From Sphingorhabdus sp. (GTDB lineage Bacteria > Pseudomonadota > Alphaproteobacteria > Sphingomonadales > Sphingomonadaceae), in NCBI RefSeq assembly GCF_023910635.1, contig NZ_JAAVVZ010000004.1:62001-126000 (forward strand): 64,000 nucleotides of DNA. Direction: 5' to 3'. Positions 1 to 64,000 of this stretch are shown in pieces (the stretch's first letter is position 1; the number at the start of each line of letters is the position of its first letter). The notes beneath the pieces are model-generated. The model was not told the origin of the DNA. It searched no databases and worked only from the letters and a program-made list of their open reading frames with translations. The position numbers were made by a program, and so were the translations under genes.

Positions 1-317
1 AGCGGCAGGGGGACGGGCCATGCGCCCGCGTAGACGCATCCGAAAAACAACGCCGCAAAATCTGGTCCTGTTTCAGCGACCAAGGCAACGCGGTCATCCT
101 TACAAATGCCGTGGCTGATCAACCGATACGCCATTTTCAACGCATCTTCGCGCATCTCGCTATACGGATAAGGCCGCGCCAACTGGCCACGCATATCGTG
201 GAAGTTCAATCCGCGCTTACCCAAGGCAGCGTAATCAAGCGCCGCACCAAGCGTTGCAAAGTCGGAAAAGCGGCGTTGCAAGCTGTCCTGCGTTGGCGTG
301 GATGCGAGTGCGCTCAT
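1..317 (-). CDS. Fatty acyl-AMP ligase, N-terminal part (cut by window edge)
   Basis: Only the first 105 codons lie in the window; the gene runs off the left edge. The reverse-strand translation starts MSALASTPTQDSLQRRFSDF and contains the stretch DDRVALVAETGPDFAALFFG, typical of the N-terminal adenylate-forming domain of fatty acyl-AMP/CoA ligases (AMP-binding family). These enzymes activate fatty acids as acyl-adenylates for transfer to an acyl carrier protein or CoA. In sphingomonads and Caulobacter such a ligase sits in sphingolipid synthesis loci; whether that holds here cannot be seen because the downstream genes are outside the window. The ATG at 315-317 is the only good start. Substrate class is inferred from similarity remembered, not from catalytic motifs, which lie beyond the edge. 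Confidence 0.75.
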   Translation of the reverse strand, partial: MSALASTPTQDSLQRRFSDFATLGAALDYAALGKRGLNFHDMRGQLARPYPYSEMREDALKMAYRLISHGICKDDRVALVAETGPDFAALFFGCVYAGAWPVPLP

Positions 318-427
318 AAATTTTCCCATATTGTGATTGGGCAGCGGCCCGTGTCACTTTTCATATCCACTTTTCCTACCTGAGGATAGCAGTTCAAATT
401 TCGACCCGACTGTGGCAAGAATAGGGC

Positions 428-961
428 GTGAACCAACCCCGTCCTGCCAAAAAGCCCGCTCCACCGTTAAATGCGGAAAGGCTGCGTCAATTGGCGCTGC
501 ATTATGTCGGTAAATATGCCACCACGCAGTCGAAATTGGCGGGCTATTTAACGCGCAAAATACGCGAACGGGGCTGGGAGGATGAACGTTCTGCAGACAT
601 TGCCGGATTGACCGAGCAATTCACGTCGTTGGGCTATATCAACGACGCCCAATTTGCCGATGCCCGCAGCCGGTCCTTTGTCCGCAGGGGCTTTGGCGGG
701 CGAAGGCTGAACGAGGATTTGCGCGCCAGCGGCATTGGTGACGCCGATGCCATAAATGCTAAAGCGCATATGGACGATAGCATCTTCACCGCTGCCGAAA
801 ACTTCGCCAGGCGAAAACGGCTTGGTCCCTTTGCACAGGAAGCCGCAGCACCGGAGAAACGGAATAAGCAGTTGAACGCTTTCCTGCGCGCCGGACATGG
901 TTTTGAATTGGCGAAACGGTTTGTGTATGCCGAACCCGGTGATGAGATCAGCGAAGACTGA
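428..961 (+). CDS. recX: Regulatory protein RecX
   Basis: A 177-residue protein with the RecX layout of tandem three-helix repeats. Characteristic stretches are YATTQSKLAGYLTRKIRERG in repeat 1 and GYINDAQFADARSRSFVRRG followed by FGGRRLNEDLRASGI in repeat 2. RecX binds RecA filaments and restrains recombination and SOS induction in the cytoplasm. The start codon is GTG at 428. The gene is convergent with rel/spoT; only two bases separate the two stop codons, so no terminator lies between them. recA is not in the window, so RecX is unlinked from it here. Family assignment is firm; the exact start is moderately sure. Confidence 0.9.
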   Translation: MNQPRPAKKPAPPLNAERLRQLALHYVGKYATTQSKLAGYLTRKIRERGWEDERSADIAGLTEQFTSLGYINDAQFADARSRSFVRRGFGGRRLNEDLRASGIGDADAINAKAHMDDSIFTAAENFARRKRLGPFAQEAAAPEKRNKQLNAFLRAGHGFELAKRFVYAEPGDEISED

Positions 962-963
962 GT

Positions 964-3057
964 TTAGTCGTAAACGCGGTCTGCTGTTGCCACCGCCTCT
1001 GACGCCCGAAGCGCGGAAATGATGCGCATGAGGTGTTGCAGATCATGGACCTCCAAATCCACCTCAAATGTGTGGAATTCGACATCGCGCGCGGTCATCC
1101 GCAGGTGGATGATATTGGCCTTGTGATAGCCGAATATCCCTGCAATCTCACCCAATGTGCCGGGTCTGTTGTGGATGATCACCCGAAGCCGCGCCGACGC
1201 ACCGTCGCTGCCCTGCCCCCAACTCAAGTCAACCCAGTCGGCGTCCGTCCCACTCGCCAACCGGTCGCATTCAATGGTGTGCACCTCAACCGGCTGCCCC
1301 GCCAGCCGCAGCCCGACAATCCGGTCGCCGGGGATGGGATGGCAGCATTCGCCAAGATGATATCCCACGCCCGGGGTCAAGCCACGGATTGAGATCGCGC
1401 TTTCCTGGCCCGGAAAATCAATATGGCTGCCATCGGCGTCGAAACCAGGCACGAGCGCCTCCATCACCGTGCGATCGTTGATTTTGCCCAAGCCAATGCG
1501 ATGCATCAGCTCGTCCTCATCCTCCAGCTTTAACCGCTTCAGCGCTGCCGTAAGGGCCTTTTTGCCGATTTTGCCCGGCATACGCGCGGCGATTTCTTCA
1601 TAAAGCTTGCGCCCAATCACAACCAGCTCATCACGTTCCCGGTGTCGGACATGGCGACGGATGGCGGCGCGTGCCTTGCCCGTGGTCACAAAGTTCATCC
1701 ACGCCTGTTGCGGTTCTTGCGCCTTGGACTTCAGAATTTCGACCATGTCACCATTGCGCAACTGCGTTCGCAACGGCACATGACGGCCATTGACCTTGCC
1801 ACCAACGGTTTTGTCTCCAAGGTCGGTGTGCACGGCATAAGCAAAATCAACGACCGTTGAACCCTTCGGCAACTGGTGCAGCGCACCTTTAGGCGTAAAG
1901 GCGAAAATGCGGTCCTGATACATCGCCATCCGCGTGTTCTCGAGAATGTCTTCGGCGTCTTGGCTTGTCTCGAGTATCTCGATCAGATCGCGCAGCCAAC
2001 CCGCCTGCCCATCGGGCTTGTCATCCTGTTTATAGGCCCAATGCGCGGCAAAGCCATGTTCCGATTTGCGGTGCATCTCGGCGCTCCTGATCTGCACCTC
2101 CACCCGCATATTTTTGGCGAACATTATCGTCGTATGGATCGATTTATAACCGTTGCGCTTGGGTGTTGAGATAAAATCTTTGAACCGTCCGGGCACCATC
2201 TGCCAACGCCGATGCAGCACGCCCAAGGCGCGGTAACAGTCCTCGGTCGTTTCGGTAATGACGCGAAAGGCGTTGATGTCAGTCAGTTGTTCAAACGCGA
2301 CATGGCGTTCCTGCATCTTTTTCCAGATCGAATATGGGTGCTTTTCGCGGCCAGAAATTTTGATTTTCAGGCCAGCCTGCTCCATTTCCCAAGCGATGGT
2401 CTGGTTGATCTGGTCAATCTCGACATCCGCCTTCTCGCGGATTTGTTTCAAGCGGCCTGTTATCGTCTGATAAGCCTCAGGCTCCAATTGTTCAAAGGCG
2501 AGCAACTGCATCTCGCGCATATATTCATACATACCAATCCGCTCGGCCAGCGGGGCGTAAATATCCATCGTTTCCTTTGCAATACGGCGCCGCTTGTCTG
2601 GGCTTTTGATGAAATGCAGCGTTCGCATATTGTGCAGCCGATCGGCAAGCTTGACCAAAAGCACGCGGATATCATCGGAGATTGCGAGCAAGAATTTGCG
2701 CAGATTTTCCGCCGCCCGCTCATTTTCGGTCTGTGCTTCAATCTTTGACAGCTTGGTAACGCCATCGACCAGCCGTGCGACCTCAGGACCAAAACGCTTT
2801 TCAACATCTTCGATAGTGGTCAGCGTGTCTTCCACCGTGTCGTGCAGCAACGCGGTGATGATCGTGTCCTCATCCATTTTGAGGTCAGTCATCAGCCCTG
2901 CAACCTCTACCGGGTGGCTGAAATAGGGGTCACCAGAGGCCCGCTTCTGCGCCCCATGCATTTGCACGGTGAACACATATGCCCGGTTAAGCCGATCTTC
3001 ATCGACATCAGGCGCGTACGCCCGCACCCGCTCAACCAGTTCATATTGCCGCATCAT
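964..3057 (-). CDS. Bifunctional (p)ppGpp synthetase/hydrolase (RelA/SpoT, Rsh)
   Basis: 697 residues, normal for the single Rsh enzyme of Alphaproteobacteria. Order of domains: HD hydrolase (about 25-180, with the catalytic HDTVEDT at 72-78), synthetase (about 230-345, with GRFKDFISTPKRNGYKSIHT), TGS (about 390-450), a helical/zinc-finger region with GECCHPIPGDRIVG, and a C-terminal ACT domain (about 625-695). It makes and degrades the alarmone (p)ppGpp and controls the stringent response. The intact HD motif argues for a working hydrolase, and the RxKD-type synthetase loop argues for synthesis too. Two adjacent ATG codons (3057 and 3054) are possible starts. The 194-base gap upstream is shared with a divergent gene at 3252. 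Confidence 0.95.
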   Translation of the reverse strand: MMRQYELVERVRAYAPDVDEDRLNRAYVFTVQMHGAQKRASGDPYFSHPVEVAGLMTDLKMDEDTIITALLHDTVEDTLTTIEDVEKRFGPEVARLVDGVTKLSKIEAQTENERAAENLRKFLLAISDDIRVLLVKLADRLHNMRTLHFIKSPDKRRRIAKETMDIYAPLAERIGMYEYMREMQLLAFEQLEPEAYQTITGRLKQIREKADVEIDQINQTIAWEMEQAGLKIKISGREKHPYSIWKKMQERHVAFEQLTDINAFRVITETTEDCYRALGVLHRRWQMVPGRFKDFISTPKRNGYKSIHTTIMFAKNMRVEVQIRSAEMHRKSEHGFAAHWAYKQDDKPDGQAGWLRDLIEILETSQDAEDILENTRMAMYQDRIFAFTPKGALHQLPKGSTVVDFAYAVHTDLGDKTVGGKVNGRHVPLRTQLRNGDMVEILKSKAQEPQQAWMNFVTTGKARAAIRRHVRHRERDELVVIGRKLYEEIAARMPGKIGKKALTAALKRLKLEDEDELMHRIGLGKINDRTVMEALVPGFDADGSHIDFPGQESAISIRGLTPGVGYHLGECCHPIPGDRIVGLRLAGQPVEVHTIECDRLASGTDADWVDLSWGQGSDGASARLRVIIHNRPGTLGEIAGIFGYHKANIIHLRMTARDVEFHTFEVDLEVHDLQHLMRIISALRASEAVATADRVYD

Positions 3058-3251
3058 CGGTCCAACTTGGGTCTTTTGCGTTGCGATGCAACAGGAAAAT
3101 CATTCTAAACGCGTTCATCCTAAGTTCGCCCCAGCAAAAACTGACAATGTATGTAAAAACGGCAAGGGGGCGGTTGTTCTAAAATATCCTTTTGATCTTC
3201 TCCGCAAAAAACACTTTCCTACAATATATCTGATATGTTCTATACTGTTGG

Positions 3252-4046
3252 ATGACACATACACCCACCTCACCCGCCCGTCCCGAAGATGCGTCAAGCG
3301 CTCAAACGGAAGCACCCCTTGCCAATGCGGACGCACCTGCACCCGACGGATATGATTCGCCTGAATATTATGATCCGCAGGAATATCGTTGGGTCCCTGT
3401 CCGGCGACGACCACGACATGATGGATGGACGGAAGAAAAACAAAGACGCTTTATCGAAGCCTTGGCCGACACGGGTCTTGTTAGCCACGCCGCAAAATCG
3501 GTAGGGATGAGCCGTGAGTCCGCCAACCGCCTCCGCCGTTCGGCGCATGGCGCGGCCTTTGCGCGGGCATGGGATGCGGCCCGGCAACATGCAGGCGGCG
3601 CGTTGGAAGATATTGCCTTTGAACGCGCCATCCAAGGCGTCGAACATAATGTATATGATGAATATGGCGAAGTAATCTGCACCAAACGGGTTTATAACGA
3701 CCGACTTCTGACCTTTTTGCTCCGCCATTTGAAGCCCGAGCGTTATACCCAAAATGCGTCGGCAACCCCTGCGCCACCTGCGGACCATCTGGAAATGAGC
3801 CTGCGCGCGATGGAACCGCAACTGCCCGCGCCGCCCGAGGCGTTGATGGATACAGAGGCGCTTGAAGATGCATATGCGCTAGCCGATTTGGCAGACGGCA
3901 TCTTGCCGCATTTTCTGTCGGAACAACTTCCAGATGAAGACGCAGTACGATTATTACAGGAGAAATGCGATGCGGGGCTGCAACGTCGTTTGATCGCGGC
4001 TGGTCTGGCAACCCAAAAAGACCCGCCACGGCGGCGTTTTAGGTGA
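3252..4046 (+). CDS. Conserved hypothetical protein with helix-turn-helix-like segment
   Basis: 264 residues, function unknown. The N-terminal 40 residues are rich in Ala/Pro/Asp and probably disordered. Residues about 58-110 (GWTEEKQRRFIEALADTGLV, then SHAAKSVGMSRESANRLRRS) look like a DNA-binding helix-turn-helix resembling that of phage terminase small subunits and of short regulators in sphingomonads. The C-terminal part is acidic. No signal peptide or membrane segment is seen. It is divergent from rel/spoT. The ATG at 3252 gives the full HTH. Its TGA stop lies inside a 23-base repeat that recurs near 63.6 kb. A chromosomal sequence-specific DNA-binding protein is my inference. Confidence 0.7.
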   Translation: MTHTPTSPARPEDASSAQTEAPLANADAPAPDGYDSPEYYDPQEYRWVPVRRRPRHDGWTEEKQRRFIEALADTGLVSHAAKSVGMSRESANRLRRSAHGAAFARAWDAARQHAGGALEDIAFERAIQGVEHNVYDEYGEVICTKRVYNDRLLTFLLRHLKPERYTQNASATPAPPADHLEMSLRAMEPQLPAPPEALMDTEALEDAYALADLADGILPHFLSEQLPDEDAVRLLQEKCDAGLQRRLIAAGLATQKDPPRRRFR

Positions 4047-4060
4047 GACCTTAGTGTGAC
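4038..4060. repeat. 23-bp direct repeat, copy 1
   Basis: A 23-base sequence with core GGTGAGACCTTAGTGTGAC occurs here and, identically, at 63619-63641. The TGA stop of the upstream gene (4044-4046) is inside it. Both copies are preceded by GCG and followed by YTTT. Origin unknown; it may be the end of a small mobile repeat. Confidence 0.8.
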
Positions 4061-4089
4061 TTTTCAACTATCCAACAGCGCAACAAAAA

Positions 4090-4118
4090 TGCGCCGAAGG
4101 GTCGGTCCCTTCGGCGCA
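4090..4118 (-). terminator. Rho-independent terminator of the CC_3452-type gene
   Basis: Perfect 12-bp inverted repeat (TGCGCCGAAGGG, 5-base loop, CCCTTCGGCGCA). Read on the minus strand it is followed by TTTTTG, so it fits a terminator for the minus-strand gene ending at 4200. It could also slow plus-strand transcripts from the gene ending at 4046. Confidence 0.75.
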
Positions 4119-4189
4119 GTTTGCATTCGGCTCCTGACGCTGCCCAAAAAAGGAGCATTGGGGGTAGGAGAGCGGAGCCGAAAAATTCC

Positions 4190-4200
4190 GGTCCTGACCC
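4190..4200. repeat. Minimal copy of the TA-flanked inverted-repeat element
   Basis: GGTCCTGACCC followed by TA equals the outer 11 bases of the element whose long copies lie at 7.6, 12.3 and 29.7 kb. On the minus strand the junction reads TAG-GGTCAGGACC, and this TAG is the stop codon of the gene at 4200-4559. The left flank has no TA, so this is a single end and not a full short copy. Confidence 0.7.
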
Positions 4201-4559
4201 TAATTCTTCGCGATGGCCTTTGCATTGTCGCCATTGCATGCCGCAACTTCTTCAGCCGTGAACACGCGCTCACCGGCGGTGAATGCCGTAACTGCACCGA
4301 ATTCACGTGCTATGCTAATGCACATATTCTTTGGCGCAGTCGATGCGATTGGCGCGCGGCAGCTCGTGCCTTCGCACTTTACATATACGCTGCGCAACAG
4401 CTCTGGCTTGGCAGTGGTCGGCTGCGCCAGCTCGGCCTTATAATAGCTACCTTTGGTGGCGGCATGTGCCTGCGGCGCTGCGAACAAAAGCGTTGCGCTC
4501 AAAGCAGTGGCAGCAGCAAGCGCGCCCATGCGGGCGGAAATTTGGGAGAGAGTCATCAT
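4200..4559 (-). CDS. Small secreted protein, CC_3452-like family
   Basis: 119 residues. An N-terminal signal peptide (hydrophobic run ATALSATLLFAAPQAHAA, probable cleavage after AHA near residue 33) directs it to the periplasm. The mature part has paired cysteines (VKCEGTSC and CISIAREFG, then AACNG), and the pattern YYKAEL...CEGTSCRAP...C...REFG matches the small uncharacterised CC_3452-type family of alphaproteobacteria. No biochemical role is known to me. It stands alone, with a strong terminator downstream. Its stop codon is formed by the end of a repeat element. The second ATG (4556) is an equally possible start. Confidence 0.7.
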   Translation of the reverse strand: MMTLSQISARMGALAAATALSATLLFAAPQAHAATKGSYYKAELAQPTTAKPELLRSVYVKCEGTSCRAPIASTAPKNMCISIAREFGAVTAFTAGERVFTAEEVAACNGDNAKAIAKN

Positions 4560-4750
4560 GTTATCCTTCAGCTTTGCTATATTTTCAAATCACAGCCCGA
4601 AGCTTTGGTTCCTTGTCTGTGGTTTGCACAACTGATAAATCAGTTGCGAATCAGTACTTATTATTATAAGTTTTTAATTGCAACTTAAATTTGCAATTTG
4701 GGTTGATTATTTTGAACAAGGGTCGCAATCTGCGATTGAGAGGATGTTTC

Positions 4751-5266
4751 ATGGGTGAATTGCGGGAACCTTTGCACCAGCTCGCCGAATGTGGCCTCCC
4801 CATGGCGCTGGAGGCGATGGGTGAACGGTGGTCATTCATGATATTGCGCGCGGCCTTTAATGGCGTTCGGCATTTTGAGGAGTTTCTGTCCGAATTCAGC
4901 ATTGCGCGCAACATACTGGCCAACCGCCTCACTCGCTTGACCGAAAGCGGAATATTACACCGCACCCCCTGCCCCGACGATCGGCGAAAGGTTGAATATC
5001 GCCTGACGGAAAAAGGGCTCGACTTACTGCCAACGATGATTGCCCTGCGCCAATGGGGCGAAAAATGGGGTACGGGCGTTTTGTCCAATCCGGTATTGGT
5101 CGATGACCGTGACAGGCAGCCAATCCTGCCGGTCACAATCCGTAGCCATGATGAACGGGTTCTTGGTTACATCGACCTATGCTGGATGAACGCGGCGGAC
5201 ATTACGCCGATCAGCGCCGACACGCATGAGGCGGATGATCGCGTCAGGAAGTTAAGCGCGATTTAA
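4751..5266 (+). CDS. HxlR-type winged-helix transcriptional regulator
   Basis: 171 residues from the ATG at 4751, preceded by GAGAGGA at a suitable distance; an upstream TTG (4691) is less likely. The first 100 residues are a MarR/HxlR winged helix: GLPMALEAMGERWSFMILRA, then FSIARNILANRLTRLTESGI (recognition helix) and the wing with YRLTEKGLDLLP. HxlR regulators usually control a neighbouring enzyme in response to aldehydes, quinones or redox signals. No divergent enzyme is present; the opposite neighbour is the CC_3452-type gene 191 bases away, a possible but unproven target. The C-terminal 60 residues are longer than in minimal HxlR proteins and may hold an effector site. Confidence 0.8.
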   Translation: MGELREPLHQLAECGLPMALEAMGERWSFMILRAAFNGVRHFEEFLSEFSIARNILANRLTRLTESGILHRTPCPDDRRKVEYRLTEKGLDLLPTMIALRQWGEKWGTGVLSNPVLVDDRDRQPILPVTIRSHDERVLGYIDLCWMNAADITPISADTHEADDRVRKLSAI

Positions 5267-5474
5267 CGTGCGCTCCTGACCTTAAAGCGGCCATTGAATT
5301 TTTGTTGCGAATCTGTTACACTTCGCAGCGTCAGGCCAAAAATGGTCGATGACTGCGCGTCCAATCCAGGCAGCGACAGGTTCATGACGTAAGGGACGAA
5401 CGAAAAAAGTCTGATGGGTGACGCTCTGTTGCCTGAACAAGCTATTTCTCCCGAATAACCAGAAAGGTCGTAAT

Positions 5475-6002
5475 ATGACGTCCAACGCGGCGATATTTGA
5501 TGTAGGCGATTATGTGGTATATCCCAAGCATGGGGTTGGCCGCGTAATTGAACTTCAGGATTCCGAAATCGCAGGGATGCAGCTTCAGCTTTATGTCCTG
5601 CGCTTTGAAAAAGAAAAAATGACGCTTCGTGTGCCTTTCAACAAGGCCGAAGGCGTGGGCATGCGCAAGCTTTCGAGCGACAAGACGCTGAAGGAAGCGA
5701 TGTATACCTTGACCGGCAAGCCCAAGGTGAAACGCACCATGTGGTCACGTCGCGCGCAAGAATATGAAGCGAAGATCAACTCGGGCGACCTTGTATCGAT
5801 CGCCGAAGTGACACGCGATCTGTTTCGTCCCGATGACCAGCCAGAGCAAAGCTATTCCGAGCGGCAGATTTTTGAAGCTGCATCCAGCCGTTTGGCGCGC
5901 GAGCTTGCCGCCATGGAAAAGACCGATGAAAAAGCGGCGCTTCAGAAAATTCTTGTCATCTTGAATGAGGCGGCACCGCAATATTACGAAAAAGCAGAAT
6001 AA
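5475..6002 (+). CDS. carD: CarD family transcription factor
   Basis: 175 residues. The N-terminal RNA polymerase-interacting domain (about 1-70) has the signature FDVGDYVVYPKHGVGRVIEL. It is followed by a helical DNA-binding domain with KVKRTMWSRRAQEYEAKINS, including the conserved Trp that wedges the -10 region. CarD proteins bind the RNA polymerase beta subunit and stabilise open complexes, mainly at rRNA and other housekeeping promoters. The ATG at 5475 follows AGAAAGG; longer in-frame starts upstream lack this. A clear terminator follows at 6026. A single stand-alone gene. Confidence 0.93.
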   Translation: MTSNAAIFDVGDYVVYPKHGVGRVIELQDSEIAGMQLQLYVLRFEKEKMTLRVPFNKAEGVGMRKLSSDKTLKEAMYTLTGKPKVKRTMWSRRAQEYEAKINSGDLVSIAEVTRDLFRPDDQPEQSYSERQIFEAASSRLARELAAMEKTDEKAALQKILVILNEAAPQYYEKAE

Positions 6003-6025
6003 ACTTTCCTTACCGGAAAAATCTG

Positions 6026-6054
6026 AAGGGCGCTGGAAACGGCGCCCTTTTTTT
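6026..6054 (+). terminator. Rho-independent terminator of carD
   Basis: AAGGGCGC, 8-base loop, GCGCCCTT, then a run of Ts, beginning 24 bases after the carD stop codon. Confidence 0.85.
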
Positions 6055-6119
6055 CGGGCTTTATGCTACCGCGTAACGCCCAGCCTGACATGCGGCTGTC
6101 GTCGGTGGTAAGGTAATTT

Positions 6120-6464
6120 ATGGCCAAAGTAATCATCTGGTATGACGGTGCGTGCCCCCTGTGCATTCGCGAGATTGCATTGATGCGTCGGCTCGACGCG
6201 CGGCATGCGATCGATTTCCGCGACATAGCGCCTGCGAATGCGGTGTGTCCGCTTGACCGTCAATTGATGCTCGCGCGCTTCCACGCCAGCGAAGACGGCG
6301 TTATCCTATCTGGCGCCGCCGCCTTTGCCGCCATGTGGCGGGCCATACCATTGCTGAAACCGCTTGGCTTCATCGCCCGCAATGCGTTCGTTCTTCATCT
6401 GCTCGAACGCCTCTATAACCGCTTCCTCATCATCAGGCCGCGCCTGCAAAAATTACTGGACTAA
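6120..6464 (+). CDS. DCC-type thiol-disulfide oxidoreductase family protein (DUF393)
   Basis: 114 residues. The N-terminus carries the family signature YDGACPLCIREIALM, with the CxxC-like pair at 13 and 16. DUF393/DCC proteins are small thioredoxin-like proteins of unproven function. The stop is only 2 bases before the start of the photolyase-like gene, so the two are co-transcribed; DCC proteins are often linked to photolyase/cryptochrome genes, which suggests a redox role around the flavin enzyme. That role is inference. Confidence 0.85.
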   Translation: MAKVIIWYDGACPLCIREIALMRRLDARHAIDFRDIAPANAVCPLDRQLMLARFHASEDGVILSGAAAFAAMWRAIPLLKPLGFIARNAFVLHLLERLYNRFLIIRPRLQKLLD

Positions 6465-6466
6465 AT

Positions 6467-7660
6467 ATGCTCCGCGACACCTTCCCTGCGACGCGAAATG
6501 CTGCGCTGTCTCGTCTCACGCAGTTTGCGCCGCGCGCTGGCCACGCTTATGCGTCTGGCCGCAATACTGACCCCGGGCCAGATCACGCAGGCGCTGTGTC
6601 GAAGCTCTCGCCATATCTGCGCTATCGCATGCTAACCGAGCAAGAAGTCGTCGGTGCCACGCTTGGCCAACACAGCCTGCCAGCAGCCGAAAAATATGTG
6701 CAGGAAGTTCTGTGGCGCACCTATTGGAAGGGCTGGCTCGAGATGCGGCCGTCGGTATGGACACAATATCAGCAAGAGCGTGACCGGCAACGTAACAGCT
6801 TCCCCAACGCCCGCGCGATCCGCAGTGCAGAAGCTGGCGAGACCGGCATCGAAGGGTTTGACGACTGGGCGCGCGAATTGGTGCAAACCGGCTATCTCCA
6901 CAATCATGCAAGAATGTGGTTTGCTTCAATCTGGATATTCACCCTGCGCCTGCCATGGGCTTTGGGCGCGGACTTTTTCCTGCGGCATTTGGTCGATGCA
7001 GACGCGGCAAGTAACACCTTGTCATGGCGCTGGGTGGCTGGCCTGCAAACGGCTGGCAAAACCTATCTTGCGACGGCCGATAACATTGCGCGCTATACCA
7101 ACGGCCGATTTGTCCCAAAGGGCCTGGCGACCGTAGCATCGATGCCGGCGGACGTGTCAACACCGGCGCTGCGTCCTTTGCCGCAAGCCGCGTTTTTCGA
7201 CGCACATAAGCCTGCATATCTGCTGGTGACGTCGGAGGATATGCACCCTGAGTCTGTCTTTGGCGCACCTGCCAAAATCATCGGTGCCAGCATCTTGGTC
7301 GACCCGGAAACCTTGTGGGGCGACAATGCCAGAGCCTTTGTCGCGGCCACGACCAATGACGTCACTGAACGCGTTGGTAACGCCTTCAAATGCCCGACAA
7401 CATTGCTCGGTAACTTGGATTCAGCGGCCCTTATTGCCCAAGCCCGCGCAGCAGGGGCGGAACAAATCGTCACATCCTATGCCCCAACTGGCCCAGTAGC
7501 CGATGCGCTTTCCGGCATCGCTCCAATATTGGCCGCCGAAGGCGTTACCCTGGTTCAAGTCCGACGCGCTTGGGACGAAAACTTCTGGCCACATGCAACG
7601 AAAGGCTTCTTCCCTTTCAAAGAAAATATTCCCAAAATCCTTAGGGTCAGGACCACTTAA
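6467..7660 (+). CDS. Photolyase/cryptochrome-type FAD-binding protein with reversed domain order
   Basis: 397 residues. The first 230 carry the helical FAD-binding domain of photolyases: SKLSPYLRYRMLTEQEV, EVLWRTYWKGWLEMRP, the stretch TGYLHNHARMWFASIWIFTL and LSWRWVAGLQTAGKTY. A classical photolyase has an alpha/beta antenna domain in front of this; here none precedes it, but residues about 240-390 form an alpha/beta-like segment after it, ending RRAWDENFWPHATKGFFPF, which resembles antenna-domain sequence. Such permuted FAD-binding domain proteins occur in alphaproteobacteria; light-driven DNA repair or signalling is likely but unproven. The last codons (RVRT T stop) are encoded by a repeat element that begins at 7644, so the native C-terminus has been replaced. 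Confidence 0.82.
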   Translation: MLRDTFPATRNAALSRLTQFAPRAGHAYASGRNTDPGPDHAGAVSKLSPYLRYRMLTEQEVVGATLGQHSLPAAEKYVQEVLWRTYWKGWLEMRPSVWTQYQQERDRQRNSFPNARAIRSAEAGETGIEGFDDWARELVQTGYLHNHARMWFASIWIFTLRLPWALGADFFLRHLVDADAASNTLSWRWVAGLQTAGKTYLATADNIARYTNGRFVPKGLATVASMPADVSTPALRPLPQAAFFDAHKPAYLLVTSEDMHPESVFGAPAKIIGASILVDPETLWGDNARAFVAATTNDVTERVGNAFKCPTTLLGNLDSAALIAQARAAGAEQIVTSYAPTGPVADALSGIAPILAAEGVTLVQVRRAWDENFWPHATKGFFPFKENIPKILRVRTT

Positions 7661-7906
7661 ATCCACCATCGCGGCGTCAAAATGGCAAAGATATCGAAGT
7701 GAAATGGCCGCCGCAGGCAGTAATTCTGCCTGCAAGGGCATTTTGCTTTGAGATCGAAGCCATTTTGGCGTCCTTCGGATTTGACCCATTTTATCCATTG
7801 CCACGTTGGCAAGCTTGGACTTAGAACCACTAAGCCCTGCGCTTGCCGCCTGGCACTGAACAGTATGGCCTCAAACCGCGAAGGTGGATTTAATAGGTCC
7901 TGACCC
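7644..7906. mobile_element. MITE-like element, copy 1 (263 bp, enlarged)
   Basis: Bounded by TA (7642-7643 and 7907-7908). The left end is GGGTCAGGACCACTTAAATC; the right end is its near-perfect inverse. Outer arms match copies 2 and 3, but this copy carries about 90 extra bases (7676-7770) and has a few arm changes (AATA in place of AAGTG near the right end), so it looks older. It encodes no protein. A TA target duplication and long terminal inverted repeats suggest mobilisation by an IS630/Tc1-type transposase elsewhere. It fills nearly all of the gap between the photolyase-like gene and the gene at 8000. Confidence 0.85.
7676..7770. repeat. Nested palindromic insert inside element copy 1
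   Basis: A segment absent from the other two copies. It is itself an imperfect inverted repeat of about 45 bases per arm (TCAAAATGGC at the left, GCCATTTTGGC at the right) whose centre is the perfect hairpin GCAGGCAG-TAATT-CTGCCTGC (7713-7733). Confidence 0.7.
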
Positions 7907-7999
7907 TAAGGAAATGGGCCTTTACAGATAGGCTGCAGATATCTGTTGCGTGATAAACGTCGAAGTGTATTGTTAGAACAATACACAAGGAGATAAGCC

Positions 8000-8752
8000 A
8001 TGCGCAAGTCAATCTGCCTTCTGCCGCTCCTCGCCCTATCGCTTGTTGGTTGCGGCGAAACCATTTCCGGTGCGGTTAAGGATGTCAAAGCCATAGAGGA
8101 AAACGGCTTTGCCGACGGCAAGACAGTATCCAGCAGCGCCGTCACGACGGATGCATTCAGCACAGTTAAGGCGCTGGGCCCGGATAATATCGTGTTTGTC
8201 ACCGGTGACGCTTTTACCATCAAGGCCGAAGGCAATGCGAAAGCGGTCGCCGCGCTGCGCTACAAGATGGATGACAAAGCGATTGTCATTGGCCGGGAAA
8301 AGGGCAGTTGGTTTGGCGATGAAGGCAAAGGCGTCACGGTAACGATCACTGCGCCCGCGTTGTCCGCCGCCTCGCTCGCGGGGTCAGGTGACTTTACCGC
8401 TGACCGGATGACGGGCGACATTGTCAAAGTGAAAGTCGCCGGATCAGGCAGCTTGAACGTCGCCAATGTAGAAGCGAAGAAGCTGGAGACCAAAATCGCA
8501 GGTTCCGGCAACGCTGTTGTTTCTGGCAAGGTTGACCTCGCCGATTTCGCGGTGGCAGGTTCCGGCAGCGTCAACGCGCAGAAGTTGAATGCAACTGACG
8601 CCGATGTGTCTATTGCGGGTTCCGGCGACGTTCGGTTAACCGCGACAGGTAAGGTCAAGGCAAAGGTCGCTGGCAGTGGTGATATCAATGTCACCGGCGG
8701 CGCGGCCTGTGATGCAAAATCCATAGGTTCAGGAAGCATAAATTGCTCCTAA
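8000..8752 (+). CDS. GIN-domain (DUF2807) lipoprotein
   Basis: 250 residues. Signal peptide with lipobox LSLVGC, lipidated Cys at 19. From about residue 50 there is a right-handed beta-helix made of repeats of the AGSGS type (LAGSGDFTADR, VAGSGSLNVAN, IAGSGNAVVSG, VAGSGSVNAQK and further), the hallmark of the GIN/DUF2807 fold. These proteins are thought to be envelope adhesin- or scaffold-like; no enzymatic role is known. AAGGAG precedes the ATG. It starts a compact run of co-directional genes up to 11673 that includes a second GIN protein at 9350. Confidence 0.85.
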   Translation: MRKSICLLPLLALSLVGCGETISGAVKDVKAIEENGFADGKTVSSSAVTTDAFSTVKALGPDNIVFVTGDAFTIKAEGNAKAVAALRYKMDDKAIVIGREKGSWFGDEGKGVTVTITAPALSAASLAGSGDFTADRMTGDIVKVKVAGSGSLNVANVEAKKLETKIAGSGNAVVSGKVDLADFAVAGSGSVNAQKLNATDADVSIAGSGDVRLTATGKVKAKVAGSGDINVTGGAACDAKSIGSGSINCS

Positions 8753-8771
8753 ATCAAGGCAGCCTTAGCGC

Positions 8772-9395
8772 ATGAGCAATTGGTGGGACAGAAACGTCGT
8801 GCCGCGCTTAATCGGTTGCGCATGTACGCAACCTGCGGTGATGCGCGACAGAGCTAAAGTGGTACCCTTTGCCGCCGGAGATGTGCTGGAGTTGGGCTGC
8901 GGTGCGCCTAACCTCGATTATTATGACTGGAACAATGTGCGTTCGCTGTCAGGTGTGGACCCATCTGCTGAATTGCTTGCCCGCGCACAGCTCGCGTTGG
9001 AAAGCAAAGGGATAAAAGCCAACTTCATTCCCGGCGTCGCAGAGGCGCTCCCCTTCGCCAGCAGCAGTTTCGACTGCGTTGTCACAACCTTCACGCTATG
9101 TTCGGTGCAGGACCCAAGCGCCGCTTTATCAGAGGCAAAGCGCGTGCTTAAGCCCGGTGGTCGATTGCTGTTCGTCGAACATGGCCGTGCGCCAGATTCG
9201 TCGGCCGCTGCGTGGCAAAACCGTATCGAGCCGATCTGGAAACGGATTGCCGGAGGTTGCCATTTGACCCGGCCAGTGACTCAGGCCATATCTGACGCTG
9301 GCTTTGTGTGTAATGCGCCGCAAGGGCATTATATGAAAAGGACACCAAAATGGCTTGGCTGGGTCGAATGGGGCGAGGCAAGATTGGCGGACTAA
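8772..9395 (+). CDS. Class I SAM-dependent methyltransferase
   Basis: 207 residues with the Rossmann methyltransferase motifs: VLELGCGAPNLDYY (motif I, about 38-51), SGVDPSAELLARA (acidic residue binding the ribose), the AEALPFASSSFDCVVTTFTL region, and RVLKPGGRLLFVEHGR. This is the UbiE/Methyltransf_11 type, acting on small molecules or lipids; the substrate cannot be read from the sequence. It starts 19 bases after the first GIN gene and its 3' end overlaps the second GIN gene by 46 bases, so expression is likely coupled. Confidence 0.88.
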   Translation: MSNWWDRNVVPRLIGCACTQPAVMRDRAKVVPFAAGDVLELGCGAPNLDYYDWNNVRSLSGVDPSAELLARAQLALESKGIKANFIPGVAEALPFASSSFDCVVTTFTLCSVQDPSAALSEAKRVLKPGGRLLFVEHGRAPDSSAAAWQNRIEPIWKRIAGGCHLTRPVTQAISDAGFVCNAPQGHYMKRTPKWLGWVEWGEARLAD

Positions 9396-10108
9396 CCGTC
9401 GCTTTGTTGCTGTCCGCAGGCTTGAACATCGCGGCACCAGTGGCGGCGGAAGACCGCAAGATGCTGGTCGCCAGTTTTGAAAACATTTTGGTTACTGGTG
9501 ACATTCATGTCGAAGTTCAGACTGGAAAGGCCCCGTCCGCCCGCGTGTCAGGCGACAAACGCGCTTTGGATGCGCTAAAGCTGGAACGGGTGGGTATGAC
9601 CTTGCGGGTCCGGCTTCAGGGTGCCCTCAACGATGCGAAGGGCGCTCGAATGACTCAGCCCGTCGTGGTGCGGCTATCCACACAAAATATCAAAAACATG
9701 GCCGTCGCCGGCAACGGAAGTTTGAAAATTTCCAATGTCGAACAAGCCGACGCCGTCCGTATGCTGATTACGGGCAACGGTTCGATCTTTGTAGACTCGT
9801 TGGTTGCCGACAAATTTTCCGCAGACATCAATGGAAACGGCCAAATCGGTATCAGCAGGGGTAATGCCCGCCAAGGTCAAATCACGCTTAATGGCGCTGG
9901 CAAGTTTGACGCTGCTGACGTCAAAATGCGTATGGTTCGCCTTGAACATATCGGCAATGGCGACTCCAAAATAAATGTCGCCGAAGAAGCCGATATTTTT
10001 AATCGCGGCGCAGGCAATATTAGCGTTACTGGAAGTGGAAGCTGTTTCATTAAACAGGCTGGGAACGCCGCTATCAATTGTGCTCAGATCGAAAAAGGAT
10101 CGCGTTAA
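9350..10108 (+). CDS. GIN-domain (DUF2807) secreted protein
   Basis: 252 residues with an N-terminal signal peptide (hydrophobic LTVALLLSAGLNIAAPVAA) but no lipobox, so probably periplasmic or exported. The body has the repeated G-N-G-S turns of a DUF2807 beta-helix (VAGNGSLKISN, ITGNGSIFVDS, INGNGQIGIS, VTGSGSCFIK). Two C-terminal cysteines (SGSCFIK and INCAQ) could form a disulfide. The ATG at 9350 follows AAGGAC and lies inside the end of the methyltransferase gene. It is a diverged second version of the protein at 8000, which ends INCS at the same place in the fold. Confidence 0.83.
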   Translation: MAWLGRMGRGKIGGLTVALLLSAGLNIAAPVAAEDRKMLVASFENILVTGDIHVEVQTGKAPSARVSGDKRALDALKLERVGMTLRVRLQGALNDAKGARMTQPVVVRLSTQNIKNMAVAGNGSLKISNVEQADAVRMLITGNGSIFVDSLVADKFSADINGNGQIGISRGNARQGQITLNGAGKFDAADVKMRMVRLEHIGNGDSKINVAEEADIFNRGAGNISVTGSGSCFIKQAGNAAINCAQIEKGSR

Positions 10109-10620
10109 TGACCTTAAGCCCGTTTAGTCGGTACGGTGCCTTTGCCATCGCACTGTCTCTCACCGCCTGCAATATGCCTGCCAATGGCGTAACCTCGGCC
10201 GCTGGTTGCACTCCAGGCGCAGCCGCAGGCCAGTCCATAGCGGGACTGGAGCAAGTGATCTTATGCGTCACCAATGCCACCAAAACGCATAGCTTCACCG
10301 TTGAGGCCGCAAGAACAAGCGCAGAGCAAGCCAAGGGGCTTATGTTTCGGACGGACCTGCCCGACAATGCGGGTATGATTTTTCCTTTTCCAGAACCGCG
10401 CGTTGCGAGTTTCTGGATGAAAAATACTGTTATCCCCTTGGACATCATCTTCGTGCGCGCGGATGGCACGATTGAGAGTATCGCCGACAACACAATCCCT
10501 TATTCCACAACACCCGTTGTGTCGGGCGAGCCAGTTGCTGCTGTGCTGGAATTGCGCGGCGGTCTCGCGGCTGAACTGGGAATTGTTGCCGGCGACAAGG
10601 TGCAATGGACAACGAAATAA
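10108..10620 (+). CDS. DUF192 family lipoprotein
   Basis: 170 residues. Signal peptide with lipobox LSLTAC. The DUF192 domain occupies about 60-168, with RTSAEQAKGLMFRTDLPDNA, then FPEPRVASFWMKNTVIPLDI and a C-terminal LELRGGLAAELGI segment. Function of DUF192 is not established. The ATG overlaps the preceding TAA (TAATG), with AAAAAGGA upstream, so translation is coupled to the GIN gene. Confidence 0.85.
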   Translation: MTLSPFSRYGAFAIALSLTACNMPANGVTSAAGCTPGAAAGQSIAGLEQVILCVTNATKTHSFTVEAARTSAEQAKGLMFRTDLPDNAGMIFPFPEPRVASFWMKNTVIPLDIIFVRADGTIESIADNTIPYSTTPVVSGEPVAAVLELRGGLAAELGIVAGDKVQWTTK

Positions 10621-10660
10621 GGATTGCGCGGAATCATGCTTGGTCCTAATCGCAAAAGCC

Positions 10661-11047
10661 ATGGGTATTCTAAGTAAAATCTTCACCTGGTGGGACGGCG
10701 CGACGATTGGCACGTCAATCTATAGCTGGCGCAAAGGCAAGGCTGTGGGCGCTGACGCCTTAGGCAATCGATATTATCAATCATCCGACGGCAAACGCCG
10801 CTGGGTGATCTATAACGGCCCCAATGATGCAAGCCGCGTATCGCCCGATTGGCATGGCTGGTTGCATGGCACACATGATGGCGATCCGGAGAGCTACTTG
10901 CCGCCACACAGGGGCTATGAAACCGCAGCGGTGCCAAATCTCACAGGCACCGATGCTGCCTATCGTCCAGCAGGGTCCATTGAGCGTGGCGGCCATCGTG
11001 CACGCGCGACGGGTGATTATGAGGCATGGAGTCCCGACGCATCATGA
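10661..11047 (+). CDS. NDUFA12-like complex I accessory protein
   Basis: 128 residues. It matches the NDUFA12 (B17.2) family: TWWDGATIGTSIYSWRKGKA near the N-terminus, then GNRYYQSSDGKRRWVIYNG and PDWHGWLHGT, a region containing the conserved W-H-x-W-L-H motif. In alphaproteobacteria this is a supernumerary subunit of NADH:ubiquinone oxidoreductase at the inner membrane. The ATG at 10661 begins MGILSKIFTWWDG, as in homologues. The next gene starts with an ATGA overlap. Confidence 0.9.
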   Translation: MGILSKIFTWWDGATIGTSIYSWRKGKAVGADALGNRYYQSSDGKRRWVIYNGPNDASRVSPDWHGWLHGTHDGDPESYLPPHRGYETAAVPNLTGTDAAYRPAGSIERGGHRARATGDYEAWSPDAS

Positions 11048-11673
11048 TCCGCTCGCGCGGTTTAATCTGGTTGCCGCTGTTGGCAACGCTTGCCGCGTGC
11101 GGTGCTTCAGAGGACGAAACGCTTGCGCCCGCGAAATCGGGCGAGGCCCTTGCGACCAGCGACAAAATTGTGGCCATGTCCGGCGCAAATATTGGTACCC
11201 CCATGGCAGAACGCGTTGCCGTGCTTGGCCTTTTGAACAAGCGAAATGGTCAAACGCGGGACGTTGAGCTAAAACCTGGCGAAGCTATTCGCTTTGACAA
11301 GGTGGTCATCCGACTCAGGGCTTGCGAGAAAACAGCGCCGTGGGAAACTCCACCTGACGAAGGTGCATTTGTGCAGTTGCTCGTGAATGAGCGCCCCCCC
11401 GGCACGACTGAGGCCGAAAGATGGCGTAATGTTTTTTCGGGCTGGCTGTTCAAGGAAAATCCCGCAGCCAATGTTGTCGAGCACCCGATTTACGATGTGT
11501 GGATCAAGACTTGCAAAATGCGCTTCCCCGGCGAAGAAGCGCCCGTAGAGAAGAAATCTTCTGAAGAAGCTCCTGCAGCGGATCCAGCAGCCAAAGCGCC
11601 GTCAAGTGAACCCCAGTCGCCGCCTGAGGCCGCCCCCGCTGCGGTTGAAGAAGCCAGCCCTGACGGGGCTTGA
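11044..11673 (+). CDS. DUF2155 domain lipoprotein
   Basis: 209 residues from the ATG that overlaps the previous stop (ATGA at 11044). Signal peptide with lipobox LAAC. The DUF2155 domain spans about 50-160 and contains VAVLGLLNKRNGQTRDVELK, RLRACEKTAPWE and FSGWLFKENPAANVVEHPIY. The remaining 45 residues are an Ala/Pro/Glu/Ser-rich tail with no predicted fold. Function unknown; the NDUFA12-DUF2155-aat order is common in sphingomonads. The last 184 bases overlap, tail to tail, the end of aat on the other strand, and the low-complexity tails of both proteins come from that overlap. Confidence 0.85.
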   Translation: MIRSRGLIWLPLLATLAACGASEDETLAPAKSGEALATSDKIVAMSGANIGTPMAERVAVLGLLNKRNGQTRDVELKPGEAIRFDKVVIRLRACEKTAPWETPPDEGAFVQLLVNERPPGTTEAERWRNVFSGWLFKENPAANVVEHPIYDVWIKTCKMRFPGEEAPVEKKSSEEAPAADPAAKAPSSEPQSPPEAAPAAVEEASPDGA

Positions 11674-12251
11674 ACGGCGTTCGTTAGGGCAGCCTCAAGC
11701 AGTTTAAGATACGCGCTTTGCGTCATTTCGATTGCCCCTAGGCTGGCCAAATGGTCGGTCATGAACTGGCAATCGAGCAATTCAAACCCGCCCAGTCGAA
11801 GCCGTGCGACCAGCCACGCCAAAGCAACCTTCGACGCGTCGGTTTCGCGCGAGAACATGCTTTCCCCGAAAAACGCGCGCCCCAAGGCCAGCCCGTAAAG
11901 CCCGCCCACGAGGCGACCTTCCGACCAGCATTCGATGCTATGTGCCCGCCCCTGTTGGTGCAAGCGGCAGAAAGCCTCTTCGATATCTGGATTAATCCAG
12001 GTGTCGCGTCGGTCCGCTTGCGATTCGGCACATGTGGCAATGACCTGCGCAAATGCGGTGTCGGCAGTGACCACAAACCGATCCTGCCGGATAGTTTTGG
12101 CAAGCGACCTTGACACACGAAAGCCATCCAGTGGCATAACCGCCCGAAACTCTGGTTCAATCCAAAAGGTATCGGGGTCATCACGGGCGTCGGACATCGG
12201 GAATATGCCATTGGCGTAGGCCTGAAGCAGTAAATCCAGATCGATGGGCAA
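11490..12251 (-). CDS. aat: Leucyl/phenylalanyl-tRNA-protein transferase
   Basis: 253 residues. The conserved core has LLLQAYANGIFPMSD, FWIEPEFRAVMPLDGFRVSR, HSIECWSEGRLVGGLYGLAL and GRAFFGESMFSRETDASKVA. Aat adds Leu or Phe to proteins with N-terminal Arg/Lys so that ClpAP can degrade them. The best start is TTG at 12251, with AAAGGA six bases upstream; the reading frame stays open into a repeat element at 12281, but a start there would lack homology. The core ends near residue 190; the further 60 residues are Ala/Gly/Ser-rich and read antisense to the DUF2155 gene, so the normal stop appears lost or the overlap is ancestral. Confidence 0.88.
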   Translation of the reverse strand: MPIDLDLLLQAYANGIFPMSDARDDPDTFWIEPEFRAVMPLDGFRVSRSLAKTIRQDRFVVTADTAFAQVIATCAESQADRRDTWINPDIEEAFCRLHQQGRAHSIECWSEGRLVGGLYGLALGRAFFGESMFSRETDASKVALAWLVARLRLGGFELLDCQFMTDHLASLGAIEMTQSAYLKLLEAALTNAVQAPSGLASSTAAGAASGGDWGSLDGALAAGSAAGASSEDFFSTGASSPGKRILQVLIHTS

Positions 12252-12280
12252 ATGATGTCCTTTCGTGTCCGTCCTATTTA

Positions 12281-12457
12281 GGGTCAGGACCACTTAAATC
12301 CACCTTCGCGGCGTCAAGACGTCCTTCGGATTTGACCCATTTTGCCCATTGCCGCGTTGGCAAAGCTAGACTTAGAACCACTAAGCCTGCGCTTTGCCGC
12401 CTTGCACTGAACAGTATGGCCTCAAACCGCGAAGGTGGATTTAAGTGGTCCTGACCC
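12281..12457. mobile_element. MITE-like element, copy 2 (177 bp)
   Basis: Flanked by TA on both sides (12279-12280, 12458-12459). The terminal inverted repeats are perfect for 31 bases (33 with the TA): GGGTCAGGACCACTTAAATC at the left and its inverse at the right. The interior holds a short stem CTTAG-AACCA-CTAAG. No coding capacity. It lies between the divergent aat and purC genes, 29 bases upstream of the aat start codon and 13 bases upstream of the likely purC -35 box. Confidence 0.9.
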
Positions 12458-12470
12458 TACCTATCTCGAA

Positions 12471-12499
12471 TTGCGCCGACGCATGCAATGGATTATAGC
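12471..12499 (+). promoter_or_regulatory. Putative purC promoter
   Basis: TTGCGC (12471-12476), a 17-base spacer, then TATAGC (12494-12499). Transcription would begin near 12506, just before the stem-loop. Match to a sigma70-type promoter is by eye. Confidence 0.45.
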
Positions 12500-12508
12500 G
12501 TACATAAT

Positions 12509-12554
12509 CGCCCCGGCAGAGTTAGGCTCTTCAATGGCCAACTCCACCGGGGCG
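12509..12554 (+). ncRNA. Stem-loop in the purC 5' leader
   Basis: A three-part hairpin: CGCCCCGG pairs with CCGGGGCG, then symmetric CA/CA internal loop, GAGTT with AACTC, then GGC with GCC around a 9-base loop. It ends 30 bases before the purC ATG and is not followed by a T run, so it is not a simple terminator. It would sit at the very 5' end of the transcript if the proposed promoter is right. It matches no riboswitch class I know. Confidence 0.6.
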
Positions 12555-12584
12555 CATCATTTCAAGCAAAGTCAGGGACCGCAT

Positions 12585-13364
12585 ATGACCCGCCGCCGCA
12601 AAATATACGAAGGCAAGGCCAAGATTCTTTATGAAGGTCCTGAACCCGGCACGTTAATCCAATATTTCAAGGATGATGCCACCGCCTTCAATGCCCAGAA
12701 AAAGGGCACAATTTCCGGTAAAGGCGTCATCAACAACCGCGTGTCGGAACATGTCTTTACGCGGCTGAGCCATATCGGCATCCCGACGCACTTCATTCGT
12801 CGCCTCAATATGCGCGAACAGTTGATCCGTCAGGTTGAGATCGTCCCCATCGAGGTCATCGTGCGCAACGTGGCCGCCGGTTCCTTGTCCAAACGCCTTG
12901 GTATCGAAGAAGGCACGCCGCTTCCGCATACCTTGCTCGAATATTGTTACAAGGACGACAGCCTTGGCGACCCATTGGTTGCAGAGGAGCATATCGCCTG
13001 CTTTGGTTGGGCGACACAGGAGGAAATGCAGGACATTTCGTCCATGGCGATCCGCATCAATGACTTCATGTGTGGTATGTTTGCCGCCATCGGCATCCGG
13101 CTTGTGGACTTCAAACTTGAGTTTGGGCGCTTGTTCGATGGCGATTTTTCGCGGATCATCCTGGCCGACGAAATCAGCCCTGATGGTTGCCGCTTGTGGG
13201 ACATTGAAACCGGTGAGAAGCTGGACAAGGACCGGTTCCGTCGTGACCTTGGCGGCGAAGCCGAGGCCTATCAAGAAGTCGCCCGCCGCCTTGGCTTGAT
13301 GCCGGATGAAAGCGAAGGGGCCGTTCTCGATATGGTAAGCCACCGATTACGCAAAGGTAAGTGA
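12585..13364 (+). CDS. purC: Phosphoribosylaminoimidazole-succinocarboxamide synthase
   Basis: 259 residues, full length. SAICAR synthase joins CAIR and aspartate with ATP in step 8 of purine synthesis. Seen motifs: [20 protein letters not shown] (nucleotide binding), [37 protein letters not shown], and [19 protein letters not shown] with [16 protein letters not shown] (substrate and Mg sites). The ATG at 12585 begins [10 protein letters not shown] as in homologues. Upstream are a repeat element, a likely promoter and a leader stem-loop. purS and purQ, which follow purC in many alphaproteobacteria, are not next to it; an M16 peptidase is. Confidence 0.95.
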
Positions 13365-13424
13365 ATCAATAATTTACATAAGAATATATTGCAGTCTCCA
13401 AGCTTTTGCGGAAGACTGTAGCGT

Positions 13425-16283
13425 GTGAGAATCGCGCTTAACCTTCTATCTGCGGTTGCAATCTTTTTTGCTGGAGCGACATCCTCGCTTGCCGCGCCTG
13501 CAGAGCGGACTCAGCCGTGGAACGCCGAGACATCCGACCTCGAACCGGACGCCAGCATCATTTACGGGCGGCTACCCAATGGTCTGCGCTACGCCATTCG
13601 TCCGAATCAGCGTCCACAGAATCAGGTGCTGGTTCGCATGACCATCGACTTCGGCTCCGCGGCGGAGGCGGAGGACGAGCAGGGTCTTGCGCATTTCATC
13701 GAACATATGGCCTTTAACGGCAGTACCAATGTGCCTGAGGGCGAAATGGTCAAAATGCTTGAGCGGCTTGGTCTGTCCTTTGGTGCCGATACCAACGCCT
13801 CGACTGGCTATACGCAAACGGAGTATAAATTAGACTTGCCAAAGTCGGACCCGCATCTGATTGAACGTGCGCTGTTTTTGATGCGTGAGACGGCGCGGGA
13901 AATATCGTTCAAGCCGGCAGCAATTGACCGCGAGCGCGGGGTTATTTTGGCGGAAAAAAGCGCGCGCGAAAATTTTGGTTTTCAAAGCGGACGTGCGGCG
14001 AACAACCTGTTTTACCCGGGTACTTTTTACGCCACGCGTTACCCCATCGGCACAACCGATGTCATTCAATCGGCACCTGCGGAGCGGATGCGCGCGCTGT
14101 ATCGCAAATATTATCGCCCGGACCGCATCAAAATCATCATCGTTGGCCCGGTAGATCCCGTGGCCATTGAACGCGAACTGGTGGCCAAATTTGCGGACTG
14201 GCGCGCGGATGCGCCGCCATTGGGCGCACTCGACCAGTGCCTATTGGATACCAACCGCGCATTATCCGCGCAGAGCTTCGTACATCCAGAGATTAGCGAG
14301 AGCATGAGTGTTCAGCAGTTTTTGCAGGATAAAAAGCGGCCTGACACCTTAGAACGCGGGATGATTGAGCTCAAAATGGGCATCGCAAGCGCGATCATAT
14401 CACGCCGCATGGCGCGCCGATCCCGCGAAGAAGACATGCCGTTTTTGGGTGGCGGTGTGACTTTCGACTTCGGTCTGTGCGACCAATATGCAACCATTGG
14501 CTATGGCGTCGCGGGTAAGGACGGCAGTTGGCGTTCATTGCTCGCCTTTACCGAGCAAACTGTTCGCCAAGCCGTGGAATATGGGTTTGAAGAATCCGAG
14601 ATTGCCGAACAGATAAAGCGTCTGGACGCACAATATGAAAATGCCGCCAAAGATGAAGGTACAGAATCAAGCGCCGCCATTGCAAACGCCTTGGTCAGTC
14701 TGGACGAGGACGTGTACAACTCGGACAAATATCGCCAGTTGTTGTGGCAACAGATACGCCCGTTTATAACACCGGCGGCGATCACTTCCGAATTTGCATT
14801 TTGGTTCCGCCAAATGGATCGACCGCAGATTTTCCTGACAACAAAGCAGAGCGCGGCTATTCCCGAGGATGAGATATTGGCCGCTTATGCCGTCAGTCAG
14901 GGAACGCCAATTGCTGCGCCGATGGCGCGGGCGGCGTCAAGCTTTGCTTACACAGACTTCGGCCCCGCCGGAGCTGTCATTGCCGACAAGACGATTGCAG
15001 ATTTGGGCATTCGCACCATCCGCTTTGCCAATGGCGTGTTGCTGAACCTTAAAAAAACCGATTTTGAAGACAATCGAGTCCGCTATTCGCTGCGCATTGA
15101 TGGTGGCCAGCTGCATTTTGGTACGCAAAATGCTGTCTTGGCCTTACTGATGTCGGCGACATATGTTTCTGGCGGCCTTAAAGCCCATGATATTGAAGAT
15201 TTGCGATCCATCTTGGCCGGAACAACGGTGTCCCCCGCATTCGGTGTTGCCGACAGATATTTTGGCGCAGCCGGTGCTGTGGCACCAGCGGATTTGGTGC
15301 GGCAATTGCAAGTCATGGCAGCATATACCACCCATCCGGGCTATTCGGAAAATGCCCTTCGCCTGTTTCGCCGTCCGCTGCCCGAATTATATGCGCGATT
15401 GGACGCTGTTCCGGGGTCCGCGCTTTCGGTCGCCATGTCGAGCATCATGAACGATGATGATCCGCGCTTTACGCTGCCGCCTCTCAAGGCCCTACAGGGT
15501 GCAGATTTTGAAATGCTAAAGACGGTGTTGGGCGACGCATTAAAACAGAATCGCTTAGAAATCGCATTGGTCGGCGACTTGGATGAAGAAGCGGCCATCG
15601 CGGCTGTTGCACGCAGTTTTGGAGCCCTCCCGACGCGCGCGGATGGCGGGAAGGATTATAGCGCGCAACTTCAACCGGGCTGGAGCGCAAAGCGCGGGAA
15701 TTTTGATATTCCCCATAATGGCGAGGCGAACCAGTTGGCGTGGCGCCGTATATGGACAACCACGGGCGATAATGACCAGAAAACCACCCAATCCATGGAT
15801 CTTCTTGCACGCGTTGCGACGCTGCGTCTGACCGATGAATTGCGCGAGAAATTGGGTGCGACTTATGGCGTGTCCGCGCAGTCCGACATGTCCAACCTGT
15901 ATCTGCAGCGGGGCACATTTTCCGTATCTACCGCTGGCGACCCCAAAGATATTGCGACGATAGAATCGACTGTCGACCAAGTCATATCGGCGTTGGTAAA
16001 GTCACCGGTTGATCCCGACGTGTTCGAAAGGGCGCGCAAACCCGTGCTTGAAAGCTACGCCGATTGGAAAAAGCAAAACGACACTTGGCTTGGTGTCGTT
16101 GCGGAGGCACAGACAAGCACCAACAAGTTGAGCCGCTTCCGACAAGCCGAGGCAAATTTTGCGTCGATAACCACGCAGGACCTGTGGGCATTGGCCAAGC
16201 TTTATTTGAGCAAAGCTGCAGAGTTCACATTCCGCGCACTACCCGATGAAATGGTCAGCGGTGGCCTAGAATCCGCCGAATAG
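13425..16283 (+). CDS. M16 family zinc metallopeptidase (two-domain, secreted)
   Basis: 952 residues with an N-terminal signal peptide (LNLLSAVAIFFAGATSSLAA), so probably periplasmic. The inverted zinc motif HxxEH is seen in GLAHFIEHMAFNGSTNVPEG near residue 89, with the downstream Glu helix ERGVILAEKSAREN. The second half is a diverged, catalytically inactive M16 repeat (DFEDNRVRYSLRIDGGQL onward), as in pitrilysin/PqqL-type enzymes. Likely role: degradation of peptides in the periplasm. Two GTG codons (13423, 13425) are near; the one at 13425 is in frame. Monocistronic, 60 bases after purC. Confidence 0.88.
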   Translation: MRIALNLLSAVAIFFAGATSSLAAPAERTQPWNAETSDLEPDASIIYGRLPNGLRYAIRPNQRPQNQVLVRMTIDFGSAAEAEDEQGLAHFIEHMAFNGSTNVPEGEMVKMLERLGLSFGADTNASTGYTQTEYKLDLPKSDPHLIERALFLMRETAREISFKPAAIDRERGVILAEKSARENFGFQSGRAANNLFYPGTFYATRYPIGTTDVIQSAPAERMRALYRKYYRPDRIKIIIVGPVDPVAIERELVAKFADWRADAPPLGALDQCLLDTNRALSAQSFVHPEISESMSVQQFLQDKKRPDTLERGMIELKMGIASAIISRRMARRSREEDMPFLGGGVTFDFGLCDQYATIGYGVAGKDGSWRSLLAFTEQTVRQAVEYGFEESEIAEQIKRLDAQYENAAKDEGTESSAAIANALVSLDEDVYNSDKYRQLLWQQIRPFITPAAITSEFAFWFRQMDRPQIFLTTKQSAAIPEDEILAAYAVSQGTPIAAPMARAASSFAYTDFGPAGAVIADKTIADLGIRTIRFANGVLLNLKKTDFEDNRVRYSLRIDGGQLHFGTQNAVLALLMSATYVSGGLKAHDIEDLRSILAGTTVSPAFGVADRYFGAAGAVAPADLVRQLQVMAAYTTHPGYSENALRLFRRPLPELYARLDAVPGSALSVAMSSIMNDDDPRFTLPPLKALQGADFEMLKTVLGDALKQNRLEIALVGDLDEEAAIAAVARSFGALPTRADGGKDYSAQLQPGWSAKRGNFDIPHNGEANQLAWRRIWTTTGDNDQKTTQSMDLLARVATLRLTDELREKLGATYGVSAQSDMSNLYLQRGTFSVSTAGDPKDIATIESTVDQVISALVKSPVDPDVFERARKPVLESYADWKKQNDTWLGVVAEAQTSTNKLSRFRQAEANFASITTQDLWALAKLYLSKAAEFTFRALPDEMVSGGLESAE

Positions 16284-16324
16284 CGTTCGAAGCCGTTTCG
16301 TCTCAATTTTGGCGGCTCACCTTT

Positions 16325-18658
16325 TCAAAAAAGCGCGGCCATGGCATCAATAATCGCCGCAGAGTCTAGCCGATATTCCCTGTATAAGTCAGGCAAATCC
16401 CCCGTCTGACCGAAACGATCCGTGCCCAGCGGACTGACACGCAGGCCGTGCACGCCGCCCAGCCAGGACAGAGCGCCGGGGGAACCGTCAATCACCGTCA
16501 CAATGCCTGCGTCGGGTGCCAATATGGATAACAAATCCTCCACATGACATGTTTGCGCGTTCAGGTCTGTCCCGCGCGCAGCCTTGCTCGCGGACCATTC
16601 ACGATGCAGCACATCGGGCGAGGTCACGTTCAAAACGCCTAAACCGGGAATATCATCCAACATTTGTTCATAGGCTGCCAACACCTCAGGCGCGATGGCC
16701 CCTGTAAATGCGATAGCCGCTTCTGCGCCTGCCGTGGGTGGCCGCAACCAATATCCACCTTTGAGAGCATCCGCCTCCCAATCCGTATTGGCCCGTTCGA
16801 CTTGCGCGACCTGACGCGTACTCAACCGCAGATAGACAGAGCTTCCCTCCGGCTTTTGCAGATATTCAAACGCCCACCGCATGAATAGAGCAACTTCATC
16901 GGCATAGGCAGGTTCAAAATACGCAAGGCCCGGCTGCCCCATGCCAATCAACGGCGTGTTAATAGACTGATGCGCGCCGCCCTCCGGTCCTAGAGTCAAG
17001 CCGGACGGCGTTCCGACCAGCAGAAAACGCGCATCGGAATAGCAACCATAATTCAGCGCATCGAGACCACGGGCGATGAATGGATCATACACCGTACCAA
17101 CCGGAATAAGGCGCGTACCGAAATGCGGCGCGGCCAGCCCAAGCGACGTCAGCAGCAAGAAAAAATTGTTCTCCGCAATCCCCAGTTCAATATGCTGACC
17201 CGCCGCATGTGCTGCCCATTTCTGGGCGGACGGAATTTTGGCCTCACGGAATATATCGGCGACGTCGGACCGTCGAAACAGCCCGCGCTGGTTCACAAAA
17301 CCGCCGAGATTGGTTGTCTGCGTCACATCAGGCGCAGTGGTCACGATCCGGTCTGCCAGCTCTTCGGATGATTTGGCAAGATCGAGAAGTACGTTGCCGA
17401 ATGCCGCCTGCGTTGATTGTACATCACCCGACGGAACTGCGAAGCGTGCGGGCACGTGTATCTGCGGTGCTACTGGCTCTTCCGGCTTGGCGGCAAGAAC
17501 GCTATCCCCGATGAAATTTTTGAGCCGTGCCGCCATATTGCCACCAAGACCGGCAAATGGTTCCCACTCTTGGCCTGCCTCAATGCCCATGGCCATACGA
17601 AGCTGATCAATCTGACCGGGGTTCATCATCCCCGAATGATTGTCCTTATGCCCCGCCAGCGGTAGGCCATAACCCTTGACCGTATAGGCAATGAACAAGG
17701 TGGGCCGTTCATCATCGGCACTGTCAAATGCATCCATCAAGGATTCGACGCAATGCCCACCCAGATTGGTCATCAATGCGGCCAGACCATCGTCTTCAAA
17801 ACTATCGAGCAGCTTTTTCACATGCGGTTTACCGCCAATATCGGCCGTCAGGCGCGCGCGCCAAGCCGCACCGCCTTGATATGTGAGAACGGCGAATTCC
17901 GCATTAGGGCAATTTTCGATCCAGTCCTCCAGCGATTTCCCGCCGGGCCGGGCGAAAGCGGCACGCTGCAGCTTGCCATGCTTTAAGGTGATAACCCGCC
18001 ATCCCGTGGTTTCGAAAATATCGTCAAAGCGCCGAAACATCCGGTCTGCCGTCGTGCTGTCGAGCGATTGCCGGTTATAGTCGACTACCCACCAACAGTT
18101 CCTTATGTCGTGCTTATACCCTTCAATAAGGCATTCGTAGATATTGCCTTCATCCAGTTCAGCATCGCCCATCAACGAAATCATCCGGCCTGCATTGCCC
18201 TCGTCTATCGATCCGTGCGCAATCAAATAGTCCTGAACCAGACTTGAAAAGGCGGTAATCGCCACGCCCAACCCTACAGAACCCGTGGAGAAATCCACCG
18301 GAATTTTATCCTTTGTCCGCGACGGGTAGCTTTGTGCGCCGCCAAGAGCGCGAAACTGTTGCAATTGTTCCAGCGACTGATTGCCCAGAAGATAATGGAT
18401 GGCCTGCAGCACTGGCCCCGCATGTGGCTTGACGGAAACCTTGTCATTTGGGCGCAGCGCATGAAAATAAAGTGCCGCCATAATCGCCGTCATCGACGCG
18501 CAGCTTGCCTGATGCCCGCCGACCTTTAACCCGTCCCGCTTTGGCCGGATATGGTTGGCGTTGTGCACAATCCAAGAGGCCAACCAACGAAGCCGCGAAT
18601 CGAGGGTTTCGATTGCTGCTATTTTCTCTTCACGCCTGTCGGCGACAATCTTGGCCAT
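16325..18658 (-). CDS. TPP-dependent E1/transketolase-like enzyme (2-oxoacid dehydrogenase E1-like)
   Basis: 777 residues. The thiamine diphosphate motif is visible as MISLMGDAELDEGNIYECLI near residue 165, followed by DYNRQSLD. The N-terminal GGHQASCASMTAIMAALYFH and the transketolase central and C-terminal domains follow. Overall it resembles homodimeric pyruvate dehydrogenase E1 (AceE) more than true transketolase, but is about 100 residues shorter. No E2 or E3 gene is nearby. A divergent Lrp-type regulator starts 128 bases away, an arrangement like mdeB/mdeR of pseudomonads, in which the E1-like enzyme handles 2-oxobutyrate from methionine. Substrate here is not shown by the sequence. Confidence 0.78.
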   Translation of the reverse strand: MAKIVADRREEKIAAIETLDSRLRWLASWIVHNANHIRPKRDGLKVGGHQASCASMTAIMAALYFHALRPNDKVSVKPHAGPVLQAIHYLLGNQSLEQLQQFRALGGAQSYPSRTKDKIPVDFSTGSVGLGVAITAFSSLVQDYLIAHGSIDEGNAGRMISLMGDAELDEGNIYECLIEGYKHDIRNCWWVVDYNRQSLDSTTADRMFRRFDDIFETTGWRVITLKHGKLQRAAFARPGGKSLEDWIENCPNAEFAVLTYQGGAAWRARLTADIGGKPHVKKLLDSFEDDGLAALMTNLGGHCVESLMDAFDSADDERPTLFIAYTVKGYGLPLAGHKDNHSGMMNPGQIDQLRMAMGIEAGQEWEPFAGLGGNMAARLKNFIGDSVLAAKPEEPVAPQIHVPARFAVPSGDVQSTQAAFGNVLLDLAKSSEELADRIVTTAPDVTQTTNLGGFVNQRGLFRRSDVADIFREAKIPSAQKWAAHAAGQHIELGIAENNFFLLLTSLGLAAPHFGTRLIPVGTVYDPFIARGLDALNYGCYSDARFLLVGTPSGLTLGPEGGAHQSINTPLIGMGQPGLAYFEPAYADEVALFMRWAFEYLQKPEGSSVYLRLSTRQVAQVERANTDWEADALKGGYWLRPPTAGAEAAIAFTGAIAPEVLAAYEQMLDDIPGLGVLNVTSPDVLHREWSASKAARGTDLNAQTCHVEDLLSILAPDAGIVTVIDGSPGALSWLGGVHGLRVSPLGTDRFGQTGDLPDLYREYRLDSAAIIDAMAALF

Positions 18659-18786
18659 GGCTAATTTCCGCTTAAATTAAAGCAGGACTGTAGCTAGCAC
18701 ATCCCAGCATGTCCTTGCGTATCATAACGGTCGATGCCATAGAATTTGATAGATTATGCTTAAATTTATTGAATTAGATATATAAT

Positions 18787-19269
18787 ATGCCAAAAAATTA
18801 CTTAGATACAATTGACCGCAAGATCATTGATTGTCTTCAATCAGATGGCCGAATGTCCAATCAGGAACTGTCGGAACGGGTCGGCTTATCGCCCAGCCCC
18901 TGTCTGCGCCGGGTCCGCCAGTTGGAATCCGACGGCACTATCACCCACTATGTCGCTTTAGTTGACCCTGATAAGATCGGCCTCTGCGTCACGGCATTTG
19001 TCCGCGTGCGCCTTGATCAACAGGATGATCGTCATTTGGAAAATTTTGAGACGGCCGTCGCCAGCTTTCCCGAGGTCATGGAATGTTATCTGATGACGGG
19101 TGAGGCAGATTATCAATTGCGCATATTGGTCGCATCCTTGACGCAATTTGAGGATTTTCTACGCCATCGGCTGACCCGGGTGAAGGGTGTTGCCAATGTG
19201 ACCACAAGCTTTGCACTTCGGCCTGTCATCTACAAGACGTCAGTTCCCACTTTGGAATCCATTATATGA
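18787..19269 (+). CDS. Lrp/AsnC family transcriptional regulator
   Basis: 160 residues. The N-terminal helix-turn-helix shows LDTIDRKIIDCLQSDGRMSN, then ELSERVGLSPSPCLRRVRQL. The C-terminal RAM ligand domain has YLMTGEADYQLRILVASLTQ. Lrp-type regulators bind amino acids or 2-oxo acids and often control a divergent gene; here that is the E1-like TPP enzyme. The 128-base intergenic region is AT-rich next to this gene (18745-18786), fitting an Lrp operator and autoregulation. No Shine-Dalgarno sequence is visible before the ATG. Confidence 0.9.
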   Translation: MPKNYLDTIDRKIIDCLQSDGRMSNQELSERVGLSPSPCLRRVRQLESDGTITHYVALVDPDKIGLCVTAFVRVRLDQQDDRHLENFETAVASFPEVMECYLMTGEADYQLRILVASLTQFEDFLRHRLTRVKGVANVTTSFALRPVIYKTSVPTLESII

Positions 19270-19365
19270 TCGTGCAGCAGCCGTTAAATGAGGCCCAACT
19301 AAAATTTTCCGGACACAACAATCTTTTCAATCGAGAATGACCGCAATACGGTCGCATAAGGGCTA

Positions 19366-19377
19366 GGGTCCTGACCC
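19366..19377. repeat. Minimal copy of the TA-flanked inverted-repeat element
   Basis: TA-GGGTCCTGACCC-TA: the outer bases of both element ends joined without the interior, 27 bases before the aminotransferase start. It looks like an excision or deletion scar. Confidence 0.65.
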
Positions 19378-19403
19378 TAAAGACCCGTTGGTGGAGTGAC
19401 GTG

Positions 19404-20720
19404 ATGAAACTGGAAAATGACCCCCTCGCTGCGTTTTGGATGCCGTTTACGGCGAACCGGGCGTTCAAGACGACGCCGCGGCAGCTCAAATCTGCGAAGG
19501 ACATGCATTATACCAGCGATGATGGACGACAGGTCCTTGATGGCACCGCAGGGCTTTGGGCGGTCAATGCCGGTCACTGCCGGCCCACTATTGTCGAAGC
19601 GATCCAGAAATGCGCCGCAGAGCTTGATTACGCTCCACCATTCCAATTGGGACATCCGCTGGCGTTTGAACTGGCTTCGCGCCTCGCAACGCTCATGCCT
19701 GAAGGCCTCGATCGGATATTCTTTACCAACTCGGGCTCTGAATCGGTTGATACTGCTCTCAAAATTGCGCTCGCTTACCAACGCGCGATTGGCCAAGGCA
19801 CACGCACCCGCCTGATCGGACGAGAACGCGGCTATAATGGCGTCGGCTTTGGTGGCATTTCGGTTGGCGGCATCGTCAACAACCGGCGGCAATTCGGCAC
19901 CCTGCTTACGGGTGTTGACCATCTTCCGCACACCCATAATCTGGAACATAACGCCTTTACGATGGGCCGACCCGAATGGGGCGCGCATCTGGCGGATAAT
20001 CTGGAGGCCATTGTCGCGCTGCATGGCGCGGAGACCATTGCGGCGGTCATTGTCGAACCCATGGCGGGTTCAACTGGTGTGTTGGTGCCCCCAATCGGCT
20101 ATCTCGAAAAATTGCGTGAGATTACACGTAAGCATGGCATCGTGTTGATATTTGACGAAGTCATCACGGCTTTTGGCCGTGTCGGCGGTACGACAGCATC
20201 AGAAACCTTAGGCGTTACGCCCGACATTATTACGATGGCAAAAGGCCTGACAAATGCCGCCGTGCCGATGGGCGCCGTTGCGGTCAGCCGCCATATCCAC
20301 GACGGCGTTGTCGAAGGTGGTCCCGATGGCATCGAATTGTTCCACGGCTACACCTATTCCGGTCACCCCTTGGCCGCAGCGGCAGCCTTGGCAACATTGG
20401 ACCTTTACAAGTCGGAAGGCATTTTCGAACATGCTGGTTCGCTCCACGGCTATTGGCAAGACGCGGTGCACAGCCTGAAAGGCAAAAAACATGTCATCGA
20501 CATCCGCAACATGGGCATCGTTGCGGCGATAGAACTTGCGCCAGTTGCCGCCGGCGTTGGCAAGCGCGGCATGCAATTATTCCACAAATGCTTCGACAAT
20601 GGCGTGCTCGTGCGCGCAACAGGCGACATCATTGCGCTGTCGCCGCCGCTCATCCTACAAAAATCCCATATCGATGAAATCGTTGGACGGATCAGTGAAT
20701 TGATCGAAACTGTCGATTAA
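19404..20720 (+). CDS. Class III aminotransferase, beta-alanine/omega-amino acid:pyruvate type
   Basis: 438 residues. PLP fold-type I, class III: FWMPFTANRAFKTTPRQL at the start is characteristic of omega-amino acid:pyruvate aminotransferases. IFFTNSGSESVDTALKIALA is the phosphate-binding region, LIFDEVITAFGRVGGT the PLP Asp region, and MAKGLTNAAVPMGAV carries the Schiff-base Lys. It transfers an amino group from beta-alanine or another omega-amine to pyruvate. ATG at 19404 after GGAG; a GTG three bases earlier is in frame. Convergent with the MDR gene (4-base overlap). It may deal with amines linked to the betaine genes that follow, but that is inference. Confidence 0.88.
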   Translation: MKLENDPLAAFWMPFTANRAFKTTPRQLKSAKDMHYTSDDGRQVLDGTAGLWAVNAGHCRPTIVEAIQKCAAELDYAPPFQLGHPLAFELASRLATLMPEGLDRIFFTNSGSESVDTALKIALAYQRAIGQGTRTRLIGRERGYNGVGFGGISVGGIVNNRRQFGTLLTGVDHLPHTHNLEHNAFTMGRPEWGAHLADNLEAIVALHGAETIAAVIVEPMAGSTGVLVPPIGYLEKLREITRKHGIVLIFDEVITAFGRVGGTTASETLGVTPDIITMAKGLTNAAVPMGAVAVSRHIHDGVVEGGPDGIELFHGYTYSGHPLAAAAALATLDLYKSEGIFEHAGSLHGYWQDAVHSLKGKKHVIDIRNMGIVAAIELAPVAAGVGKRGMQLFHKCFDNGVLVRATGDIIALSPPLILQKSHIDEIVGRISELIETVD

Positions 20721-21769
20721 AGCGACAGGACAATTTTTCCGACATGCTGCTTCGTCAAAAATGCTTCCTGCGCTTTGACGATATCGGATAGGTCGTAGGT
20801 TGCTGCTACTACCGGCCGGATTTCCCCGCGTTCGATATATGATACAAGATTTGGAAACACATCCGGTTCCAGTACGGTGCAGCCAATCAGGCGCAAATCC
20901 TTAAGGTACAAAGTCCGCAGATCAAGGTCTACAATGGGCCCAGAGATGGCACCTGAAACGCCATAACGACCGCCGCGTTTCAGGACGTTTAGGATAGCGC
21001 CGAACTGCGATCCTCCTACAATATCTACAGCGGCATCGAAATATTCCTGCCCAAACAAAGCTTCAAGATTGGCATCGCGTGGAACCACCCGAGACGCGCC
21101 CAACGACCGAACGATCTCCGCTTTTGCGTCGGCTGCCAGGGCGATCACCTCGGCACCACGCCTTTTGGCAAGTTGTACCGCGGCGGAACCAACACCGCCC
21201 GATGCCCCGGTGATCAGCACGCGTTCGCCCGCCTGCACATTAATCCGCGTCAGGATGTTTTCTGCGGTCCCATAGGCGCAGGGAAAGCTTGCCAGCTCAA
21301 TATCGGACAGCTTTGAAACAACGCGGTGCGCATGCATGGACGGCACGCAGGTATAATCCGCAAAGCCTCCGTCGACTTCGGAGCCGAAATAGAGAATATC
21401 AAAGGCGCGCGGGCCGCGAAAGACAGGTTCAACCAACACGCGTTCACCAATGCGCGCTGGGTCAACATCATCGCCCACCGCCTCAATGCGCCCGCAGGCA
21501 TCGGCACCCTGAATACGCGGAAATTGAAAGGCTGCGCCCGACCAGCCGTCGTCGCCAGCGCCGTCTATACCAGATGCCGCGCCCGCGTCCGTGGCTTCTG
21601 CGACCGACTTGGAATACCAGCCGATGCGGGTGTTGATATCGGTATTATTGACGCCCGCCGCCGCAACGCGGATCAATACCTCATTTGCGCGCGGTGTAGG
21701 CACATGCACGTCGTCCCGAACATCAAGCCTGTCATAGCCGCCATGGCCGGTCAGCAGGACCGCGCGCAT
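20717..21769 (-). CDS. MDR-family zinc-independent oxidoreductase (quinone reductase-like)
   Basis: 350 residues from the ATG at 21769 (MRAVLLTGHGGYDRLDV). Medium-chain dehydrogenase fold: GADACGRIEAVGDDV, then the NAD(P) motif LITGASGGVGSAAVQLAKRR. The catalytic zinc Cys position reads GVNNTDINTRIG, so the catalytic zinc is probably absent and the enzyme is quinone reductase/crotonyl-CoA reductase-like. It is the last gene of a minus-strand operon, 14 bases after the Rieske gene. It could supply electrons or act on an aldehyde/enoyl product; nothing in it resembles the ferredoxin reductase that Rieske oxygenases need. Confidence 0.8.
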   Translation of the reverse strand: MRAVLLTGHGGYDRLDVRDDVHVPTPRANEVLIRVAAAGVNNTDINTRIGWYSKSVAEATDAGAASGIDGAGDDGWSGAAFQFPRIQGADACGRIEAVGDDVDPARIGERVLVEPVFRGPRAFDILYFGSEVDGGFADYTCVPSMHAHRVVSKLSDIELASFPCAYGTAENILTRINVQAGERVLITGASGGVGSAAVQLAKRRGAEVIALAADAKAEIVRSLGASRVVPRDANLEALFGQEYFDAAVDIVGGSQFGAILNVLKRGGRYGVSGAISGPIVDLDLRTLYLKDLRLIGCTVLEPDVFPNLVSYIERGEIRPVVAATYDLSDIVKAQEAFLTKQHVGKIVLSL

Positions 21770-21783
21770 ATTGGCGGTTCTTG

Positions 21784-23037
21784 TCACTCGGCCCGTTCCA
21801 GCCCGAATTGGTTGAGATACCATTTCTGAAAGTTGAGCACGCTGCCTTCCTGGTCGGAATATCGGCCAGGCCGGTAGCGGCTGGACATGATGCCCGCCTG
21901 ATTATTCTCCGTAATCACTTTGTCCTGCGTTGTTGTGGCATGATAGCCCCAGATCATTTTTTCAATGTCGACTTCCGCCTCGGTCGCGCGTCCGTCCACC
22001 AGCCAGATCATCTCAACATCGGTTGCCAATGCGCCGCGCGGCGTGAATTGGAACAGGATGGCGAAATGATCATCTGCAACAATTTGGCTGAACGGGCTGA
22101 AGCTTAAGTGCATCCGTCCACCATCCGCTTTCGTACGCTTGCCCATCAGCGGAGCAGGCGCAGAGCCATCTTGCGTTTCCGAGGCCCAGCCATCCTTGTT
22201 CATGCGTTGCATCAGCAGGCGCAGGTGGCTGCTACTGGGTGGCTCATCAATAGTGCCGATTGGGCGGCCTGCTGCGGCGGCACTTTCTTCCCACGCTTTT
22301 AACTTAGGCGCGAAGCTGGCGATTGCATCAGCTGGCCCCGAACTTGGCCCAGCGCCAACGGCAACAATCGATTCCGATGCATGCATTGAGCAGAATTCCG
22401 GATGCGATGGCACGCAATGATAACATTCAAAGAAATTTTCCACGACCAGTTTCCAGTTTGCCGTCGTGGGGTAACTACCCGCATGTGCAATGCGCGCGTC
22501 GGCAAAGCCGTGATAATCGAGAATGGCCCCCATATCGCCGAAGGTCGCGTCGAAATCGACTGGCTCATCTTCGCTCATATTGATGAAGATCAGGCCGTGG
22601 AACACGCGGATATGGCACGAAAACAGGCTGTTTTCCGCTTTGTCGAAATCTTCTGGCATAAGCCGCGCAGAAATAAGCCGCCCATCCAGACCGAAGGTCC
22701 AAGCGTGATAGGGGCAGACCAGGCGCGGCGCATTGCCGCTTTCCGATTGGCAGATCGTCGATCCGCGATGGCGGCAAACGTTGAAGAAGGCGCGGACACT
22801 GTCGGCATTTTCACGAATGACAATGATCTGTTCATTGCCAACCCGAAACAGGAAATAATCGCCCTTATTGGGGATACGCGACACATGGCCGGCCAGTAGC
22901 CATTTCTGGCTGATGACTTGGTCAAAATCCGCCTTGAACACCGCGTCGCTGGTGTAAAATTCCTGATCAAAGCTGTACCCGACCTGCGTCTTTGCGGCGA
23001 GCTGTTGCATGATATTATGTGATGTTTCAGTCATCAT
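21784..23037 (-). CDS. Rieske oxygenase alpha subunit, glycine betaine demethylase (GbcA)-like
   Basis: 417 residues. The Rieske [2Fe-2S] site is seen as NVCRHRGSTICQ and LVCPYHAWTFGLDGRL (about 86-121). The mononuclear iron site is NWKLVVENFFECYHCVPSHP (about 197-216) with the bridging acidic residue and two His. This form belongs to the GbcA/stachydrine/carnitine-type group that oxidatively removes N-methyl groups from quaternary ammonium compounds, releasing formaldehyde. Its start overlaps the stop of the upstream FAD/GcvT gene by 4 bases. A reductase partner (GbcB) is not in the window. Substrate is inferred from family and neighbours; it could differ from glycine betaine. Confidence 0.85.
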   Translation of the reverse strand: MMTETSHNIMQQLAAKTQVGYSFDQEFYTSDAVFKADFDQVISQKWLLAGHVSRIPNKGDYFLFRVGNEQIIVIRENADSVRAFFNVCRHRGSTICQSESGNAPRLVCPYHAWTFGLDGRLISARLMPEDFDKAENSLFSCHIRVFHGLIFINMSEDEPVDFDATFGDMGAILDYHGFADARIAHAGSYPTTANWKLVVENFFECYHCVPSHPEFCSMHASESIVAVGAGPSSGPADAIASFAPKLKAWEESAAAAGRPIGTIDEPPSSSHLRLLMQRMNKDGWASETQDGSAPAPLMGKRTKADGGRMHLSFSPFSQIVADDHFAILFQFTPRGALATDVEMIWLVDGRATEAEVDIEKMIWGYHATTTQDKVITENNQAGIMSSRYRPGRYSDQEGSVLNFQKWYLNQFGLERAE

Positions 23038-25478
23038 ATTTTGATCCGGGCATTTGAAGGGTCATAAAGGGGCTTAAGCGAAGCGGTCACAGGGTAACGC
23101 ACACCCGCAATTTCGATCTCATAATCATCAGGTCCGATTGGTCCGACCACACCCCCGTCTGCCGCATCGACATAGCCAAGCCCGCAAGCACCGCCGAGGG
23201 TGTGGGCGTACATGCCCGAACGGATATATCCGGCGATCCGGTCACCCTGCCAGATGGGTTCATTATGATACAGCATGGGTTCGGGTGACTTTAAAAGAAA
23301 CTGCACAAGGCGCTGCTTCAGGCCAGTCTCCTTTTGCGCCAACAACGCATCACGCCCGATGAAGCCGCCAAATTTGTCCATCTTCACCGCAAAGCCGAGT
23401 CCGGCTTCTAAGGGCGTATCTTCATCGGTGATGTCATGCCCCCAATGGCGATACGCCTTTTCCATGCGCAGCGCGTTGAGCGCATGATAGCCGCAATGTT
23501 TCAGACCGAAATTGGTCCCCGCTAGAACAATTTCATCATAAACGCCGGTCATGAACTCGGTCGGGATGTAGAGCTCCCAGCCCAATTCCCCGACATAGGT
23601 GATCCGCGAGGCACGCACGATGGCATAGCCAAGTTCGATTTCCTGCGATGTCGCAAAGGGAAATGCCTCATGCGACAGATCATTGGGGCAAATCGATTGA
23701 AGCAAATCACGCGCATTCGGCCCCATGATCGAAATAACCCCCATGGCGGAGGATATGTTGGTCAAAACGGCATGCGCATCCTCAGGAATATGCCGCGAAA
23801 GCCAGTTGAAATCCTTCGTTTCTGTCTCTGCCCCAGTCACGATGAGATAGGCCGTCTGCGACAACCGGGTGACCGTCAAATCCGCTTCAATCCCGCCTTT
23901 GTCATTGAGCCACTGCGTGTAAATCAGCTTGCCCGGTGCCACATCGACGTCATTGGCGCATACGCGGTTCAGGACGGCACAGGCATCGCGCCCTTCCAGC
24001 CGGAATTTCGCAAAGGAGCTTTGGTCAAACAGGCCCACAGCCTCGCGCACGGCCTTGCACTCTTCAGCATTCGCCTCAAACCAGTTCTGACGGCCATAGC
24101 TATATTCATATTTGGGCGTGCTGCCCGGCGCGCCATACCAATTGGGGCGTTCCCAGCCAAAAGCTTCCCCATGGCAAGCGCCTGCGGCGACCAGCCGATC
24201 ATGAATGGCAGAGCGGCGGACGCCACGCGCGGTTTCATACTGCTTGAACGGATAATGCGTCGCGTAGAGCAGCCCAAGGCTCTCGGTCACGCGCTCACGC
24301 AAATATTTCCGGTTAATCTGGAACGGCATGTTACGGCGAATATCGACCGTCCACAGATCAGCAGGCGGAATTCCGTCGCGGATCCAATCGGCCATAACCT
24401 TGCCAACGCCGCCTGCGGATTGCAAGCCGATGGAGTTAAGGCCCGCCGCGATAAAGCAGCCCTTTAATTCGGCACTTTCGCCCAAATGGTAACGCACATC
24501 GGGTGTGAAGCTTTCGGGGCCGCAGAAGAATTTCTGTATACCTGCTTTTTCAAGCGCAGGAACGCGGCGCATCGCATCCATCAACAGCGGTTCGAAATGC
24601 TCAAAACTGCCTGCGATTTCGTCAAAGCAGAAATCTTCTGAAATGCCGTCCATACCCCATGGCCGGGCATTGGGTTCAAACGCGCCGACGAGCAACTTGC
24701 CCGCATCATATTTATAATAGCCGCAATAATCATAATCGCGCAGAACGGGGAGCGTGTTGTCGATACCCTCCACCCCTTCAAACAACACATAATAATGCTC
24801 GCATGCATGCAATGGCGCAGCCACGCCGATGCTTGCCGCCAGATCGCGCGTCCACATGCCGCCACATATCACGACATAATCGGCATCAATCGAACCTTCT
24901 GCCGTATCAACGCCCGTTATCCGGTCGCCATTGTGACGGATTTTGGTGACTTTCGTATTTTCGAATATTTTTGCGCCGCCGGTGCGTGCGCCTTTGGCAA
25001 GCGCCTGCGTTATGTCGACCGCGTTGGCGTAACCATCACTCGGGATATGAATGCCGCCGACGACGTCATCGACATTGACGATGTTCGCGAGCTCTTTGAT
25101 TTCTTGTGGCGTCACCACATGGACAGGTAGATCAAACACTTTCGCCATGGAGGCGCTGCGTTTCAGTTCTTCAAAACGCTCTGCATTGGTTGCCATCGAT
25201 ATGGAACCGCACTGGCGATAGCCCGTCGCTTGCCCGGTTTCCGCCTCAAGCCCCCGATACAGCTCACCTGTATATTTTGCGAGCTTGGTCATGTTAATCG
25301 ACGGACGCAATTGTCCCACCAGGCCTGCCGCATGCCATGTCGTCCCGCTGGTCAATTGCTTGCGTTCAAGCAGCACGACATCGTCCCAGCCAATCTTGGT
25401 CAGGTGATAGGCAATCGAACAACCGATAACACCGCCACCGATAATGACGACCTTCGCCTTTTTGGGGAGTTCAGCCAC
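23034..25478 (-). CDS. FAD/GcvT-fusion dehydrogenase (dimethylglycine/sarcosine dehydrogenase family), 1
   Basis: 814 residues. N-terminal DAO domain with KVVIIGGGVIGCSIAYHLTK (FAD motif, about 9-28) and SGTTWHAAGLVGQLRP, in which the His is the likely covalent flavin attachment site of this family. A middle FAO_M region follows, then the GcvT folate-binding domain from about 430 (SSFAKFRLEGRDACAVLNRV and GYHALNALRMEKAYRHWGHD). Such enzymes oxidise N-methyl groups and pass the C1 unit to tetrahydrofolate as 5,10-methylene-THF. Placed 4 bases after the sister gene and overlapping the Rieske gene, it suits the second demethylation step. Choice between dimethylglycine and sarcosine is open. Confidence 0.87.
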   Translation of the reverse strand: MAELPKKAKVVIIGGGVIGCSIAYHLTKIGWDDVVLLERKQLTSGTTWHAAGLVGQLRPSINMTKLAKYTGELYRGLEAETGQATGYRQCGSISMATNAERFEELKRSASMAKVFDLPVHVVTPQEIKELANIVNVDDVVGGIHIPSDGYANAVDITQALAKGARTGGAKIFENTKVTKIRHNGDRITGVDTAEGSIDADYVVICGGMWTRDLAASIGVAAPLHACEHYYVLFEGVEGIDNTLPVLRDYDYCGYYKYDAGKLLVGAFEPNARPWGMDGISEDFCFDEIAGSFEHFEPLLMDAMRRVPALEKAGIQKFFCGPESFTPDVRYHLGESAELKGCFIAAGLNSIGLQSAGGVGKVMADWIRDGIPPADLWTVDIRRNMPFQINRKYLRERVTESLGLLYATHYPFKQYETARGVRRSAIHDRLVAAGACHGEAFGWERPNWYGAPGSTPKYEYSYGRQNWFEANAEECKAVREAVGLFDQSSFAKFRLEGRDACAVLNRVCANDVDVAPGKLIYTQWLNDKGGIEADLTVTRLSQTAYLIVTGAETETKDFNWLSRHIPEDAHAVLTNISSAMGVISIMGPNARDLLQSICPNDLSHEAFPFATSQEIELGYAIVRASRITYVGELGWELYIPTEFMTGVYDEIVLAGTNFGLKHCGYHALNALRMEKAYRHWGHDITDEDTPLEAGLGFAVKMDKFGGFIGRDALLAQKETGLKQRLVQFLLKSPEPMLYHNEPIWQGDRIAGYIRSGMYAHTLGGACGLGYVDAADGGVVGPIGPDDYEIEIAGVRYPVTASLKPLYDPSNARIKI

Positions 25479-25482
25479 TAGA

Positions 25483-27900
25483 TTACACCTTCATTTTTGC
25501 GTTATCGGGATCATAGGCCGGGTGCTCCAGTACCGTTCCAACGCGCCGCTCGCCCTGCAGCATGATGTCAAAACGCGACCCCGGCGCTGCAATCTCAATC
25601 GGCACACAGGCAAAGAACAGGCTTTTACCCACACGGTGCCCATAGCCACCTGACGTCGTAAGGCCGATGCATTGGTCGCCGACCAAACATGGTTCCGCGC
25701 CGCGCACGTCGACATTGGCGGCATCCACCTCACCGTAGACTATGCGGAAACGGTCTGGCGCTTCTAGTGTTGCTTGCTTGCCGACAAAGCCATCCTTGTT
25801 GAAATTGATGAAGCGCGGCATGTCGGCCTCGATCATTGTCAATTCGTTGGTCAGCTCCGACCCCCAAGCCTTATAGCCTTTTTCGATCCGCATCGTATTT
25901 GCGGCATATAGCCCGTAATTGACGATGCCATATTCCTGCCCAGATTCCCAAACGGCATCATACAGCGCCGCAAGATCCTCCATCGCCGGATGCAGCTCCC
26001 ACCCAAGCTCACCGGCATAAGACACACGCAGCGCGCGCATTTTTATGCCCGCGATTGTTATCTCTTGACCGCTTAACCAGCGGAAACCCGCATTACTAAG
26101 GTCAGCATTGGTCAACTTTGCCAAAACGTCACGGGAAAGCGGGCCGTTCATCACCAGGACACCAAGGTCCATCGTCAAATTGCGGATGGTTACATCTTCC
26201 TGCGGTAATTTGCTTTGAATCAGCAAATCCCAATCGCGCTGTTCGGCGGCCGCCGCCGACAGGCAATAAAAATGATCATCGGCAAAGCGTGTCACCGTCA
26301 TTTCGCCATAAATGCGTCCCTGAACCGACAGGGGATGAACCAAGCCGATACCGCCCAATTTTTTGGGCATGCGGTTGGCGCAAATACGGTTGAGGAAAGC
26401 CTCCGCATCGGGGCCACACACGTCATATTTGGCAAAACCGGACAGATCGAGCACGCCGACGCCTTCGGCAACGGCCTTCACCTCGGCGGCGACCGCGTCG
26501 AAACTATTGGTGCGTTGGTAGCCGCCTTGCTCCTCGGCCCCGTCAAGCGCGAAATATTTGGGCCGTTCCCAGCCATAGGTTTCGCCATAGACAGCACCCG
26601 CCGACAGCAATGTACCATATAAAGCGCTGGTCTTTTGTGGACGACCGTCGGGTTCTTCTTCACCCGGAAGCCGCGTCGTAAATGTCATCCGGTAATCGAG
26701 GAAAACCTTGTCGCGGCTGTAATGTTCGTCCGCATAAGGGCCATAACGGCGCGGGTCGAACTCGGTCATGTTGATGTCGGCATCACCAAACACCATCCAT
26801 TGCGCCATATATTTGCCAGCACCGCCGCCTTGCGCAATACCAAAGCTGGTGCCGCAGCAATGCCAGAAATTCTTCAGCCCTACCGCTGGCCCCAATAATG
26901 GCCCGCCATCTGGGGTATGCGGGATAGCGCCATTGACAAAGCGCCTCAGCCCAACCTCGCCAAATATCGGCATCCGCTCAATCGCGCGTTCAAGCCATGG
27001 GGCAATCCGCTCCAGATCTTCGGGGAACAGCTCGCTGGTCGAATCCCATTCCGGGTGTCCGCCGCGTGGTGCCCATGCCTCGGCCAGGCCGGTCGTTTCA
27101 TACACGCCTATCAGGCCGCTTTTCTGTTCCTGCCGGAAATAGCCCGATACATAAGGGCAGCGCATAACCGGGATTTCTTCCTCGCGATCCTTAAAGGCTG
27201 GAATGGGATCGGTGACGACATAATGATGCTCCATATTAGTCACCGGAATATCGATACCTGCCATTTGCGCGATTTGCCGCGCGTAGCAACCTGCGGCGTT
27301 CACGACGATTTCTGCTCTAATCGTCCCTTTTTCGGTTTCGACGTCCCATTCGCCGGTCGGCAATTGGGTCAGCCCCGTCACACGGTTTTTGCGGACAATC
27401 TTTGCGCCCATGTTTTTCGCACCAATGGCAAGCGCATTGCAAATACCGGAAGGATCAGCATGTCCGTCTTCGGTTGTACGCGCGCCAGCAATGACCCCGT
27501 CGAGCGTCATGAAGGGATTATGGCGCAGGATTTCCTCTGGCGGGATGATTTCCATGTCAAAGCCGATGATTTTGGAAAAGCCTTGTATATAGCGCATCCA
27601 CGCCAACTCGCGCTCGTTCGTCGCAAGGCGAATTCCGCCCGATGTATGCCAACTCACATATTGCCCCGTCAGCCCTTCAAGCTTGGGATAGAGCTGATTG
27701 CTGTAAGCATGCATTTTGGCGAGGTTGTAGCTGCCGGTGATGTTCGGGCACTGCCCGGCGGCGTGCCAAGTAGAGCCGGAAGTCAGCTCATCCTTTTCAA
27801 TCAACACGCAGTCGGTCCATCCAAGTTCAGCGAGATGGTAGAGCAAAGAAGCGCCCATTATGCCTCCGCCAATGATGACAACCCGCGCCGATGTTTGCAT
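25483..27900 (-). CDS. FAD/GcvT-fusion dehydrogenase (dimethylglycine/sarcosine dehydrogenase family), 2
   Basis: 805 residues and the first gene of the minus-strand operon. Same architecture as its neighbour: RVVIIGGGIMGASLLYHLAE (FAD motif), GSTWHAAGQCPNITGSYNLA with the probable flavin-linking His, FAO_M middle region, then GcvT domain with GFAKYDVCGPDAEAFLNRIC and YAANTMRIEKGYKAWGSEL. The two proteins are clearly different in sequence, which suggests successive substrates (for example dimethylglycine then sarcosine) and not a recent duplication. The upstream 162 bases, shared with a divergent SDR gene, should hold the operon promoter; no operator could be assigned by eye. Confidence 0.87.
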   Translation of the reverse strand: MQTSARVVIIGGGIMGASLLYHLAELGWTDCVLIEKDELTSGSTWHAAGQCPNITGSYNLAKMHAYSNQLYPKLEGLTGQYVSWHTSGGIRLATNERELAWMRYIQGFSKIIGFDMEIIPPEEILRHNPFMTLDGVIAGARTTEDGHADPSGICNALAIGAKNMGAKIVRKNRVTGLTQLPTGEWDVETEKGTIRAEIVVNAAGCYARQIAQMAGIDIPVTNMEHHYVVTDPIPAFKDREEEIPVMRCPYVSGYFRQEQKSGLIGVYETTGLAEAWAPRGGHPEWDSTSELFPEDLERIAPWLERAIERMPIFGEVGLRRFVNGAIPHTPDGGPLLGPAVGLKNFWHCCGTSFGIAQGGGAGKYMAQWMVFGDADINMTEFDPRRYGPYADEHYSRDKVFLDYRMTFTTRLPGEEEPDGRPQKTSALYGTLLSAGAVYGETYGWERPKYFALDGAEEQGGYQRTNSFDAVAAEVKAVAEGVGVLDLSGFAKYDVCGPDAEAFLNRICANRMPKKLGGIGLVHPLSVQGRIYGEMTVTRFADDHFYCLSAAAAEQRDWDLLIQSKLPQEDVTIRNLTMDLGVLVMNGPLSRDVLAKLTNADLSNAGFRWLSGQEITIAGIKMRALRVSYAGELGWELHPAMEDLAALYDAVWESGQEYGIVNYGLYAANTMRIEKGYKAWGSELTNELTMIEADMPRFINFNKDGFVGKQATLEAPDRFRIVYGEVDAANVDVRGAEPCLVGDQCIGLTTSGGYGHRVGKSLFFACVPIEIAAPGSRFDIMLQGERRVGTVLEHPAYDPDNAKMKV

Positions 27901-28062
27901 GACAGCCGTGCTCCTTTAGGCATTAAATTCGTCGAACCTTAGGGCGGGTTCAAGGTCAGGCACAAATGGGGAATATGACGGGATCGGTTAAAAAAATTTT
28001 TGGATCATAGCCGTCAGTGTCTGTAAGGACGGCAGTATAAAATTATGTTGTGAAGGTCAGCT

Positions 28063-28827
28063 ATGCGGGTTGCGTTGATTACAGGTGCTGCACAAGGGGT
28101 CGGCTATACGACAGCGAAGACGTTTGCCGCGATGGGATATCATGTCGTCCTGACAGATGTGCAGCCGCTTGATGCGCAAATCGAAACGCTATCGGCACTT
28201 GGCGGAAGCGTGTCCGCTTTGTCGGGTGACATTTCCTCGGAAGCTTTCGTGACCGAACTGGCCGAAAAAGTTGCGTGCGATCACACGGCATTAGACGTCC
28301 TTGTGAACAATGCCGGTATCAGCATGATATGCCCCGCCGAAGACACAAGTCTAGACCATTGGCAGCGCGTCATGAGCATAAATTTGACCGGACCGTTTTT
28401 GTTGTGCCGGGAATTTGGCAAGCAAATGCTTGCGCGTCGGCGGGGTAACATTGTCAACGTCGCCTCCATTGCGGGTTTGCACGGCGTTATCGACCGTTCG
28501 GCCTATAACGCGTCAAAACATGGGCTGATCGGATTAACACGCACACTTGCCGCCGAATGGGGCGGTCGCGGCGTGCGCGTCAACGCTGTGTGCCCTGGCT
28601 GGATCAAAACCGAAATGGACGAAGCCGACCAAGGTTCGGGCGCTTATTCCGATTCAGACATTATCAACCGCGTGCCCATGGGCCGTTTTGCAAAACCAGA
28701 AGATGTTGCGCGCGCCATTGCGTTTCTGGCGCAGGAAGACAGCTTCATAAACGGCGTTAGCCTTCCCGTGGACGGCGGATGGGTCGCGGATGCCAGTTGG
28801 GACGATCTGCGTTTGAAAAAACGTTGA
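28063..28827 (+). CDS. SDR family oxidoreductase
   Basis: 254 residues, classical short-chain dehydrogenase. LITGAAQGVGYTTAKTFAAM is the cofactor-binding TGxxxGxG region, NNAGIS the structural motif at about 84, the catalytic Ser is in VNVASIAGLHG and the YxxxK pair in RSAYNASKHGLIG. Asp at the end of beta-2 (VLTDVQP) favours NAD. Divergent from the betaine operon, so possibly part of the same pathway; the substrate is unknown. ATG after AAGGTC. Confidence 0.88.
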   Translation: MRVALITGAAQGVGYTTAKTFAAMGYHVVLTDVQPLDAQIETLSALGGSVSALSGDISSEAFVTELAEKVACDHTALDVLVNNAGISMICPAEDTSLDHWQRVMSINLTGPFLLCREFGKQMLARRRGNIVNVASIAGLHGVIDRSAYNASKHGLIGLTRTLAAEWGGRGVRVNAVCPGWIKTEMDEADQGSGAYSDSDIINRVPMGRFAKPEDVARAIAFLAQEDSFINGVSLPVDGGWVADASWDDLRLKKR

Positions 28828-28839
28828 AGGATTTTGCAT

Positions 28840-28867
28840 GGCGTTGCGCAAACGACGCCCCCTTTTT
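28840..28867 (+). terminator. Possible terminator after the SDR gene
   Basis: A weak 5-bp stem (GGCGT and ACGCC) followed by CCCTTTTT, 13 bases after the SDR stop codon. Confidence 0.4.
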
Positions 28868-28944
28868 ACCGTCATAGCCCAGTCACAGTTGATATCTAAA
28901 GCGAACACGTCTGTTCAAAAATCTTAACTGTAAAGCGACGTTCA

Positions 28945-29727
28945 ATGGCGACCATTTCCATTTCGGTCCGGAAGTTAGATGTTCAAGCCTATGTCTTATG
29001 CACCGTCCGGGTGCTTTGGATCGCTGTACCGTTGGCGGTTTTGTTACCATTGCACCTCGTCTGGCATTTGCTGAAACTGCCTTCGCCATGGGCTATGCTG
29101 TTCCTGCGCATTTGCGCACGCGCACTGGGCGCGCGTGTAACGGTTTACGGAAATCCATTGCGCAAAGATGTATTCTTTGTCGCCAACCATATCTCGTGGC
29201 ACGATATCCCGATTTTGGCGGGGATTACCGGGTCTTCTTTTGTGGCGCAGGATGGCGTTAGGGATTGGCCAATCATTGGCTGGCTCGCCAAACTGAACCG
29301 CACCATTTTCATCAGCCGCACCGAAAAGCAAAATGTCGCCCAGCAAGTGGCCGAATTGCGCGAAGCAATTGCGGAGAATTGGTCCGTAACGCTGTTTCCA
29401 GAAGGTACGACGTCCGATGGCCGTGGGCTTTTGCCGTTCAAACAATCCTTGTTTGCGACCTTGGCTCCGCCACCCAAACCCATGATGATTCAACCTGTGT
29501 TGCTCGATTTCGGCAATGATGGGCCACAGATAGCTTGGCTGGGCGAAGAAACCGGCTGGGAAAGTGCTTGGCGCGCCTTTACGCGGCCCGGCACCTATGA
29601 TGTTGGTGTGCATTTCCTCGAACCGTTCGACCCCGGCGCGCTTGCTGACCGTAAACTTGTGTGCGCCCTTGCGCGGACACGGCTGGCTCAGGCATTATCT
29701 GCAAAGCTTGGTTACGACGTGTGCTAG
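28945..29727 (+). CDS. Lysophospholipid (1-acylglycerol-3-phosphate) acyltransferase, PlsC-like
   Basis: 260 residues. An N-terminal hydrophobic segment (LWIAVPLAVLLPLHLVWHLL) anchors it in the inner membrane. The catalytic NHxxxxD motif appears as ANHISWHDIPIL (about 73-84) and the glycerophosphate-binding motif as LFPEGTTSDGRGLLPFK. It acylates lysophospholipid-type acceptors. The TAG stop at 29725-29727 is made of the TA target and the first G of a MITE-like element, so the natural end of the protein may have been altered. Confidence 0.87.
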   Translation: MATISISVRKLDVQAYVLCTVRVLWIAVPLAVLLPLHLVWHLLKLPSPWAMLFLRICARALGARVTVYGNPLRKDVFFVANHISWHDIPILAGITGSSFVAQDGVRDWPIIGWLAKLNRTIFISRTEKQNVAQQVAELREAIAENWSVTLFPEGTTSDGRGLLPFKQSLFATLAPPPKPMMIQPVLLDFGNDGPQIAWLGEETGWESAWRAFTRPGTYDVGVHFLEPFDPGALADRKLVCALARTRLAQALSAKLGYDVC

Positions 29728-29904
29728 GGTCAGGACCACTTAAATCCACCTTCGCGGTTTGAGGCCATTTTATTCAGTGCAAGGCGGCAAAGCGCAGGAC
29801 TTAGTGGTTCTAAGTCCAAGCTTGCCAACGCGGCAATGGACAGTATGGGTCAAATCCGAAGGACGTCTTGACGCCGCGAAGGTGGATTTAAGTGGTCCTG
29901 ACCC
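29727..29904. mobile_element. MITE-like element, copy 3 (178 bp, inverted relative to copy 2)
   Basis: Flanked by TA (29725-29726, 29905-29906). Ends are perfect 31-base inverted repeats identical to copy 2. Its interior reads as the reverse complement of copies 1 and 2. Together with about 150 bases up to 30052, in which I see no gene, it makes up the gap between the acyltransferase and the dehydrogenase at 30053. Confidence 0.9.
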
Positions 29905-30052
29905 TAGAACAGCCCGTCACGCTTCCATAGGCGCAGGAATAGCAAAATAATTCACCCAATCGGCCAAATTTTTCAATTGTGGCCAGGCATCGACGGCGCT
30001 CTAACTTTTTCAATCAGCGGGTAACGCATTTTGAAAAAAACTGGGTGCAATC

Positions 30053-31006
30053 ATGAAAATCGGATTTATCGGGCTTGGTAATGTCGGCGGGAAACTGGCG
30101 GGAAGCCTGATCCGTAACGGACATGATGTAACTGTCCGTGATCTTGATGACGCTTTGGTCGCCGAATATGTTGCGCGCGGCGCATCGTCGGCACCCTCCC
30201 CGAAAGCATTAGGTGAGGCGGTTGATTTAATCGTCACCTGCCTGCCATCGCCTGCCGCCAGTGCGGCCGTGGCCGAAGGCGAAGATGGCTTTTTGCAAGT
30301 GATGCGCCCGGGGCAAGTGTGGCTGGAAATGAGCACCACCGATTATAGTGAAATCATACGGCTCGGTGCGCTCGTCGAAGCGCGCGGCGCGATGTTTATG
30401 GAATGCCCCGTCTCCGGCGGCTGTCACCGTGCCGACACGGGCAATATCGCGATTTTCGCTGGCGGCCCGCGTGCTGCGTTCGAATGTGTTCTGCCTGTTT
30501 TGACAACGATGGGACGCCGCATATTGCATACAGGCGATCTGGGCACCGCATCGCAACTAAAGGTGATGACGAACTATCTATGCACCGTGCATCTCGTTGC
30601 GCTGGCTGAGGCGTTGACGACATGCAAGGCCATCGGCCTTGATATGAACACAACATATGAAGCGATACGGATTTCATCCGGCAACAGCTTTGTCCATGAA
30701 ACCGAAAGTCAGGTTATCCTGAACGGGAGCCGCGACATCAACTTTACGATGGATCTGGTCAGCAAGGATGTCGGCCTGTTCGACAAAATCGCCCATGCTG
30801 CCAATGTGCCCGTTGAGCTATCGCCGCTTATCGTAAAGATATTCAAAGAGGGTGAGGCAGCCTTCGGGTCGCGTGAGTTTTCGCCGAATATCATCCGCCG
30901 CTACGAAGAACCGTTGGGTATTAAAGTGTTGGGCACGGGCTTCCCCGCCGATATGGTAGATGATGAACCCGAAGAACCCGGGTACGAGGTCGTTCCCAAA
31001 CGCTAA
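30053..31006 (+). CDS. NAD(P)-dependent beta-hydroxyacid dehydrogenase (3-hydroxyisobutyrate dehydrogenase family)
   Basis: 317 residues. Rossmann motif MKIGFIGLGNVGGKLAGSLI at the N-terminus, substrate loop MECPVSGGCHRADTGNIAIF, and the catalytic Lys/Asn helix LKVMTNYLCTVHLVALAEAL. It oxidises a beta-hydroxy acid or reduces a semialdehyde such as tartronate or methylmalonate semialdehyde. It is convergent with the LysR gene (4-base overlap). Given the sugar-acid-like enzymes beyond that regulator, tartronate or a related semialdehyde is a reasonable guess only. Confidence 0.87.
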   Translation: MKIGFIGLGNVGGKLAGSLIRNGHDVTVRDLDDALVAEYVARGASSAPSPKALGEAVDLIVTCLPSPAASAAVAEGEDGFLQVMRPGQVWLEMSTTDYSEIIRLGALVEARGAMFMECPVSGGCHRADTGNIAIFAGGPRAAFECVLPVLTTMGRRILHTGDLGTASQLKVMTNYLCTVHLVALAEALTTCKAIGLDMNTTYEAIRISSGNSFVHETESQVILNGSRDINFTMDLVSKDVGLFDKIAHAANVPVELSPLIVKIFKEGEAAFGSREFSPNIIRRYEEPLGIKVLGTGFPADMVDDEPEEPGYEVVPKR

Positions 31007-31938
31007 ATGGCCACAACGCTTGCCGACTGGCTATCTGCGACATTTTTGAACACCCAATCCATGAAAGTCCGGATTCGTGGGTTTTCCCGCATGTCTTTGC
31101 GGCAGATCAATCCCCATGCGCCGGGACATAAGGCCTTGTGGGCGATAGGCTGCACCAGCCGTCCTGCTGCCAAATCCTGATCCACAAACGGGCCGTTGAC
31201 CAGAGCAATCCCCTCGCCATTTAGCGCCATTTCAAGCGCAACAGCCAAGGTGTCAACCATCAGATACGGCACGGAAGATTCGAACTCGGCACCGGCAGAA
31301 GCAAACCAAGTCTCCCAGTTTTGCACTTCAGTGTAAATGGCGACAAGAGGTTTGGTCATCAATTGTTCTGCGGCGGGATTTTGCCCCATGGCTGCTGCCA
31401 CCTCAGGACTGCATACCGGGAATAGGGCATATTCATACAGCGGCACCCAATGAAACTTGGCCGGGTCGGGTTCGGTTGCGCAATAGACCAACCCAACATC
31501 AGCATGCACATCGTCAAATTCCCATTCAACCGCGCATGTATTAAGCGTAAGTTTGATTTCGGGATGGTCGGCCAGAAATTGCGGCACGCGCTTTGCAAGC
31601 CAGCGGATGGATGCCGTCACATAGGTTTGCACCCGAAGCGGCTTATCCAGCGCATTGCGATGCACTTCTTCGACGCCCTCCAGCAACGATTCAAACGCCG
31701 CCCGGACATAAGGGTAAAGCACTTTACCCTCTTCGGTCGAGACAATATGGCGTCCTTCTTGAACGAACAAAGTGACGCCCAGCGCATCTTCGATGAGTTG
31801 AACTTGATGGCTGACCGCAGGATGTGTCAGGCAAAGCTCATCGGCCGCGTCGCGGATGCTTTGGTGACGCGTCGCTGCTTCAAACCCTTTAAGCGCTTTC
31901 AAAGGCGGCAATTGCTTAAGGTCAATCTTTGGATGCAT
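31003..31938 (-). CDS. LysR family transcriptional regulator (GcvA-like)
   Basis: 311 residues. The winged helix-turn-helix begins PPLKALKGFEAATRHQSIRD, then LTHPAVSHQVQLIEDALGVT, as in GcvA-type regulators; the effector domain follows from about 95. It lies 69 bases downstream of the GMC oxidoreductase on the same strand, so it may be co-transcribed with, and control, the catabolic operon that starts near 39.6 kb. Effector unknown. Confidence 0.9.
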   Translation of the reverse strand: MHPKIDLKQLPPLKALKGFEAATRHQSIRDAADELCLTHPAVSHQVQLIEDALGVTLFVQEGRHIVSTEEGKVLYPYVRAAFESLLEGVEEVHRNALDKPLRVQTYVTASIRWLAKRVPQFLADHPEIKLTLNTCAVEWEFDDVHADVGLVYCATEPDPAKFHWVPLYEYALFPVCSPEVAAAMGQNPAAEQLMTKPLVAIYTEVQNWETWFASAGAEFESSVPYLMVDTLAVALEMALNGEGIALVNGPFVDQDLAAGRLVQPIAHKALCPGAWGLICRKDMRENPRIRTFMDWVFKNVADSQSASVVAI

Positions 31939-32007
31939 CGCTACTCCCTCCCCGGATTCGCGCCGTTGCAGGAGAATAGCACAGCAGAAAAGGACTGGTA
32001 AATTAAA

Positions 32008-33633
32008 TTAACGCATCGATTTTGCGTCTTCCAAAATCATCGCAGCGCCCTTTTCCGCGACCATGACGGTTGGTGCGTTGGTATTTCCTGATGTAATAGT
32101 CGGAAATATGGACGCATCGACCACCCGCAAGCCCTCAACATTATGCACGCGTAAGCGAGCGTCGACTACCGAAGTGGCAGGGTCGGTCCCCATCATGCAA
32201 CTGCTTGTCGGATGATACACCGTGTCGGCGCGGGCCCGAAAGTCAGCCAACAGGGCTTCATCACCATCAACCTCGACGCCCGGGATAAGCTCCTCGGTTA
32301 TGATATCGGCAAGCGGCTTGGTCGCCGCGAGCTGGCGCAGTATCCGATTGCCGGCCAATACGTCGTCAATGTCCGCCTGCGTTGCCAGATAATTGGGATG
32401 GATGGCAGGATGTTCGGAAGGGTCCGAACCTTTAAGTTCAATATGCCCCCGACTGGTCGGTCGGCAGGGGTTGTGCGACAGCAAAAATGCCGAAAATGGA
32501 TCGGGATTTAGCAGTTTGCGTTCCGACAAGGGGGTCTTGGTGTAGCTGACCGGGCTAAAATATAGCTGCAAATTGGGGTGCTCTTTGGTCGCATCGCTGC
32601 GCACGAACCCGCCGCTTTGATTAACGCTCAGCGACAACGGCCCTGCCCGGTCTGCGACATAACGCAAACCCGCCCGCAATTTGCCCAGCAACGGGTGGAG
32701 CACATCATTCAACGTTGCCGTGCGGACCTTGTAAAAATAGGACACGGCAATATGGTCCTGCAAGTTACGACCCACCGCTTTTGCATCCATCAACGGCGTA
32801 ATGCCGACATTTTTCAAATGCTCCGCAGGACCGATGCCCGACAGCATTAACAATTGGGGTGAATTAATCGCGCCGCCCGAAAGGATGACCTCGCGCCGTG
32901 CCTTTGCCTGTTTGCGCACGCCCTTGCACGTATACGCAACGCCGACCGCGCGTCGTCCTTCGAACAATATGCGCGAAACATGCGCTAATGTCTGAAGCTT
33001 CAACGTTTTGCGCTTTCGCGCCGGATGCAAGAATGCGTTGGCGGTTGATGCGCGCCAACCGCCGCGCGTGTTAATTTGATAATATCCCACGCCCTCTGGC
33101 CTGCCGCCGTTGAAGTCACTGCTGGCAGGAAAGCCCAATGCCTGCGCCGACTCGATAAAGCTTCGGCAGACCGGATGTGCAAATGGCGAGATATCGGTAA
33201 CATGCTGCGGCCCGCCTTGGCCATGATGTGCGCTATGCCAGTCGAAATCCTCTGACTTTTTGAAATAGGGCAATACATCGTCCCAGCCCCAGCCGTGGTT
33301 GCCTAAGGCTTTCCAGTCATCGAAATCACGCGGCTGCCCGCGCACATAGACCATGGCATTGATCGAACCAGACCCGCCAATCACCTTGCCGCGCGGCCAG
33401 TAGCTCCGCCTGTCCCCAAGCGCTTCAACCGGCTCGGTATCGTACATCCAGTTAATCCGCTTATCGAAAAAGGTGCGGCCATAGCCAATGGGCATTTGAA
33501 TCCAGATGGACCGATCGCTACCGCCTGCTTCAAGCAATAAGACGCTATATTTTCCGTCTTCGGTTAGCCGATTTGCAAGCACACACCCCGCCGTGCCCGC
33601 GCCGACGATGATATAGTCGAATTCTTCGGTCAC
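32008..33633 (-). CDS. GMC family FAD oxidoreductase (choline/alcohol dehydrogenase-like)
   Basis: 541 residues. FAD motif [23 protein letters not shown] signature 1 at [20 protein letters not shown], signature 2 in [16 protein letters not shown], and the C-terminal [20 protein letters not shown] with catalytic His region. The family includes choline dehydrogenase (BetA) and many sphingomonad alcohol/polyether dehydrogenases. It overlaps the enolase-superfamily gene by 4 bases and acts within the same operon, probably oxidising an alcohol to the aldehyde that the adjacent aldehyde dehydrogenase would take. Choline is possible given the betaine genes, but the neighbours fit a hydroxylated carbon source better. 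Confidence 0.85.
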
Positions 33634-34817
33634 TGAACCGGGTGCTGCGTCATTTCGAGGTGAAGCATGTTACCCGTATAGGGGTTGGCGCGCGCGACAT
33701 CTTCGTTCAATTCGACCCCTAAGCCTGGCGCAGTCGACGGGATGACATGACCGTCTTCAAAACGGATGGGCGATTTCAAAATGTCGGTATGAAACCCGCC
33801 CCAACTCTCAATGCTTTCAAGGATCAGGAAGTTGGGCGAGCAGGTCGCAATCTGGATATTGGCCGCACCGACAATTGGTCCGCAATATAAATGCGGCGCG
33901 ATCTGGACATGATCAACCTCCGCCATGGCGGCGATTTTCTTCGCTTCTAATATGCCACCGACCCGGCCAAGATTCATTTGCAAAATCGCCGCCGCGCCCG
34001 CGCGCAACAGCCGTGCAAAATCATATTTGGTGGTCAATCGTTCGCCCGTTGCAATAGGGATCGACGTTGCCCTTGCCACCTTGGCCATTTCATCGGGCGC
34101 ATCAGGCGGCACAGGTTCTTCCAACCACAAAGGGTCATAAGGCTCTAGCCGTTTGGCAAGGCGAATTGCACCCGCCGCCGTCATTTGGCCATGCGTGCCA
34201 AACAAAAGGTCGGCTTTCATGCCGACCGCTTCGCGCAAAGATTTTGCAAAGCGTTCGCACAGATCAAGCGCTTCCAACGACAATTGTCGTCCATCAAACG
34301 CGGAATAGGGCCCTGCTGGATCAAATTTCAATGCGGTAAAGCCTTGGGCCAAATATTCCGCCGACCGCTCCGCCGCCAAATCAGGGTCGTGATATACGTC
34401 TTTTGTATCGCCGGGTCGCGGATAGATATAGGTGTAGGCGCGCAATCGTTCATGCACCTGCCCGCCAAGCAATTTATAAACTGGCTTGTTCGCTTCTTTG
34501 CCGATGATGTCCCAACACGCCATTTCGAGCGCCGACAAAACGCCCATCAGCGTCAAATCGGGATGCTGGGTAAAGCCGCTGGAATACACTCTGCGCCACA
34601 TATTTTCGATGTCGTGCGGGTCATTGCCTGCGACATAACGCGCAAACACATCCTCTATCATTTTGGCGACAAGATGGGGTTCGAACGGCACGCAATAGGC
34701 CTCACCAATGCCCGACACACCGCTATCGGTCGTTATCTTGACGAAGACAAAATAGCGTCCGCCAAAATGCGGCGGCGGATTGCCGACGACGAAGGTTTCG
34801 ATGTCGGTCAGCTTCAT
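33630..34817 (-). CDS. Enolase-superfamily enzyme (mandelate racemase/sugar acid dehydratase group)
   Basis: 395 residues. N-terminal capping domain, then the barrel. FTALKFDPAGPY carries the KxD-type catalytic region, LWLEEPVPPDAPDEM and IPIATGERL supply metal-binding acids, and QIAPHLYCGPIVGAANIQIA the C-terminal His. This pattern resembles galactonate/mannonate dehydratase-like members that dehydrate acid sugars, though amino acid-betaine epimerases (HpbD type) belong to the same superfamily and are a fair alternative in a betaine-rich window. The 4-base overlaps with genes on both sides show tight coupling. Confidence 0.8.
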   Translation of the reverse strand: MKLTDIETFVVGNPPPHFGGRYFVFVKITTDSGVSGIGEAYCVPFEPHLVAKMIEDVFARYVAGNDPHDIENMWRRVYSSGFTQHPDLTLMGVLSALEMACWDIIGKEANKPVYKLLGGQVHERLRAYTYIYPRPGDTKDVYHDPDLAAERSAEYLAQGFTALKFDPAGPYSAFDGRQLSLEALDLCERFAKSLREAVGMKADLLFGTHGQMTAAGAIRLAKRLEPYDPLWLEEPVPPDAPDEMAKVARATSIPIATGERLTTKYDFARLLRAGAAAILQMNLGRVGGILEAKKIAAMAEVDHVQIAPHLYCGPIVGAANIQIATCSPNFLILESIESWGGFHTDILKSPIRFEDGHVIPSTAPGLGVELNEDVARANPYTGNMLHLEMTQHPVQ

Positions 34818-36253
34818 GACGTGCGGAACCCGCTGATCGATTTAATCTCCAGAAAATCGCGAACGCCAAACTCGCCATATTCGCGGCCATTACCCGATTG
34901 TTTATAGCCCCCAAACGGCGCCATATAATCCTGGCTCGTGCCATTAATGCTCACACCGCCCGCCCGCATGTGCCGCGCGACACGGCGCGCACGGTCCATG
35001 TCGCCGGTTTGCACATACGCATAAAGGCCATAGGGCGAGTCATTGGCGATAGCGATGGCATCTGCTTCGTCTTTAAAGGGAATCAACACGAGCACCGGCC
35101 CGAACACTTCTTCTTGTGCGATACGCATCTTGTTATGGACGCCGGCAAAGACCGTGGGTTTCACATAATAGCCGCGATCAAAGCCCTCGGCCCGGCCAGT
35201 GCCACCGGCAACAAGCTGCGCACCTTCATCAATCCCGACCTGAATAAGGCCCTGTATCTTGTCATAATGTGCCTTGCTGACAACCGGGCCATAATGCGGC
35301 CCTTTTTTCATCGGGTCGCCAAGCACTGCCGCTTTTGCAACACGGGCCGCAATGGCAACCGCCGCGTCATAGACCGATTGTTCGACAAGCATACGCGTCG
35401 GTGCGTTGCAGGATTGGCCGGTATTGCCATAGCAATGCAGAACGCCGCGCGTGACCGCCGCCTCCAGATCGCAGTCCGCAAAGACGATATTGGCTGATTT
35501 TCCACCCAGTTCCTGGGCAACGCGCTTCACGGTATCTGCAGCGTTCTTTGCGATTTGAATGCCCGCCCGTGTCGATCCGGTAAAGGAGATCATGTCGACT
35601 TCCGGGTGGCTGGTCAGCGTATCGCCGACCGACGCGCCCGTGCCGTGGATCATGTTGAACACGCCGCGTGGGAAACCCGCCTCTTCGACCATTTCGGCAA
35701 AAAGCTGCGCTGACAAGGGCGCCATCTCGCTGGGTTTCAACACCATAGAGCAGCCGGTAATGAGCGCAGGGCCCACCTTGCAGACGATCTGATTTATCGG
35801 CCAGTTCCACGGCGTGATCAGCACGCAGACGCCGATGGGTTCATGCGTAACAATGCCATCCGTGCCGACATCATATTCCCACGTCATTTCGCGCACGGCT
35901 TTAACCGTCGCTTTCAAATGGCCGGGGCCGCTTTCCGCCTGCGCATCATAGGACAGATCATAAGGCGCGCCCATCTCGGTCGATATGGCAGTGACCATTT
36001 CGTCATAGCGTCGCTCAAAAATGCTGATCAGCTTTTCCACCAACGCAATCCGGTGTTCAAGCGTGGTCGCAGCATAGCCATCAAATGCCGCCCGTGCCGC
36101 GTGGACCGCCCGATCAGCATCGTCGGGTCCGCACACCGCAACAACGGCGCAGACGTCTTCTGTAGCAGGATTTACCGCATCCACCGTTGCCGTGGATGTC
36201 GCGGGCAAGACCCATGCGCCGTCAATATAGGATTTAAGCGGCGAATTAGACAT
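34814..36253 (-). CDS. Aldehyde dehydrogenase (NAD(P)-dependent)
   Basis: 479 residues from the ATG at 36253 (MSNSPLKSYIDGAWVLPATS). The frame is open further upstream but this start matches the family. Catalytic Cys is in YGNTGQSCNAPTRMLVEQS, the general-base Glu in AQELGGKSANIVFADCDLEA, and the NAD-binding region in LITPWNWPINQIVCKVGPAL. It oxidises an aldehyde to the acid. Its start overlaps the end of the MFS gene by 8 bases. Substrate not readable from sequence. Confidence 0.9.
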   Translation of the reverse strand: MSNSPLKSYIDGAWVLPATSTATVDAVNPATEDVCAVVAVCGPDDADRAVHAARAAFDGYAATTLEHRIALVEKLISIFERRYDEMVTAISTEMGAPYDLSYDAQAESGPGHLKATVKAVREMTWEYDVGTDGIVTHEPIGVCVLITPWNWPINQIVCKVGPALITGCSMVLKPSEMAPLSAQLFAEMVEEAGFPRGVFNMIHGTGASVGDTLTSHPEVDMISFTGSTRAGIQIAKNAADTVKRVAQELGGKSANIVFADCDLEAAVTRGVLHCYGNTGQSCNAPTRMLVEQSVYDAAVAIAARVAKAAVLGDPMKKGPHYGPVVSKAHYDKIQGLIQVGIDEGAQLVAGGTGRAEGFDRGYYVKPTVFAGVHNKMRIAQEEVFGPVLVLIPFKDEADAIAIANDSPYGLYAYVQTGDMDRARRVARHMRAGGVSINGTSQDYMAPFGGYKQSGNGREYGEFGVRDFLEIKSISGFRTS

Positions 36254-37559
36254 AACCAATGGCTCTCTTTTGATCTTCAACAATGTATTTTTCGGCGCGC
36301 CAATAATGCCAGGCCGCCCACAAACCCGTTGGTGCGAGAATAAGCTGCGCAAGACGCAAAGAATCTGCATTGCCACCACCGGCAGCGTCAAAAAAGTCGC
36401 TTAGGCCGCCAACAATTGCCGGTGCGATGATGAGGTTAAGCACATTGGCAACAACCAAGGATATCGCAACGGCCATTGCCCGCATTTTCGGTGGAGCCAA
36501 GTTCTGGCACAGCGCAAATGCCGGGCCAATGTAGAAATAAATTGCCGGAATGAACAACCACCACATGAACTGTGCCAACGCCAGATCCCGCGTATAATAA
36601 GCAAAAAACGACGGGACAGTTGCCAATGCCGTTATCAAGGCCAAAAGCCGGGCGATTTTACGTGGATCGGTATACGCCGGGCGCGCCACCACCCATGCCG
36701 TCAATAAAGACGCACCAATCCCGCCAATAAGGTAAATCCAGCCCAACATACTGCCAGCTTCGCCTTCATCCATGCCATATGTGCGTTGCAGGAACAAAGG
36801 CGTGAACCACATCAATCCCCATCCCCAAAATGCAGATAGGCCGCTGCCGGTCATTGCATGCACGGCCGATTTTTGTGACCATAGAAATTTCATCGTTTCC
36901 ATGATTGTCGGCGCTTTATCTTCCGTGACGACGTCCAAACGCCCGCGCTTTGGTTCCTTAATCGTTACCATGATGATCAGCGCCAAAATGATGCCAGGCA
37001 CGCCCAGCACAAAGAAAGCGGCACGCCAGCCGTGCAATGTAGATACATATCCCGCAATGTCCGAACCAAGCCACGCCCCGATGGGCGCGCCGAGTGCGAA
37101 CACGGTCATCGCCATGGAGCGCCGGTCGGCGGGGAAATAATCCGCGATGATGGAATTGCACGCTGGTGTGCCGCCAGCCTCACCGATACCAACGCCAACA
37201 CGGGCCAACAGCAAGTCAAAATACCCGCGCGTATAACCCGTAATGGCTGTCATGAATGACCAAACGGCAACCGAGGCCGCCAGAAGGTTGCGGCGGTTCG
37301 TCCGGTCACACAACCATGACAAAGGGATGCCCATTACTACATAAAAAAGCGCGAGCGGCAGACCAAGCCATGCGGTCTCGGTATCGCTCAATTTCAACTC
37401 TTCGCTAATCGGTCCAAGCAATGTGGACAGAACATACCGGTCCGCGATGCTGATCGTATACACCAACATCATGATGATCAGGACATACCAACGCTGCCCC
37501 AGCGAGGACACTTCATCGGCACTTACTGGTGCGGTCGGCTCGTTGTTCGCCATCGTCAT
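36246..37559 (-). CDS. MFS transporter (spinster-like group)
   Basis: 437 residues with about 12 hydrophobic segments. Early signatures are VLIIMMLVYTISIADRYVLS in TM1 and GIPLSWLCDRTNRRNLLAAS in the TM2-3 loop. Such carriers in sphingomonads import small organic acids or polyols at the inner membrane and are commonly paired with a TonB receptor. It begins 5 bases after the TPR-sulfotransferase gene and overlaps the aldehyde dehydrogenase. A second ATG (37553) is possible. Confidence 0.87.
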   Translation of the reverse strand: MTMANNEPTAPVSADEVSSLGQRWYVLIIMMLVYTISIADRYVLSTLLGPISEELKLSDTETAWLGLPLALFYVVMGIPLSWLCDRTNRRNLLAASVAVWSFMTAITGYTRGYFDLLLARVGVGIGEAGGTPACNSIIADYFPADRRSMAMTVFALGAPIGAWLGSDIAGYVSTLHGWRAAFFVLGVPGIILALIIMVTIKEPKRGRLDVVTEDKAPTIMETMKFLWSQKSAVHAMTGSGLSAFWGWGLMWFTPLFLQRTYGMDEGEAGSMLGWIYLIGGIGASLLTAWVVARPAYTDPRKIARLLALITALATVPSFFAYYTRDLALAQFMWWLFIPAIYFYIGPAFALCQNLAPPKMRAMAVAISLVVANVLNLIIAPAIVGGLSDFFDAAGGGNADSLRLAQLILAPTGLWAAWHYWRAEKYIVEDQKRAIGYV

Positions 37560-37564
37560 TCCCC

Positions 37565-39571
37565 TCAGGTTGCGGCCAGTTCTGGCCCTAATTTAGTGCG
37601 CAGCGGATCAAGGAAATTGCTGAAATTTTCCCATTGATCGACGCCGCTTTTGAAAATGGGTTGTCGCACCTGCTCCGAGCTCGCGGTGCGGACCGCGCGC
37701 TCGTTCTGGTGGAAATTGAGGCATGCCTCTTCAAAAGGAAGCCCGCAATAATCAAGCAAGCGCCGAACCTGTGTTTCCAGATCAGCGACGACGTCCTCAT
37801 AGCAAACGCGCAGTATTTTGCCCGGCAGCACATTGTCCCAATGGTCCATCAGGCGGACATAGTCTGCGTAATATTGACCAATTTCTTCAAGTCCGTAGGT
37901 GAATTCCTGACCTTCGGCAAAAAGCTGTTTAAACCCGCTGAAACAGCACCCCATGGCCCCGCGCCGCGCATCGATAATCTTGGCGTTCGGCAAAATCATG
38001 TTAATGAGGCCAATGTGACGGAAATTGTTCGGCATTTTGTCGATGAAGAAGGGCGTGCCGCCCTTGCGGTATATCTGGGTGTCGCGGATAAACTCCTCGC
38101 CGAAACGGGCAACATCTTCGTGCGTCAAATCCGCTAAATTGGCGGGATATTCGGGTTCTTCCCCCACAACGCGCTGCCGGTCGAGCCGGAACGCCAACGC
38201 AAAGATATTCGGCAGCTCCATCGTCCCTTCAACCTGGCTGTGGGAGGCAAGGATTTGTTCCAGCAAAGTGGATCCCGCGCGCGGCAGCCCGACGATAAAA
38301 ATCGGGTCACGGGCGGGACAACCTGCCCCTGAGAATTTCCCCAATAGGTCGGCCGTCACCAATTCGCGTTGCAGCCGCATTTCGTTCGACAGCCTGCTCG
38401 GATTATATTTCAGCTCCTCACGCTTCAAGCGATTGCCCAACTCATAATATTCGAACGAAGCCCCATATTCGCCCCGATCTTCCAGCGCCTTGCCCAACGC
38501 AAAACAGAGGTGATACCGATCTTCAAGCGCTGTCATTGGCGAAGCCTGCCGGTCCCGCATCTGCGCGATTTCCGCATCGTCGAACCGGTAGGTTTTTAAA
38601 TTGGCCAAGCTCCAATACGCATCGCCGCAGTCCGGCCGCACCTGATAGGCACGGCGATAGGCCGTTATGGCATCATTTTGCCGCCCAACGGTTTTCAGCG
38701 CATGCCCATAGGTCAGATTTATGCCAGGATTGTTGGGCATAGACCCCAGCAGCGCTTCATAAATCAGCATGGCCGCATCAAAATTGCCGACGGCCAGATT
38801 TTCATTGGCATACAGCATTTCAAACTCCGGATTACCCGGTTCCTTTTCGCGCAATTCCGATGCTTCGCGCAACGCCAGTTCGAACTTTTGCCGCTTACGC
38901 AATACTTTGACATAATCAAAATGCGCGCTGACATTGTCGGGCTCCAGAACCTTGCAGGATTCGAGCAGAAACTCCGCCTCGTCATAGGCATTGAATTTCA
39001 TGCCGATGTCGGCAAGCAAGCGCATCGCCTCCACATGGTGACCGTTGCGTTGCAGGAATGCGCGGCACAATTGCTCTGCTTTGTATATGCGTCCTTCTTG
39101 AATAAAGCTCGCCACGCTCAACAACTCAGGCGGAAGCGCAGACAGATGCGTATATTGCGCATGGGCAAAGTTAGCCGGCCCTTCGCGCCCAGCCGCATCG
39201 TGTAATTCGGAAAGAATGCGCCAGCTTGCGACAAGCGCACCATTATGCGTCACGGCCCGTTGATAGGCGGCGACGGCGTCTTCGATGCGGCCCGCATCGC
39301 GAAAACAATGCCCACGCTCTTGCCACGCACGGCCATAGCCTGAATCAACGGCAATCAATCTATCAAGCGTAATGAGTGCAGCCGGCACGTGCCGCTGCAT
39401 CCGCTGCGTCACTGCCAAAGTGTATAGGGCATCAATGTTATCGGACGCAGTTTTGAGTATAGCAACGCACAAGGCTTCTGCTTCAGCCAAGCGGGCATTT
39501 TGTAAATGCGACCGCGCTTCACGCAAGTTGGCATCAATGGTTTCCGGCGAGGCCTCGGCCAGCATTGTCAC
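37565..39571 (-). CDS. TPR-repeat sulfotransferase family protein
   Basis: 668 residues. Residues about 1-390 are tetratricopeptide repeats (for example GRAWQERGHCFRDAGRIEDA and GINLTYGHALKTVGRQNDA). Residues about 415-650 are a sulfotransferase-type domain with the 5' phosphosulfate-binding loop PIFIVGLPRAGSTLLEQILA. Proteins of this form are common next to TonB receptors in sphingomonads; neither sulfation nor a partner has been shown to my knowledge. It precedes the MFS gene by 5 bases and follows the TonB receptor gene by 123 bases, with a hairpin between. Confidence 0.85.
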   Translation of the reverse strand: MTMLAEASPETIDANLREARSHLQNARLAEAEALCVAILKTASDNIDALYTLAVTQRMQRHVPAALITLDRLIAVDSGYGRAWQERGHCFRDAGRIEDAVAAYQRAVTHNGALVASWRILSELHDAAGREGPANFAHAQYTHLSALPPELLSVASFIQEGRIYKAEQLCRAFLQRNGHHVEAMRLLADIGMKFNAYDEAEFLLESCKVLEPDNVSAHFDYVKVLRKRQKFELALREASELREKEPGNPEFEMLYANENLAVGNFDAAMLIYEALLGSMPNNPGINLTYGHALKTVGRQNDAITAYRRAYQVRPDCGDAYWSLANLKTYRFDDAEIAQMRDRQASPMTALEDRYHLCFALGKALEDRGEYGASFEYYELGNRLKREELKYNPSRLSNEMRLQRELVTADLLGKFSGAGCPARDPIFIVGLPRAGSTLLEQILASHSQVEGTMELPNIFALAFRLDRQRVVGEEPEYPANLADLTHEDVARFGEEFIRDTQIYRKGGTPFFIDKMPNNFRHIGLINMILPNAKIIDARRGAMGCCFSGFKQLFAEGQEFTYGLEEIGQYYADYVRLMDHWDNVLPGKILRVCYEDVVADLETQVRRLLDYCGLPFEEACLNFHQNERAVRTASSEQVRQPIFKSGVDQWENFSNFLDPLRTKLGPELAAT

Positions 39572-39658
39572 CTACTCTCCCATATTGTGACGAACGATTG
39601 CACGAACCCTGCAGCACTTCGCATGCTTAAAGCAATGCACAAATGCAGATGTGGCAAA

Positions 39659-39682
39659 GCGCCCCCAGTTTCCCAGGGGCGC
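39659..39682 (-). terminator. Hairpin downstream of the TonB receptor gene
   Basis: GCGCCCC, 10-base loop, GGGGCGC, about a dozen bases past the receptor stop. On the minus strand it is followed only by TTTG, so termination may be partial and allow some readthrough into the next operon genes. The long T run (39690-39696) lies on the plus-strand side, where no gene reads in. Confidence 0.6.
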
Positions 39683-39694
39683 CCACCTTGTTTT

Positions 39695-42352
39695 TTAAAT
39701 CTTGTACGAGAAGCGCAGTCCGATTGTGCGTGGACGCGATGTCGTTGTCCGAAGCTCACCGTCATTCCCGCTCTTGTAAAGATCGGGACGCTCGTCGGTC
39801 AGATTGTCTCCGAACACTTCCAAACGCCACTCATCCTTCGAAACGCCGAACGACATTCCTGCCGTGGTGTAGGAACCGAGGTTCTGCGCAGCATTTATCG
39901 GCGCAATCACGGTATCTGGTCGAACCGTCACACCGTTATAGACTGTGGTGGGGCCTCCATAGTAGATGTCGACATTGTCGATGACGTCAGAAATGCTCTT
40001 GCCGACATAATGAATGCCAATTTGTGCAAATGGCGTGAGGCCGGACGAAAGCTCCTTTTCCCAATGCAGACGTGCATTGAACTGAAATTTGGGGCTTAAT
40101 GCAAGCGGACCACCGAGATCTCGGAGCACTGTAGTTGACTTCCGGTACTTCGTCATTTCAGAGTCGTTATACGAAAATGCGCTGTTAAACGTCAGCTCCG
40201 GCGTGGTGCGCCACGTTACATCGCCTTCCAGACCTCTGATCCGCGCATCAAGCAAGTTGGTGGTAAATGTTTGGTTCGAGATATTCTGATCGAACACCGT
40301 AATCTGGATGTTGCTCCAGTCGATCTGATACGCAGCGAAGTTTACCTGCAAACGGCGATCAAGTAGCGAGAATTTACCGCCAACTTCATAGTTTTGCACC
40401 TTGTCAGGCACGTAGGTGCCCAGACGAACAAAGTCGGCATTGGTAGGACAAATCGCACTTGGTACACGGCACGGACGACGGTTGAAGCCACCTGGACGGA
40501 AACCATCCGAATAGGTCGCATACACCAAGGAAGCGTCATTCAGTCGATAGGTCAAATTGGCTTTGTACAACACGCCGGTATATTTTGCAGGTGAGGCGTC
40601 AGCATAAAGCTGATTTAAGTTTGCACTAACACCATAAGTTGTCGGCGGCGTTGTGGCGGCGGAATATGTTTTCGTAGTGGCATTATAGACACCCCGAGCC
40701 CCGCCAAAACTGCCATTGGAAGAACCATTAATCGATGCCTTTTCGTTGTAATAACGAAGACCACCAGTAAGAATCAGCTTTTCAGGGATGATATCAAATG
40801 ACGCTTCACCATAAGCCGCAAACTGCTTATCCCTACGCTGGATGTCGTTAAAGAAGCCGACTTTTACGGGACGAACACTCGTGTCATTTGCATTTACCGA
40901 AGCATTCGGCGCGCGACGGTAAATGTACCCAGCGGCCTCTTGCAGATAGGACCAGTCGGTATTGTCGAACAATTTGTTATCATCGTAGAACAAGCCGAAA
41001 GTCCCGCGAACGCGCTTATCGGCAGGCGTTGTTACACGCAGTTCTTGCGTCATGCGCTCCGTGCGGTTGCGAACCTGATAGCTTTTGCTTGGCGCGTAAC
41101 ATGTATTACCCGCGGTCTGGGCCTGGCTGCTATAATAAACACCCGCATCACATTCATAATAAGGCAAATATAGCCCAATGTTCGAATATCCGGCATAATC
41201 AGCAACCTGAGTCGCATTATGCTTCATGAACGAACCTGTATAAATCACATCAAGCGCGCTCAAGCGGCCATTAACGCCCCATGTCGATAAGCTTACGCGA
41301 TCGCGCAGCGAGTTGTCATTGAACTTCGTTACCTTGAGGTCGCCCACATCAGGTTCAAAGTCAAACACACCATCGGTATCGAGCTCCTGACGCACATGCA
41401 TCAGATCGACCGACCAATCTTCCGTCACATTCCACGTCAGCGCAATACGGCCGCCGCGATAGGTTGCGTCGTTATAATTGTCTTCGACAAAAGCGTCATT
41501 GTTGATGGTCTGACGGGTAGGCGCCTGGTAGAGGCTTCCCGTGCAATTCGAAACCCCAATGCACGAGGCGATTGCGCGCTTTACTAACAAGGGATTACCC
41601 GTTGGCAATTTGCCAGCGACGCCGACATTGCCGTTGAACGGCATCTGAAAGGTACCAGCAATATTGTCGATATAGCCACCCTGACGGTCGGTATAAAAGA
41701 CTGCACGAACGGCCAGCTTATCCTGAACGATGGGGATGTTGATAAATGCGTCACCAGCGACGCTTTCTTCACCACCCTTGGTAAAGGCATAGCTGGAGTT
41801 AAAGCCTGCGCTGAAAGCACCTGTGTCAGGCTTATTGGTGATATAGCGGACTGCGCCACCCATTGCGCTTGCCCCGAAGAGCGTGCCCTGTGGACCTGCC
41901 AAAACTTCGACGCGCTGAAGGTCAACGGCGTAAAGGTCGAGATTGCGCCCGACGAGTGATGCTGGTGCATCATTAATGTAAAGTGCGACCGTTGGCTGCG
42001 CGCCCGCGGTACCGGCGATTTGCAGGCCCGGCGAGTCTGTCGAAAGACCACGGATAAAGATTGAAGATGCGCCTGGACCGCGCGAAGCAGACCGGACATT
42101 TGGAAGATATTCGATCAGCTTGTCGAATTTGGTTACGTTGAGGTCGCTCAGCGTGTCGCCACCCAAAGCCGTAATGGCCAGCGGCACCCGATTGGCCGAT
42201 TCTTCGCGCCGCGTTGCGGTCACGACGATATCCGCAATACCACGGTCCTGTTCGTCAGCCGACTGTTGCGCAAATGCCGGATTTATGCCGATGCCGACAC
42301 TCGCCGACGCAATGACAAGCGCAGCCGTCGAAATTTTCAAATAACTTTTCAA
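39695..42352 (-). CDS. TonB-dependent outer membrane receptor
   Basis: 885 residues. Signal peptide (TAALVIASASVGIGINPAFA), TonB-box-like DIVVTATRREESANRVPLAI, plug domain to about 190 with SIFIRGLSTDSPGLQIAGTA, then a 22-strand barrel rich in aromatic residues, ending RTIGLRFSYKI. The last residue is Ile where Phe is usual for BAM insertion. It imports a large or scarce substrate across the outer membrane; the adjacent MFS carrier, dehydratase and dehydrogenases suggest an organic carbon compound and not an iron chelate. The upstream 240 bases contain the imperfect repeat CCAAATTTTCGCGATTGG. Confidence 0.93.
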   Translation of the reverse strand: MKSYLKISTAALVIASASVGIGINPAFAQQSADEQDRGIADIVVTATRREESANRVPLAITALGGDTLSDLNVTKFDKLIEYLPNVRSASRGPGASSIFIRGLSTDSPGLQIAGTAGAQPTVALYINDAPASLVGRNLDLYAVDLQRVEVLAGPQGTLFGASAMGGAVRYITNKPDTGAFSAGFNSSYAFTKGGEESVAGDAFINIPIVQDKLAVRAVFYTDRQGGYIDNIAGTFQMPFNGNVGVAGKLPTGNPLLVKRAIASCIGVSNCTGSLYQAPTRQTINNDAFVEDNYNDATYRGGRIALTWNVTEDWSVDLMHVRQELDTDGVFDFEPDVGDLKVTKFNDNSLRDRVSLSTWGVNGRLSALDVIYTGSFMKHNATQVADYAGYSNIGLYLPYYECDAGVYYSSQAQTAGNTCYAPSKSYQVRNRTERMTQELRVTTPADKRVRGTFGLFYDDNKLFDNTDWSYLQEAAGYIYRRAPNASVNANDTSVRPVKVGFFNDIQRRDKQFAAYGEASFDIIPEKLILTGGLRYYNEKASINGSSNGSFGGARGVYNATTKTYSAATTPPTTYGVSANLNQLYADASPAKYTGVLYKANLTYRLNDASLVYATYSDGFRPGGFNRRPCRVPSAICPTNADFVRLGTYVPDKVQNYEVGGKFSLLDRRLQVNFAAYQIDWSNIQITVFDQNISNQTFTTNLLDARIRGLEGDVTWRTTPELTFNSAFSYNDSEMTKYRKSTTVLRDLGGPLALSPKFQFNARLHWEKELSSGLTPFAQIGIHYVGKSISDVIDNVDIYYGGPTTVYNGVTVRPDTVIAPINAAQNLGSYTTAGMSFGVSKDEWRLEVFGDNLTDERPDLYKSGNDGELRTTTSRPRTIGLRFSYKI

Positions 42353-42592
42353 TTTTTATCCCCTCAACCATCCCCCAACGTTGCGAGGGTTTTTAATCTC
42401 CACTGTGCAGACTGAAACTGGAGACCCACTCAAGCAACTGACCAAATTTTCGCGATTGGTAAAATAAATTCTGCAATCAATTACATCATCTACATATCCC
42501 GATTAGAAGACCTAATATATGTCTGAACGAGATGGTTAGTGCGGCATTGGGAGGCTAGGCGGTGCCCAATTTCTATGGGAGTAGGGTACAAG

Positions 42593-43450
42593 ATGAAAAC
42601 GGGCGCTGACTTTGTTTTATTAATCATGTGCGAGGACCGAAAGGGTATCGTCGCCGCTGTCGCCAACTCGATCGCCAGCCAAGGTTGTAACATCGTCGAA
42701 AGTTCGCAGTATAGCGACGAAAATACTGGTCGGTTTTTTATGCGCATTGCCGTTTCGTGCACTGCCGACACGACGCCCGAAGGTTTTAGCGCTGCATTTA
42801 TGCCCGTTGCGACCGCTTTCCGGTTGGAGTGGCGCATCCACGACTTACGCAAAAAGCTCCGCGCGATGATCATGGTGAGCCAAGGCGGTCATTGCTTGAA
42901 CGACCTGCTGTACCGAACCTCCACCAACCGACTGCCGATGGAAGTCACCAGCATCGTATCCAACCACTTGAATTGGCAGCGCCGCGCAGAGCATGAAGGC
43001 ATGGCCTTTCACCATTTGCCGATCACGCCAGAAAACAAGTTGGAACAAGAGGCCAAATTGCTAGCGATGGTGGAGGAGCAGCAAGTCGACCTCATCATCC
43101 TCGCGCGGTATATGCAAGTCCTGTCGGACCAACTTTGCCGCAAACTCGATGGCCGTGTGATTAACATTCACCACAGCTTCCTGCCGGGCTTCAAAGGTGC
43201 GAAGCCTTATCACCGGGCTTACGAACGGGGCGTCAAAATGGTTGGTGCCACGGCGCATTATGTAACCGCCGACCTCGACGAAGGGCCGATCATCACGCAG
43301 GACGTGTCCATCGTTGACCATGCCGACACTGTCGACGATTTAATTGCGCAGGGCCAAGACACCGAAAGCCGTGTACTTGCGCGCGCAGTCAAGCTCCATT
43401 TGGAACATCGCGTGATGCTGAACGGTAACCGTACTGTTGTGTTCAAATAA
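42593..43450 (+). CDS. purU: Formyltetrahydrofolate deformylase
   Basis: 285 residues from the ATG at 42593. N-terminal ACT domain ([20 protein letters not shown]), then the formyltransferase-like catalytic domain with [20 protein letters not shown] and [20 protein letters not shown] carrying the catalytic His and Asp. It hydrolyses 10-formyl-THF to formate and THF. As the first gene of a C1 operon it recycles folate loaded by the FAD/GcvT dehydrogenases and sends formate to the formate dehydrogenase encoded downstream. purU also lies with the sarcosine oxidase genes in the Pseudomonas glycine betaine locus. Confidence 0.95.
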
Positions 43451-43488
43451 GATCCGCGCAGAATAGCAAGATATTAAGGATAACTGAT

Positions 43489-44601
43489 ATGAAGACCCGC
43501 GCAGCCGTTGCATTTGAAGCCAAGAAGCCATTGGAGATTGTCGAGCTGGATTTGGAAGGTCCAAAGGCAGGCGAAGTGTTGGTGGAGATTATGGCGACGG
43601 GCATTTGCCATACCGATGCCTATACGTTGGATGGTTTGGACAGCGAGGGCATTTTTCCATCGGTTCTTGGCCATGAAGGCGCAGGGGTTGTGCGTGAGGT
43701 TGGCGCAGGCGTGACCAGCGTCAAGGCGGGCGATCATGTGATACCATTATACACGCCGGAATGCCGCCAGTGCAAAAGCTGCCTTTCGGGCAAGACCAAC
43801 CTGTGCACCGCGATCCGTGCGACGCAAGGCAAGGGGCTGATGCCCGATGGCACGTCGCGTTTCTCGTATAAGGGCCAGACGATATTTCATTATATGGGTT
43901 GCTCTACCTTTTCGAACTTTACGGTTTTACCAGAGATTGCGGTTGCCAAAATCCGCGAAGACGCGCCGTTTCAGTCAAGCTGCTATATTGGTTGCGGTGT
44001 CACGACGGGTGTAGGCGCGGTTGTAAACACGGCCAAGGTGCAGGTCGGCGATAACATCGTTGTGTTTGGCCTTGGTGGTATTGGCCTCAACGTGATTCAG
44101 GGCGCGCGTCTGGCCGGGGCTGGCATGATTATCGGCGTCGATATCAACCCAGACCGCGAAGAATGGGGCCGCAAATTCGGGATGACGGCGTTCCTCAATT
44201 CCAAGGGGATGAGCCGTGAAGATGTGGTCGCCGCAATCGTTCAGATGACCGACGGTGGCGCAGATTATACCTTTGACGCCACGGGCAATACCGAAGTCAT
44301 GCGCACCGCGCTGGAGGCCTGCCATCGCGGTTGGGGCACGAGCATCATCATTGGTGTGGCCGAGGCGGGTAAGGAAATTGCGACGCGTCCGTTTCAGTTG
44401 GTGACGGGCCGCAACTGGCGCGGCACGGCCTTTGGCGGGGCCAAGGGCCGGACCGATGTGCCCAAGATTGTCGATATGTATATGACCGGCAAGATCGAGA
44501 TTGACCCGATGATCACGCATGTCATGGGTCTGGAAGACATTAACAAAGCGTTTGAATTAATGCATGCGGGCAAAAGCATCCGCAGCGTGGTAGTGTTCTG
44601 A
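43489..44601 (+). CDS. frmA: S-(hydroxymethyl)glutathione dehydrogenase (class III alcohol dehydrogenase)
   Basis: 370 residues. Catalytic zinc ligands in [12 protein letters not shown] and [15 protein letters not shown], structural zinc Cys quartet in [15 protein letters not shown], and the NAD fold with [20 protein letters not shown]. It oxidises the spontaneous adduct of formaldehyde and glutathione to S-formylglutathione. The stop is directly followed by the ATG of fdsG (no spacer), which couples formaldehyde and formate oxidation. The hydrolase that releases formate from S-formylglutathione is not in the window. Confidence 0.95.
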
Positions 44602-45012
44602 ATGGCGTCAATCGCAGACATTTTGGCCGTGCATAAGGATAGAGAAGGTCCGCTCCTGCCCATCTTGCATGACGTGCAAAAGGCATTTGGCCATGTCAGC
44701 GAAGATGCGATGCGCGAGATTGCTGGCGCACTGAACCTGACACGCGCCGAAGTTTATGGTGTCGTCAGCTTCTATCATGATTTCCGCAAAGAAGCTGAAG
44801 CCCGGCCCGTTTTGAAATTGTGCCGGGCCGAAGCCTGTAAGGCACGCGGCGTAGAGGCGTTGGTCCCCATCGCCGACAACCAAAGCCGCGTAAAAGTGGA
44901 GGCTGTTTATTGCCTTGGGTTATGCGCGGTTGGTCCATCTGCGATGGTGGGCGACACAGTCTATGCACGTTTGGACGATGCTAAGTTCAAAATGATATTG
45001 GAGGCGATGTGA
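44602..45012 (+). CDS. fdsG: Formate dehydrogenase gamma subunit (NuoE-like)
   Basis: 136 residues. A thioredoxin-like [2Fe-2S] protein: HDVQKAFGHVSEDAMREIAG, YGVVSFYHDFR, then the cluster Cys residues in LKLCRAEACKARG and YCLGLCAVGPSAMV. It passes electrons between the Mo subunit chain and the flavin subunit in soluble NAD-dependent formate dehydrogenases. The next gene begins by overlapping its stop codon. Confidence 0.92.
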   Translation: MASIADILAVHKDREGPLLPILHDVQKAFGHVSEDAMREIAGALNLTRAEVYGVVSFYHDFRKEAEARPVLKLCRAEACKARGVEALVPIADNQSRVKVEAVYCLGLCAVGPSAMVGDTVYARLDDAKFKMILEAM

Positions 45013-46451
45013 CCGTCCGGATATCCGATGATGCGGTGGCCATAGCTTGCGGGGCGGACGAGGTTGCGGCTGCGTTCATCGCAGCGGGCGTTGCCGTCGA
45101 GCGCGTTTCTAGCTGGGGTATGCAATGGCTGGAGCCATTGGTGGATATCGATGGCGTCGGCTATGGTCCGGTGTCGGTCGATCAGGTTGCGGACATTATT
45201 AACGGTAAAGTGCCATCCTTGGGTCGCATCGCGGATCATCCCTTTATCGCCACCCAAACCCGCCTGACCTTCGCGCGCGCAGGTAAAACCCGACCGCTTT
45301 CGCTCGACGATTATTACGCATCGCAAGGTTGGCTTGGGCTGGCAAAAGCGCGCGAAATGGGTGCTGAAGCGACCATTGATACGGTTATCACATCGGGTCT
45401 TCGTGGTCGCGGCGGCGCGGGTTTTCCTGCCGGCATAAAATGGCAGACGGTCGCGCGTGCCGACGGCGCACAAAAATACATCGTCTGTAATGCCGACGAA
45501 GGCGACAGCGCCACTTTTGCCGACCGCATGGTCATGGAGGGTGACCCCTTCATGCTGATTGAAGGCATGGCGATTGCCGGTTTCGCGGTCGGGGCGAACA
45601 AGGGCTATGTGTATATCCGCTCCGAATATCCGCACGCCATCGCCAAGATGGAAGCCGCTATCAAGCTTTCGGCCCATTTGGTTGCGCCATTTGTCGTCGA
45701 AGTCCGCGTTGGCGCAGGCGCCTATGTGTGCGGCGAGGAAACATCGCTGCTGAACAGCCTTGAAGGCAAAAGAGGCGAGGTGCGGGCCAAGCCGCCACTG
45801 CCCGCGCTGGAAGGGCTGTTTGGCAAGCCTACAGCCGTTAATAATGTGCTCACGCTTGCCGCGCTGCCATGGATATTGACGCATGGCGGTGACGCTTATG
45901 CTGCATTTGGTGCAGGCCGGTCCAGGGGCACTATGCCCATCCAGATTGCGGGCAACGTAAAGCATGGCGGCCTTTACGAAGTGGCCTTCGGCATCACGCT
46001 GGGCGAACTGGTCAATGATATAGGCGGCGGCACAGCGAGCGGCCGTCCGGTGCGTTGTGTGCAAGTCGGGGGCCCATTGGGCGCGTATCTACCGCCTGCG
46101 CAATTTCATCTCCCGCTCGATTACGAAGCCTTTGCTGCTGCCGACGCGCTGGTCGGCCATGCTGGCATCACTGTTTTCGACGATACCGTCGATATGGCGA
46201 AAATGGCGCGCTTTGCGATGGAATTTTGTGCTATCGAAAGCTGCGGAAAATGTACGCCTTGCCGCTTGGGAAGCACGCGCGGCGTCGAGACGATTGACCA
46301 GATTATTGCAGGCAAAAATGTCGAAGCGAATCTCGCGCTGATTGCCGATCTGTCCGAAACCATGAAGTTCGGGTCACTCTGCGCTCTGGGTGGCTTCACA
46401 CCTTATCCGGTCATGAGCGCCATCAAGCATTTCCCTGAGGATTTCCGGTGA
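45009..46451 (+). CDS. fdsB: Formate dehydrogenase beta subunit (NuoF-like, FMN and NAD binding)
   Basis: 480 residues, GTG start overlapping the fdsG stop. A short NuoE-like N-terminal region precedes the NuoF-like core: GLRGRGGAGFPAGIKWQTVA (NADH/FMN site), GAGAYVCGEETSLLNSLEGK (FMN), and C-terminal [4Fe-4S] ligands CAIESCGKCTPCRLGS. It reduces NAD with electrons from formate. Overlaps mobA by 4 bases. Confidence 0.93.
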   Translation: MTVRISDDAVAIACGADEVAAAFIAAGVAVERVSSWGMQWLEPLVDIDGVGYGPVSVDQVADIINGKVPSLGRIADHPFIATQTRLTFARAGKTRPLSLDDYYASQGWLGLAKAREMGAEATIDTVITSGLRGRGGAGFPAGIKWQTVARADGAQKYIVCNADEGDSATFADRMVMEGDPFMLIEGMAIAGFAVGANKGYVYIRSEYPHAIAKMEAAIKLSAHLVAPFVVEVRVGAGAYVCGEETSLLNSLEGKRGEVRAKPPLPALEGLFGKPTAVNNVLTLAALPWILTHGGDAYAAFGAGRSRGTMPIQIAGNVKHGGLYEVAFGITLGELVNDIGGGTASGRPVRCVQVGGPLGAYLPPAQFHLPLDYEAFAAADALVGHAGITVFDDTVDMAKMARFAMEFCAIESCGKCTPCRLGSTRGVETIDQIIAGKNVEANLALIADLSETMKFGSLCALGGFTPYPVMSAIKHFPEDFR

Positions 46452-46993
46452 GAAGGCTGGGCGCTATCATTGCCGGTGGCAAGGCGACGCGCTTTGGCAG
46501 CGACAAGGCCGCTGCACACCTGAACGGTCGCCCGCTGATCGAACATATTGCCGATGGATTGCGCGAACAGGTTGACGCCTTAATTGTCTGTGGGCGTGCA
46601 TGGCCAGGAATGGATTGGGTAGAAGACACCCCCTTTGCCGATATGGGGCCATTGGGTGGCCTGAATGCTGCGCTTTTATATGCGCAGCAAAACGGCTTTG
46701 ACGAAGTATTGACCGCTGGCTGCGACGTCGTTCCTGTGCCGGAATTGCCGCGCAATATGCCCGATGGACGTGCCGTCTATATCGACGGGCATTATCTGTT
46801 CGGCGTTTGGCCCGTTGCGCTTGCACCTGTTCTTGACAGGCATCTGCGCAATCAGGATAATCTTTCGATGCGAAGCTGGATCACATTAACCGGCGCGCAA
46901 GCCGTGATATCTTCAGATGCATTGCACAATTTGAACACGCCTTTGGAACTTGCGCAATATGCTGCGCAACAATCGCAAATGGGTATAAGGTAG
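46448..46993 (+). CDS. mobA: Molybdenum cofactor guanylyltransferase
   Basis: 181 residues, GTG start overlapping fdsB. The nucleotidyltransferase signature LGAIIAGGKATRFGSDKAAA is at the N-terminus, and AGCDVVPVPELP has the metal-binding Asp. It converts molybdopterin to the guanine dinucleotide form carried by formate dehydrogenases of the DMSO reductase family. Its position between fdsB and fdsA suggests cofactor supply is tied to enzyme synthesis. Slightly shorter than many MobA proteins. Confidence 0.9.
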   Translation: MRRLGAIIAGGKATRFGSDKAAAHLNGRPLIEHIADGLREQVDALIVCGRAWPGMDWVEDTPFADMGPLGGLNAALLYAQQNGFDEVLTAGCDVVPVPELPRNMPDGRAVYIDGHYLFGVWPVALAPVLDRHLRNQDNLSMRSWITLTGAQAVISSDALHNLNTPLELAQYAAQQSQMGIR

Positions 46994-47001
46994 GTAGATA
47001 T

Positions 47002-49860
47002 ATGACATACCAGCCGCAAAAAGATTTCGGAACGCCGGAAAGTCGCTCGGACGAGGCGGTGTCGTTGACCATCGATGGCCGGGAAGTCACTGTGCCCGCT
47101 GGCACCAGCGTCATGCGCGCGGCGGCCGAACAAGGCACATCCATTCCCAAATTATGCGCGACCGATAGCGTCAAAAGCTATGGCTCATGCCGCCTATGTC
47201 TTGTGGAAATTGACGGCCGCAGGGGTACGCCCGCAAGCTGCACCACGCCCGTTGAACCGGGCATGGTTGTCCGCACGCAAACCCCGCAACTGGCCAAATT
47301 GCGCAAAGGCGTGATGGAGCTGTATATCTCCGACCATCCGCTCGATTGTCTGACGTGTGCCGCAAATGGGGATTGCGAATTGCAGGATCAGGCAGGCGCC
47401 GTTGGCTTGCGCGATGTGCGTTATGATGTGCAGGCGACACATCTGGGGCAAGAAAAAGATCACTCCAACCCCTATTTCGATTTCGATCCCAGCAAGTGCA
47501 TTGCCTGCTCCCGTTGCATCCGCGCCTGTGACGAAGTGCAAGGCACGCTTGCGCTCACCATGGAAGGCAGGGGTTGGGACTCCAAGATATCCGCAGGGTT
47601 TGCCAGTGACAATTTCATGGGGTCGGAATGTGTTTCGTGCGGTGCCTGTGTGCAAGCCTGCCCCACGGCGACGTTGGTCGAGAAAAAAGTTGTTGAGGTC
47701 GGCACGCCGGAACGTAGCGTCGTTACGACCTGCGCTTATTGCGGTGTCGGCTGCACCTTCCGCGCCGAAATGCGCGGCGAACAATTGGTCCGTATGGTCC
47801 CTTATAAAGACGGCAAGGCCAATCGCGGCCATAGTTGCGTCAAGGGCCGCTTTGCATGGGGCTATGCCCAGCATCAGGAACGCATATTGAAGCCCATGAT
47901 CCGCAAGTCGATCAGCGACCCGTGGCGTGAGGTCGAATGGGACGAGGCCTTTGCCTACACCGCGTCCGAACTGAAGCGGATTAGCGCGAAATACGGCCGC
48001 AATGCGCTTGGCGGCATCACGTCAAGCCGTTGCACCAACGAAGAAACCTTCCTTGTGCAAAAACTTGTGCGTGCGGGCTTTGGGAACAACAACGTCGATA
48101 CGTGCGCGCGCGTGTGTCATTCGCCGACCGGATATGGCCTCAAAACCACCTTTGGCACCAGCGCGGGGACGCAGGATTTTGACAGCGTCGAAGACAGCGA
48201 TGTCATCCTGATCATTGGTGCGAACCCCACCGATGGCCACCCCGTTTTCGCCAGCCGGATGAAACGCCGTTTGCGCGGACAGGATGGACGCCCCGGCGCA
48301 AAGCTTATCGTCATCGACCCGCGCCGGACCGATATCGTGCGCTCGCCGCATATCGAGGCGCAGCATCATCTTCCCTTACGCCCTGGCACCAATGTCGCGG
48401 TGCTGACTGCAATGGCGCATGTTATCGTGACCGAGGGTCTGGCCGATGAAGCCTTTATTCGCGAACGTTGCGATTGGGACGAATATAGCCATTGGGCCGA
48501 ATTTGTTTCGCAAGCCCGCAACAGCCCCGAAAATCTACAGCCAGTCACTTTGGTCGATGCCGAAGAACTGCGCGCAGCGGCGCGTTTATACGCCACAGGC
48601 GGCAATGGTGCGATCTATTACGGCCTTGGCGTCACGGAGCATTCGCAAGGCAGCTCAACCGTCATGGCAATCGCCAATTTGGCAATGGCGACGGGCAATA
48701 TTGGTCGCAGCGGCGTTGGCGTAAACCCGCTTCGCGGTCAGAACAACGTCCAAGGCGCGTGCGACATGGGCAGCTTCCCGCATGAACTTGCCGGATATCG
48801 CCACATAAGCGACAAGGGCGCGCGGGCCTTGTTTGAAAAGGATTGGGGCGTGACGCTGGATCCGGAACCCGGCCTGCGCATTCCCAATATGCTCGACGCT
48901 GCGGTCGATGGCGTGTTCAAGGCGCTATATTGCCAGGGTGAGGATATCCTCCAGTCCGATCCGAACACGGCCCATGTGTCCGCAGGGCTGGCCGCGATGG
49001 AATGTGTGATCGTCCACGATCTTTTCCTCAACGAAACCGCAAATTACGCGCATATCTTCCTGCCCGGATCGACCTTTTTGGAAAAGAACGGCACCTTCAC
49101 CAATGCCGAACGCCGCATTCAACCCGTGCGCAAGGTGATGACCCCCATGAACGGGTTGGAGGATTGGGAAGTCACGCAGCGGCTCGCGCAAGCGATGGGG
49201 CTGAATTGGAACTATAGCCACCCGTCCGAAATCATGGACGAAATCGCGCGGCTTACGCCAACCTTTGCCGGCGTATCCTTTGCGCGGTTGGATGAGATGG
49301 GCTCGCTGCAATGGCCCGTGACCGCCGACGCGCCTGACGGATCACCCATCATGCACATTGACGGCTTTGTGCGCGGTAAGGGCAAGTTTGTTGTGACCGA
49401 TTATGTCCCGACGGATGAGAAAACCGGCCCACGTTTCCCGTTATTGCTGACCACCGGGCGGATATTATCGCAATATAATGTTGGCGCGCAAACACGGCGG
49501 ACCGAGAATGTCGCGTGGCATCCCGAGGATTTGCTCGAAATTCATCCGGTGGATGCCGAAGATCGCGGCGTCAAATCGGGCGATTGGGTGAAGCTAGCGA
49601 GCCGCGCGGGCGAGACCACGTTGCGCGCCAATGTGACCGACCGCGTTGCCCCGGGCGTTGTGTATACTACATTCCACCATGCGGTAACGCAGGCCAATGT
49701 TGTCACGACCGACTATAGCGACTGGGCGACCAATTGCCCCGAATATAAGGTCACGGCGGTGCAGATCAGCGCCTCGAACGGACCAACCGAGTGGCAAGAA
49801 GAATATGAGGCCTTGTCGGCCCGCGCGCGCCGCGTGGAAACCGGGATTGCCGCCGAATGA
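47002..49860 (+). CDS. fdsA: Formate dehydrogenase alpha subunit (molybdenum, Cys-type)
   Basis: 952 residues. The N-terminal NuoG-like part has [2Fe-2S] ligands (SYGSCRLCLVEIDG), the His-Cys cluster (DHPLDCLTCAANGDCELQ) and two ferredoxin clusters (CIACSRCIRACDE and CVSCGACVQACPTA). The catalytic part follows: [4Fe-4S] ligands CAYCGVGCTF, the Mo ligand Cys in CARVCHSPTGYGL (Cys in place of selenocysteine), molybdopterin domains and the C-terminal cap. It oxidises formate to CO2 in the cytoplasm. It lacks the Tat signal of periplasmic enzymes. Confidence 0.95.
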   Translation: MTYQPQKDFGTPESRSDEAVSLTIDGREVTVPAGTSVMRAAAEQGTSIPKLCATDSVKSYGSCRLCLVEIDGRRGTPASCTTPVEPGMVVRTQTPQLAKLRKGVMELYISDHPLDCLTCAANGDCELQDQAGAVGLRDVRYDVQATHLGQEKDHSNPYFDFDPSKCIACSRCIRACDEVQGTLALTMEGRGWDSKISAGFASDNFMGSECVSCGACVQACPTATLVEKKVVEVGTPERSVVTTCAYCGVGCTFRAEMRGEQLVRMVPYKDGKANRGHSCVKGRFAWGYAQHQERILKPMIRKSISDPWREVEWDEAFAYTASELKRISAKYGRNALGGITSSRCTNEETFLVQKLVRAGFGNNNVDTCARVCHSPTGYGLKTTFGTSAGTQDFDSVEDSDVILIIGANPTDGHPVFASRMKRRLRGQDGRPGAKLIVIDPRRTDIVRSPHIEAQHHLPLRPGTNVAVLTAMAHVIVTEGLADEAFIRERCDWDEYSHWAEFVSQARNSPENLQPVTLVDAEELRAAARLYATGGNGAIYYGLGVTEHSQGSSTVMAIANLAMATGNIGRSGVGVNPLRGQNNVQGACDMGSFPHELAGYRHISDKGARALFEKDWGVTLDPEPGLRIPNMLDAAVDGVFKALYCQGEDILQSDPNTAHVSAGLAAMECVIVHDLFLNETANYAHIFLPGSTFLEKNGTFTNAERRIQPVRKVMTPMNGLEDWEVTQRLAQAMGLNWNYSHPSEIMDEIARLTPTFAGVSFARLDEMGSLQWPVTADAPDGSPIMHIDGFVRGKGKFVVTDYVPTDEKTGPRFPLLLTTGRILSQYNVGAQTRRTENVAWHPEDLLEIHPVDAEDRGVKSGDWVKLASRAGETTLRANVTDRVAPGVVYTTFHHAVTQANVVTTDYSDWATNCPEYKVTAVQISASNGPTEWQEEYEALSARARRVETGIAAE

Positions 49861-50069
49861 ACAGTGAGGAGCGCCTCATCTACATGGCGAACCAGATTGC
49901 GACCAATCTGGCAACCGACGCTGCGCCGGTTGCTGCGGTTGCCGACCATATCCAGACATTCTGGGACCCGCGGATGAAAAGGATGATTTTTGCCCATGGG
50001 ACCGATGGCCTGTCGCCGGTTGCGGCGGCCGCCATTCGCTTGCTGGCCGACGCGCAAAATGGCGGTTGA
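49857..50069 (+). CDS. fdsD: Formate dehydrogenase delta subunit
   Basis: 70 residues, overlapping the fdsA stop by 4 bases. The sequence RLIYMANQIATNLATD followed by VADHIQTFWDPRMKRMIFAH is the FdsD signature. It is a small protein needed for assembly or stability of the FdsGBA complex. Its 3' end overlaps the fdhD start. Confidence 0.9.
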   Translation: MNSEERLIYMANQIATNLATDAAPVAAVADHIQTFWDPRMKRMIFAHGTDGLSPVAAAAIRLLADAQNGG

Positions 50070-50859
50070 ACAGGGCGCAAAACCGATACGCTTTGCGGTG
50101 CTTAAACCCGGTCATGGTTCGCCCGAAGCTATAGAAAGAGCCGTTATAGCTGAGGCACCCGTCGCCATTGAATATAATGGCATCGGCTATGCCGTGATGA
50201 TGGCAACGCCGATTGATCTTGAAGACTATGCCGTAGGTTTCAGCCTGTCAGAAGGGTTGATTGAGCGCCCGGACGATATTCTGGCCCTTGATGCCCATAG
50301 GTCAGAATTGGGCTGGATATTGCGCATTCAGGTGCCGCAGAAAAATGCCGAAAAAGTGGTTACCCGCGCCCGTCAGCGTGTGTCAGAAAGTAGCTGCGGC
50401 CTGTGTGGCATGGACAATCTCGACGAAGTCATGCGTCCCTTGCCGCGTGTAACGGCACAGATTGATGTCGCCGATGCTGCAATTTTTGCGGCGCTATCCG
50501 CATTGCGGTCGCATCAGACGTTAAATGCGCAAACCGGGTCCGCACATGCGGCGGCGTTCTGCACGCCGGACGGTGCTATTCTGATGACGCGCGAAGATGT
50601 TGGCCGCCATAATGCGCTCGACAAGTTGATTGGCGCACTTGCCCGCGCCGACATCGATATCACTTCCGGCTTTATCATCCTGACCGCGCGGTGCAGCCTT
50701 GAACTGGTGCAAAAGACGATCCTTGCTAACTGTCCAATGCTCGTAACGATTTCGGCGGCGACCGATCTGGCGATCCATATCGCTGAAAAATCCGGCCTAC
50801 GCTTGATCAGTCTGGCGCGCGCGGACTCGGCGCTTGCCGCAAGGCCCCAAAACGGCTGA
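50059..50859 (+). CDS. fdhD: Formate dehydrogenase accessory sulfurtransferase
   Basis: 266 residues from the ATG at 50059, inside the end of fdsD. The sulfur-carrying pair is seen in SSCGLCGMDNLDEV, and TREDVGRHNALDKLIG is the conserved nucleotide/cofactor-binding stretch. FdhD (FdsC in Rhodobacter) transfers sulfur to the molybdenum cofactor before insertion in FdsA. The last 53 bases overlap the convergent LysR gene. Confidence 0.93.
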   Translation: MAVEQGAKPIRFAVLKPGHGSPEAIERAVIAEAPVAIEYNGIGYAVMMATPIDLEDYAVGFSLSEGLIERPDDILALDAHRSELGWILRIQVPQKNAEKVVTRARQRVSESSCGLCGMDNLDEVMRPLPRVTAQIDVADAAIFAALSALRSHQTLNAQTGSAHAAAFCTPDGAILMTREDVGRHNALDKLIGALARADIDITSGFIILTARCSLELVQKTILANCPMLVTISAATDLAIHIAEKSGLRLISLARADSALAARPQNG

Positions 50860-51721
50860 TCAGCCAGCTGCGTAGCATCGAAATGGCGGGATCGGCGAGA
50901 TCATCGGCGTGGAGTTTCAAATAATAGCCATAGCCGTCTTCAATCACCGCATCATACGGCATCACGAGCCGCCCATCGGCAATTTCCTGCGCGAACATAT
51001 CAATATCGCCCAAAAAGACGCCCTTGGCTGCCATGGCATATTGCGCCACCGCAATCGTGGTGTCGAAGGCAAGACCAGCATGCGTCGCGACGGCCAGCTG
51101 GCTCTGCCGAAGATAGGCCGTCCACAAAAGGTCGCGCGGCTCGCCATCGAGTTTGAGGTGCAAAAGCTCCTCACTTTTCAAAAAATCCTCCAGCGACTTG
51201 CCCTGAGCGCTGGCCGCTGTTGCGGGTGAACATAGCGGCGCAACGCGCACCATCCAGAGAAGGTCGGTAATCCGGTCATCGACATTGGGCCGGTCATACA
51301 CAATAGCCATGTCGAAATCGGTTGAGGGCAGCCCCGTCACATGCGCGCTCGACACATCAAGGCGCAAATCGGGATGCTCAACGTGAAAATCACGGAGCAT
51401 CGGAAGGAACAATTGTTGCAGCAGCGACGGCGGCACATGCAGCCGCAGCGAACGGCCAGCCACCTCATCATCGCGAATGGAATTCATCGTTTGCTCGATC
51501 CGGTCGAGGCATTTGCTCACCACCGGCAACAATTCTTCGCCAGCCGCCGTCAGCGAAAGCCGCGACGCGTCACGCACGAACAATTGCTTGCCCAGCAGCT
51601 CCTCAAGTCCGCCGACATGCCGGCTCATCGCACTTTGTGACACCGAAAGCGCCGACGCACCGCCGGTGAAGCTGAGATTCTGCCCAACCGCTTCAAACGC
51701 GCGCAGGGCATTTAATGGCAA
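50807..51721 (-). CDS. LysR family transcriptional regulator (GcvA-like)
   Basis: 304 residues. LNALRAFEAVGQNLSFTGGA and LSVSQSAMSRHVGGLEELLG form the winged helix; the effector domain follows. No ATG exists between the upstream in-frame stop and the conserved start, so translation probably begins at TTG 51721 (or an ATT a few codons earlier). It is divergent from the Rieske-sox operon 176 bases away, its most likely target, as LysR genes usually regulate the divergent operon. It could also affect the C1 operon it converges with. Confidence 0.87.
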   Translation of the reverse strand: MPLNALRAFEAVGQNLSFTGGASALSVSQSAMSRHVGGLEELLGKQLFVRDASRLSLTAAGEELLPVVSKCLDRIEQTMNSIRDDEVAGRSLRLHVPPSLLQQLFLPMLRDFHVEHPDLRLDVSSAHVTGLPSTDFDMAIVYDRPNVDDRITDLLWMVRVAPLCSPATAASAQGKSLEDFLKSEELLHLKLDGEPRDLLWTAYLRQSQLAVATHAGLAFDTTIAVAQYAMAAKGVFLGDIDMFAQEIADGRLVMPYDAVIEDGYGYYLKLHADDLADPAISMLRSWLISRFGALRQAPSPRAPD

Positions 51722-51897
51722 CCAGCGACGGTTAATGGTGCTACGATTGGATATGGTATCGACCTTTCAACTGCGCGCAAATCCGCTTCCGCAATATAGC
51801 CCGACATTTTGACATAGGGCTATGCGAAAATGCGATTTTGTTCGTTTTCATATCTGGCCCATTCCCGTTGTGGAGAGATTTGCATAAAGGCCCAATC

Positions 51898-53109
51898 ATG
51901 GATTTGCAGCGTATAAGCGCGCTTTTTGAACAGCGCCGTGCAGGGCACACCTTGCCCCAGGCTTTATATACCGAAGCCGAGAGCTTTGATTTTGATATGG
52001 CCGCGATCTACGGCCAAAGCTGGCTGATGGCCGGTATGGAATGCGAATTGCCAAAAGCAGGCAGTTACATCTCCATGATGGTGGGCAAATGGCCTGTGGT
52101 TATAACGCGGGATAAGGAAGGCACGATCCGCGCGTTTCACAACAGTTGCCGCCATCGCGGATCAATGATTTGCGCGCTTGGCAGCGGCACAACGCCCAAG
52201 CTGGTCTGCCCCTATCACCGTTGGACCTATGATCTGGACGGTTCCTTATTCGCGGCTGGCCGGATGGACAGCAGCTTCGACAAAAGCGAACATGGCCTAA
52301 AACCTGTTGCGATTGAATGCATATCGGGCACGATCTTCATTTGCCTTTCGGATACGCCGCCACCCATTGACGACTTTCGTGCAAAACTGACCGAATATGC
52401 CGCGCCGCATAATCTGACACAATCAAAGCTCGCGTATGAAAGCGTTCTGGTCGAAAATGCCAATTGGAAACTGGTGATGGAAAATGCCCGCGAATGCTAT
52501 CATTGCAGCACCGGCCATCCAGAATTGTCGAAGACATTTCCCGTCGGCATGTCAAAGCATTTTGACAGTGGTCATGATGCCCGCGTCATGGGGTTTGAGG
52601 CCCAAATGGACGCGCTTGGCCTACCGCAAACCCCCGTTGAGGGCCATTATTGGCAAATCGCGCGCTTTGCGTTGAATGAAGGTTGCGTTTCGATATCCGG
52701 CGATGGCAAGCATCTGTCAAAAAAGCTGATGTGTGAAGCCAATGGCGGCGATATCGGTTCGATGCGCTGGGCGGTTGATCCGCATTGCTTTGTGCATTGC
52801 ACGGCAGACCATGTTTTCATGTTCAGCGCCATGCCAGTTGGCCCCAATGAAACCCATGTCACGGGCAAATGGTATGTGCATAAGGACGCCGTTGAAGGCG
52901 TCGATTATGACGTTGAAAAGCTTATCGCCTTATGGACCGTCACCAATTTGGAAGACAAGGCGCTGGCCGAGAACAATCAACTTGGTGTCAACAGCCTCGG
53001 CTACACACCAGGCCCTTATTCGCAAGAAGCCGAAATGCTGGCGCAACGTTTTACCGACTATTATTGTGACAAGGCCCGTGGGTATATTGCGACCCATGGC
53101 AAAGGATAA
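51898..53109 (+). CDS. Rieske oxygenase alpha subunit, betaine demethylase-like
   Basis: 403 residues from the ATG at 51898 (AAAGG seven bases upstream). Rieske ligands in NSCRHRGSMICA and LVCPYHRWTYDLDG; mononuclear iron site in NWKLVMENARECYHCSTGHP. It belongs to the same GbcA-like N-demethylase group as the protein at 21784 but is clearly a different paralogue, so a different quaternary ammonium substrate is plausible. It leads an eight-gene operon, and its end overlaps the PLP gene by 14 bases. No reductase subunit is encoded beside it. Confidence 0.87.
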   Translation: MDLQRISALFEQRRAGHTLPQALYTEAESFDFDMAAIYGQSWLMAGMECELPKAGSYISMMVGKWPVVITRDKEGTIRAFHNSCRHRGSMICALGSGTTPKLVCPYHRWTYDLDGSLFAAGRMDSSFDKSEHGLKPVAIECISGTIFICLSDTPPPIDDFRAKLTEYAAPHNLTQSKLAYESVLVENANWKLVMENARECYHCSTGHPELSKTFPVGMSKHFDSGHDARVMGFEAQMDALGLPQTPVEGHYWQIARFALNEGCVSISGDGKHLSKKLMCEANGGDIGSMRWAVDPHCFVHCTADHVFMFSAMPVGPNETHVTGKWYVHKDAVEGVDYDVEKLIALWTVTNLEDKALAENNQLGVNSLGYTPGPYSQEAEMLAQRFTDYYCDKARGYIATHGKG

Positions 53110-54355
53110 CATCAAGGGGTTGCGCCCCGAAACGCTCGCGGTTGCTTTTGGCTATGACCCTGAAATGGGCATGGGGTCGGTCAAACCACCGATTTTCATG
53201 ACATCGACATTCGTCTATCCATCGGCGCAACATGCCAAATATGTGCATGAAGCCTATTTTGACGGCACTGGGCCATTGGTTGGGGAAACCAACCATATCT
53301 ATTCGCGACTTGGCCATCCCGGTCTGGATTTTCTGGAAACCCGGCTGGCCGCCATTGATGGTGCGCAAGATGCCGTGGCCTATTGCAGCGGCATGGCCGC
53401 ACATTCCAGCATCGCGCTGGCTTATGTGCGCGCCGGCGATAGCGTCCTGCATGGACGGCCAATTTATGGCGGGGTAGACTTTCTCTACAATGTCATGATG
53501 CCGCAATTCGGATCGCATGTGACCGCCTATCTGGACGGCACGGATGAAGATCATGTCCGGGCCGCAGCAGACGCAGCGATAGCAAAGGGTCCGTTAAAGC
53601 TTATCATTGCTGAAACCCCCGCCAACCCGACAGCGGCGATTGTTGATCTCGACCTCATGGTCCGTATTGCCGATGAAATTGGGGCAAAACAGGGGCATCG
53701 CCCGCTTGTGGTGGTCGACAATACGCTGCTTGGTCCATTTGCGCAGCGCCCAATTGAACATAATGTCGATCTGTGCATGACCTCGCTCACCAAATATTGT
53801 GGAGGTCATAGCGACTTGCTGGCGGGCGGGATTTCGGGCCGGAAGGAACTGATTGATCAGCTCAAGCTCCAGCGCACAACTTGGGGCAATCATCTTGATC
53901 CCTTCACCGCTTGGCTTGTGCTCCGGTCACTGGAATCGGTCGCTGTGCGCACCGAACGGGCCATGCGCAACGCGCGCATTGTCGCCGAATATCTGCGCGA
54001 TCACCCCAAGGTCGATGGCGTCACCTATTTGGGTTTTCTGCCCGAAGGGTCGCGGCAGCGCGCCGTGTATGACCGGCAGTGCACAGCCGCGGGATCGACC
54101 TTTTCCTTCCACCTTCATGGCGGTGAGGCGGAGGCGTTCCGGATGCTGGATCAGCTTAAGCTGATGAAATTAGCGGTCAGCCTTGGCGGGTCAGAGACGT
54201 TGATCTGCCATTCGGCGAGCACAACGCATTATGCAGTCGCGCGGGAACAGCGATTGGAAGGCGGGATAACCGATGGCACGATGCGGCTGTCGGTCGGGTT
54301 GGAACATGTCGACGATCTTATCGGCGATTTGAAACAGGCATTGGAAGCAGTTTGA
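53096..54355 (+). CDS. Cys/Met-metabolism PLP enzyme (cystathionine gamma-synthase/lyase family)
   Basis: 419 residues. Fold-type I PLP enzyme: VKPPIFMTSTFVYPSAQHAK, cofactor residues in AYCSGMAAHSSIALAY, PLP Asp in VVVDNTLLGPFAQRP, and the Schiff-base Lys in MTSLTKYCGGHSDLLAG. At the active-site loop it reads YGGVDFLYN; the Cys typical of methionine gamma-lyase (YGC) is missing. It could cleave or exchange a beta or gamma substituent (sulfur, amine or oxygen) of an amino acid. Such an enzyme is not part of known glycine betaine catabolism, so its place between a demethylase and sarcosine oxidase genes is unusual. Confidence 0.85.
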   Translation: MAKDNIKGLRPETLAVAFGYDPEMGMGSVKPPIFMTSTFVYPSAQHAKYVHEAYFDGTGPLVGETNHIYSRLGHPGLDFLETRLAAIDGAQDAVAYCSGMAAHSSIALAYVRAGDSVLHGRPIYGGVDFLYNVMMPQFGSHVTAYLDGTDEDHVRAAADAAIAKGPLKLIIAETPANPTAAIVDLDLMVRIADEIGAKQGHRPLVVVDNTLLGPFAQRPIEHNVDLCMTSLTKYCGGHSDLLAGGISGRKELIDQLKLQRTTWGNHLDPFTAWLVLRSLESVAVRTERAMRNARIVAEYLRDHPKVDGVTYLGFLPEGSRQRAVYDRQCTAAGSTFSFHLHGGEAEAFRMLDQLKLMKLAVSLGGSETLICHSASTTHYAVAREQRLEGGITDGTMRLSVGLEHVDDLIGDLKQALEAV

Positions 54356-55818
54356 TGGATCTGAACTTTACCGGAATCGATGTGTGCGCCGTCAATGGCA
54401 CACGAAGCGCACCCGAAGCCAAATATGACCTTGTTGTCATTGGCGCCGGGCCAAGCGGCATTACCGCTGCCATCGAAGGCGCAGCCAGCGGAGCTTCGGT
54501 TCTTCTGGTGGATGAAAATCCCGTGTCCGGCGCGCTGATGGGCAATGATACGCCGCTCTATTTCGGGGGCAGGATGACGGCTGCGACGCAGAATAAAGAC
54601 CGGATGCTGGAAGCCATTTTCATGAGCATGCCTGATCTTGAAAAGGCAATGGAGGCCGGCGTTGAACTGCTGCTCGGCACCACAGCGTGGGGCGTGTATC
54701 GCAACGGGCCGGGCGTGCAGAGCTTGCCAGAGCAAGTTGTTGGCCTTGCCGATGCAGAACGGTCTTGGCTGGTCGGCTTTGACCGGATTGTGCTCGCAAC
54801 GGGTGCCCGCGACCTTGCCATTGCCTTTCCCGGATGGAACCAGCCTGGTGTGATGGGGGCCGCTGCCTTACAAATGCTGCTATCGCGCTATGGAGCCTTT
54901 TCCGGGCGACGCATTGTCGTTTTGGGGACGCATGACCTCGCGCTCGAAACCGCGCTTCTGGCGCTGGAGCATGGGCTGGATGTCGCCGCTTTGGTGGAAG
55001 TGCGCGATGCCCCGCAAGGCGACGCCGCACTTCTCGAAAAAATTACGGCGGCGGGCATACCCACATATTATGGGCAGAGCATCGCGGCAAGCAAAGGCGG
55101 ACTTGATGGGATCGAATCCATCACCTTGACCGATGGCACCAACATTGCGTGCGACACCGTGTGCGTCGCGATTGGCCTTGTCCCCTCGATTGAGTTGGTC
55201 GATGCCATGCATGGCCCAAGGGCGCTGAACGCGGCACGCGGCGGATATATTCCGGCTGGCGAGCCAAATGTGACAGCCGTTGGCCTGTGCGCTGGGCTAC
55301 CCGACACAGGTTTTGACCATGTCGCCTATCGGATGGATTGGGTGCGTGCGGCGCTGCGCGTCAATGCGCCCGATACGATCATCTGCCAATGTGAAGAGGT
55401 GACACTCGCGGACCTGATCGGCATTCAGCCGCCCAATTACCTCCCCCGCCCTGCGGCGCTTCAGGCCCGCTCGCTTGGCACGCTGCTCGACGATGGCCCG
55501 GCCAACCCGGATCAGATCAAGCGGCTGACCCGCTCTGGCATGGGTGTGTGTCAGGGTCGTCGCTGCCGCGATCAGGTGGCGATGATGCTGGCGATTGAAT
55601 CGGATAAGCCATTTGGCACGATCCCGCTCGCAACGCACCGCGCACCCGTGCGCCCCCTGCCGCTCAAGATATTGGCAGAATGGGATGAGCCTGCGGGGAT
55701 GGATGCGGCGTGGGATGTCTGGTTCGGCATTCCGACCCAATGGGTGCCCGTCGAGGATATTGGAACGCCTTATCAGGACGAGCATCGCGAGATGCTCTAC
55801 ACGGGGATGTACACATGA
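54355..55818 (+). CDS. Opine oxidase alpha/HcnB-like FAD and [2Fe-2S] protein
   Basis: 487 residues; the ATG overlaps the PLP gene's stop (TGATG). NAD(P)/FAD-binding disulfide-reductase-type fold: YDLVVIGAGPSGITAAIEGA (FAD) and RIVVLGTHDLALETALLALE (second nucleotide fold). C-terminal BFD-like cluster-binding region with CQCEEVTLADL and GVCQGRRC. This layout fits the alpha subunit of opine oxidases, HcnB of cyanide synthase and hydroxyproline dehydrogenase, which work with a beta flavoprotein. The small [2Fe-2S] gamma subunit (HcnA type) is not encoded next to it. Confidence 0.83.
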   Translation: MDLNFTGIDVCAVNGTRSAPEAKYDLVVIGAGPSGITAAIEGAASGASVLLVDENPVSGALMGNDTPLYFGGRMTAATQNKDRMLEAIFMSMPDLEKAMEAGVELLLGTTAWGVYRNGPGVQSLPEQVVGLADAERSWLVGFDRIVLATGARDLAIAFPGWNQPGVMGAAALQMLLSRYGAFSGRRIVVLGTHDLALETALLALEHGLDVAALVEVRDAPQGDAALLEKITAAGIPTYYGQSIAASKGGLDGIESITLTDGTNIACDTVCVAIGLVPSIELVDAMHGPRALNAARGGYIPAGEPNVTAVGLCAGLPDTGFDHVAYRMDWVRAALRVNAPDTIICQCEEVTLADLIGIQPPNYLPRPAALQARSLGTLLDDGPANPDQIKRLTRSGMGVCQGRRCRDQVAMMLAIESDKPFGTIPLATHRAPVRPLPLKILAEWDEPAGMDAAWDVWFGIPTQWVPVEDIGTPYQDEHREMLYTGMYT

Positions 55819-56951
55819 GCGGCTCAGACGTAGTCATCGTCGGCGGTGGCGTCACGGGTCTCAGCGCAGGCTGGTGGCTGGCCAAGTCCGGCGTGAAGGT
55901 TACGGTGCTCGACAAGTTCATTGTCGGTTGGGAAGCCTCCGGGCGCAATGGCGGCGGTGCATCACATTATTCCAGCCCCCTGTTCGAGGAAGAACAAAGG
56001 CTTTGGCCACAAATGGATGAACTGCTTGGCTATCCGACAGAGCATCAAAAGGGCCGCATCCTGATCGCGATGACCGAACGTCAATGGGACCAATATCGCT
56101 TCATTGCGGAACGGCACACCCGCCTCAACCACCCGGTCGAGCTGCTAGACGTCAAGCAAGTGCAAGAGGCTGTTCCGCTGGCGGGCGACAATTGCTTTGG
56201 CGGCGTGCACTATAAATTTGGCGGCCACGCCAACCCGCAACGCACGGTTCAGGCCTATGCCTGGGCGCTGCAAGACCTCGGTGGCAAAATCATTCAGCAC
56301 AGCCCGGTCACGGGCTTTGAAACCGCCGGTGGCAAGGTGACGGGCGTAAAAACCGCCAATGCGACCTATGGCTGCGATGCTGTTGTCGTCGCCGCCGGGC
56401 CGCAAATACCGCAATTGATGGCGCAATTGGGCGTTGATGTCCCTCTGGCTGCCGCGCGCGCGGAAATGATCATTACCGAACCTGCCCCCATGATGCCGCT
56501 GGGCGGCGTTGATGGGCATAAGATTTATGGCCGCCAGACGTTGCGCGGTAACCTCGCTTATGGCGGCGGTCCGCATGAATGGTTGGATGTCGATGCAAAT
56601 GGCCCGGCGGCGCGGCCATCGACGCCATTGGCGCGTAACCTTGCAAAAAGGCTGGCCGAACTGCTGCCCAAGGCTGCGCATCTCAACGTCATTCGCAGCT
56701 GGGCAGGCGTGATTGAAAATTCGCCCGATGGCCGCCCGATTATTGATCGGCTCAATAGCCCCGACAATGTCGTTGTCGCCTCCATGTCCAGCGTTGGCTT
56801 TGGCCTGTCGCCAGCATCGGGTCATGCGATCCGCGATCTGGTGATTGATGGCGCATGCTCCTTTAGTAATATCGACCTTCTCAAGCTGTCACGCTTTGAC
56901 GGGCTTGAAAAGGATTGGCGTGAAAAGCGTGGGTGGATGCCCATCGCATGA
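55815..56951 (+). CDS. Opine oxidase beta/HcnC-like FAD-dependent amine oxidoreductase
   Basis: 378 residues; ATGA overlap with the preceding gene. DAO fold: DVVIVGGGVTGLSAGWWLAK (FAD motif), GWEASGRNGGGASHYSSPLF, and the C-terminal RSWAGVIENSPDGRPIIDRL. With the previous protein it should form the catalytic half of an amine-oxidising complex that cleaves a secondary or tertiary amine C-N bond, as in octopine/nopaline oxidase. Its 3' end overlaps soxB. A sarcosine oxidase-like single enzyme is a possible alternative, but the pairing argues for the opine oxidase type. Confidence 0.83.
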   Translation: MSGSDVVIVGGGVTGLSAGWWLAKSGVKVTVLDKFIVGWEASGRNGGGASHYSSPLFEEEQRLWPQMDELLGYPTEHQKGRILIAMTERQWDQYRFIAERHTRLNHPVELLDVKQVQEAVPLAGDNCFGGVHYKFGGHANPQRTVQAYAWALQDLGGKIIQHSPVTGFETAGGKVTGVKTANATYGCDAVVVAAGPQIPQLMAQLGVDVPLAAARAEMIITEPAPMMPLGGVDGHKIYGRQTLRGNLAYGGGPHEWLDVDANGPAARPSTPLARNLAKRLAELLPKAAHLNVIRSWAGVIENSPDGRPIIDRLNSPDNVVVASMSSVGFGLSPASGHAIRDLVIDGACSFSNIDLLKLSRFDGLEKDWREKRGWMPIA

Positions 56952-58204
56952 GCCGATATTCAGCCTTCAGCCTGTTGCGCGGCGCTCTCACGGGGCACCG
57001 CCACTGGCAGCCAGCATGGCGCGACCCAGAGCCGAAATCGCATTATGATATCATCATCATAGGCGGCGGAGGCCATGGGCTGGCAACGGCATATTATCTG
57101 GCCAAGGTTCATGGTCTAAAGAATATTGCCGTTCTGGAAAAAGGCTGGATTGGCGGTGGCAATACCGGGCGCAACACGACGATTGTGCGGTCCAATTACC
57201 GGCTGGAGCCTTTGCATAATCTCTTCGAATTTGGCCTGAAGCTCTGGCACGGCCTGAGCGATGAGTTGAATTACAATGTGATGTTCAGCCCGCGTGGCGC
57301 AATGTTCCTTGGTCATAGCGACGCCGATATGGTCAAGCTGGCCGAGCGCGGCGACGCCATGCGCTGTGACGGGATTGATGCCGATCTGTTGACCCGTGAT
57401 CAGGTGGCAAAGATCGAGCCGCTTTTGGATATGTCGCGCGATGCGCGCTTTCCCATTCAGGGTGGCCTGATCCAGCGCCGGGGCGGAACCGCACGGCATG
57501 ATGCGGTTGCTTGGGGCTATGCCCGCGGCGCGGATAGCCTGGGCGTCGATATCATTCAAAAATGCGAAGTCACAGGCTTTGTGCGCGATGGCGACTTTGT
57601 GGTTGGCGTGGAAACAACACGCGGACGCATTGGCGCGGGGCGCGTCGGTATTTGCGTTGCAGGCAATAGCGGCCATGTCGCGGGCTTGGCTGGCCTGAAA
57701 CTGCCGATTGAATCCCAAACGCTGCAAGCCATGGTGACCGAAGGGGTCAAGCCGATGATCAACAGCGTGATCATGTCGCAATCCTTGCATTGCTATATCA
57801 GCCAATCGGACAAGGGCGGCGTCGTCTTTGGCGGCGACCCGGATAATTGGCCAAGCTATGCCCAGCGTGGCAACCCGATGGTGATGGAAGGCGCTGTGGC
57901 GCAGGGCCTTGCGCTCGTGCCCGCTTTATCCCGCCTGCGCATGGTGCGAACCTGGAGCGGGGTTACCGATATGAGTTTTGACGGCGCGCCGATCATTGGC
58001 GAAACGCCGGTCCGCAACCTCTTCCTCAACGGTGGCTGGTGCTATGGCGGGTTCAAGGCAACGCCAGCCTCCGGTTATACCTATGCCCACACGCTGGCGA
58101 CGGGAAAGCCACATGCGCTGAATGCGCCTTTCGCGCTTGATCGCTTTGAACGCGGCGCAACCATTGATGAAACGGGGAGCGGCCCCATGCCGAATAGCCG
58201 CTAA
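56948..58204 (+). CDS. soxB: Sarcosine oxidase beta subunit
   Basis: 418 residues from the ATG overlapping the previous stop. N-terminal SRYSAFSLLRGALTGHRHW and DIIIIGGGGHGLATAYYLAK are diagnostic of SoxB. GWIGGGNTGRNTTIVRSNY and NGGWCYGGFKATPASG are further family marks; the His of RHDAVAWGYARG lies in the substrate region. It holds FAD and the FMN shared with SoxA and oxidises sarcosine to glycine. First of the four sox genes, in the usual order B-D-A-G. Confidence 0.95.
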   Translation: MSRYSAFSLLRGALTGHRHWQPAWRDPEPKSHYDIIIIGGGGHGLATAYYLAKVHGLKNIAVLEKGWIGGGNTGRNTTIVRSNYRLEPLHNLFEFGLKLWHGLSDELNYNVMFSPRGAMFLGHSDADMVKLAERGDAMRCDGIDADLLTRDQVAKIEPLLDMSRDARFPIQGGLIQRRGGTARHDAVAWGYARGADSLGVDIIQKCEVTGFVRDGDFVVGVETTRGRIGAGRVGICVAGNSGHVAGLAGLKLPIESQTLQAMVTEGVKPMINSVIMSQSLHCYISQSDKGGVVFGGDPDNWPSYAQRGNPMVMEGAVAQGLALVPALSRLRMVRTWSGVTDMSFDGAPIIGETPVRNLFLNGGWCYGGFKATPASGYTYAHTLATGKPHALNAPFALDRFERGATIDETGSGPMPNSR

Positions 58205-58467
58205 TGATGCGCATCCCTTGCCCGCATTGCGGCCCACGCGCGCAATCAGAATTTATCTATGAGCGCACATTGGATTCGGTCGTCCCGTTGAACGCGCCTT
58301 CGCAAGAGGCGATGGCCAAGCTCTTCACCCGCAACAATCCGCGCGGCGTCGATGACGAAATCTGGCGGCACACTTATGGCTGCCGGGCGTGGATGGTTTT
58401 GACGCGCCACCGCGTCACCAATGAGATTTCCGGGTGCCGCGCCATCGGGCCGGAGGCGTTGCCATGA
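58204..58467 (+). CDS. soxD: Sarcosine oxidase delta subunit
   Basis: 87 residues; ATG overlaps the soxB TAA (a second ATG follows at 58207). Zinc-binding motif IPCPHCGPRAQSEFIYER and the C-terminal GCRAWMVLTRHRVTNEI are typical. It is the small zinc-binding structural subunit of heterotetrameric sarcosine oxidase. Confidence 0.95.
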   Translation: MMRIPCPHCGPRAQSEFIYERTLDSVVPLNAPSQEAMAKLFTRNNPRGVDDEIWRHTYGCRAWMVLTRHRVTNEISGCRAIGPEALP

Positions 58468-61199
58468 TAAACTTCCGCTTTGATGGTAAAACCTATGCCG
58501 CGCAGGCAGGTGACACGCTGGCGGCGGCATTGTTGCGTAATGGCATTGGCCTTGTCGGCCGAAGCTTCAAATATCACCGCCCACGCGGCATCATGACCGC
58601 AGGCGTTGAAGAACCAAATGCGCTCGTCACCGTCGGCGAAGGCGGCAGAACAGAACCCAATACCCGCGCCACCGATGTGTTCGTCTATGAAGGCCTTGTC
58701 GCCAAAAGCCAGAATCGCTGGCCCAAACTGTCATTCGATGTCGGGTCAGTTCTGGGCCTTGCTGCGCCTGCTTTATCCGCCGGTTTTTATTATAAGACCT
58801 TTTTCGGTTCAGCCAGAAAATGGATGTTCTACGAATATTTCATCCGCAAAGCGGCGGGCCTTGGCAATGCACCCACGCTTGCCGACCCTGACCGTTTTAG
58901 CCAGCGTGCGGCCTTTTGTGATGTCTTGGTCGTCGGCGCTGGACCCGCAGGTATGCAGGCCGCGCTCGACGCTGCCGAAGGCGGCAAGCGCGTCATCTTG
59001 GTCGAACAAGACAATATCCTCGCGCCGTCCTTGCTGCGCGACCGCCAAGAGCAGGATGCAGATTGGACCAAAACCACCGCCGCGCGCATCCGCGCCGCAG
59101 GCGGCGTCATCCTCACGCGCACTACCGCCTCTGGCTATTGGGAACATGACCTCGTCACCCTGACGCAGCGCATATCGGAGCCGGGACAAGTCCCCGATAA
59201 TGGCGTGGCGCAACGTTTATGGCATGTCCGCGCTGGCCAGGTCATTCTCGCCACCGGAAGCATTGAGCGGCCCATGGCCTTTGCCCATAATGACCGCCCC
59301 GGCGTCATGCTGTCGCAAGCCGTGCGCACTTATGTCCGCCGCTTTGGCGTCGTTCCCGGCAAACGCGTCGTGATCGCAACCAACAATGACGATGCCTATA
59401 AAACTGCTCAGGCGCTAAAAGACGCAGGCGCGCAAATTGTTGCGATCCTTGACGCACGGCCAGCACCTGCGGGTGCCAACAGCGGGCATCGCGTCTATAA
59501 TGATGCCGTTCCGCTTTCGACCAAAGGCGCGCGGCATTGCCTGAAAAGCGTATCCGCGCTGGTCGATGGCAAGACGATGGACTGGGATGCCGATCTGCTT
59601 GCCGTGTCCGGTGGGTTTACGCCTGTCGTGCACCTGCATATGCAAGCGGGCGGGACGCTGGATTGGCATGAGGATGCGCAAGCCTTCATCCCCGCCAGTT
59701 CGCGTCAGAATGTGACGACCATCGGCGGGGCCGCTGCTCCGCAACCGATATTCAAAATGGTCCCCGTTTCTAGCGCTAAGAAAAGCTTCATCGATTTCCA
59801 AAATGATGTGACATTGGCCGATGTCGATCTGGCTTGGGCCGAAGGCTATCGCTCGGTCGAACATCTCAAACGCTACACCACTTTGGGCATGGCCACCGAT
59901 CAGGGCAAGTTGAGCAATATGGCCGCTTTGGGGCGTTTGGCCGAAAAGCAGGGCGTCGCCATTCCCGAAGCCGGTTTGACCACATTCCGTCCGCCTTATA
60001 CGCCTGTCACGATGGGTTTGATCGCAGGGGCAAGCGCAAAAGACGCAGGCGCGCATGTCCGCCGCCTTGCCTTATATGACCTGCACGCGGCAAAGAATCC
60101 GATCTGGCAGCCCTTGGGCTATTGGTTCCGCCCGCGCGCTTACCCCATAAGCGGCGAAAGTTTGGCGCAAGCCGCGCTGCGTGAGGCAAAGGCCGTGCGC
60201 AACAATGTCGGGATGACCGATGTGTCCACGCTTGCCAAATTTGAAGTCAGCGGCCCCGATGCTGCCGCTTTCCTCGACATCATTTGCGCCACCACAATAA
60301 GCAAACTGGCCGTCGGGCGTGGCCGCTACACCTTCATGCTGCGCGAAGATGGCATTGTCTTTGATGATGGCACCGTGTGGCGGCTGGACGAGCATCGCTA
60401 TCTGCTCACCAGTTCGACTGGCGGCGCGGACCGCATGGCGACGCATATCTCTTATGTCCGCCAATTTCTGTGCCCACATATGCGCGTGTCTGCCGTCAAT
60501 GTGCAGGAGCATTATGCCGGTCTGGCCGTTGCCGGACCAAAAGCGAAAGCGGTGATCGCCGCTTTAATCGGTGAAGAGCCACCACGCCACATGTCGACCG
60601 TTCCGGCGGCAATCGCGGGCGTTCCGGTTATCATCTTGGCCGCCAGCTATAGCGGCGAACGCGCCTTTGAAATCTATGTCGATGCCAGCCAAGCAGAAGC
60701 CGTCTGGGCCGCCTGCGAAAGCCAAGTGAACGCGTTAAGCGGCGCGTTATATGGGCTTGAGGCGATGGAGTTTCTGCGCATTGAAAAGGGCCATTTGGTC
60801 GTCGGCGGCGAGGTCGATGGGCGGATGACGCCGCATGATCTGGCGCTCGACAAAATGCTCAACAAGGCGGGTGGGTATATTGGCGCATCGGGCCTTGCCC
60901 GCCCCGCTTTGTCCGAAACCGGGCGGCGGCAATTGGTCGGGCTGGAGGCGATTGCGGGCGACATTCCCGAAGGCGCGATGCTGATCCCCAGCGAAGGCGC
61001 GTCACCGCAGGGCCATGTCAGCGCGGCGGCTTTCCGCATCGTGACGGGCGGGTCTGTTGCGCTTGGCCAATTGACCGACGGCTTTTCGCGGCATGGCGAA
61101 ATCCTCATCGCAAGCTCCCCCACACGCGGGCAACAGGCGCGGGTGCGCGTTGTGGCCCCGCATTTCTATGATGCCGCAGGGGAGCGTTACCGTGACTGA
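58464..61199 (+). CDS. soxA: Sarcosine oxidase alpha subunit
   Basis: 911 residues from the ATG overlapping the soxD stop (MINFRFDGKTYAAQAGDTLA). An HcnA-like fold comes first (RSFKYHRPRGIMTAGVEEP), then the NAD-binding domain (DVLVVGAGPAGMQAALDAAE), and from about 570 the GcvT/folate domain (KFEVSGPDAAAFLDIICATT and YGLEAMEFLRIEKGHLVVG). It binds NAD and THF and takes the C1 unit of sarcosine to 5,10-methylene-THF, or frees formaldehyde if folate is lacking. Length is about 60-90 residues under typical SoxA (near 970-1000). Confidence 0.94.
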   Translation: MINFRFDGKTYAAQAGDTLAAALLRNGIGLVGRSFKYHRPRGIMTAGVEEPNALVTVGEGGRTEPNTRATDVFVYEGLVAKSQNRWPKLSFDVGSVLGLAAPALSAGFYYKTFFGSARKWMFYEYFIRKAAGLGNAPTLADPDRFSQRAAFCDVLVVGAGPAGMQAALDAAEGGKRVILVEQDNILAPSLLRDRQEQDADWTKTTAARIRAAGGVILTRTTASGYWEHDLVTLTQRISEPGQVPDNGVAQRLWHVRAGQVILATGSIERPMAFAHNDRPGVMLSQAVRTYVRRFGVVPGKRVVIATNNDDAYKTAQALKDAGAQIVAILDARPAPAGANSGHRVYNDAVPLSTKGARHCLKSVSALVDGKTMDWDADLLAVSGGFTPVVHLHMQAGGTLDWHEDAQAFIPASSRQNVTTIGGAAAPQPIFKMVPVSSAKKSFIDFQNDVTLADVDLAWAEGYRSVEHLKRYTTLGMATDQGKLSNMAALGRLAEKQGVAIPEAGLTTFRPPYTPVTMGLIAGASAKDAGAHVRRLALYDLHAAKNPIWQPLGYWFRPRAYPISGESLAQAALREAKAVRNNVGMTDVSTLAKFEVSGPDAAAFLDIICATTISKLAVGRGRYTFMLREDGIVFDDGTVWRLDEHRYLLTSSTGGADRMATHISYVRQFLCPHMRVSAVNVQEHYAGLAVAGPKAKAVIAALIGEEPPRHMSTVPAAIAGVPVIILAASYSGERAFEIYVDASQAEAVWAACESQVNALSGALYGLEAMEFLRIEKGHLVVGGEVDGRMTPHDLALDKMLNKAGGYIGASGLARPALSETGRRQLVGLEAIAGDIPEGAMLIPSEGASPQGHVSAAAFRIVTGGSVALGQLTDGFSRHGEILIASSPTRGQQARVRVVAPHFYDAAGERYRD

Positions 61200-61683
61200 A
61201 CTGACAATCTCCACCCTGCCCTCCGCCCCGTTGCATGTGTTTGAAATCTGGAGCAACGCAGCGGCGGTGGCCAAGCGATTTAAGGCAACATGCGGCTTTG
61301 CCTTGCCCGATATGGGCCGTTCGGGCGGCAGCGATGCGCTCCGCCTGATCCGTTTTGAACCCACGGTGTGGCTGGTCGAGGGCGACGCGTCGGCACTGTC
61401 CGCCATATTGTCCGATGACGGCGCGGTAACAGCCATCGGCGGCGGCATCGTCCGCATCCGCCTGTCGGGCAAAGGCTGGCGCACGCTCCTAATGGAAGGC
61501 GGCGTGTTCGACGCCGAAAGCCCAACTTTCGCCGCCGGATGCAGCGCAGCGACAATCATCGACCACGTCAACGTCCGCCTGCACGTCGTCGATGAAACCA
61601 CCTGCGACGCCTATGTGCCCTTAAGCTTCAGTCAGGGCCTGCTGCACTTTTGGGAACAAGCCGCAGGGAGTTTGGTGGGGTAG
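61192..61683 (+). CDS. soxG: Sarcosine oxidase gamma subunit
   Basis: 163 residues, GTG start at 61192 overlapping the soxA stop. The GcvT-like small subunit shows APLHVFEIWSNAAAVAKRF, LIRFEPTVWLVEGDAS and the C-terminal YVPLSFSQGLLHFWEQAAG. It completes the SoxBDAG complex. A near copy of its last 46 bases occurs at 63669. The 90 bases after it contain no clear terminator. Confidence 0.93.
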   Translation: MTELTISTLPSAPLHVFEIWSNAAAVAKRFKATCGFALPDMGRSGGSDALRLIRFEPTVWLVEGDASALSAILSDDGAVTAIGGGIVRIRLSGKGWRTLLMEGGVFDAESPTFAAGCSAATIIDHVNVRLHVVDETTCDAYVPLSFSQGLLHFWEQAAGSLVG

Positions 61684-61773
61684 GTTTGGTTTGCGACGGT
61701 TGTGGGTGTCTGAAACGATGACTCTTCGCTGGCAGACGGAAAAGGTAGCCATCAATCAAGTTCTAAGTCGCGT

Positions 61774-62472
61774 TCAGGCTTTTTGACTGCGCATCTCAAC
61801 AGCGAAGATTTTGGTGGCGAGATAGGCCTTCAAATTCTGGCTTGGATCATCTGGGAATTGGTCACCCGTTTCGTCGATTTTCGTTATTCGATCCAGTCTA
61901 AATGCTCTGAAGTCGTTACGGAGTTCGCACCAAGCGGCAAACAGCCAGCCGTCTGTGAAGGCCCAAATGGCAAGTGGCCGCACCCGACGGTCCGACTGGG
62001 TTCCTGCGCTATCCTCGTAAACCAAATGTAAAATATTGCGCGCACGCACGGCGCGGCGGATCAATTTCATGGATGGAAGCGCAGGACCGTCTCGTCTGCT
62101 CGCAAATAAAGGCGCATTTTCAAGCTTGCGCTTATCTGGATCGGGCAATGATGCTTGGATTTTGCTTCGTACTTCGCGGGCCGCCTCCGCCAACGACGTG
62201 TCGCCGGCGACTTCGACGAATGACAATCCCATCGCCAGCGCATCAAGCTGCTCAAATGTAAAGGTCATGGCTGGAAGGTCAAATCCTGGCCTCAACAGAT
62301 AGCCAACGCCTGCTTCACCTTCGATAGGTAATCCAGAACCCTGCAAATGGGCGATATCCCGATAGACCGTTCGCACACTTATCTCGAAATATGTTGCAAG
62401 GTCCTCAGCCCGGCACACGCCGCGTGAACGAAGCTCGTTGACTAATCGGAATAGGCGTTCGGCGCGGCGCAT
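61774..62472 (-). CDS. WYL-domain transcriptional regulator (YafY/DeoR-like)
   Basis: 232 residues. N-terminal HTH_11 winged helix (RRAERLFRLVNELRSRGVCR, then FEISVRTVYRDIAHLQGSG) and a C-terminal WYL sensor domain (LHLVYEDSAGTQSDRRVRPL with AIWAFTDGWLFAAWCELRND). These regulators bind small ligands and usually repress neighbouring genes. It is divergent from the thioesterase. An inverted repeat at 62483-62502, 10 bases before its start codon, has a twin upstream of the ABM gene and is the likely operator. Confidence 0.9.
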   Translation of the reverse strand: MRRAERLFRLVNELRSRGVCRAEDLATYFEISVRTVYRDIAHLQGSGLPIEGEAGVGYLLRPGFDLPAMTFTFEQLDALAMGLSFVEVAGDTSLAEAAREVRSKIQASLPDPDKRKLENAPLFASRRDGPALPSMKLIRRAVRARNILHLVYEDSAGTQSDRRVRPLAIWAFTDGWLFAAWCELRNDFRAFRLDRITKIDETGDQFPDDPSQNLKAYLATKIFAVEMRSQKA

Positions 62473-62482
62473 AGATACATTA

Positions 62483-62502
62483 CTGACACAACGCTGTCAG
62501 GA
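62483..62502. promoter_or_regulatory. Putative WYL-regulator operator, site 1
   Basis: CTGACAC-N6-GTCAGGA between the divergent WYL regulator and thioesterase genes. The same half-sites with the same spacing recur at 63360-63379, upstream of the ABM gene. Confidence 0.65.
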
Positions 62503-62546
62503 GCGCCATCCTATGATCGAACTGCCTAAGCAGACGGAGTAAGTTC

Positions 62547-62969
62547 ATGTCCATTTCCACAATTCTCGACCGCTTTCCCACGCCGCCATGCGCGACCTTG
62601 CTAAGCCTTGATATAATTGAAGCCGACCAAGAGGAAGGTCGCGTGACAATCGCTTTCACGGCCAAGCCGGATTTTTGCAACGCTTCTGGCAATATACAAG
62701 GTGGCTTTCTGGCAGCGATGCTCGACGATTGCATGGGGCCAGCAATGCTAATTGCGACCAATGCAGACACCTTTCCGTCGACAATACACCTCAACGTTCA
62801 GTTTTTGGCACCAGCCAAGCCCGGCAGGCTTATTGGCAAAGGCCGTGTGGTAAAGATCGGCACAACAATCGGCTTTGTTGAGGCAGATTTGGAAGATACA
62901 CAGGGCGTTCTTATTGCACGTGCAACCGCGAGCGTCAGGATGACGGCGATGCAAAAAGCAGTCATCTGA
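62547..62969 (+). CDS. PaaI-type hotdog-fold thioesterase
   Basis: 140 residues. Hotdog signature SGNIQGGFLAAMLDDCMGPA (Gly-Gly-x-x-x-x-x-x-Asp catalytic helix) and HLNVQFLAPAKPGRLIGKGR. It should hydrolyse acyl-CoA thioesters in the cytoplasm, possibly hydroxylated aromatic ones. GGAG lies 8 bases before the ATG. The divergent WYL regulator probably controls it. Confidence 0.87.
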   Translation: MSISTILDRFPTPPCATLLSLDIIEADQEEGRVTIAFTAKPDFCNASGNIQGGFLAAMLDDCMGPAMLIATNADTFPSTIHLNVQFLAPAKPGRLIGKGRVVKIGTTIGFVEADLEDTQGVLIARATASVRMTAMQKAVI

Positions 62970-62993
62970 CTCCGCGGCTAAATGAGCAATTTA

Positions 62994-63004
62994 GGGTCAG
63001 GACC
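62994..63004. repeat. Minimal copy of the TA-flanked inverted-repeat element
   Basis: TA-GGGTCAGGACC-TA. Read on the minus strand, its right-hand TA plus the next base make the TAG stop of the ABM gene. Confidence 0.7.
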
Positions 63005-63315
63005 TAACTTGCAATACGCCGTAATGCCGTGAACGCGGGTTCCGCCGCCAAGAACGACATGAGAACAGTCAGGTCGCCACGTTCAACCCGCCATGCCATA
63101 TAGGCCAGCTGAGCCTCGGCTGACTCCCATATTTCATAGAAAAAAACCTTATTGGAATGTACGTCGTCCAGCAGAATGTCGAAACTTATGTTTCCCGGTG
63201 CCTCTCGACTTAATGCCAGATTTTGCACTGTGTAACGAAGAAACGCCTCAAGCATTTCAGCTTTTATCGTCAACTCGGCGAGCATGACCAACTTGTCATC
63301 TATTGCGTGTTTCAT
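63004..63315 (-). CDS. ABM-family putative quinol monooxygenase
   Basis: 103 residues from the ATG at 63315; GGAGG sits seven bases upstream, inside what would be a longer start at 63327. The antibiotic biosynthesis monooxygenase fold is indicated by KLVMLAELTIKAEMLEAFLR, then REAPGNISFDILLDDVHSNK and VFFYEIWESAEAQLAYM. YgiN-like members oxidise quinols without cofactor or protect from electrophiles. The stop is formed by a minimal repeat element. A probable operator lies 43-64 bases upstream of the start. Confidence 0.87.
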   Translation of the reverse strand: MKHAIDDKLVMLAELTIKAEMLEAFLRYTVQNLALSREAPGNISFDILLDDVHSNKVFFYEIWESAEAQLAYMAWRVERGDLTVLMSFLAAEPAFTALRRIAS

Positions 63316-63357
63316 TTCTGCCTCCATTTATCACTAAGGGCAGGACTAACACGGTGC

Positions 63358-63379
63358 TCCTGACACCGTTGTGTCAGGA
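63358..63379. promoter_or_regulatory. Putative WYL-regulator operator, site 2
   Basis: A perfect 9-bp palindrome, TCCTGACAC-CGTT-GTGTCAGGA, upstream of the minus-strand ABM gene. It contains CTGACAC-N6-GTCAGGA exactly as at 62483-62502. Confidence 0.65.
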
Positions 63380-63569
63380 CAAAACAGCGGATTTAGATGA
63401 TGCCGACTGTCCGCTTAATTTCTAATTAGCTTATGAAGCCACCTGTTAAAGCCATATAAATCCAAACCGCCCAACTTGACAATTACCCCCTGTTCCTATA
63501 ATGTTCCATCGTTCTTTGACAGCCAAATGCGGCATAGAATATTTCGCTTTCACACCAGCTTCTCTCCCG

Positions 63570-63612
63570 CCGCAATCTTGTAGGAAATTTTATTGCGCGC
63601 GCAAGATTGCGG
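63570..63612. repeat. Inverted repeat with 11-bp arms
   Basis: CCGCAATCTTG (63570-63580) and CAAGATTGCGG (63602-63612) around a 21-base loop. It ends 6 bases before the 23-bp repeat; perhaps part of the same decayed element. Confidence 0.6.
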
Positions 63613-63618
63613 AATGCG

Positions 63619-63641
63619 TTTAGGTGAGACCTTAGTGTGAC
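63619..63641. repeat. 23-bp direct repeat, copy 2
   Basis: Identical to 4038-4060, same orientation, 59.6 kb away. Confidence 0.8.
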
Positions 63642-63668
63642 CTTTGACGCAATTCTGCGGCTTTTGGA

Positions 63669-63728
63669 GGCTTGCTGCACCTTTGGGAACAAGCCGCGGG
63701 GAGTTTGGTGGGGTTAGCCTATGTCTGA
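63669..63728 (+). pseudogene. Fragment of a soxG 3' end
   Basis: 46 bases (63669-63714) differ from the end of soxG (61636-61681) at three positions, two of them silent. The fragment encodes GLLHLWEQAAGSLVG and then runs to a TGA at 63726. Nothing upstream matches soxG, so this is a truncated duplicate. Confidence 0.75.
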
Positions 63729-63748
63729 AATTTGTGGGGCGCGGGCGC

Positions 63749-64000
63749 TTAATAGACAGGGAAGATCGTCACTTCGTCCTGCTCGAGTGAAGCGAACGCG
63801 TCTTGCCATGGGACATTCTTAGGCACTTCGCGCCGCCCGGCGGTAAACATTTCCGTATCTACCGCGCCCGAATAGAATCTTACGAAAAGCCCCACATATG
63901 GAAGCTGCAATTCGTTACCGAGATTCTGGAGCGCGGCATGCCATAGTTCAAGGCTATCGGAGCCTCTGCCGACGGGCTTGGCACCGGCCTTTCTTTGGTC
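63749..64000 (-). CDS. Unidentified protein, C-terminal 83 residues (cut by window edge)
   Basis: An open frame enters from the right edge and ends at the TAA at 63749-63751. It includes SLELWHAALQNLGNELQLPY, GLFVRFYSGAVDTEMFTAGR and ends QDEVTIFPVY. No family is recognised. The even codon quality and the lack of stops suggest a real gene. Confidence 0.5.
   Translation of the reverse strand, partial: DQRKAGAKPVGRGSDSLELWHAALQNLGNELQLPYVGLFVRFYSGAVDTEMFTAGRREVPKNVPWQDAFASLEQDEVTIFPVY

Follow-up and report, generated by a model that had tools for sequence, protein, structure and literature searches.

A conserved overlapping operon that may demethylate, and then cleave, a betaine larger than glycine betaine

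In a 64,000 nucleotide stretch of Sphingorhabdus sp. DNA (contig NZ_JAAVVZ010000004.1; hereafter the window), a single operon joins a Rieske oxygenase, a Cys/Met-type PLP enzyme, an OoxAB-like flavoprotein pair and a set of Sox subunits, raising the question of which compound such a combination would break down. Eight plus-strand genes run head to tail from 51898 to 61683 and, by open reading frame calls, overlap at all seven junctions (by 14, 1, 4, 4, 1, 4 and 8 bases, in order from the Rieske gene to SoxG). The host is a freshwater bacterium, and the gene set is conserved and apparently undescribed. The operon, its regulator and the genes directly upstream are:

42539..50859, plus strand: C1 disposal genes PurU, AdhC (formaldehyde), FdhB, MobA-like, FdhA and FdhD, the names read from the sequences
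50807..51721, minus strand: LysR-type regulator (PF00126/PF03466; start codon approximate), divergent from the operon and adjoining the module in three families
51898..53109, plus strand: group V (quaternary amine) Rieske oxygenase (441 bits on the GbcA model, cutoff 670), proposed first N-demethylation
53096..54355, plus strand: Cys/Met-type PLP enzyme (PF01053; PRK07049 model 507.3, cutoff 504), proposed to act on the demethylated amino acid by beta/gamma-elimination
54355..55818, plus strand: OoxA-like FAD/NAD(P) subunit with a C-terminal four-Cys motif (PF07992), proposed second N-demethylase (alpha)
55815..56951, plus strand: OoxB-like DAO-family FAD subunit (PF01266), proposed second N-demethylase (beta)
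56948..58204, plus strand: SoxB-like subunit (TIGR01373 658.6, above the cutoff of 529.45), proposed third N-demethylase
58204..58467, plus strand: SoxD-like subunit (PF04267; TIGR01374 74.7, below the cutoff of 116.5)
58464..61199, plus strand: SoxA-like subunit with a folate-binding GCV_T domain (PF01571, 3.3e-59; TIGR01372 997, below the cutoff of 1164)
61192..61683, plus strand: SoxG-like subunit (TIGR01375 50.9, below the cutoff of 143.95; GTG start inferred)

The original prediction described eight overlapping genes with a divergent LysR gene, acting as a unit; the reading frames bear out this layout, the domain calls agree with it, and the reading as a unit is supported as well. The order of a divergent LysR gene followed by Rieske, PLP, OoxA and OoxB genes, for which a look in other genomes had been suggested, is found again within the host's family and in two further families of Alphaproteobacteria (the family or class of some genomes being assigned from near relatives), and a scattering of the genes was not seen. 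Genes at the compared loci were called by codon-usage scoring. Out of 396 genomes searched in the host's order, 30 had a PLP match at E ≤1e-120; OoxA adjoined the PLP gene in all 19 of those with a PLP identity of at least 65% (the host's own included), and in none of the 11 with 46-51% identity, within the 3-4 kb of sequence around the PLP gene. LysR, Rieske and PLP genes stood together in 23 of 24 contig loci, those at 79-98% identity, two of which break off inside the PLP gene at a contig end; the sole exception was a locus at 46% identity. The module is present in environmental strains such as Sphingorhabdus wooponensis, S. rigui DSM 29050 and Novosphingobium capsulatum. The association of PLP and OoxA genes exceeds chance, with the reservation that kinship among the module-bearing genomes keeps the counts from being independent events. 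Among 22 f70 genomes, four have the PLP gene without an adjoining OoxA (L129, L135, L143 and L144, the last ending at a contig edge), and L143 also lacks the Rieske gene at the locus. L142 has a single 875 aa reading frame in place of OoxA and OoxB. In a phylum-wide sample of 299, only G747 and the host's own genome matched OoxA at E 1e-70, and no relatives of the PLP enzyme were found in viral contigs. The PurU/AdhC/Fdh set also lies 5' of the operon in most close loci, as far as their contigs extend.

Gene order, protein families, residue signatures and linkage come from the sequence, and from them we infer every reaction, the reaction order and the substrate. Our preferred reading, which we hold tentatively and at a little short of an even chance, is that the operon would remove all three N-methyl groups from a trimethylated alpha-amino acid of greater size than glycine betaine and then carry out an elimination on the freed amino acid. 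The likeliest substrate would be homoserine betaine, or else the O-glyceryl ether of homoserine betaine, which forms the headgroup of the betaine lipid DGTS and would be freed by a linked hydrolase. The Rieske oxygenase would take the first methyl group (NMe3 to NMe2, with formaldehyde), OoxAB the second (NMe2 to NHMe, again with formaldehyde) and SoxBDAG the third (NHMe to NH2, with methylene-THF formed). The PLP enzyme, needing a free alpha-amine, would then release ammonia and a 2-oxoacid by eliminating the group at the beta or gamma carbon; the C1 products would pass to the AdhC, Fdh and PurU genes just upstream, and an AceE-like E1 is a candidate for use of the 2-oxoacid.

Group V Rieske oxygenases feature a bridging glutamate and, in some members, a Cys-X-X-Cys beside the mononuclear iron, and the position of CntA Tyr203 is Asn in group Vb (GbcA, Stc2) and Tyr or Phe in group Va (CntA, CmoA) (PMC10952381, PMC7948474). 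The group V signature (bridging Glu and Cys-X-X-Cys; an E-C-Y-H-C motif) was present in all 55 distinct module-type Rieskes, which were chosen by identity (at least 50% to P0001) and coverage and not by their neighbours, with an outgroup of six. At the CntA Tyr203 position 33 of them have Ala, as does the operon Rieske (Ala197), and 22 have Gly; neither the Asn of group Vb nor the Tyr or Phe of group Va occurred in any of the 55. With Ala or Gly here, group V would gain a third class of contact residue. The best solved relatives of the operon Rieske are 3n0q, 3vca and 4qup, the latter two of which we take to be Stc2 structures.

The Ala or Gly in place of Asn speaks against glycine betaine catabolism, in which the Rieske enzyme, OoxAB (serving as the dimethylglycine dehydrogenase) and SoxBDAG would lead to glycine and the PLP enzyme would have a side role in the metabolism of methionine or cysteine, an explanation that we regard as rather unlikely. 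Also against it, the same genome holds a separate Rieske (Asn), DMGDH-like and SoxBA set 5-13 kb past the window (locus L089), the SoxA of which scores 1388 on TIGR01372 and so passes the cutoff that the operon SoxA fails (as a module SoxA, that of L083 scores 974). On the GbcA model (NF058607, curated cutoff 670 bits), however, the operon Rieske (441.1) ranks over that of L089 (411), which favours glycine betaine; since both fall below the cutoff, as do the Rieskes of Paracoccus (528) and Ancylobacter (541), the case for glycine betaine at L089 stands on its SoxA and its Asn. Among the Sox subunits only SoxA discriminates, because Paracoccus SoxD and SoxG and L089 SoxG fail their own cutoffs while the SoxA of both passes. 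A search of the host genome for a GbcB-like reductase, run without a positive control, found none. The window contains a further set:

21784..27900, minus strand: Rieske2 (Phe at the diagnostic position) and two DMGDH-like proteins, the name DMGDH being read from the sequence (NCBIfam GcvT/soxA C-terminal matches)

Plasmids of Paracoccus and Ancylobacter carry Rieske and OoxAB genes beside glycine betaine ABC transporters, with a GbcB-like reductase (below cutoff) and no PLP homologue in those stretches, and in P. denitrificans SoxBDAG lies close to this set. This context again favours glycine betaine, and it fits OoxAB as a second N-demethylase. In Ruegeria, glycine betaine demethylation is known to be linked to methionine synthesis (PMC12478193), which would suit an accessory PLP enzyme; on the other side, the host has three other Cys/Met PLP homologues, and the PLP gene still adjoins OoxA in distant families. 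The operon is probably not one for glycine betaine breakdown.

The C-terminal CxC...CxxxxC motif of OoxA was found in 71 of 72 loci (counted per locus, not deduplicated), and the architecture of the pair resembles that of opine oxidases. This resemblance favours the scheme of the original prediction, in which OoxAB would cut the C-N bond of an N-substituted amino acid and leave sarcosine for SoxBDAG. Also in its favour, SoxBDAG extends the operon within the host's family (13 of 14 stretches, and not outside that family), and SoxG/SoxA lie nearby, in convergent orientation, in five f70 loci (L087 and L126-L129). We nevertheless consider the scheme improbable, on indirect grounds: the nearest solved relatives of OoxB are 1y56_B and SoxB chains, listed as sarcosine oxidase subunits, the OoxAB of Paracoccus and Ancylobacter accompanies a Rieske enzyme and betaine transporters, AdhC lies directly 3' of OoxB in L087, L130 and L139 (all of one genus), and the operon SoxA is below the cutoff that the second SoxA exceeds. 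At L088, moreover, there is a DAO-family protein, read as monomeric-sarcosine-oxidase-like, with an OpuAC betaine-binding protein, and SoxBDAG was not found in the stretches searched. In Rhizobium etli an OoxAB pair has aminobutyrate and ETF genes around it and no Rieske gene, so an association with betaines is not universal for such pairs. Of the earlier scheme, then, the C-N cut leaving sarcosine is disfavoured, and an N-methylated amino acid with a beta or gamma leaving group probably stands as the substrate, in a form other than glycine betaine.

The final elimination of our preferred reading would fall to the PLP enzyme. Tyr69, Arg71, Tyr124, Asp208, Lys233 and Arg397 are invariant in all 55 distinct module PLP sequences (the query counted once), and 14 aligned positions distinguish these from non-module enzymes; four sequences at 58-63% identity, with no OoxA in the stretch, were classed as non-module despite having the module signature, and one at 33% identity was left out of the comparison. 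By these residues the module enzyme keeps the machinery for alpha-amino acids, yet is a subgroup of its own. It passes the PRK07049 cystathionine gamma-synthase family model marginally (NF005455, 507.3 against 504), on which a paralogue in the same genome scores 579.5. That the substrate is a sulfur betaine (methionine betaine or S-methylcysteine betaine, for example) and that the PLP enzyme frees a thiol from it has little probability in our estimation: the family does include methionine gamma-lyase-like enzymes, and met_gam_lyase is the second-best NCBIfam model for the operon protein, but that protein scores 333 bits on TIGR01328 (cutoff 549.7) and the alignment gives Gly126, Arg260 and Thr261 in place of the hallmark Cys, Lys and Asp, which we take to be Cys116 and Lys240/Asp241 in P. 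putida numbering. No sulfur genes were noticed among the module neighbours read, which were part of all neighbours.

Further genes in the window are linked to the module:

16325..18658, minus strand: AceE-like 2-oxoacid dehydrogenase E1 that may use up the 2-oxoacid product (distant aceE match, 155.9 against a cutoff of 859.9)
30053..31006, plus strand: beta-hydroxyacid-dehydrogenase family protein, HIBDH-like, linked upper-pathway gene
32008..33633, minus strand: choline-dehydrogenase-like GMC oxidoreductase scoring below cutoffs, linked upper-pathway gene
33630..34817, minus strand: enolase-superfamily acid-sugar-dehydratase-like protein, linked upper-pathway gene

We compared the 42 genomes with a module-type PLP gene (L129, L135, L143 and L144 included) with 20 genomes of the same order without a PLP hit, 346 other hitless genomes lying outside the comparison. 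Among these 62, the dehydratase-like gene (E 1e-100; nearest solved relative 4e5t, listed without function) and the HIBDH-like gene occurred only with the module-type PLP gene (23 and 22 of 42 respectively, against none of 20) and near it, the latter within 40 kb in 12 of 12 same-contig cases. The operon might then serve an upper pathway (GMC, aldehyde dehydrogenase, dehydratase-like and HIBDH-like enzymes) that handles a carnitine-like or hydroxylated betaine, and the PLP enzyme would come in at a late intermediate; TauD proteins that we read as BBOX-like near the module in L082, L087, L139 and L159 are in keeping with this. It is a reading to which we give low probability, because carnitine has no alpha-amine for PLP chemistry and 19-20 of the 42 genomes, some of them drafts, are without these sugar-acid genes, suggesting that the core works without them. 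The AceE-like E1 occurs in 23 of the 42 genomes, against 1 of 20 comparators, is missing from 19, and adjoins the module in L079, L080 and L138.

The linked hydrolase of the preferred reading is PAF-AH-like and, from its N-terminus, predicted to be secreted; it also matches PETase and peptidase models. It was found in 27 of the 42 genomes and was absent from 15; in 15 of 18 same-contig cases it lies within 15 kb of the PLP gene (0.26 expected). Only this orthologous family was tested; other alpha/beta hydrolases in the neighbourhood, being of a common generic kind, were given no weight. In three genomes of one genus (L076-L078) an FGGY-kinase (read as GlpK) and a DAO protein (read as GlpD) adjoin the module, and in L076 a patatin lies inside the operon.

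A wider and more doubtful proposal, which we think somewhat unlikely, is that these genes constitute the missing bacterial route for the DGTS headgroup and homoserine betaine. A hydrolase of the lipid ester, a Rieske enzyme of a new subclass marked by its small contact residue, the two other demethylases and a gamma-lyase would then jointly recover nitrogen, methyl groups and a four-carbon acid from an algal lipid that contains no phosphorus; the upper genes, where present, may cut the ether by oxidation of the glyceryl end and an enolase-type beta-elimination. Under phosphate starvation, phospholipids give way to betaine lipids in some bacteria (Phaeobacter; PMC10132767) and likewise in green algae (Chlorella). 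Recycling of the host's own DGTS as the purpose of the operon was ruled out, there being no BtaA in the host and BtaA in 1 of 41 genomes, so that any DGTS would need an external source. The literature searched, the coverage of which was partial, yielded no bacterial pathway that breaks down DGTS or homoserine betaine. The compact, conserved operon and its testable substrate class make betaine lipid catabolism directly addressable.

Among known systems, the operon Rieske has the Glu-Cys-X-X-Cys motif in common with the group Vb stachydrine demethylase Stc2, but operon-type Rieskes carry Ala or Gly where Vb has Asn. The PLP enzyme shares its family, the PLP lysine and the substrate-carboxylate arginine with methionine gamma-lyase and PRK07049 enzymes, and differs in lacking the methionine gamma-lyase hallmarks, in falling below the model for that enzyme and in its 14 subgroup-specific positions. 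With opine oxidase OoxAB and related two-subunit amino acid dehydrogenases, the OoxAB-like proteins have two FAD subunits and the four-Cys C-terminus of the alpha subunit in common, whereas here the pair sits between the Rieske/PLP and the Sox genes. The nearest whole pathway, that of GbcAB, dimethylglycine dehydrogenase and SoxBDAG for glycine betaine, likewise has Rieske, flavoprotein and Sox demethylations with C1 units going to formaldehyde and folate, but the operon adds a PLP enzyme in second place, replaces DMGDH by OoxAB, has SoxA, SoxD and SoxG subunits below their cutoffs, and carries a Rieske oxygenase that lies below the GbcA cutoff and has an Ala/Gly contact residue.

The eight plus-strand genes at 51898..61683 overlap by 1 to 14 bases at every junction and have a divergent LysR gene, as the original prediction described, and the names it gave them agree with domain searches. 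A contig scan found 24 loci carrying the Cys/Met-type PLP enzyme gene, and 23 of these (79-98% PLP enzyme identity) have the order LysR|Rieske-PLP; 21 run on into OoxA, two end inside the PLP gene at a contig end, and the sole locus of 46% identity lacks the arrangement. At two loci (L015 and L019) the OoxA match was split in two pieces, which may be a frameshift or merely split alignments. At order level, 30 of 396 genomes had a PLP match at E ≤1e-120; OoxA adjoined PLP in all 19 with at least 65% identity, and lay within 3-4 kb of it in none of the 11 with 46-51% identity. Beyond the order, the module LysR|Rieske-PLP-OoxA-OoxB was present in two of 385 class-level genomes, G747 from another alphaproteobacterial family (f70) and G434, whose family had no other genome in the sample, and the remaining class-level PLP matches (48-53% identity) had no OoxA. 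Within f70 a PLP match was found in 22 of 149 genomes, with OoxA adjoining in 18; f70 loci L129, L135 and L143 had no adjoining OoxA, and L144 stops inside PLP. A single 875 aa ORF spans OoxA and OoxB in locus L142. SoxBDAG extends the operon in 13 of 14 host-family stretches (the exception being L075), and does not continue it in N. capsulatum, locus L088 or any f70 stretch, with SoxG/SoxA nearby on the opposite strand in five f70 loci (L087, L126-L129). The original observation is confirmed and its general idea strengthened; the genes form a unit and their order is kept in other genomes.

The Rieske protein, OoxAB and Sox would take off one methyl each, matching the three that a trimethylammonium group carries. 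Serial demethylation is proposed in place of the C-N cleavage originally suggested for OoxAB. Plasmids of Paracoccus and Ancylobacter carry a Rieske, a reductase and OoxAB with betaine ABC transporters and no PLP homologue in the stretch, an association which supports OoxAB as a putative second demethylase. Rhizobium etli has a distant OoxAB pair with no adjoining Rieske. A domain search placed the folate domain in SoxA and not in OoxA; in three f70 loci, all from one genus (L087, L130 and L139), AdhC comes after OoxB. Both would be expected if OoxAB releases formaldehyde. In L088 a DAO-family protein, read as MSOX type, adjoins OoxB.

Two further demethylation sets were found in this genome, one 4.7-13.3 kb past the window end (L089: DMGDH-like, Rieske, SoxB, SoxA and a SoxG-like gene) and a third within the window at 21784-27900; all three sets lie side by side in genome G378. 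Against the SoxA model (cutoff 1164 bits) the L089 SoxA scored 1388 vs 997 for the operon SoxA, and the L083 module SoxA scored 974. The third set contains a second Rieske (21784-23037), whose diagnostic contact residue is Phe and which thereby resembles group Va, adjoined by two DMGDH-like proteins, which together are predicted to be a separate amine pathway. Loci L073 (G342) and L074 (G145) have the operon without the Rieske and with its other genes kept, and the stretches adjoining them (L159 and L160, respectively) hold none of the three Rieske types, though other demethylases remain, as though every first demethylation step had gone at once. The site between SDR and QOR that the second Rieske and the DMGDH-like pair occupy in the window instead carries a TauD dioxygenase (read as BBOX-like) and a class II aldolase at L082:4752-6634 and in L159 (8845 to about 10665). 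Adjoining the module at L084:222-7718 are two proteins read as MttB-like (trimethylamine-methyltransferase), a formate-THF ligase-like and an FAD protein, a possible alternative demethylation route.

In PMC7948474, group-V Rieske proteins are split by one substrate-contact residue, aromatic in Va and Asn in Vb. The group-V motif was present in 55 of 55 distinct Rieskes at least 50% identical to that of the operon, in which the contact position, taken as the residue two away from the bridging Glu, was Ala (33) or Gly (22); Asn was found there in two L089-type Rieskes and in three from two Paracoccus species and Ancylobacter. The small residue fits an alpha-substituent bulkier than that of glycine, a step that we infer, and from its sequence the operon is probably not for glycine betaine. 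Counting against this, all four Rieskes scored under the 670-bit cutoff of the GbcA model (operon 441, L089 411, Paracoccus 528, Ancylobacter 541) and that of the operon was not the most distant.

The PLP enzyme scored just above the PRK07049 cutoff (507.3 vs 504) and fell below that of the methionine gamma-lyase model. All 55 distinct module sequences share Lys233, Tyr124, Asp208, Tyr69/Arg71 and Arg397, and we take Lys233 to be the PLP lysine and Arg397 the carboxylate arginine. Fourteen positions separate module from non-module enzymes (28 compared), including Thr229, which is close to the PLP lysine, as well as His266 and Tyr379, which the fold would presumably place by the active site. 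As it needs a free alpha-amine, the enzyme should act once demethylation is done, and would work last, on the demethylated amino acid.

A linked hydrolase gene lies just outside the window:
678 bases past the window end, PAF-AH/PETase-like hydrolase (own genome)
Of 42 genomes with module-type PLP, 27 have it, 26 as one copy and this genome as three (one a fragment), and its N-terminus reads as signal-peptide-like. It is on the PLP contig in 18 genomes and no more than 15 kb from PLP in 15, against an expectation of 0.26. Also found among the 42 were an acid-sugar-dehydratase-like enzyme (23, vs 0 of 20 comparators lacking a PLP match), an HIBDH-like enzyme (22 vs 0) and an AceE-like E1 (23 vs 1), the last adjoining the module in L079, L080 and L138. 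MdeB is a methionine gamma-lyase partner of the AceE-like E1 kind, for 2-oxobutyrate; a literature search on MdeB found no paper. Three genomes from a single genus have an FGGY kinase, read as GlpK, and a DAO protein, read as GlpD, adjoining the module, and in one of the three a patatin lies inside the operon. CocE/NonD hydrolases adjoin the module in N. capsulatum and lie near OoxAB in Ancylobacter. A TPR/sulfotransferase-like protein, so read (window 37565-39571; no NCBIfam match at 1e-20), adjoins a TonB receptor and an MFS transporter, and also the module in L083 and L135. At L087:5214-5771 a small protein read as HD-domain-like (no Pfam match at 1e-6) adjoins a TauD protein, and one 6666 aa reading frame, a giant protein, fills the entire 20 kb stretch L090 (C23:146001-166000).

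We take DGTS or homoserine betaine as the candidate substrate: the enzymes would suit a trimethylated alpha-amino acid whose gamma substituent can leave, an ester hydrolase is linked to them, and glycerol may be a product. Other betaines bearing a leaving group may also qualify. A literature search turned up no account of how bacteria break down DGTS or homoserine betaine. We regard the operon as betaine catabolism in a new variant form.
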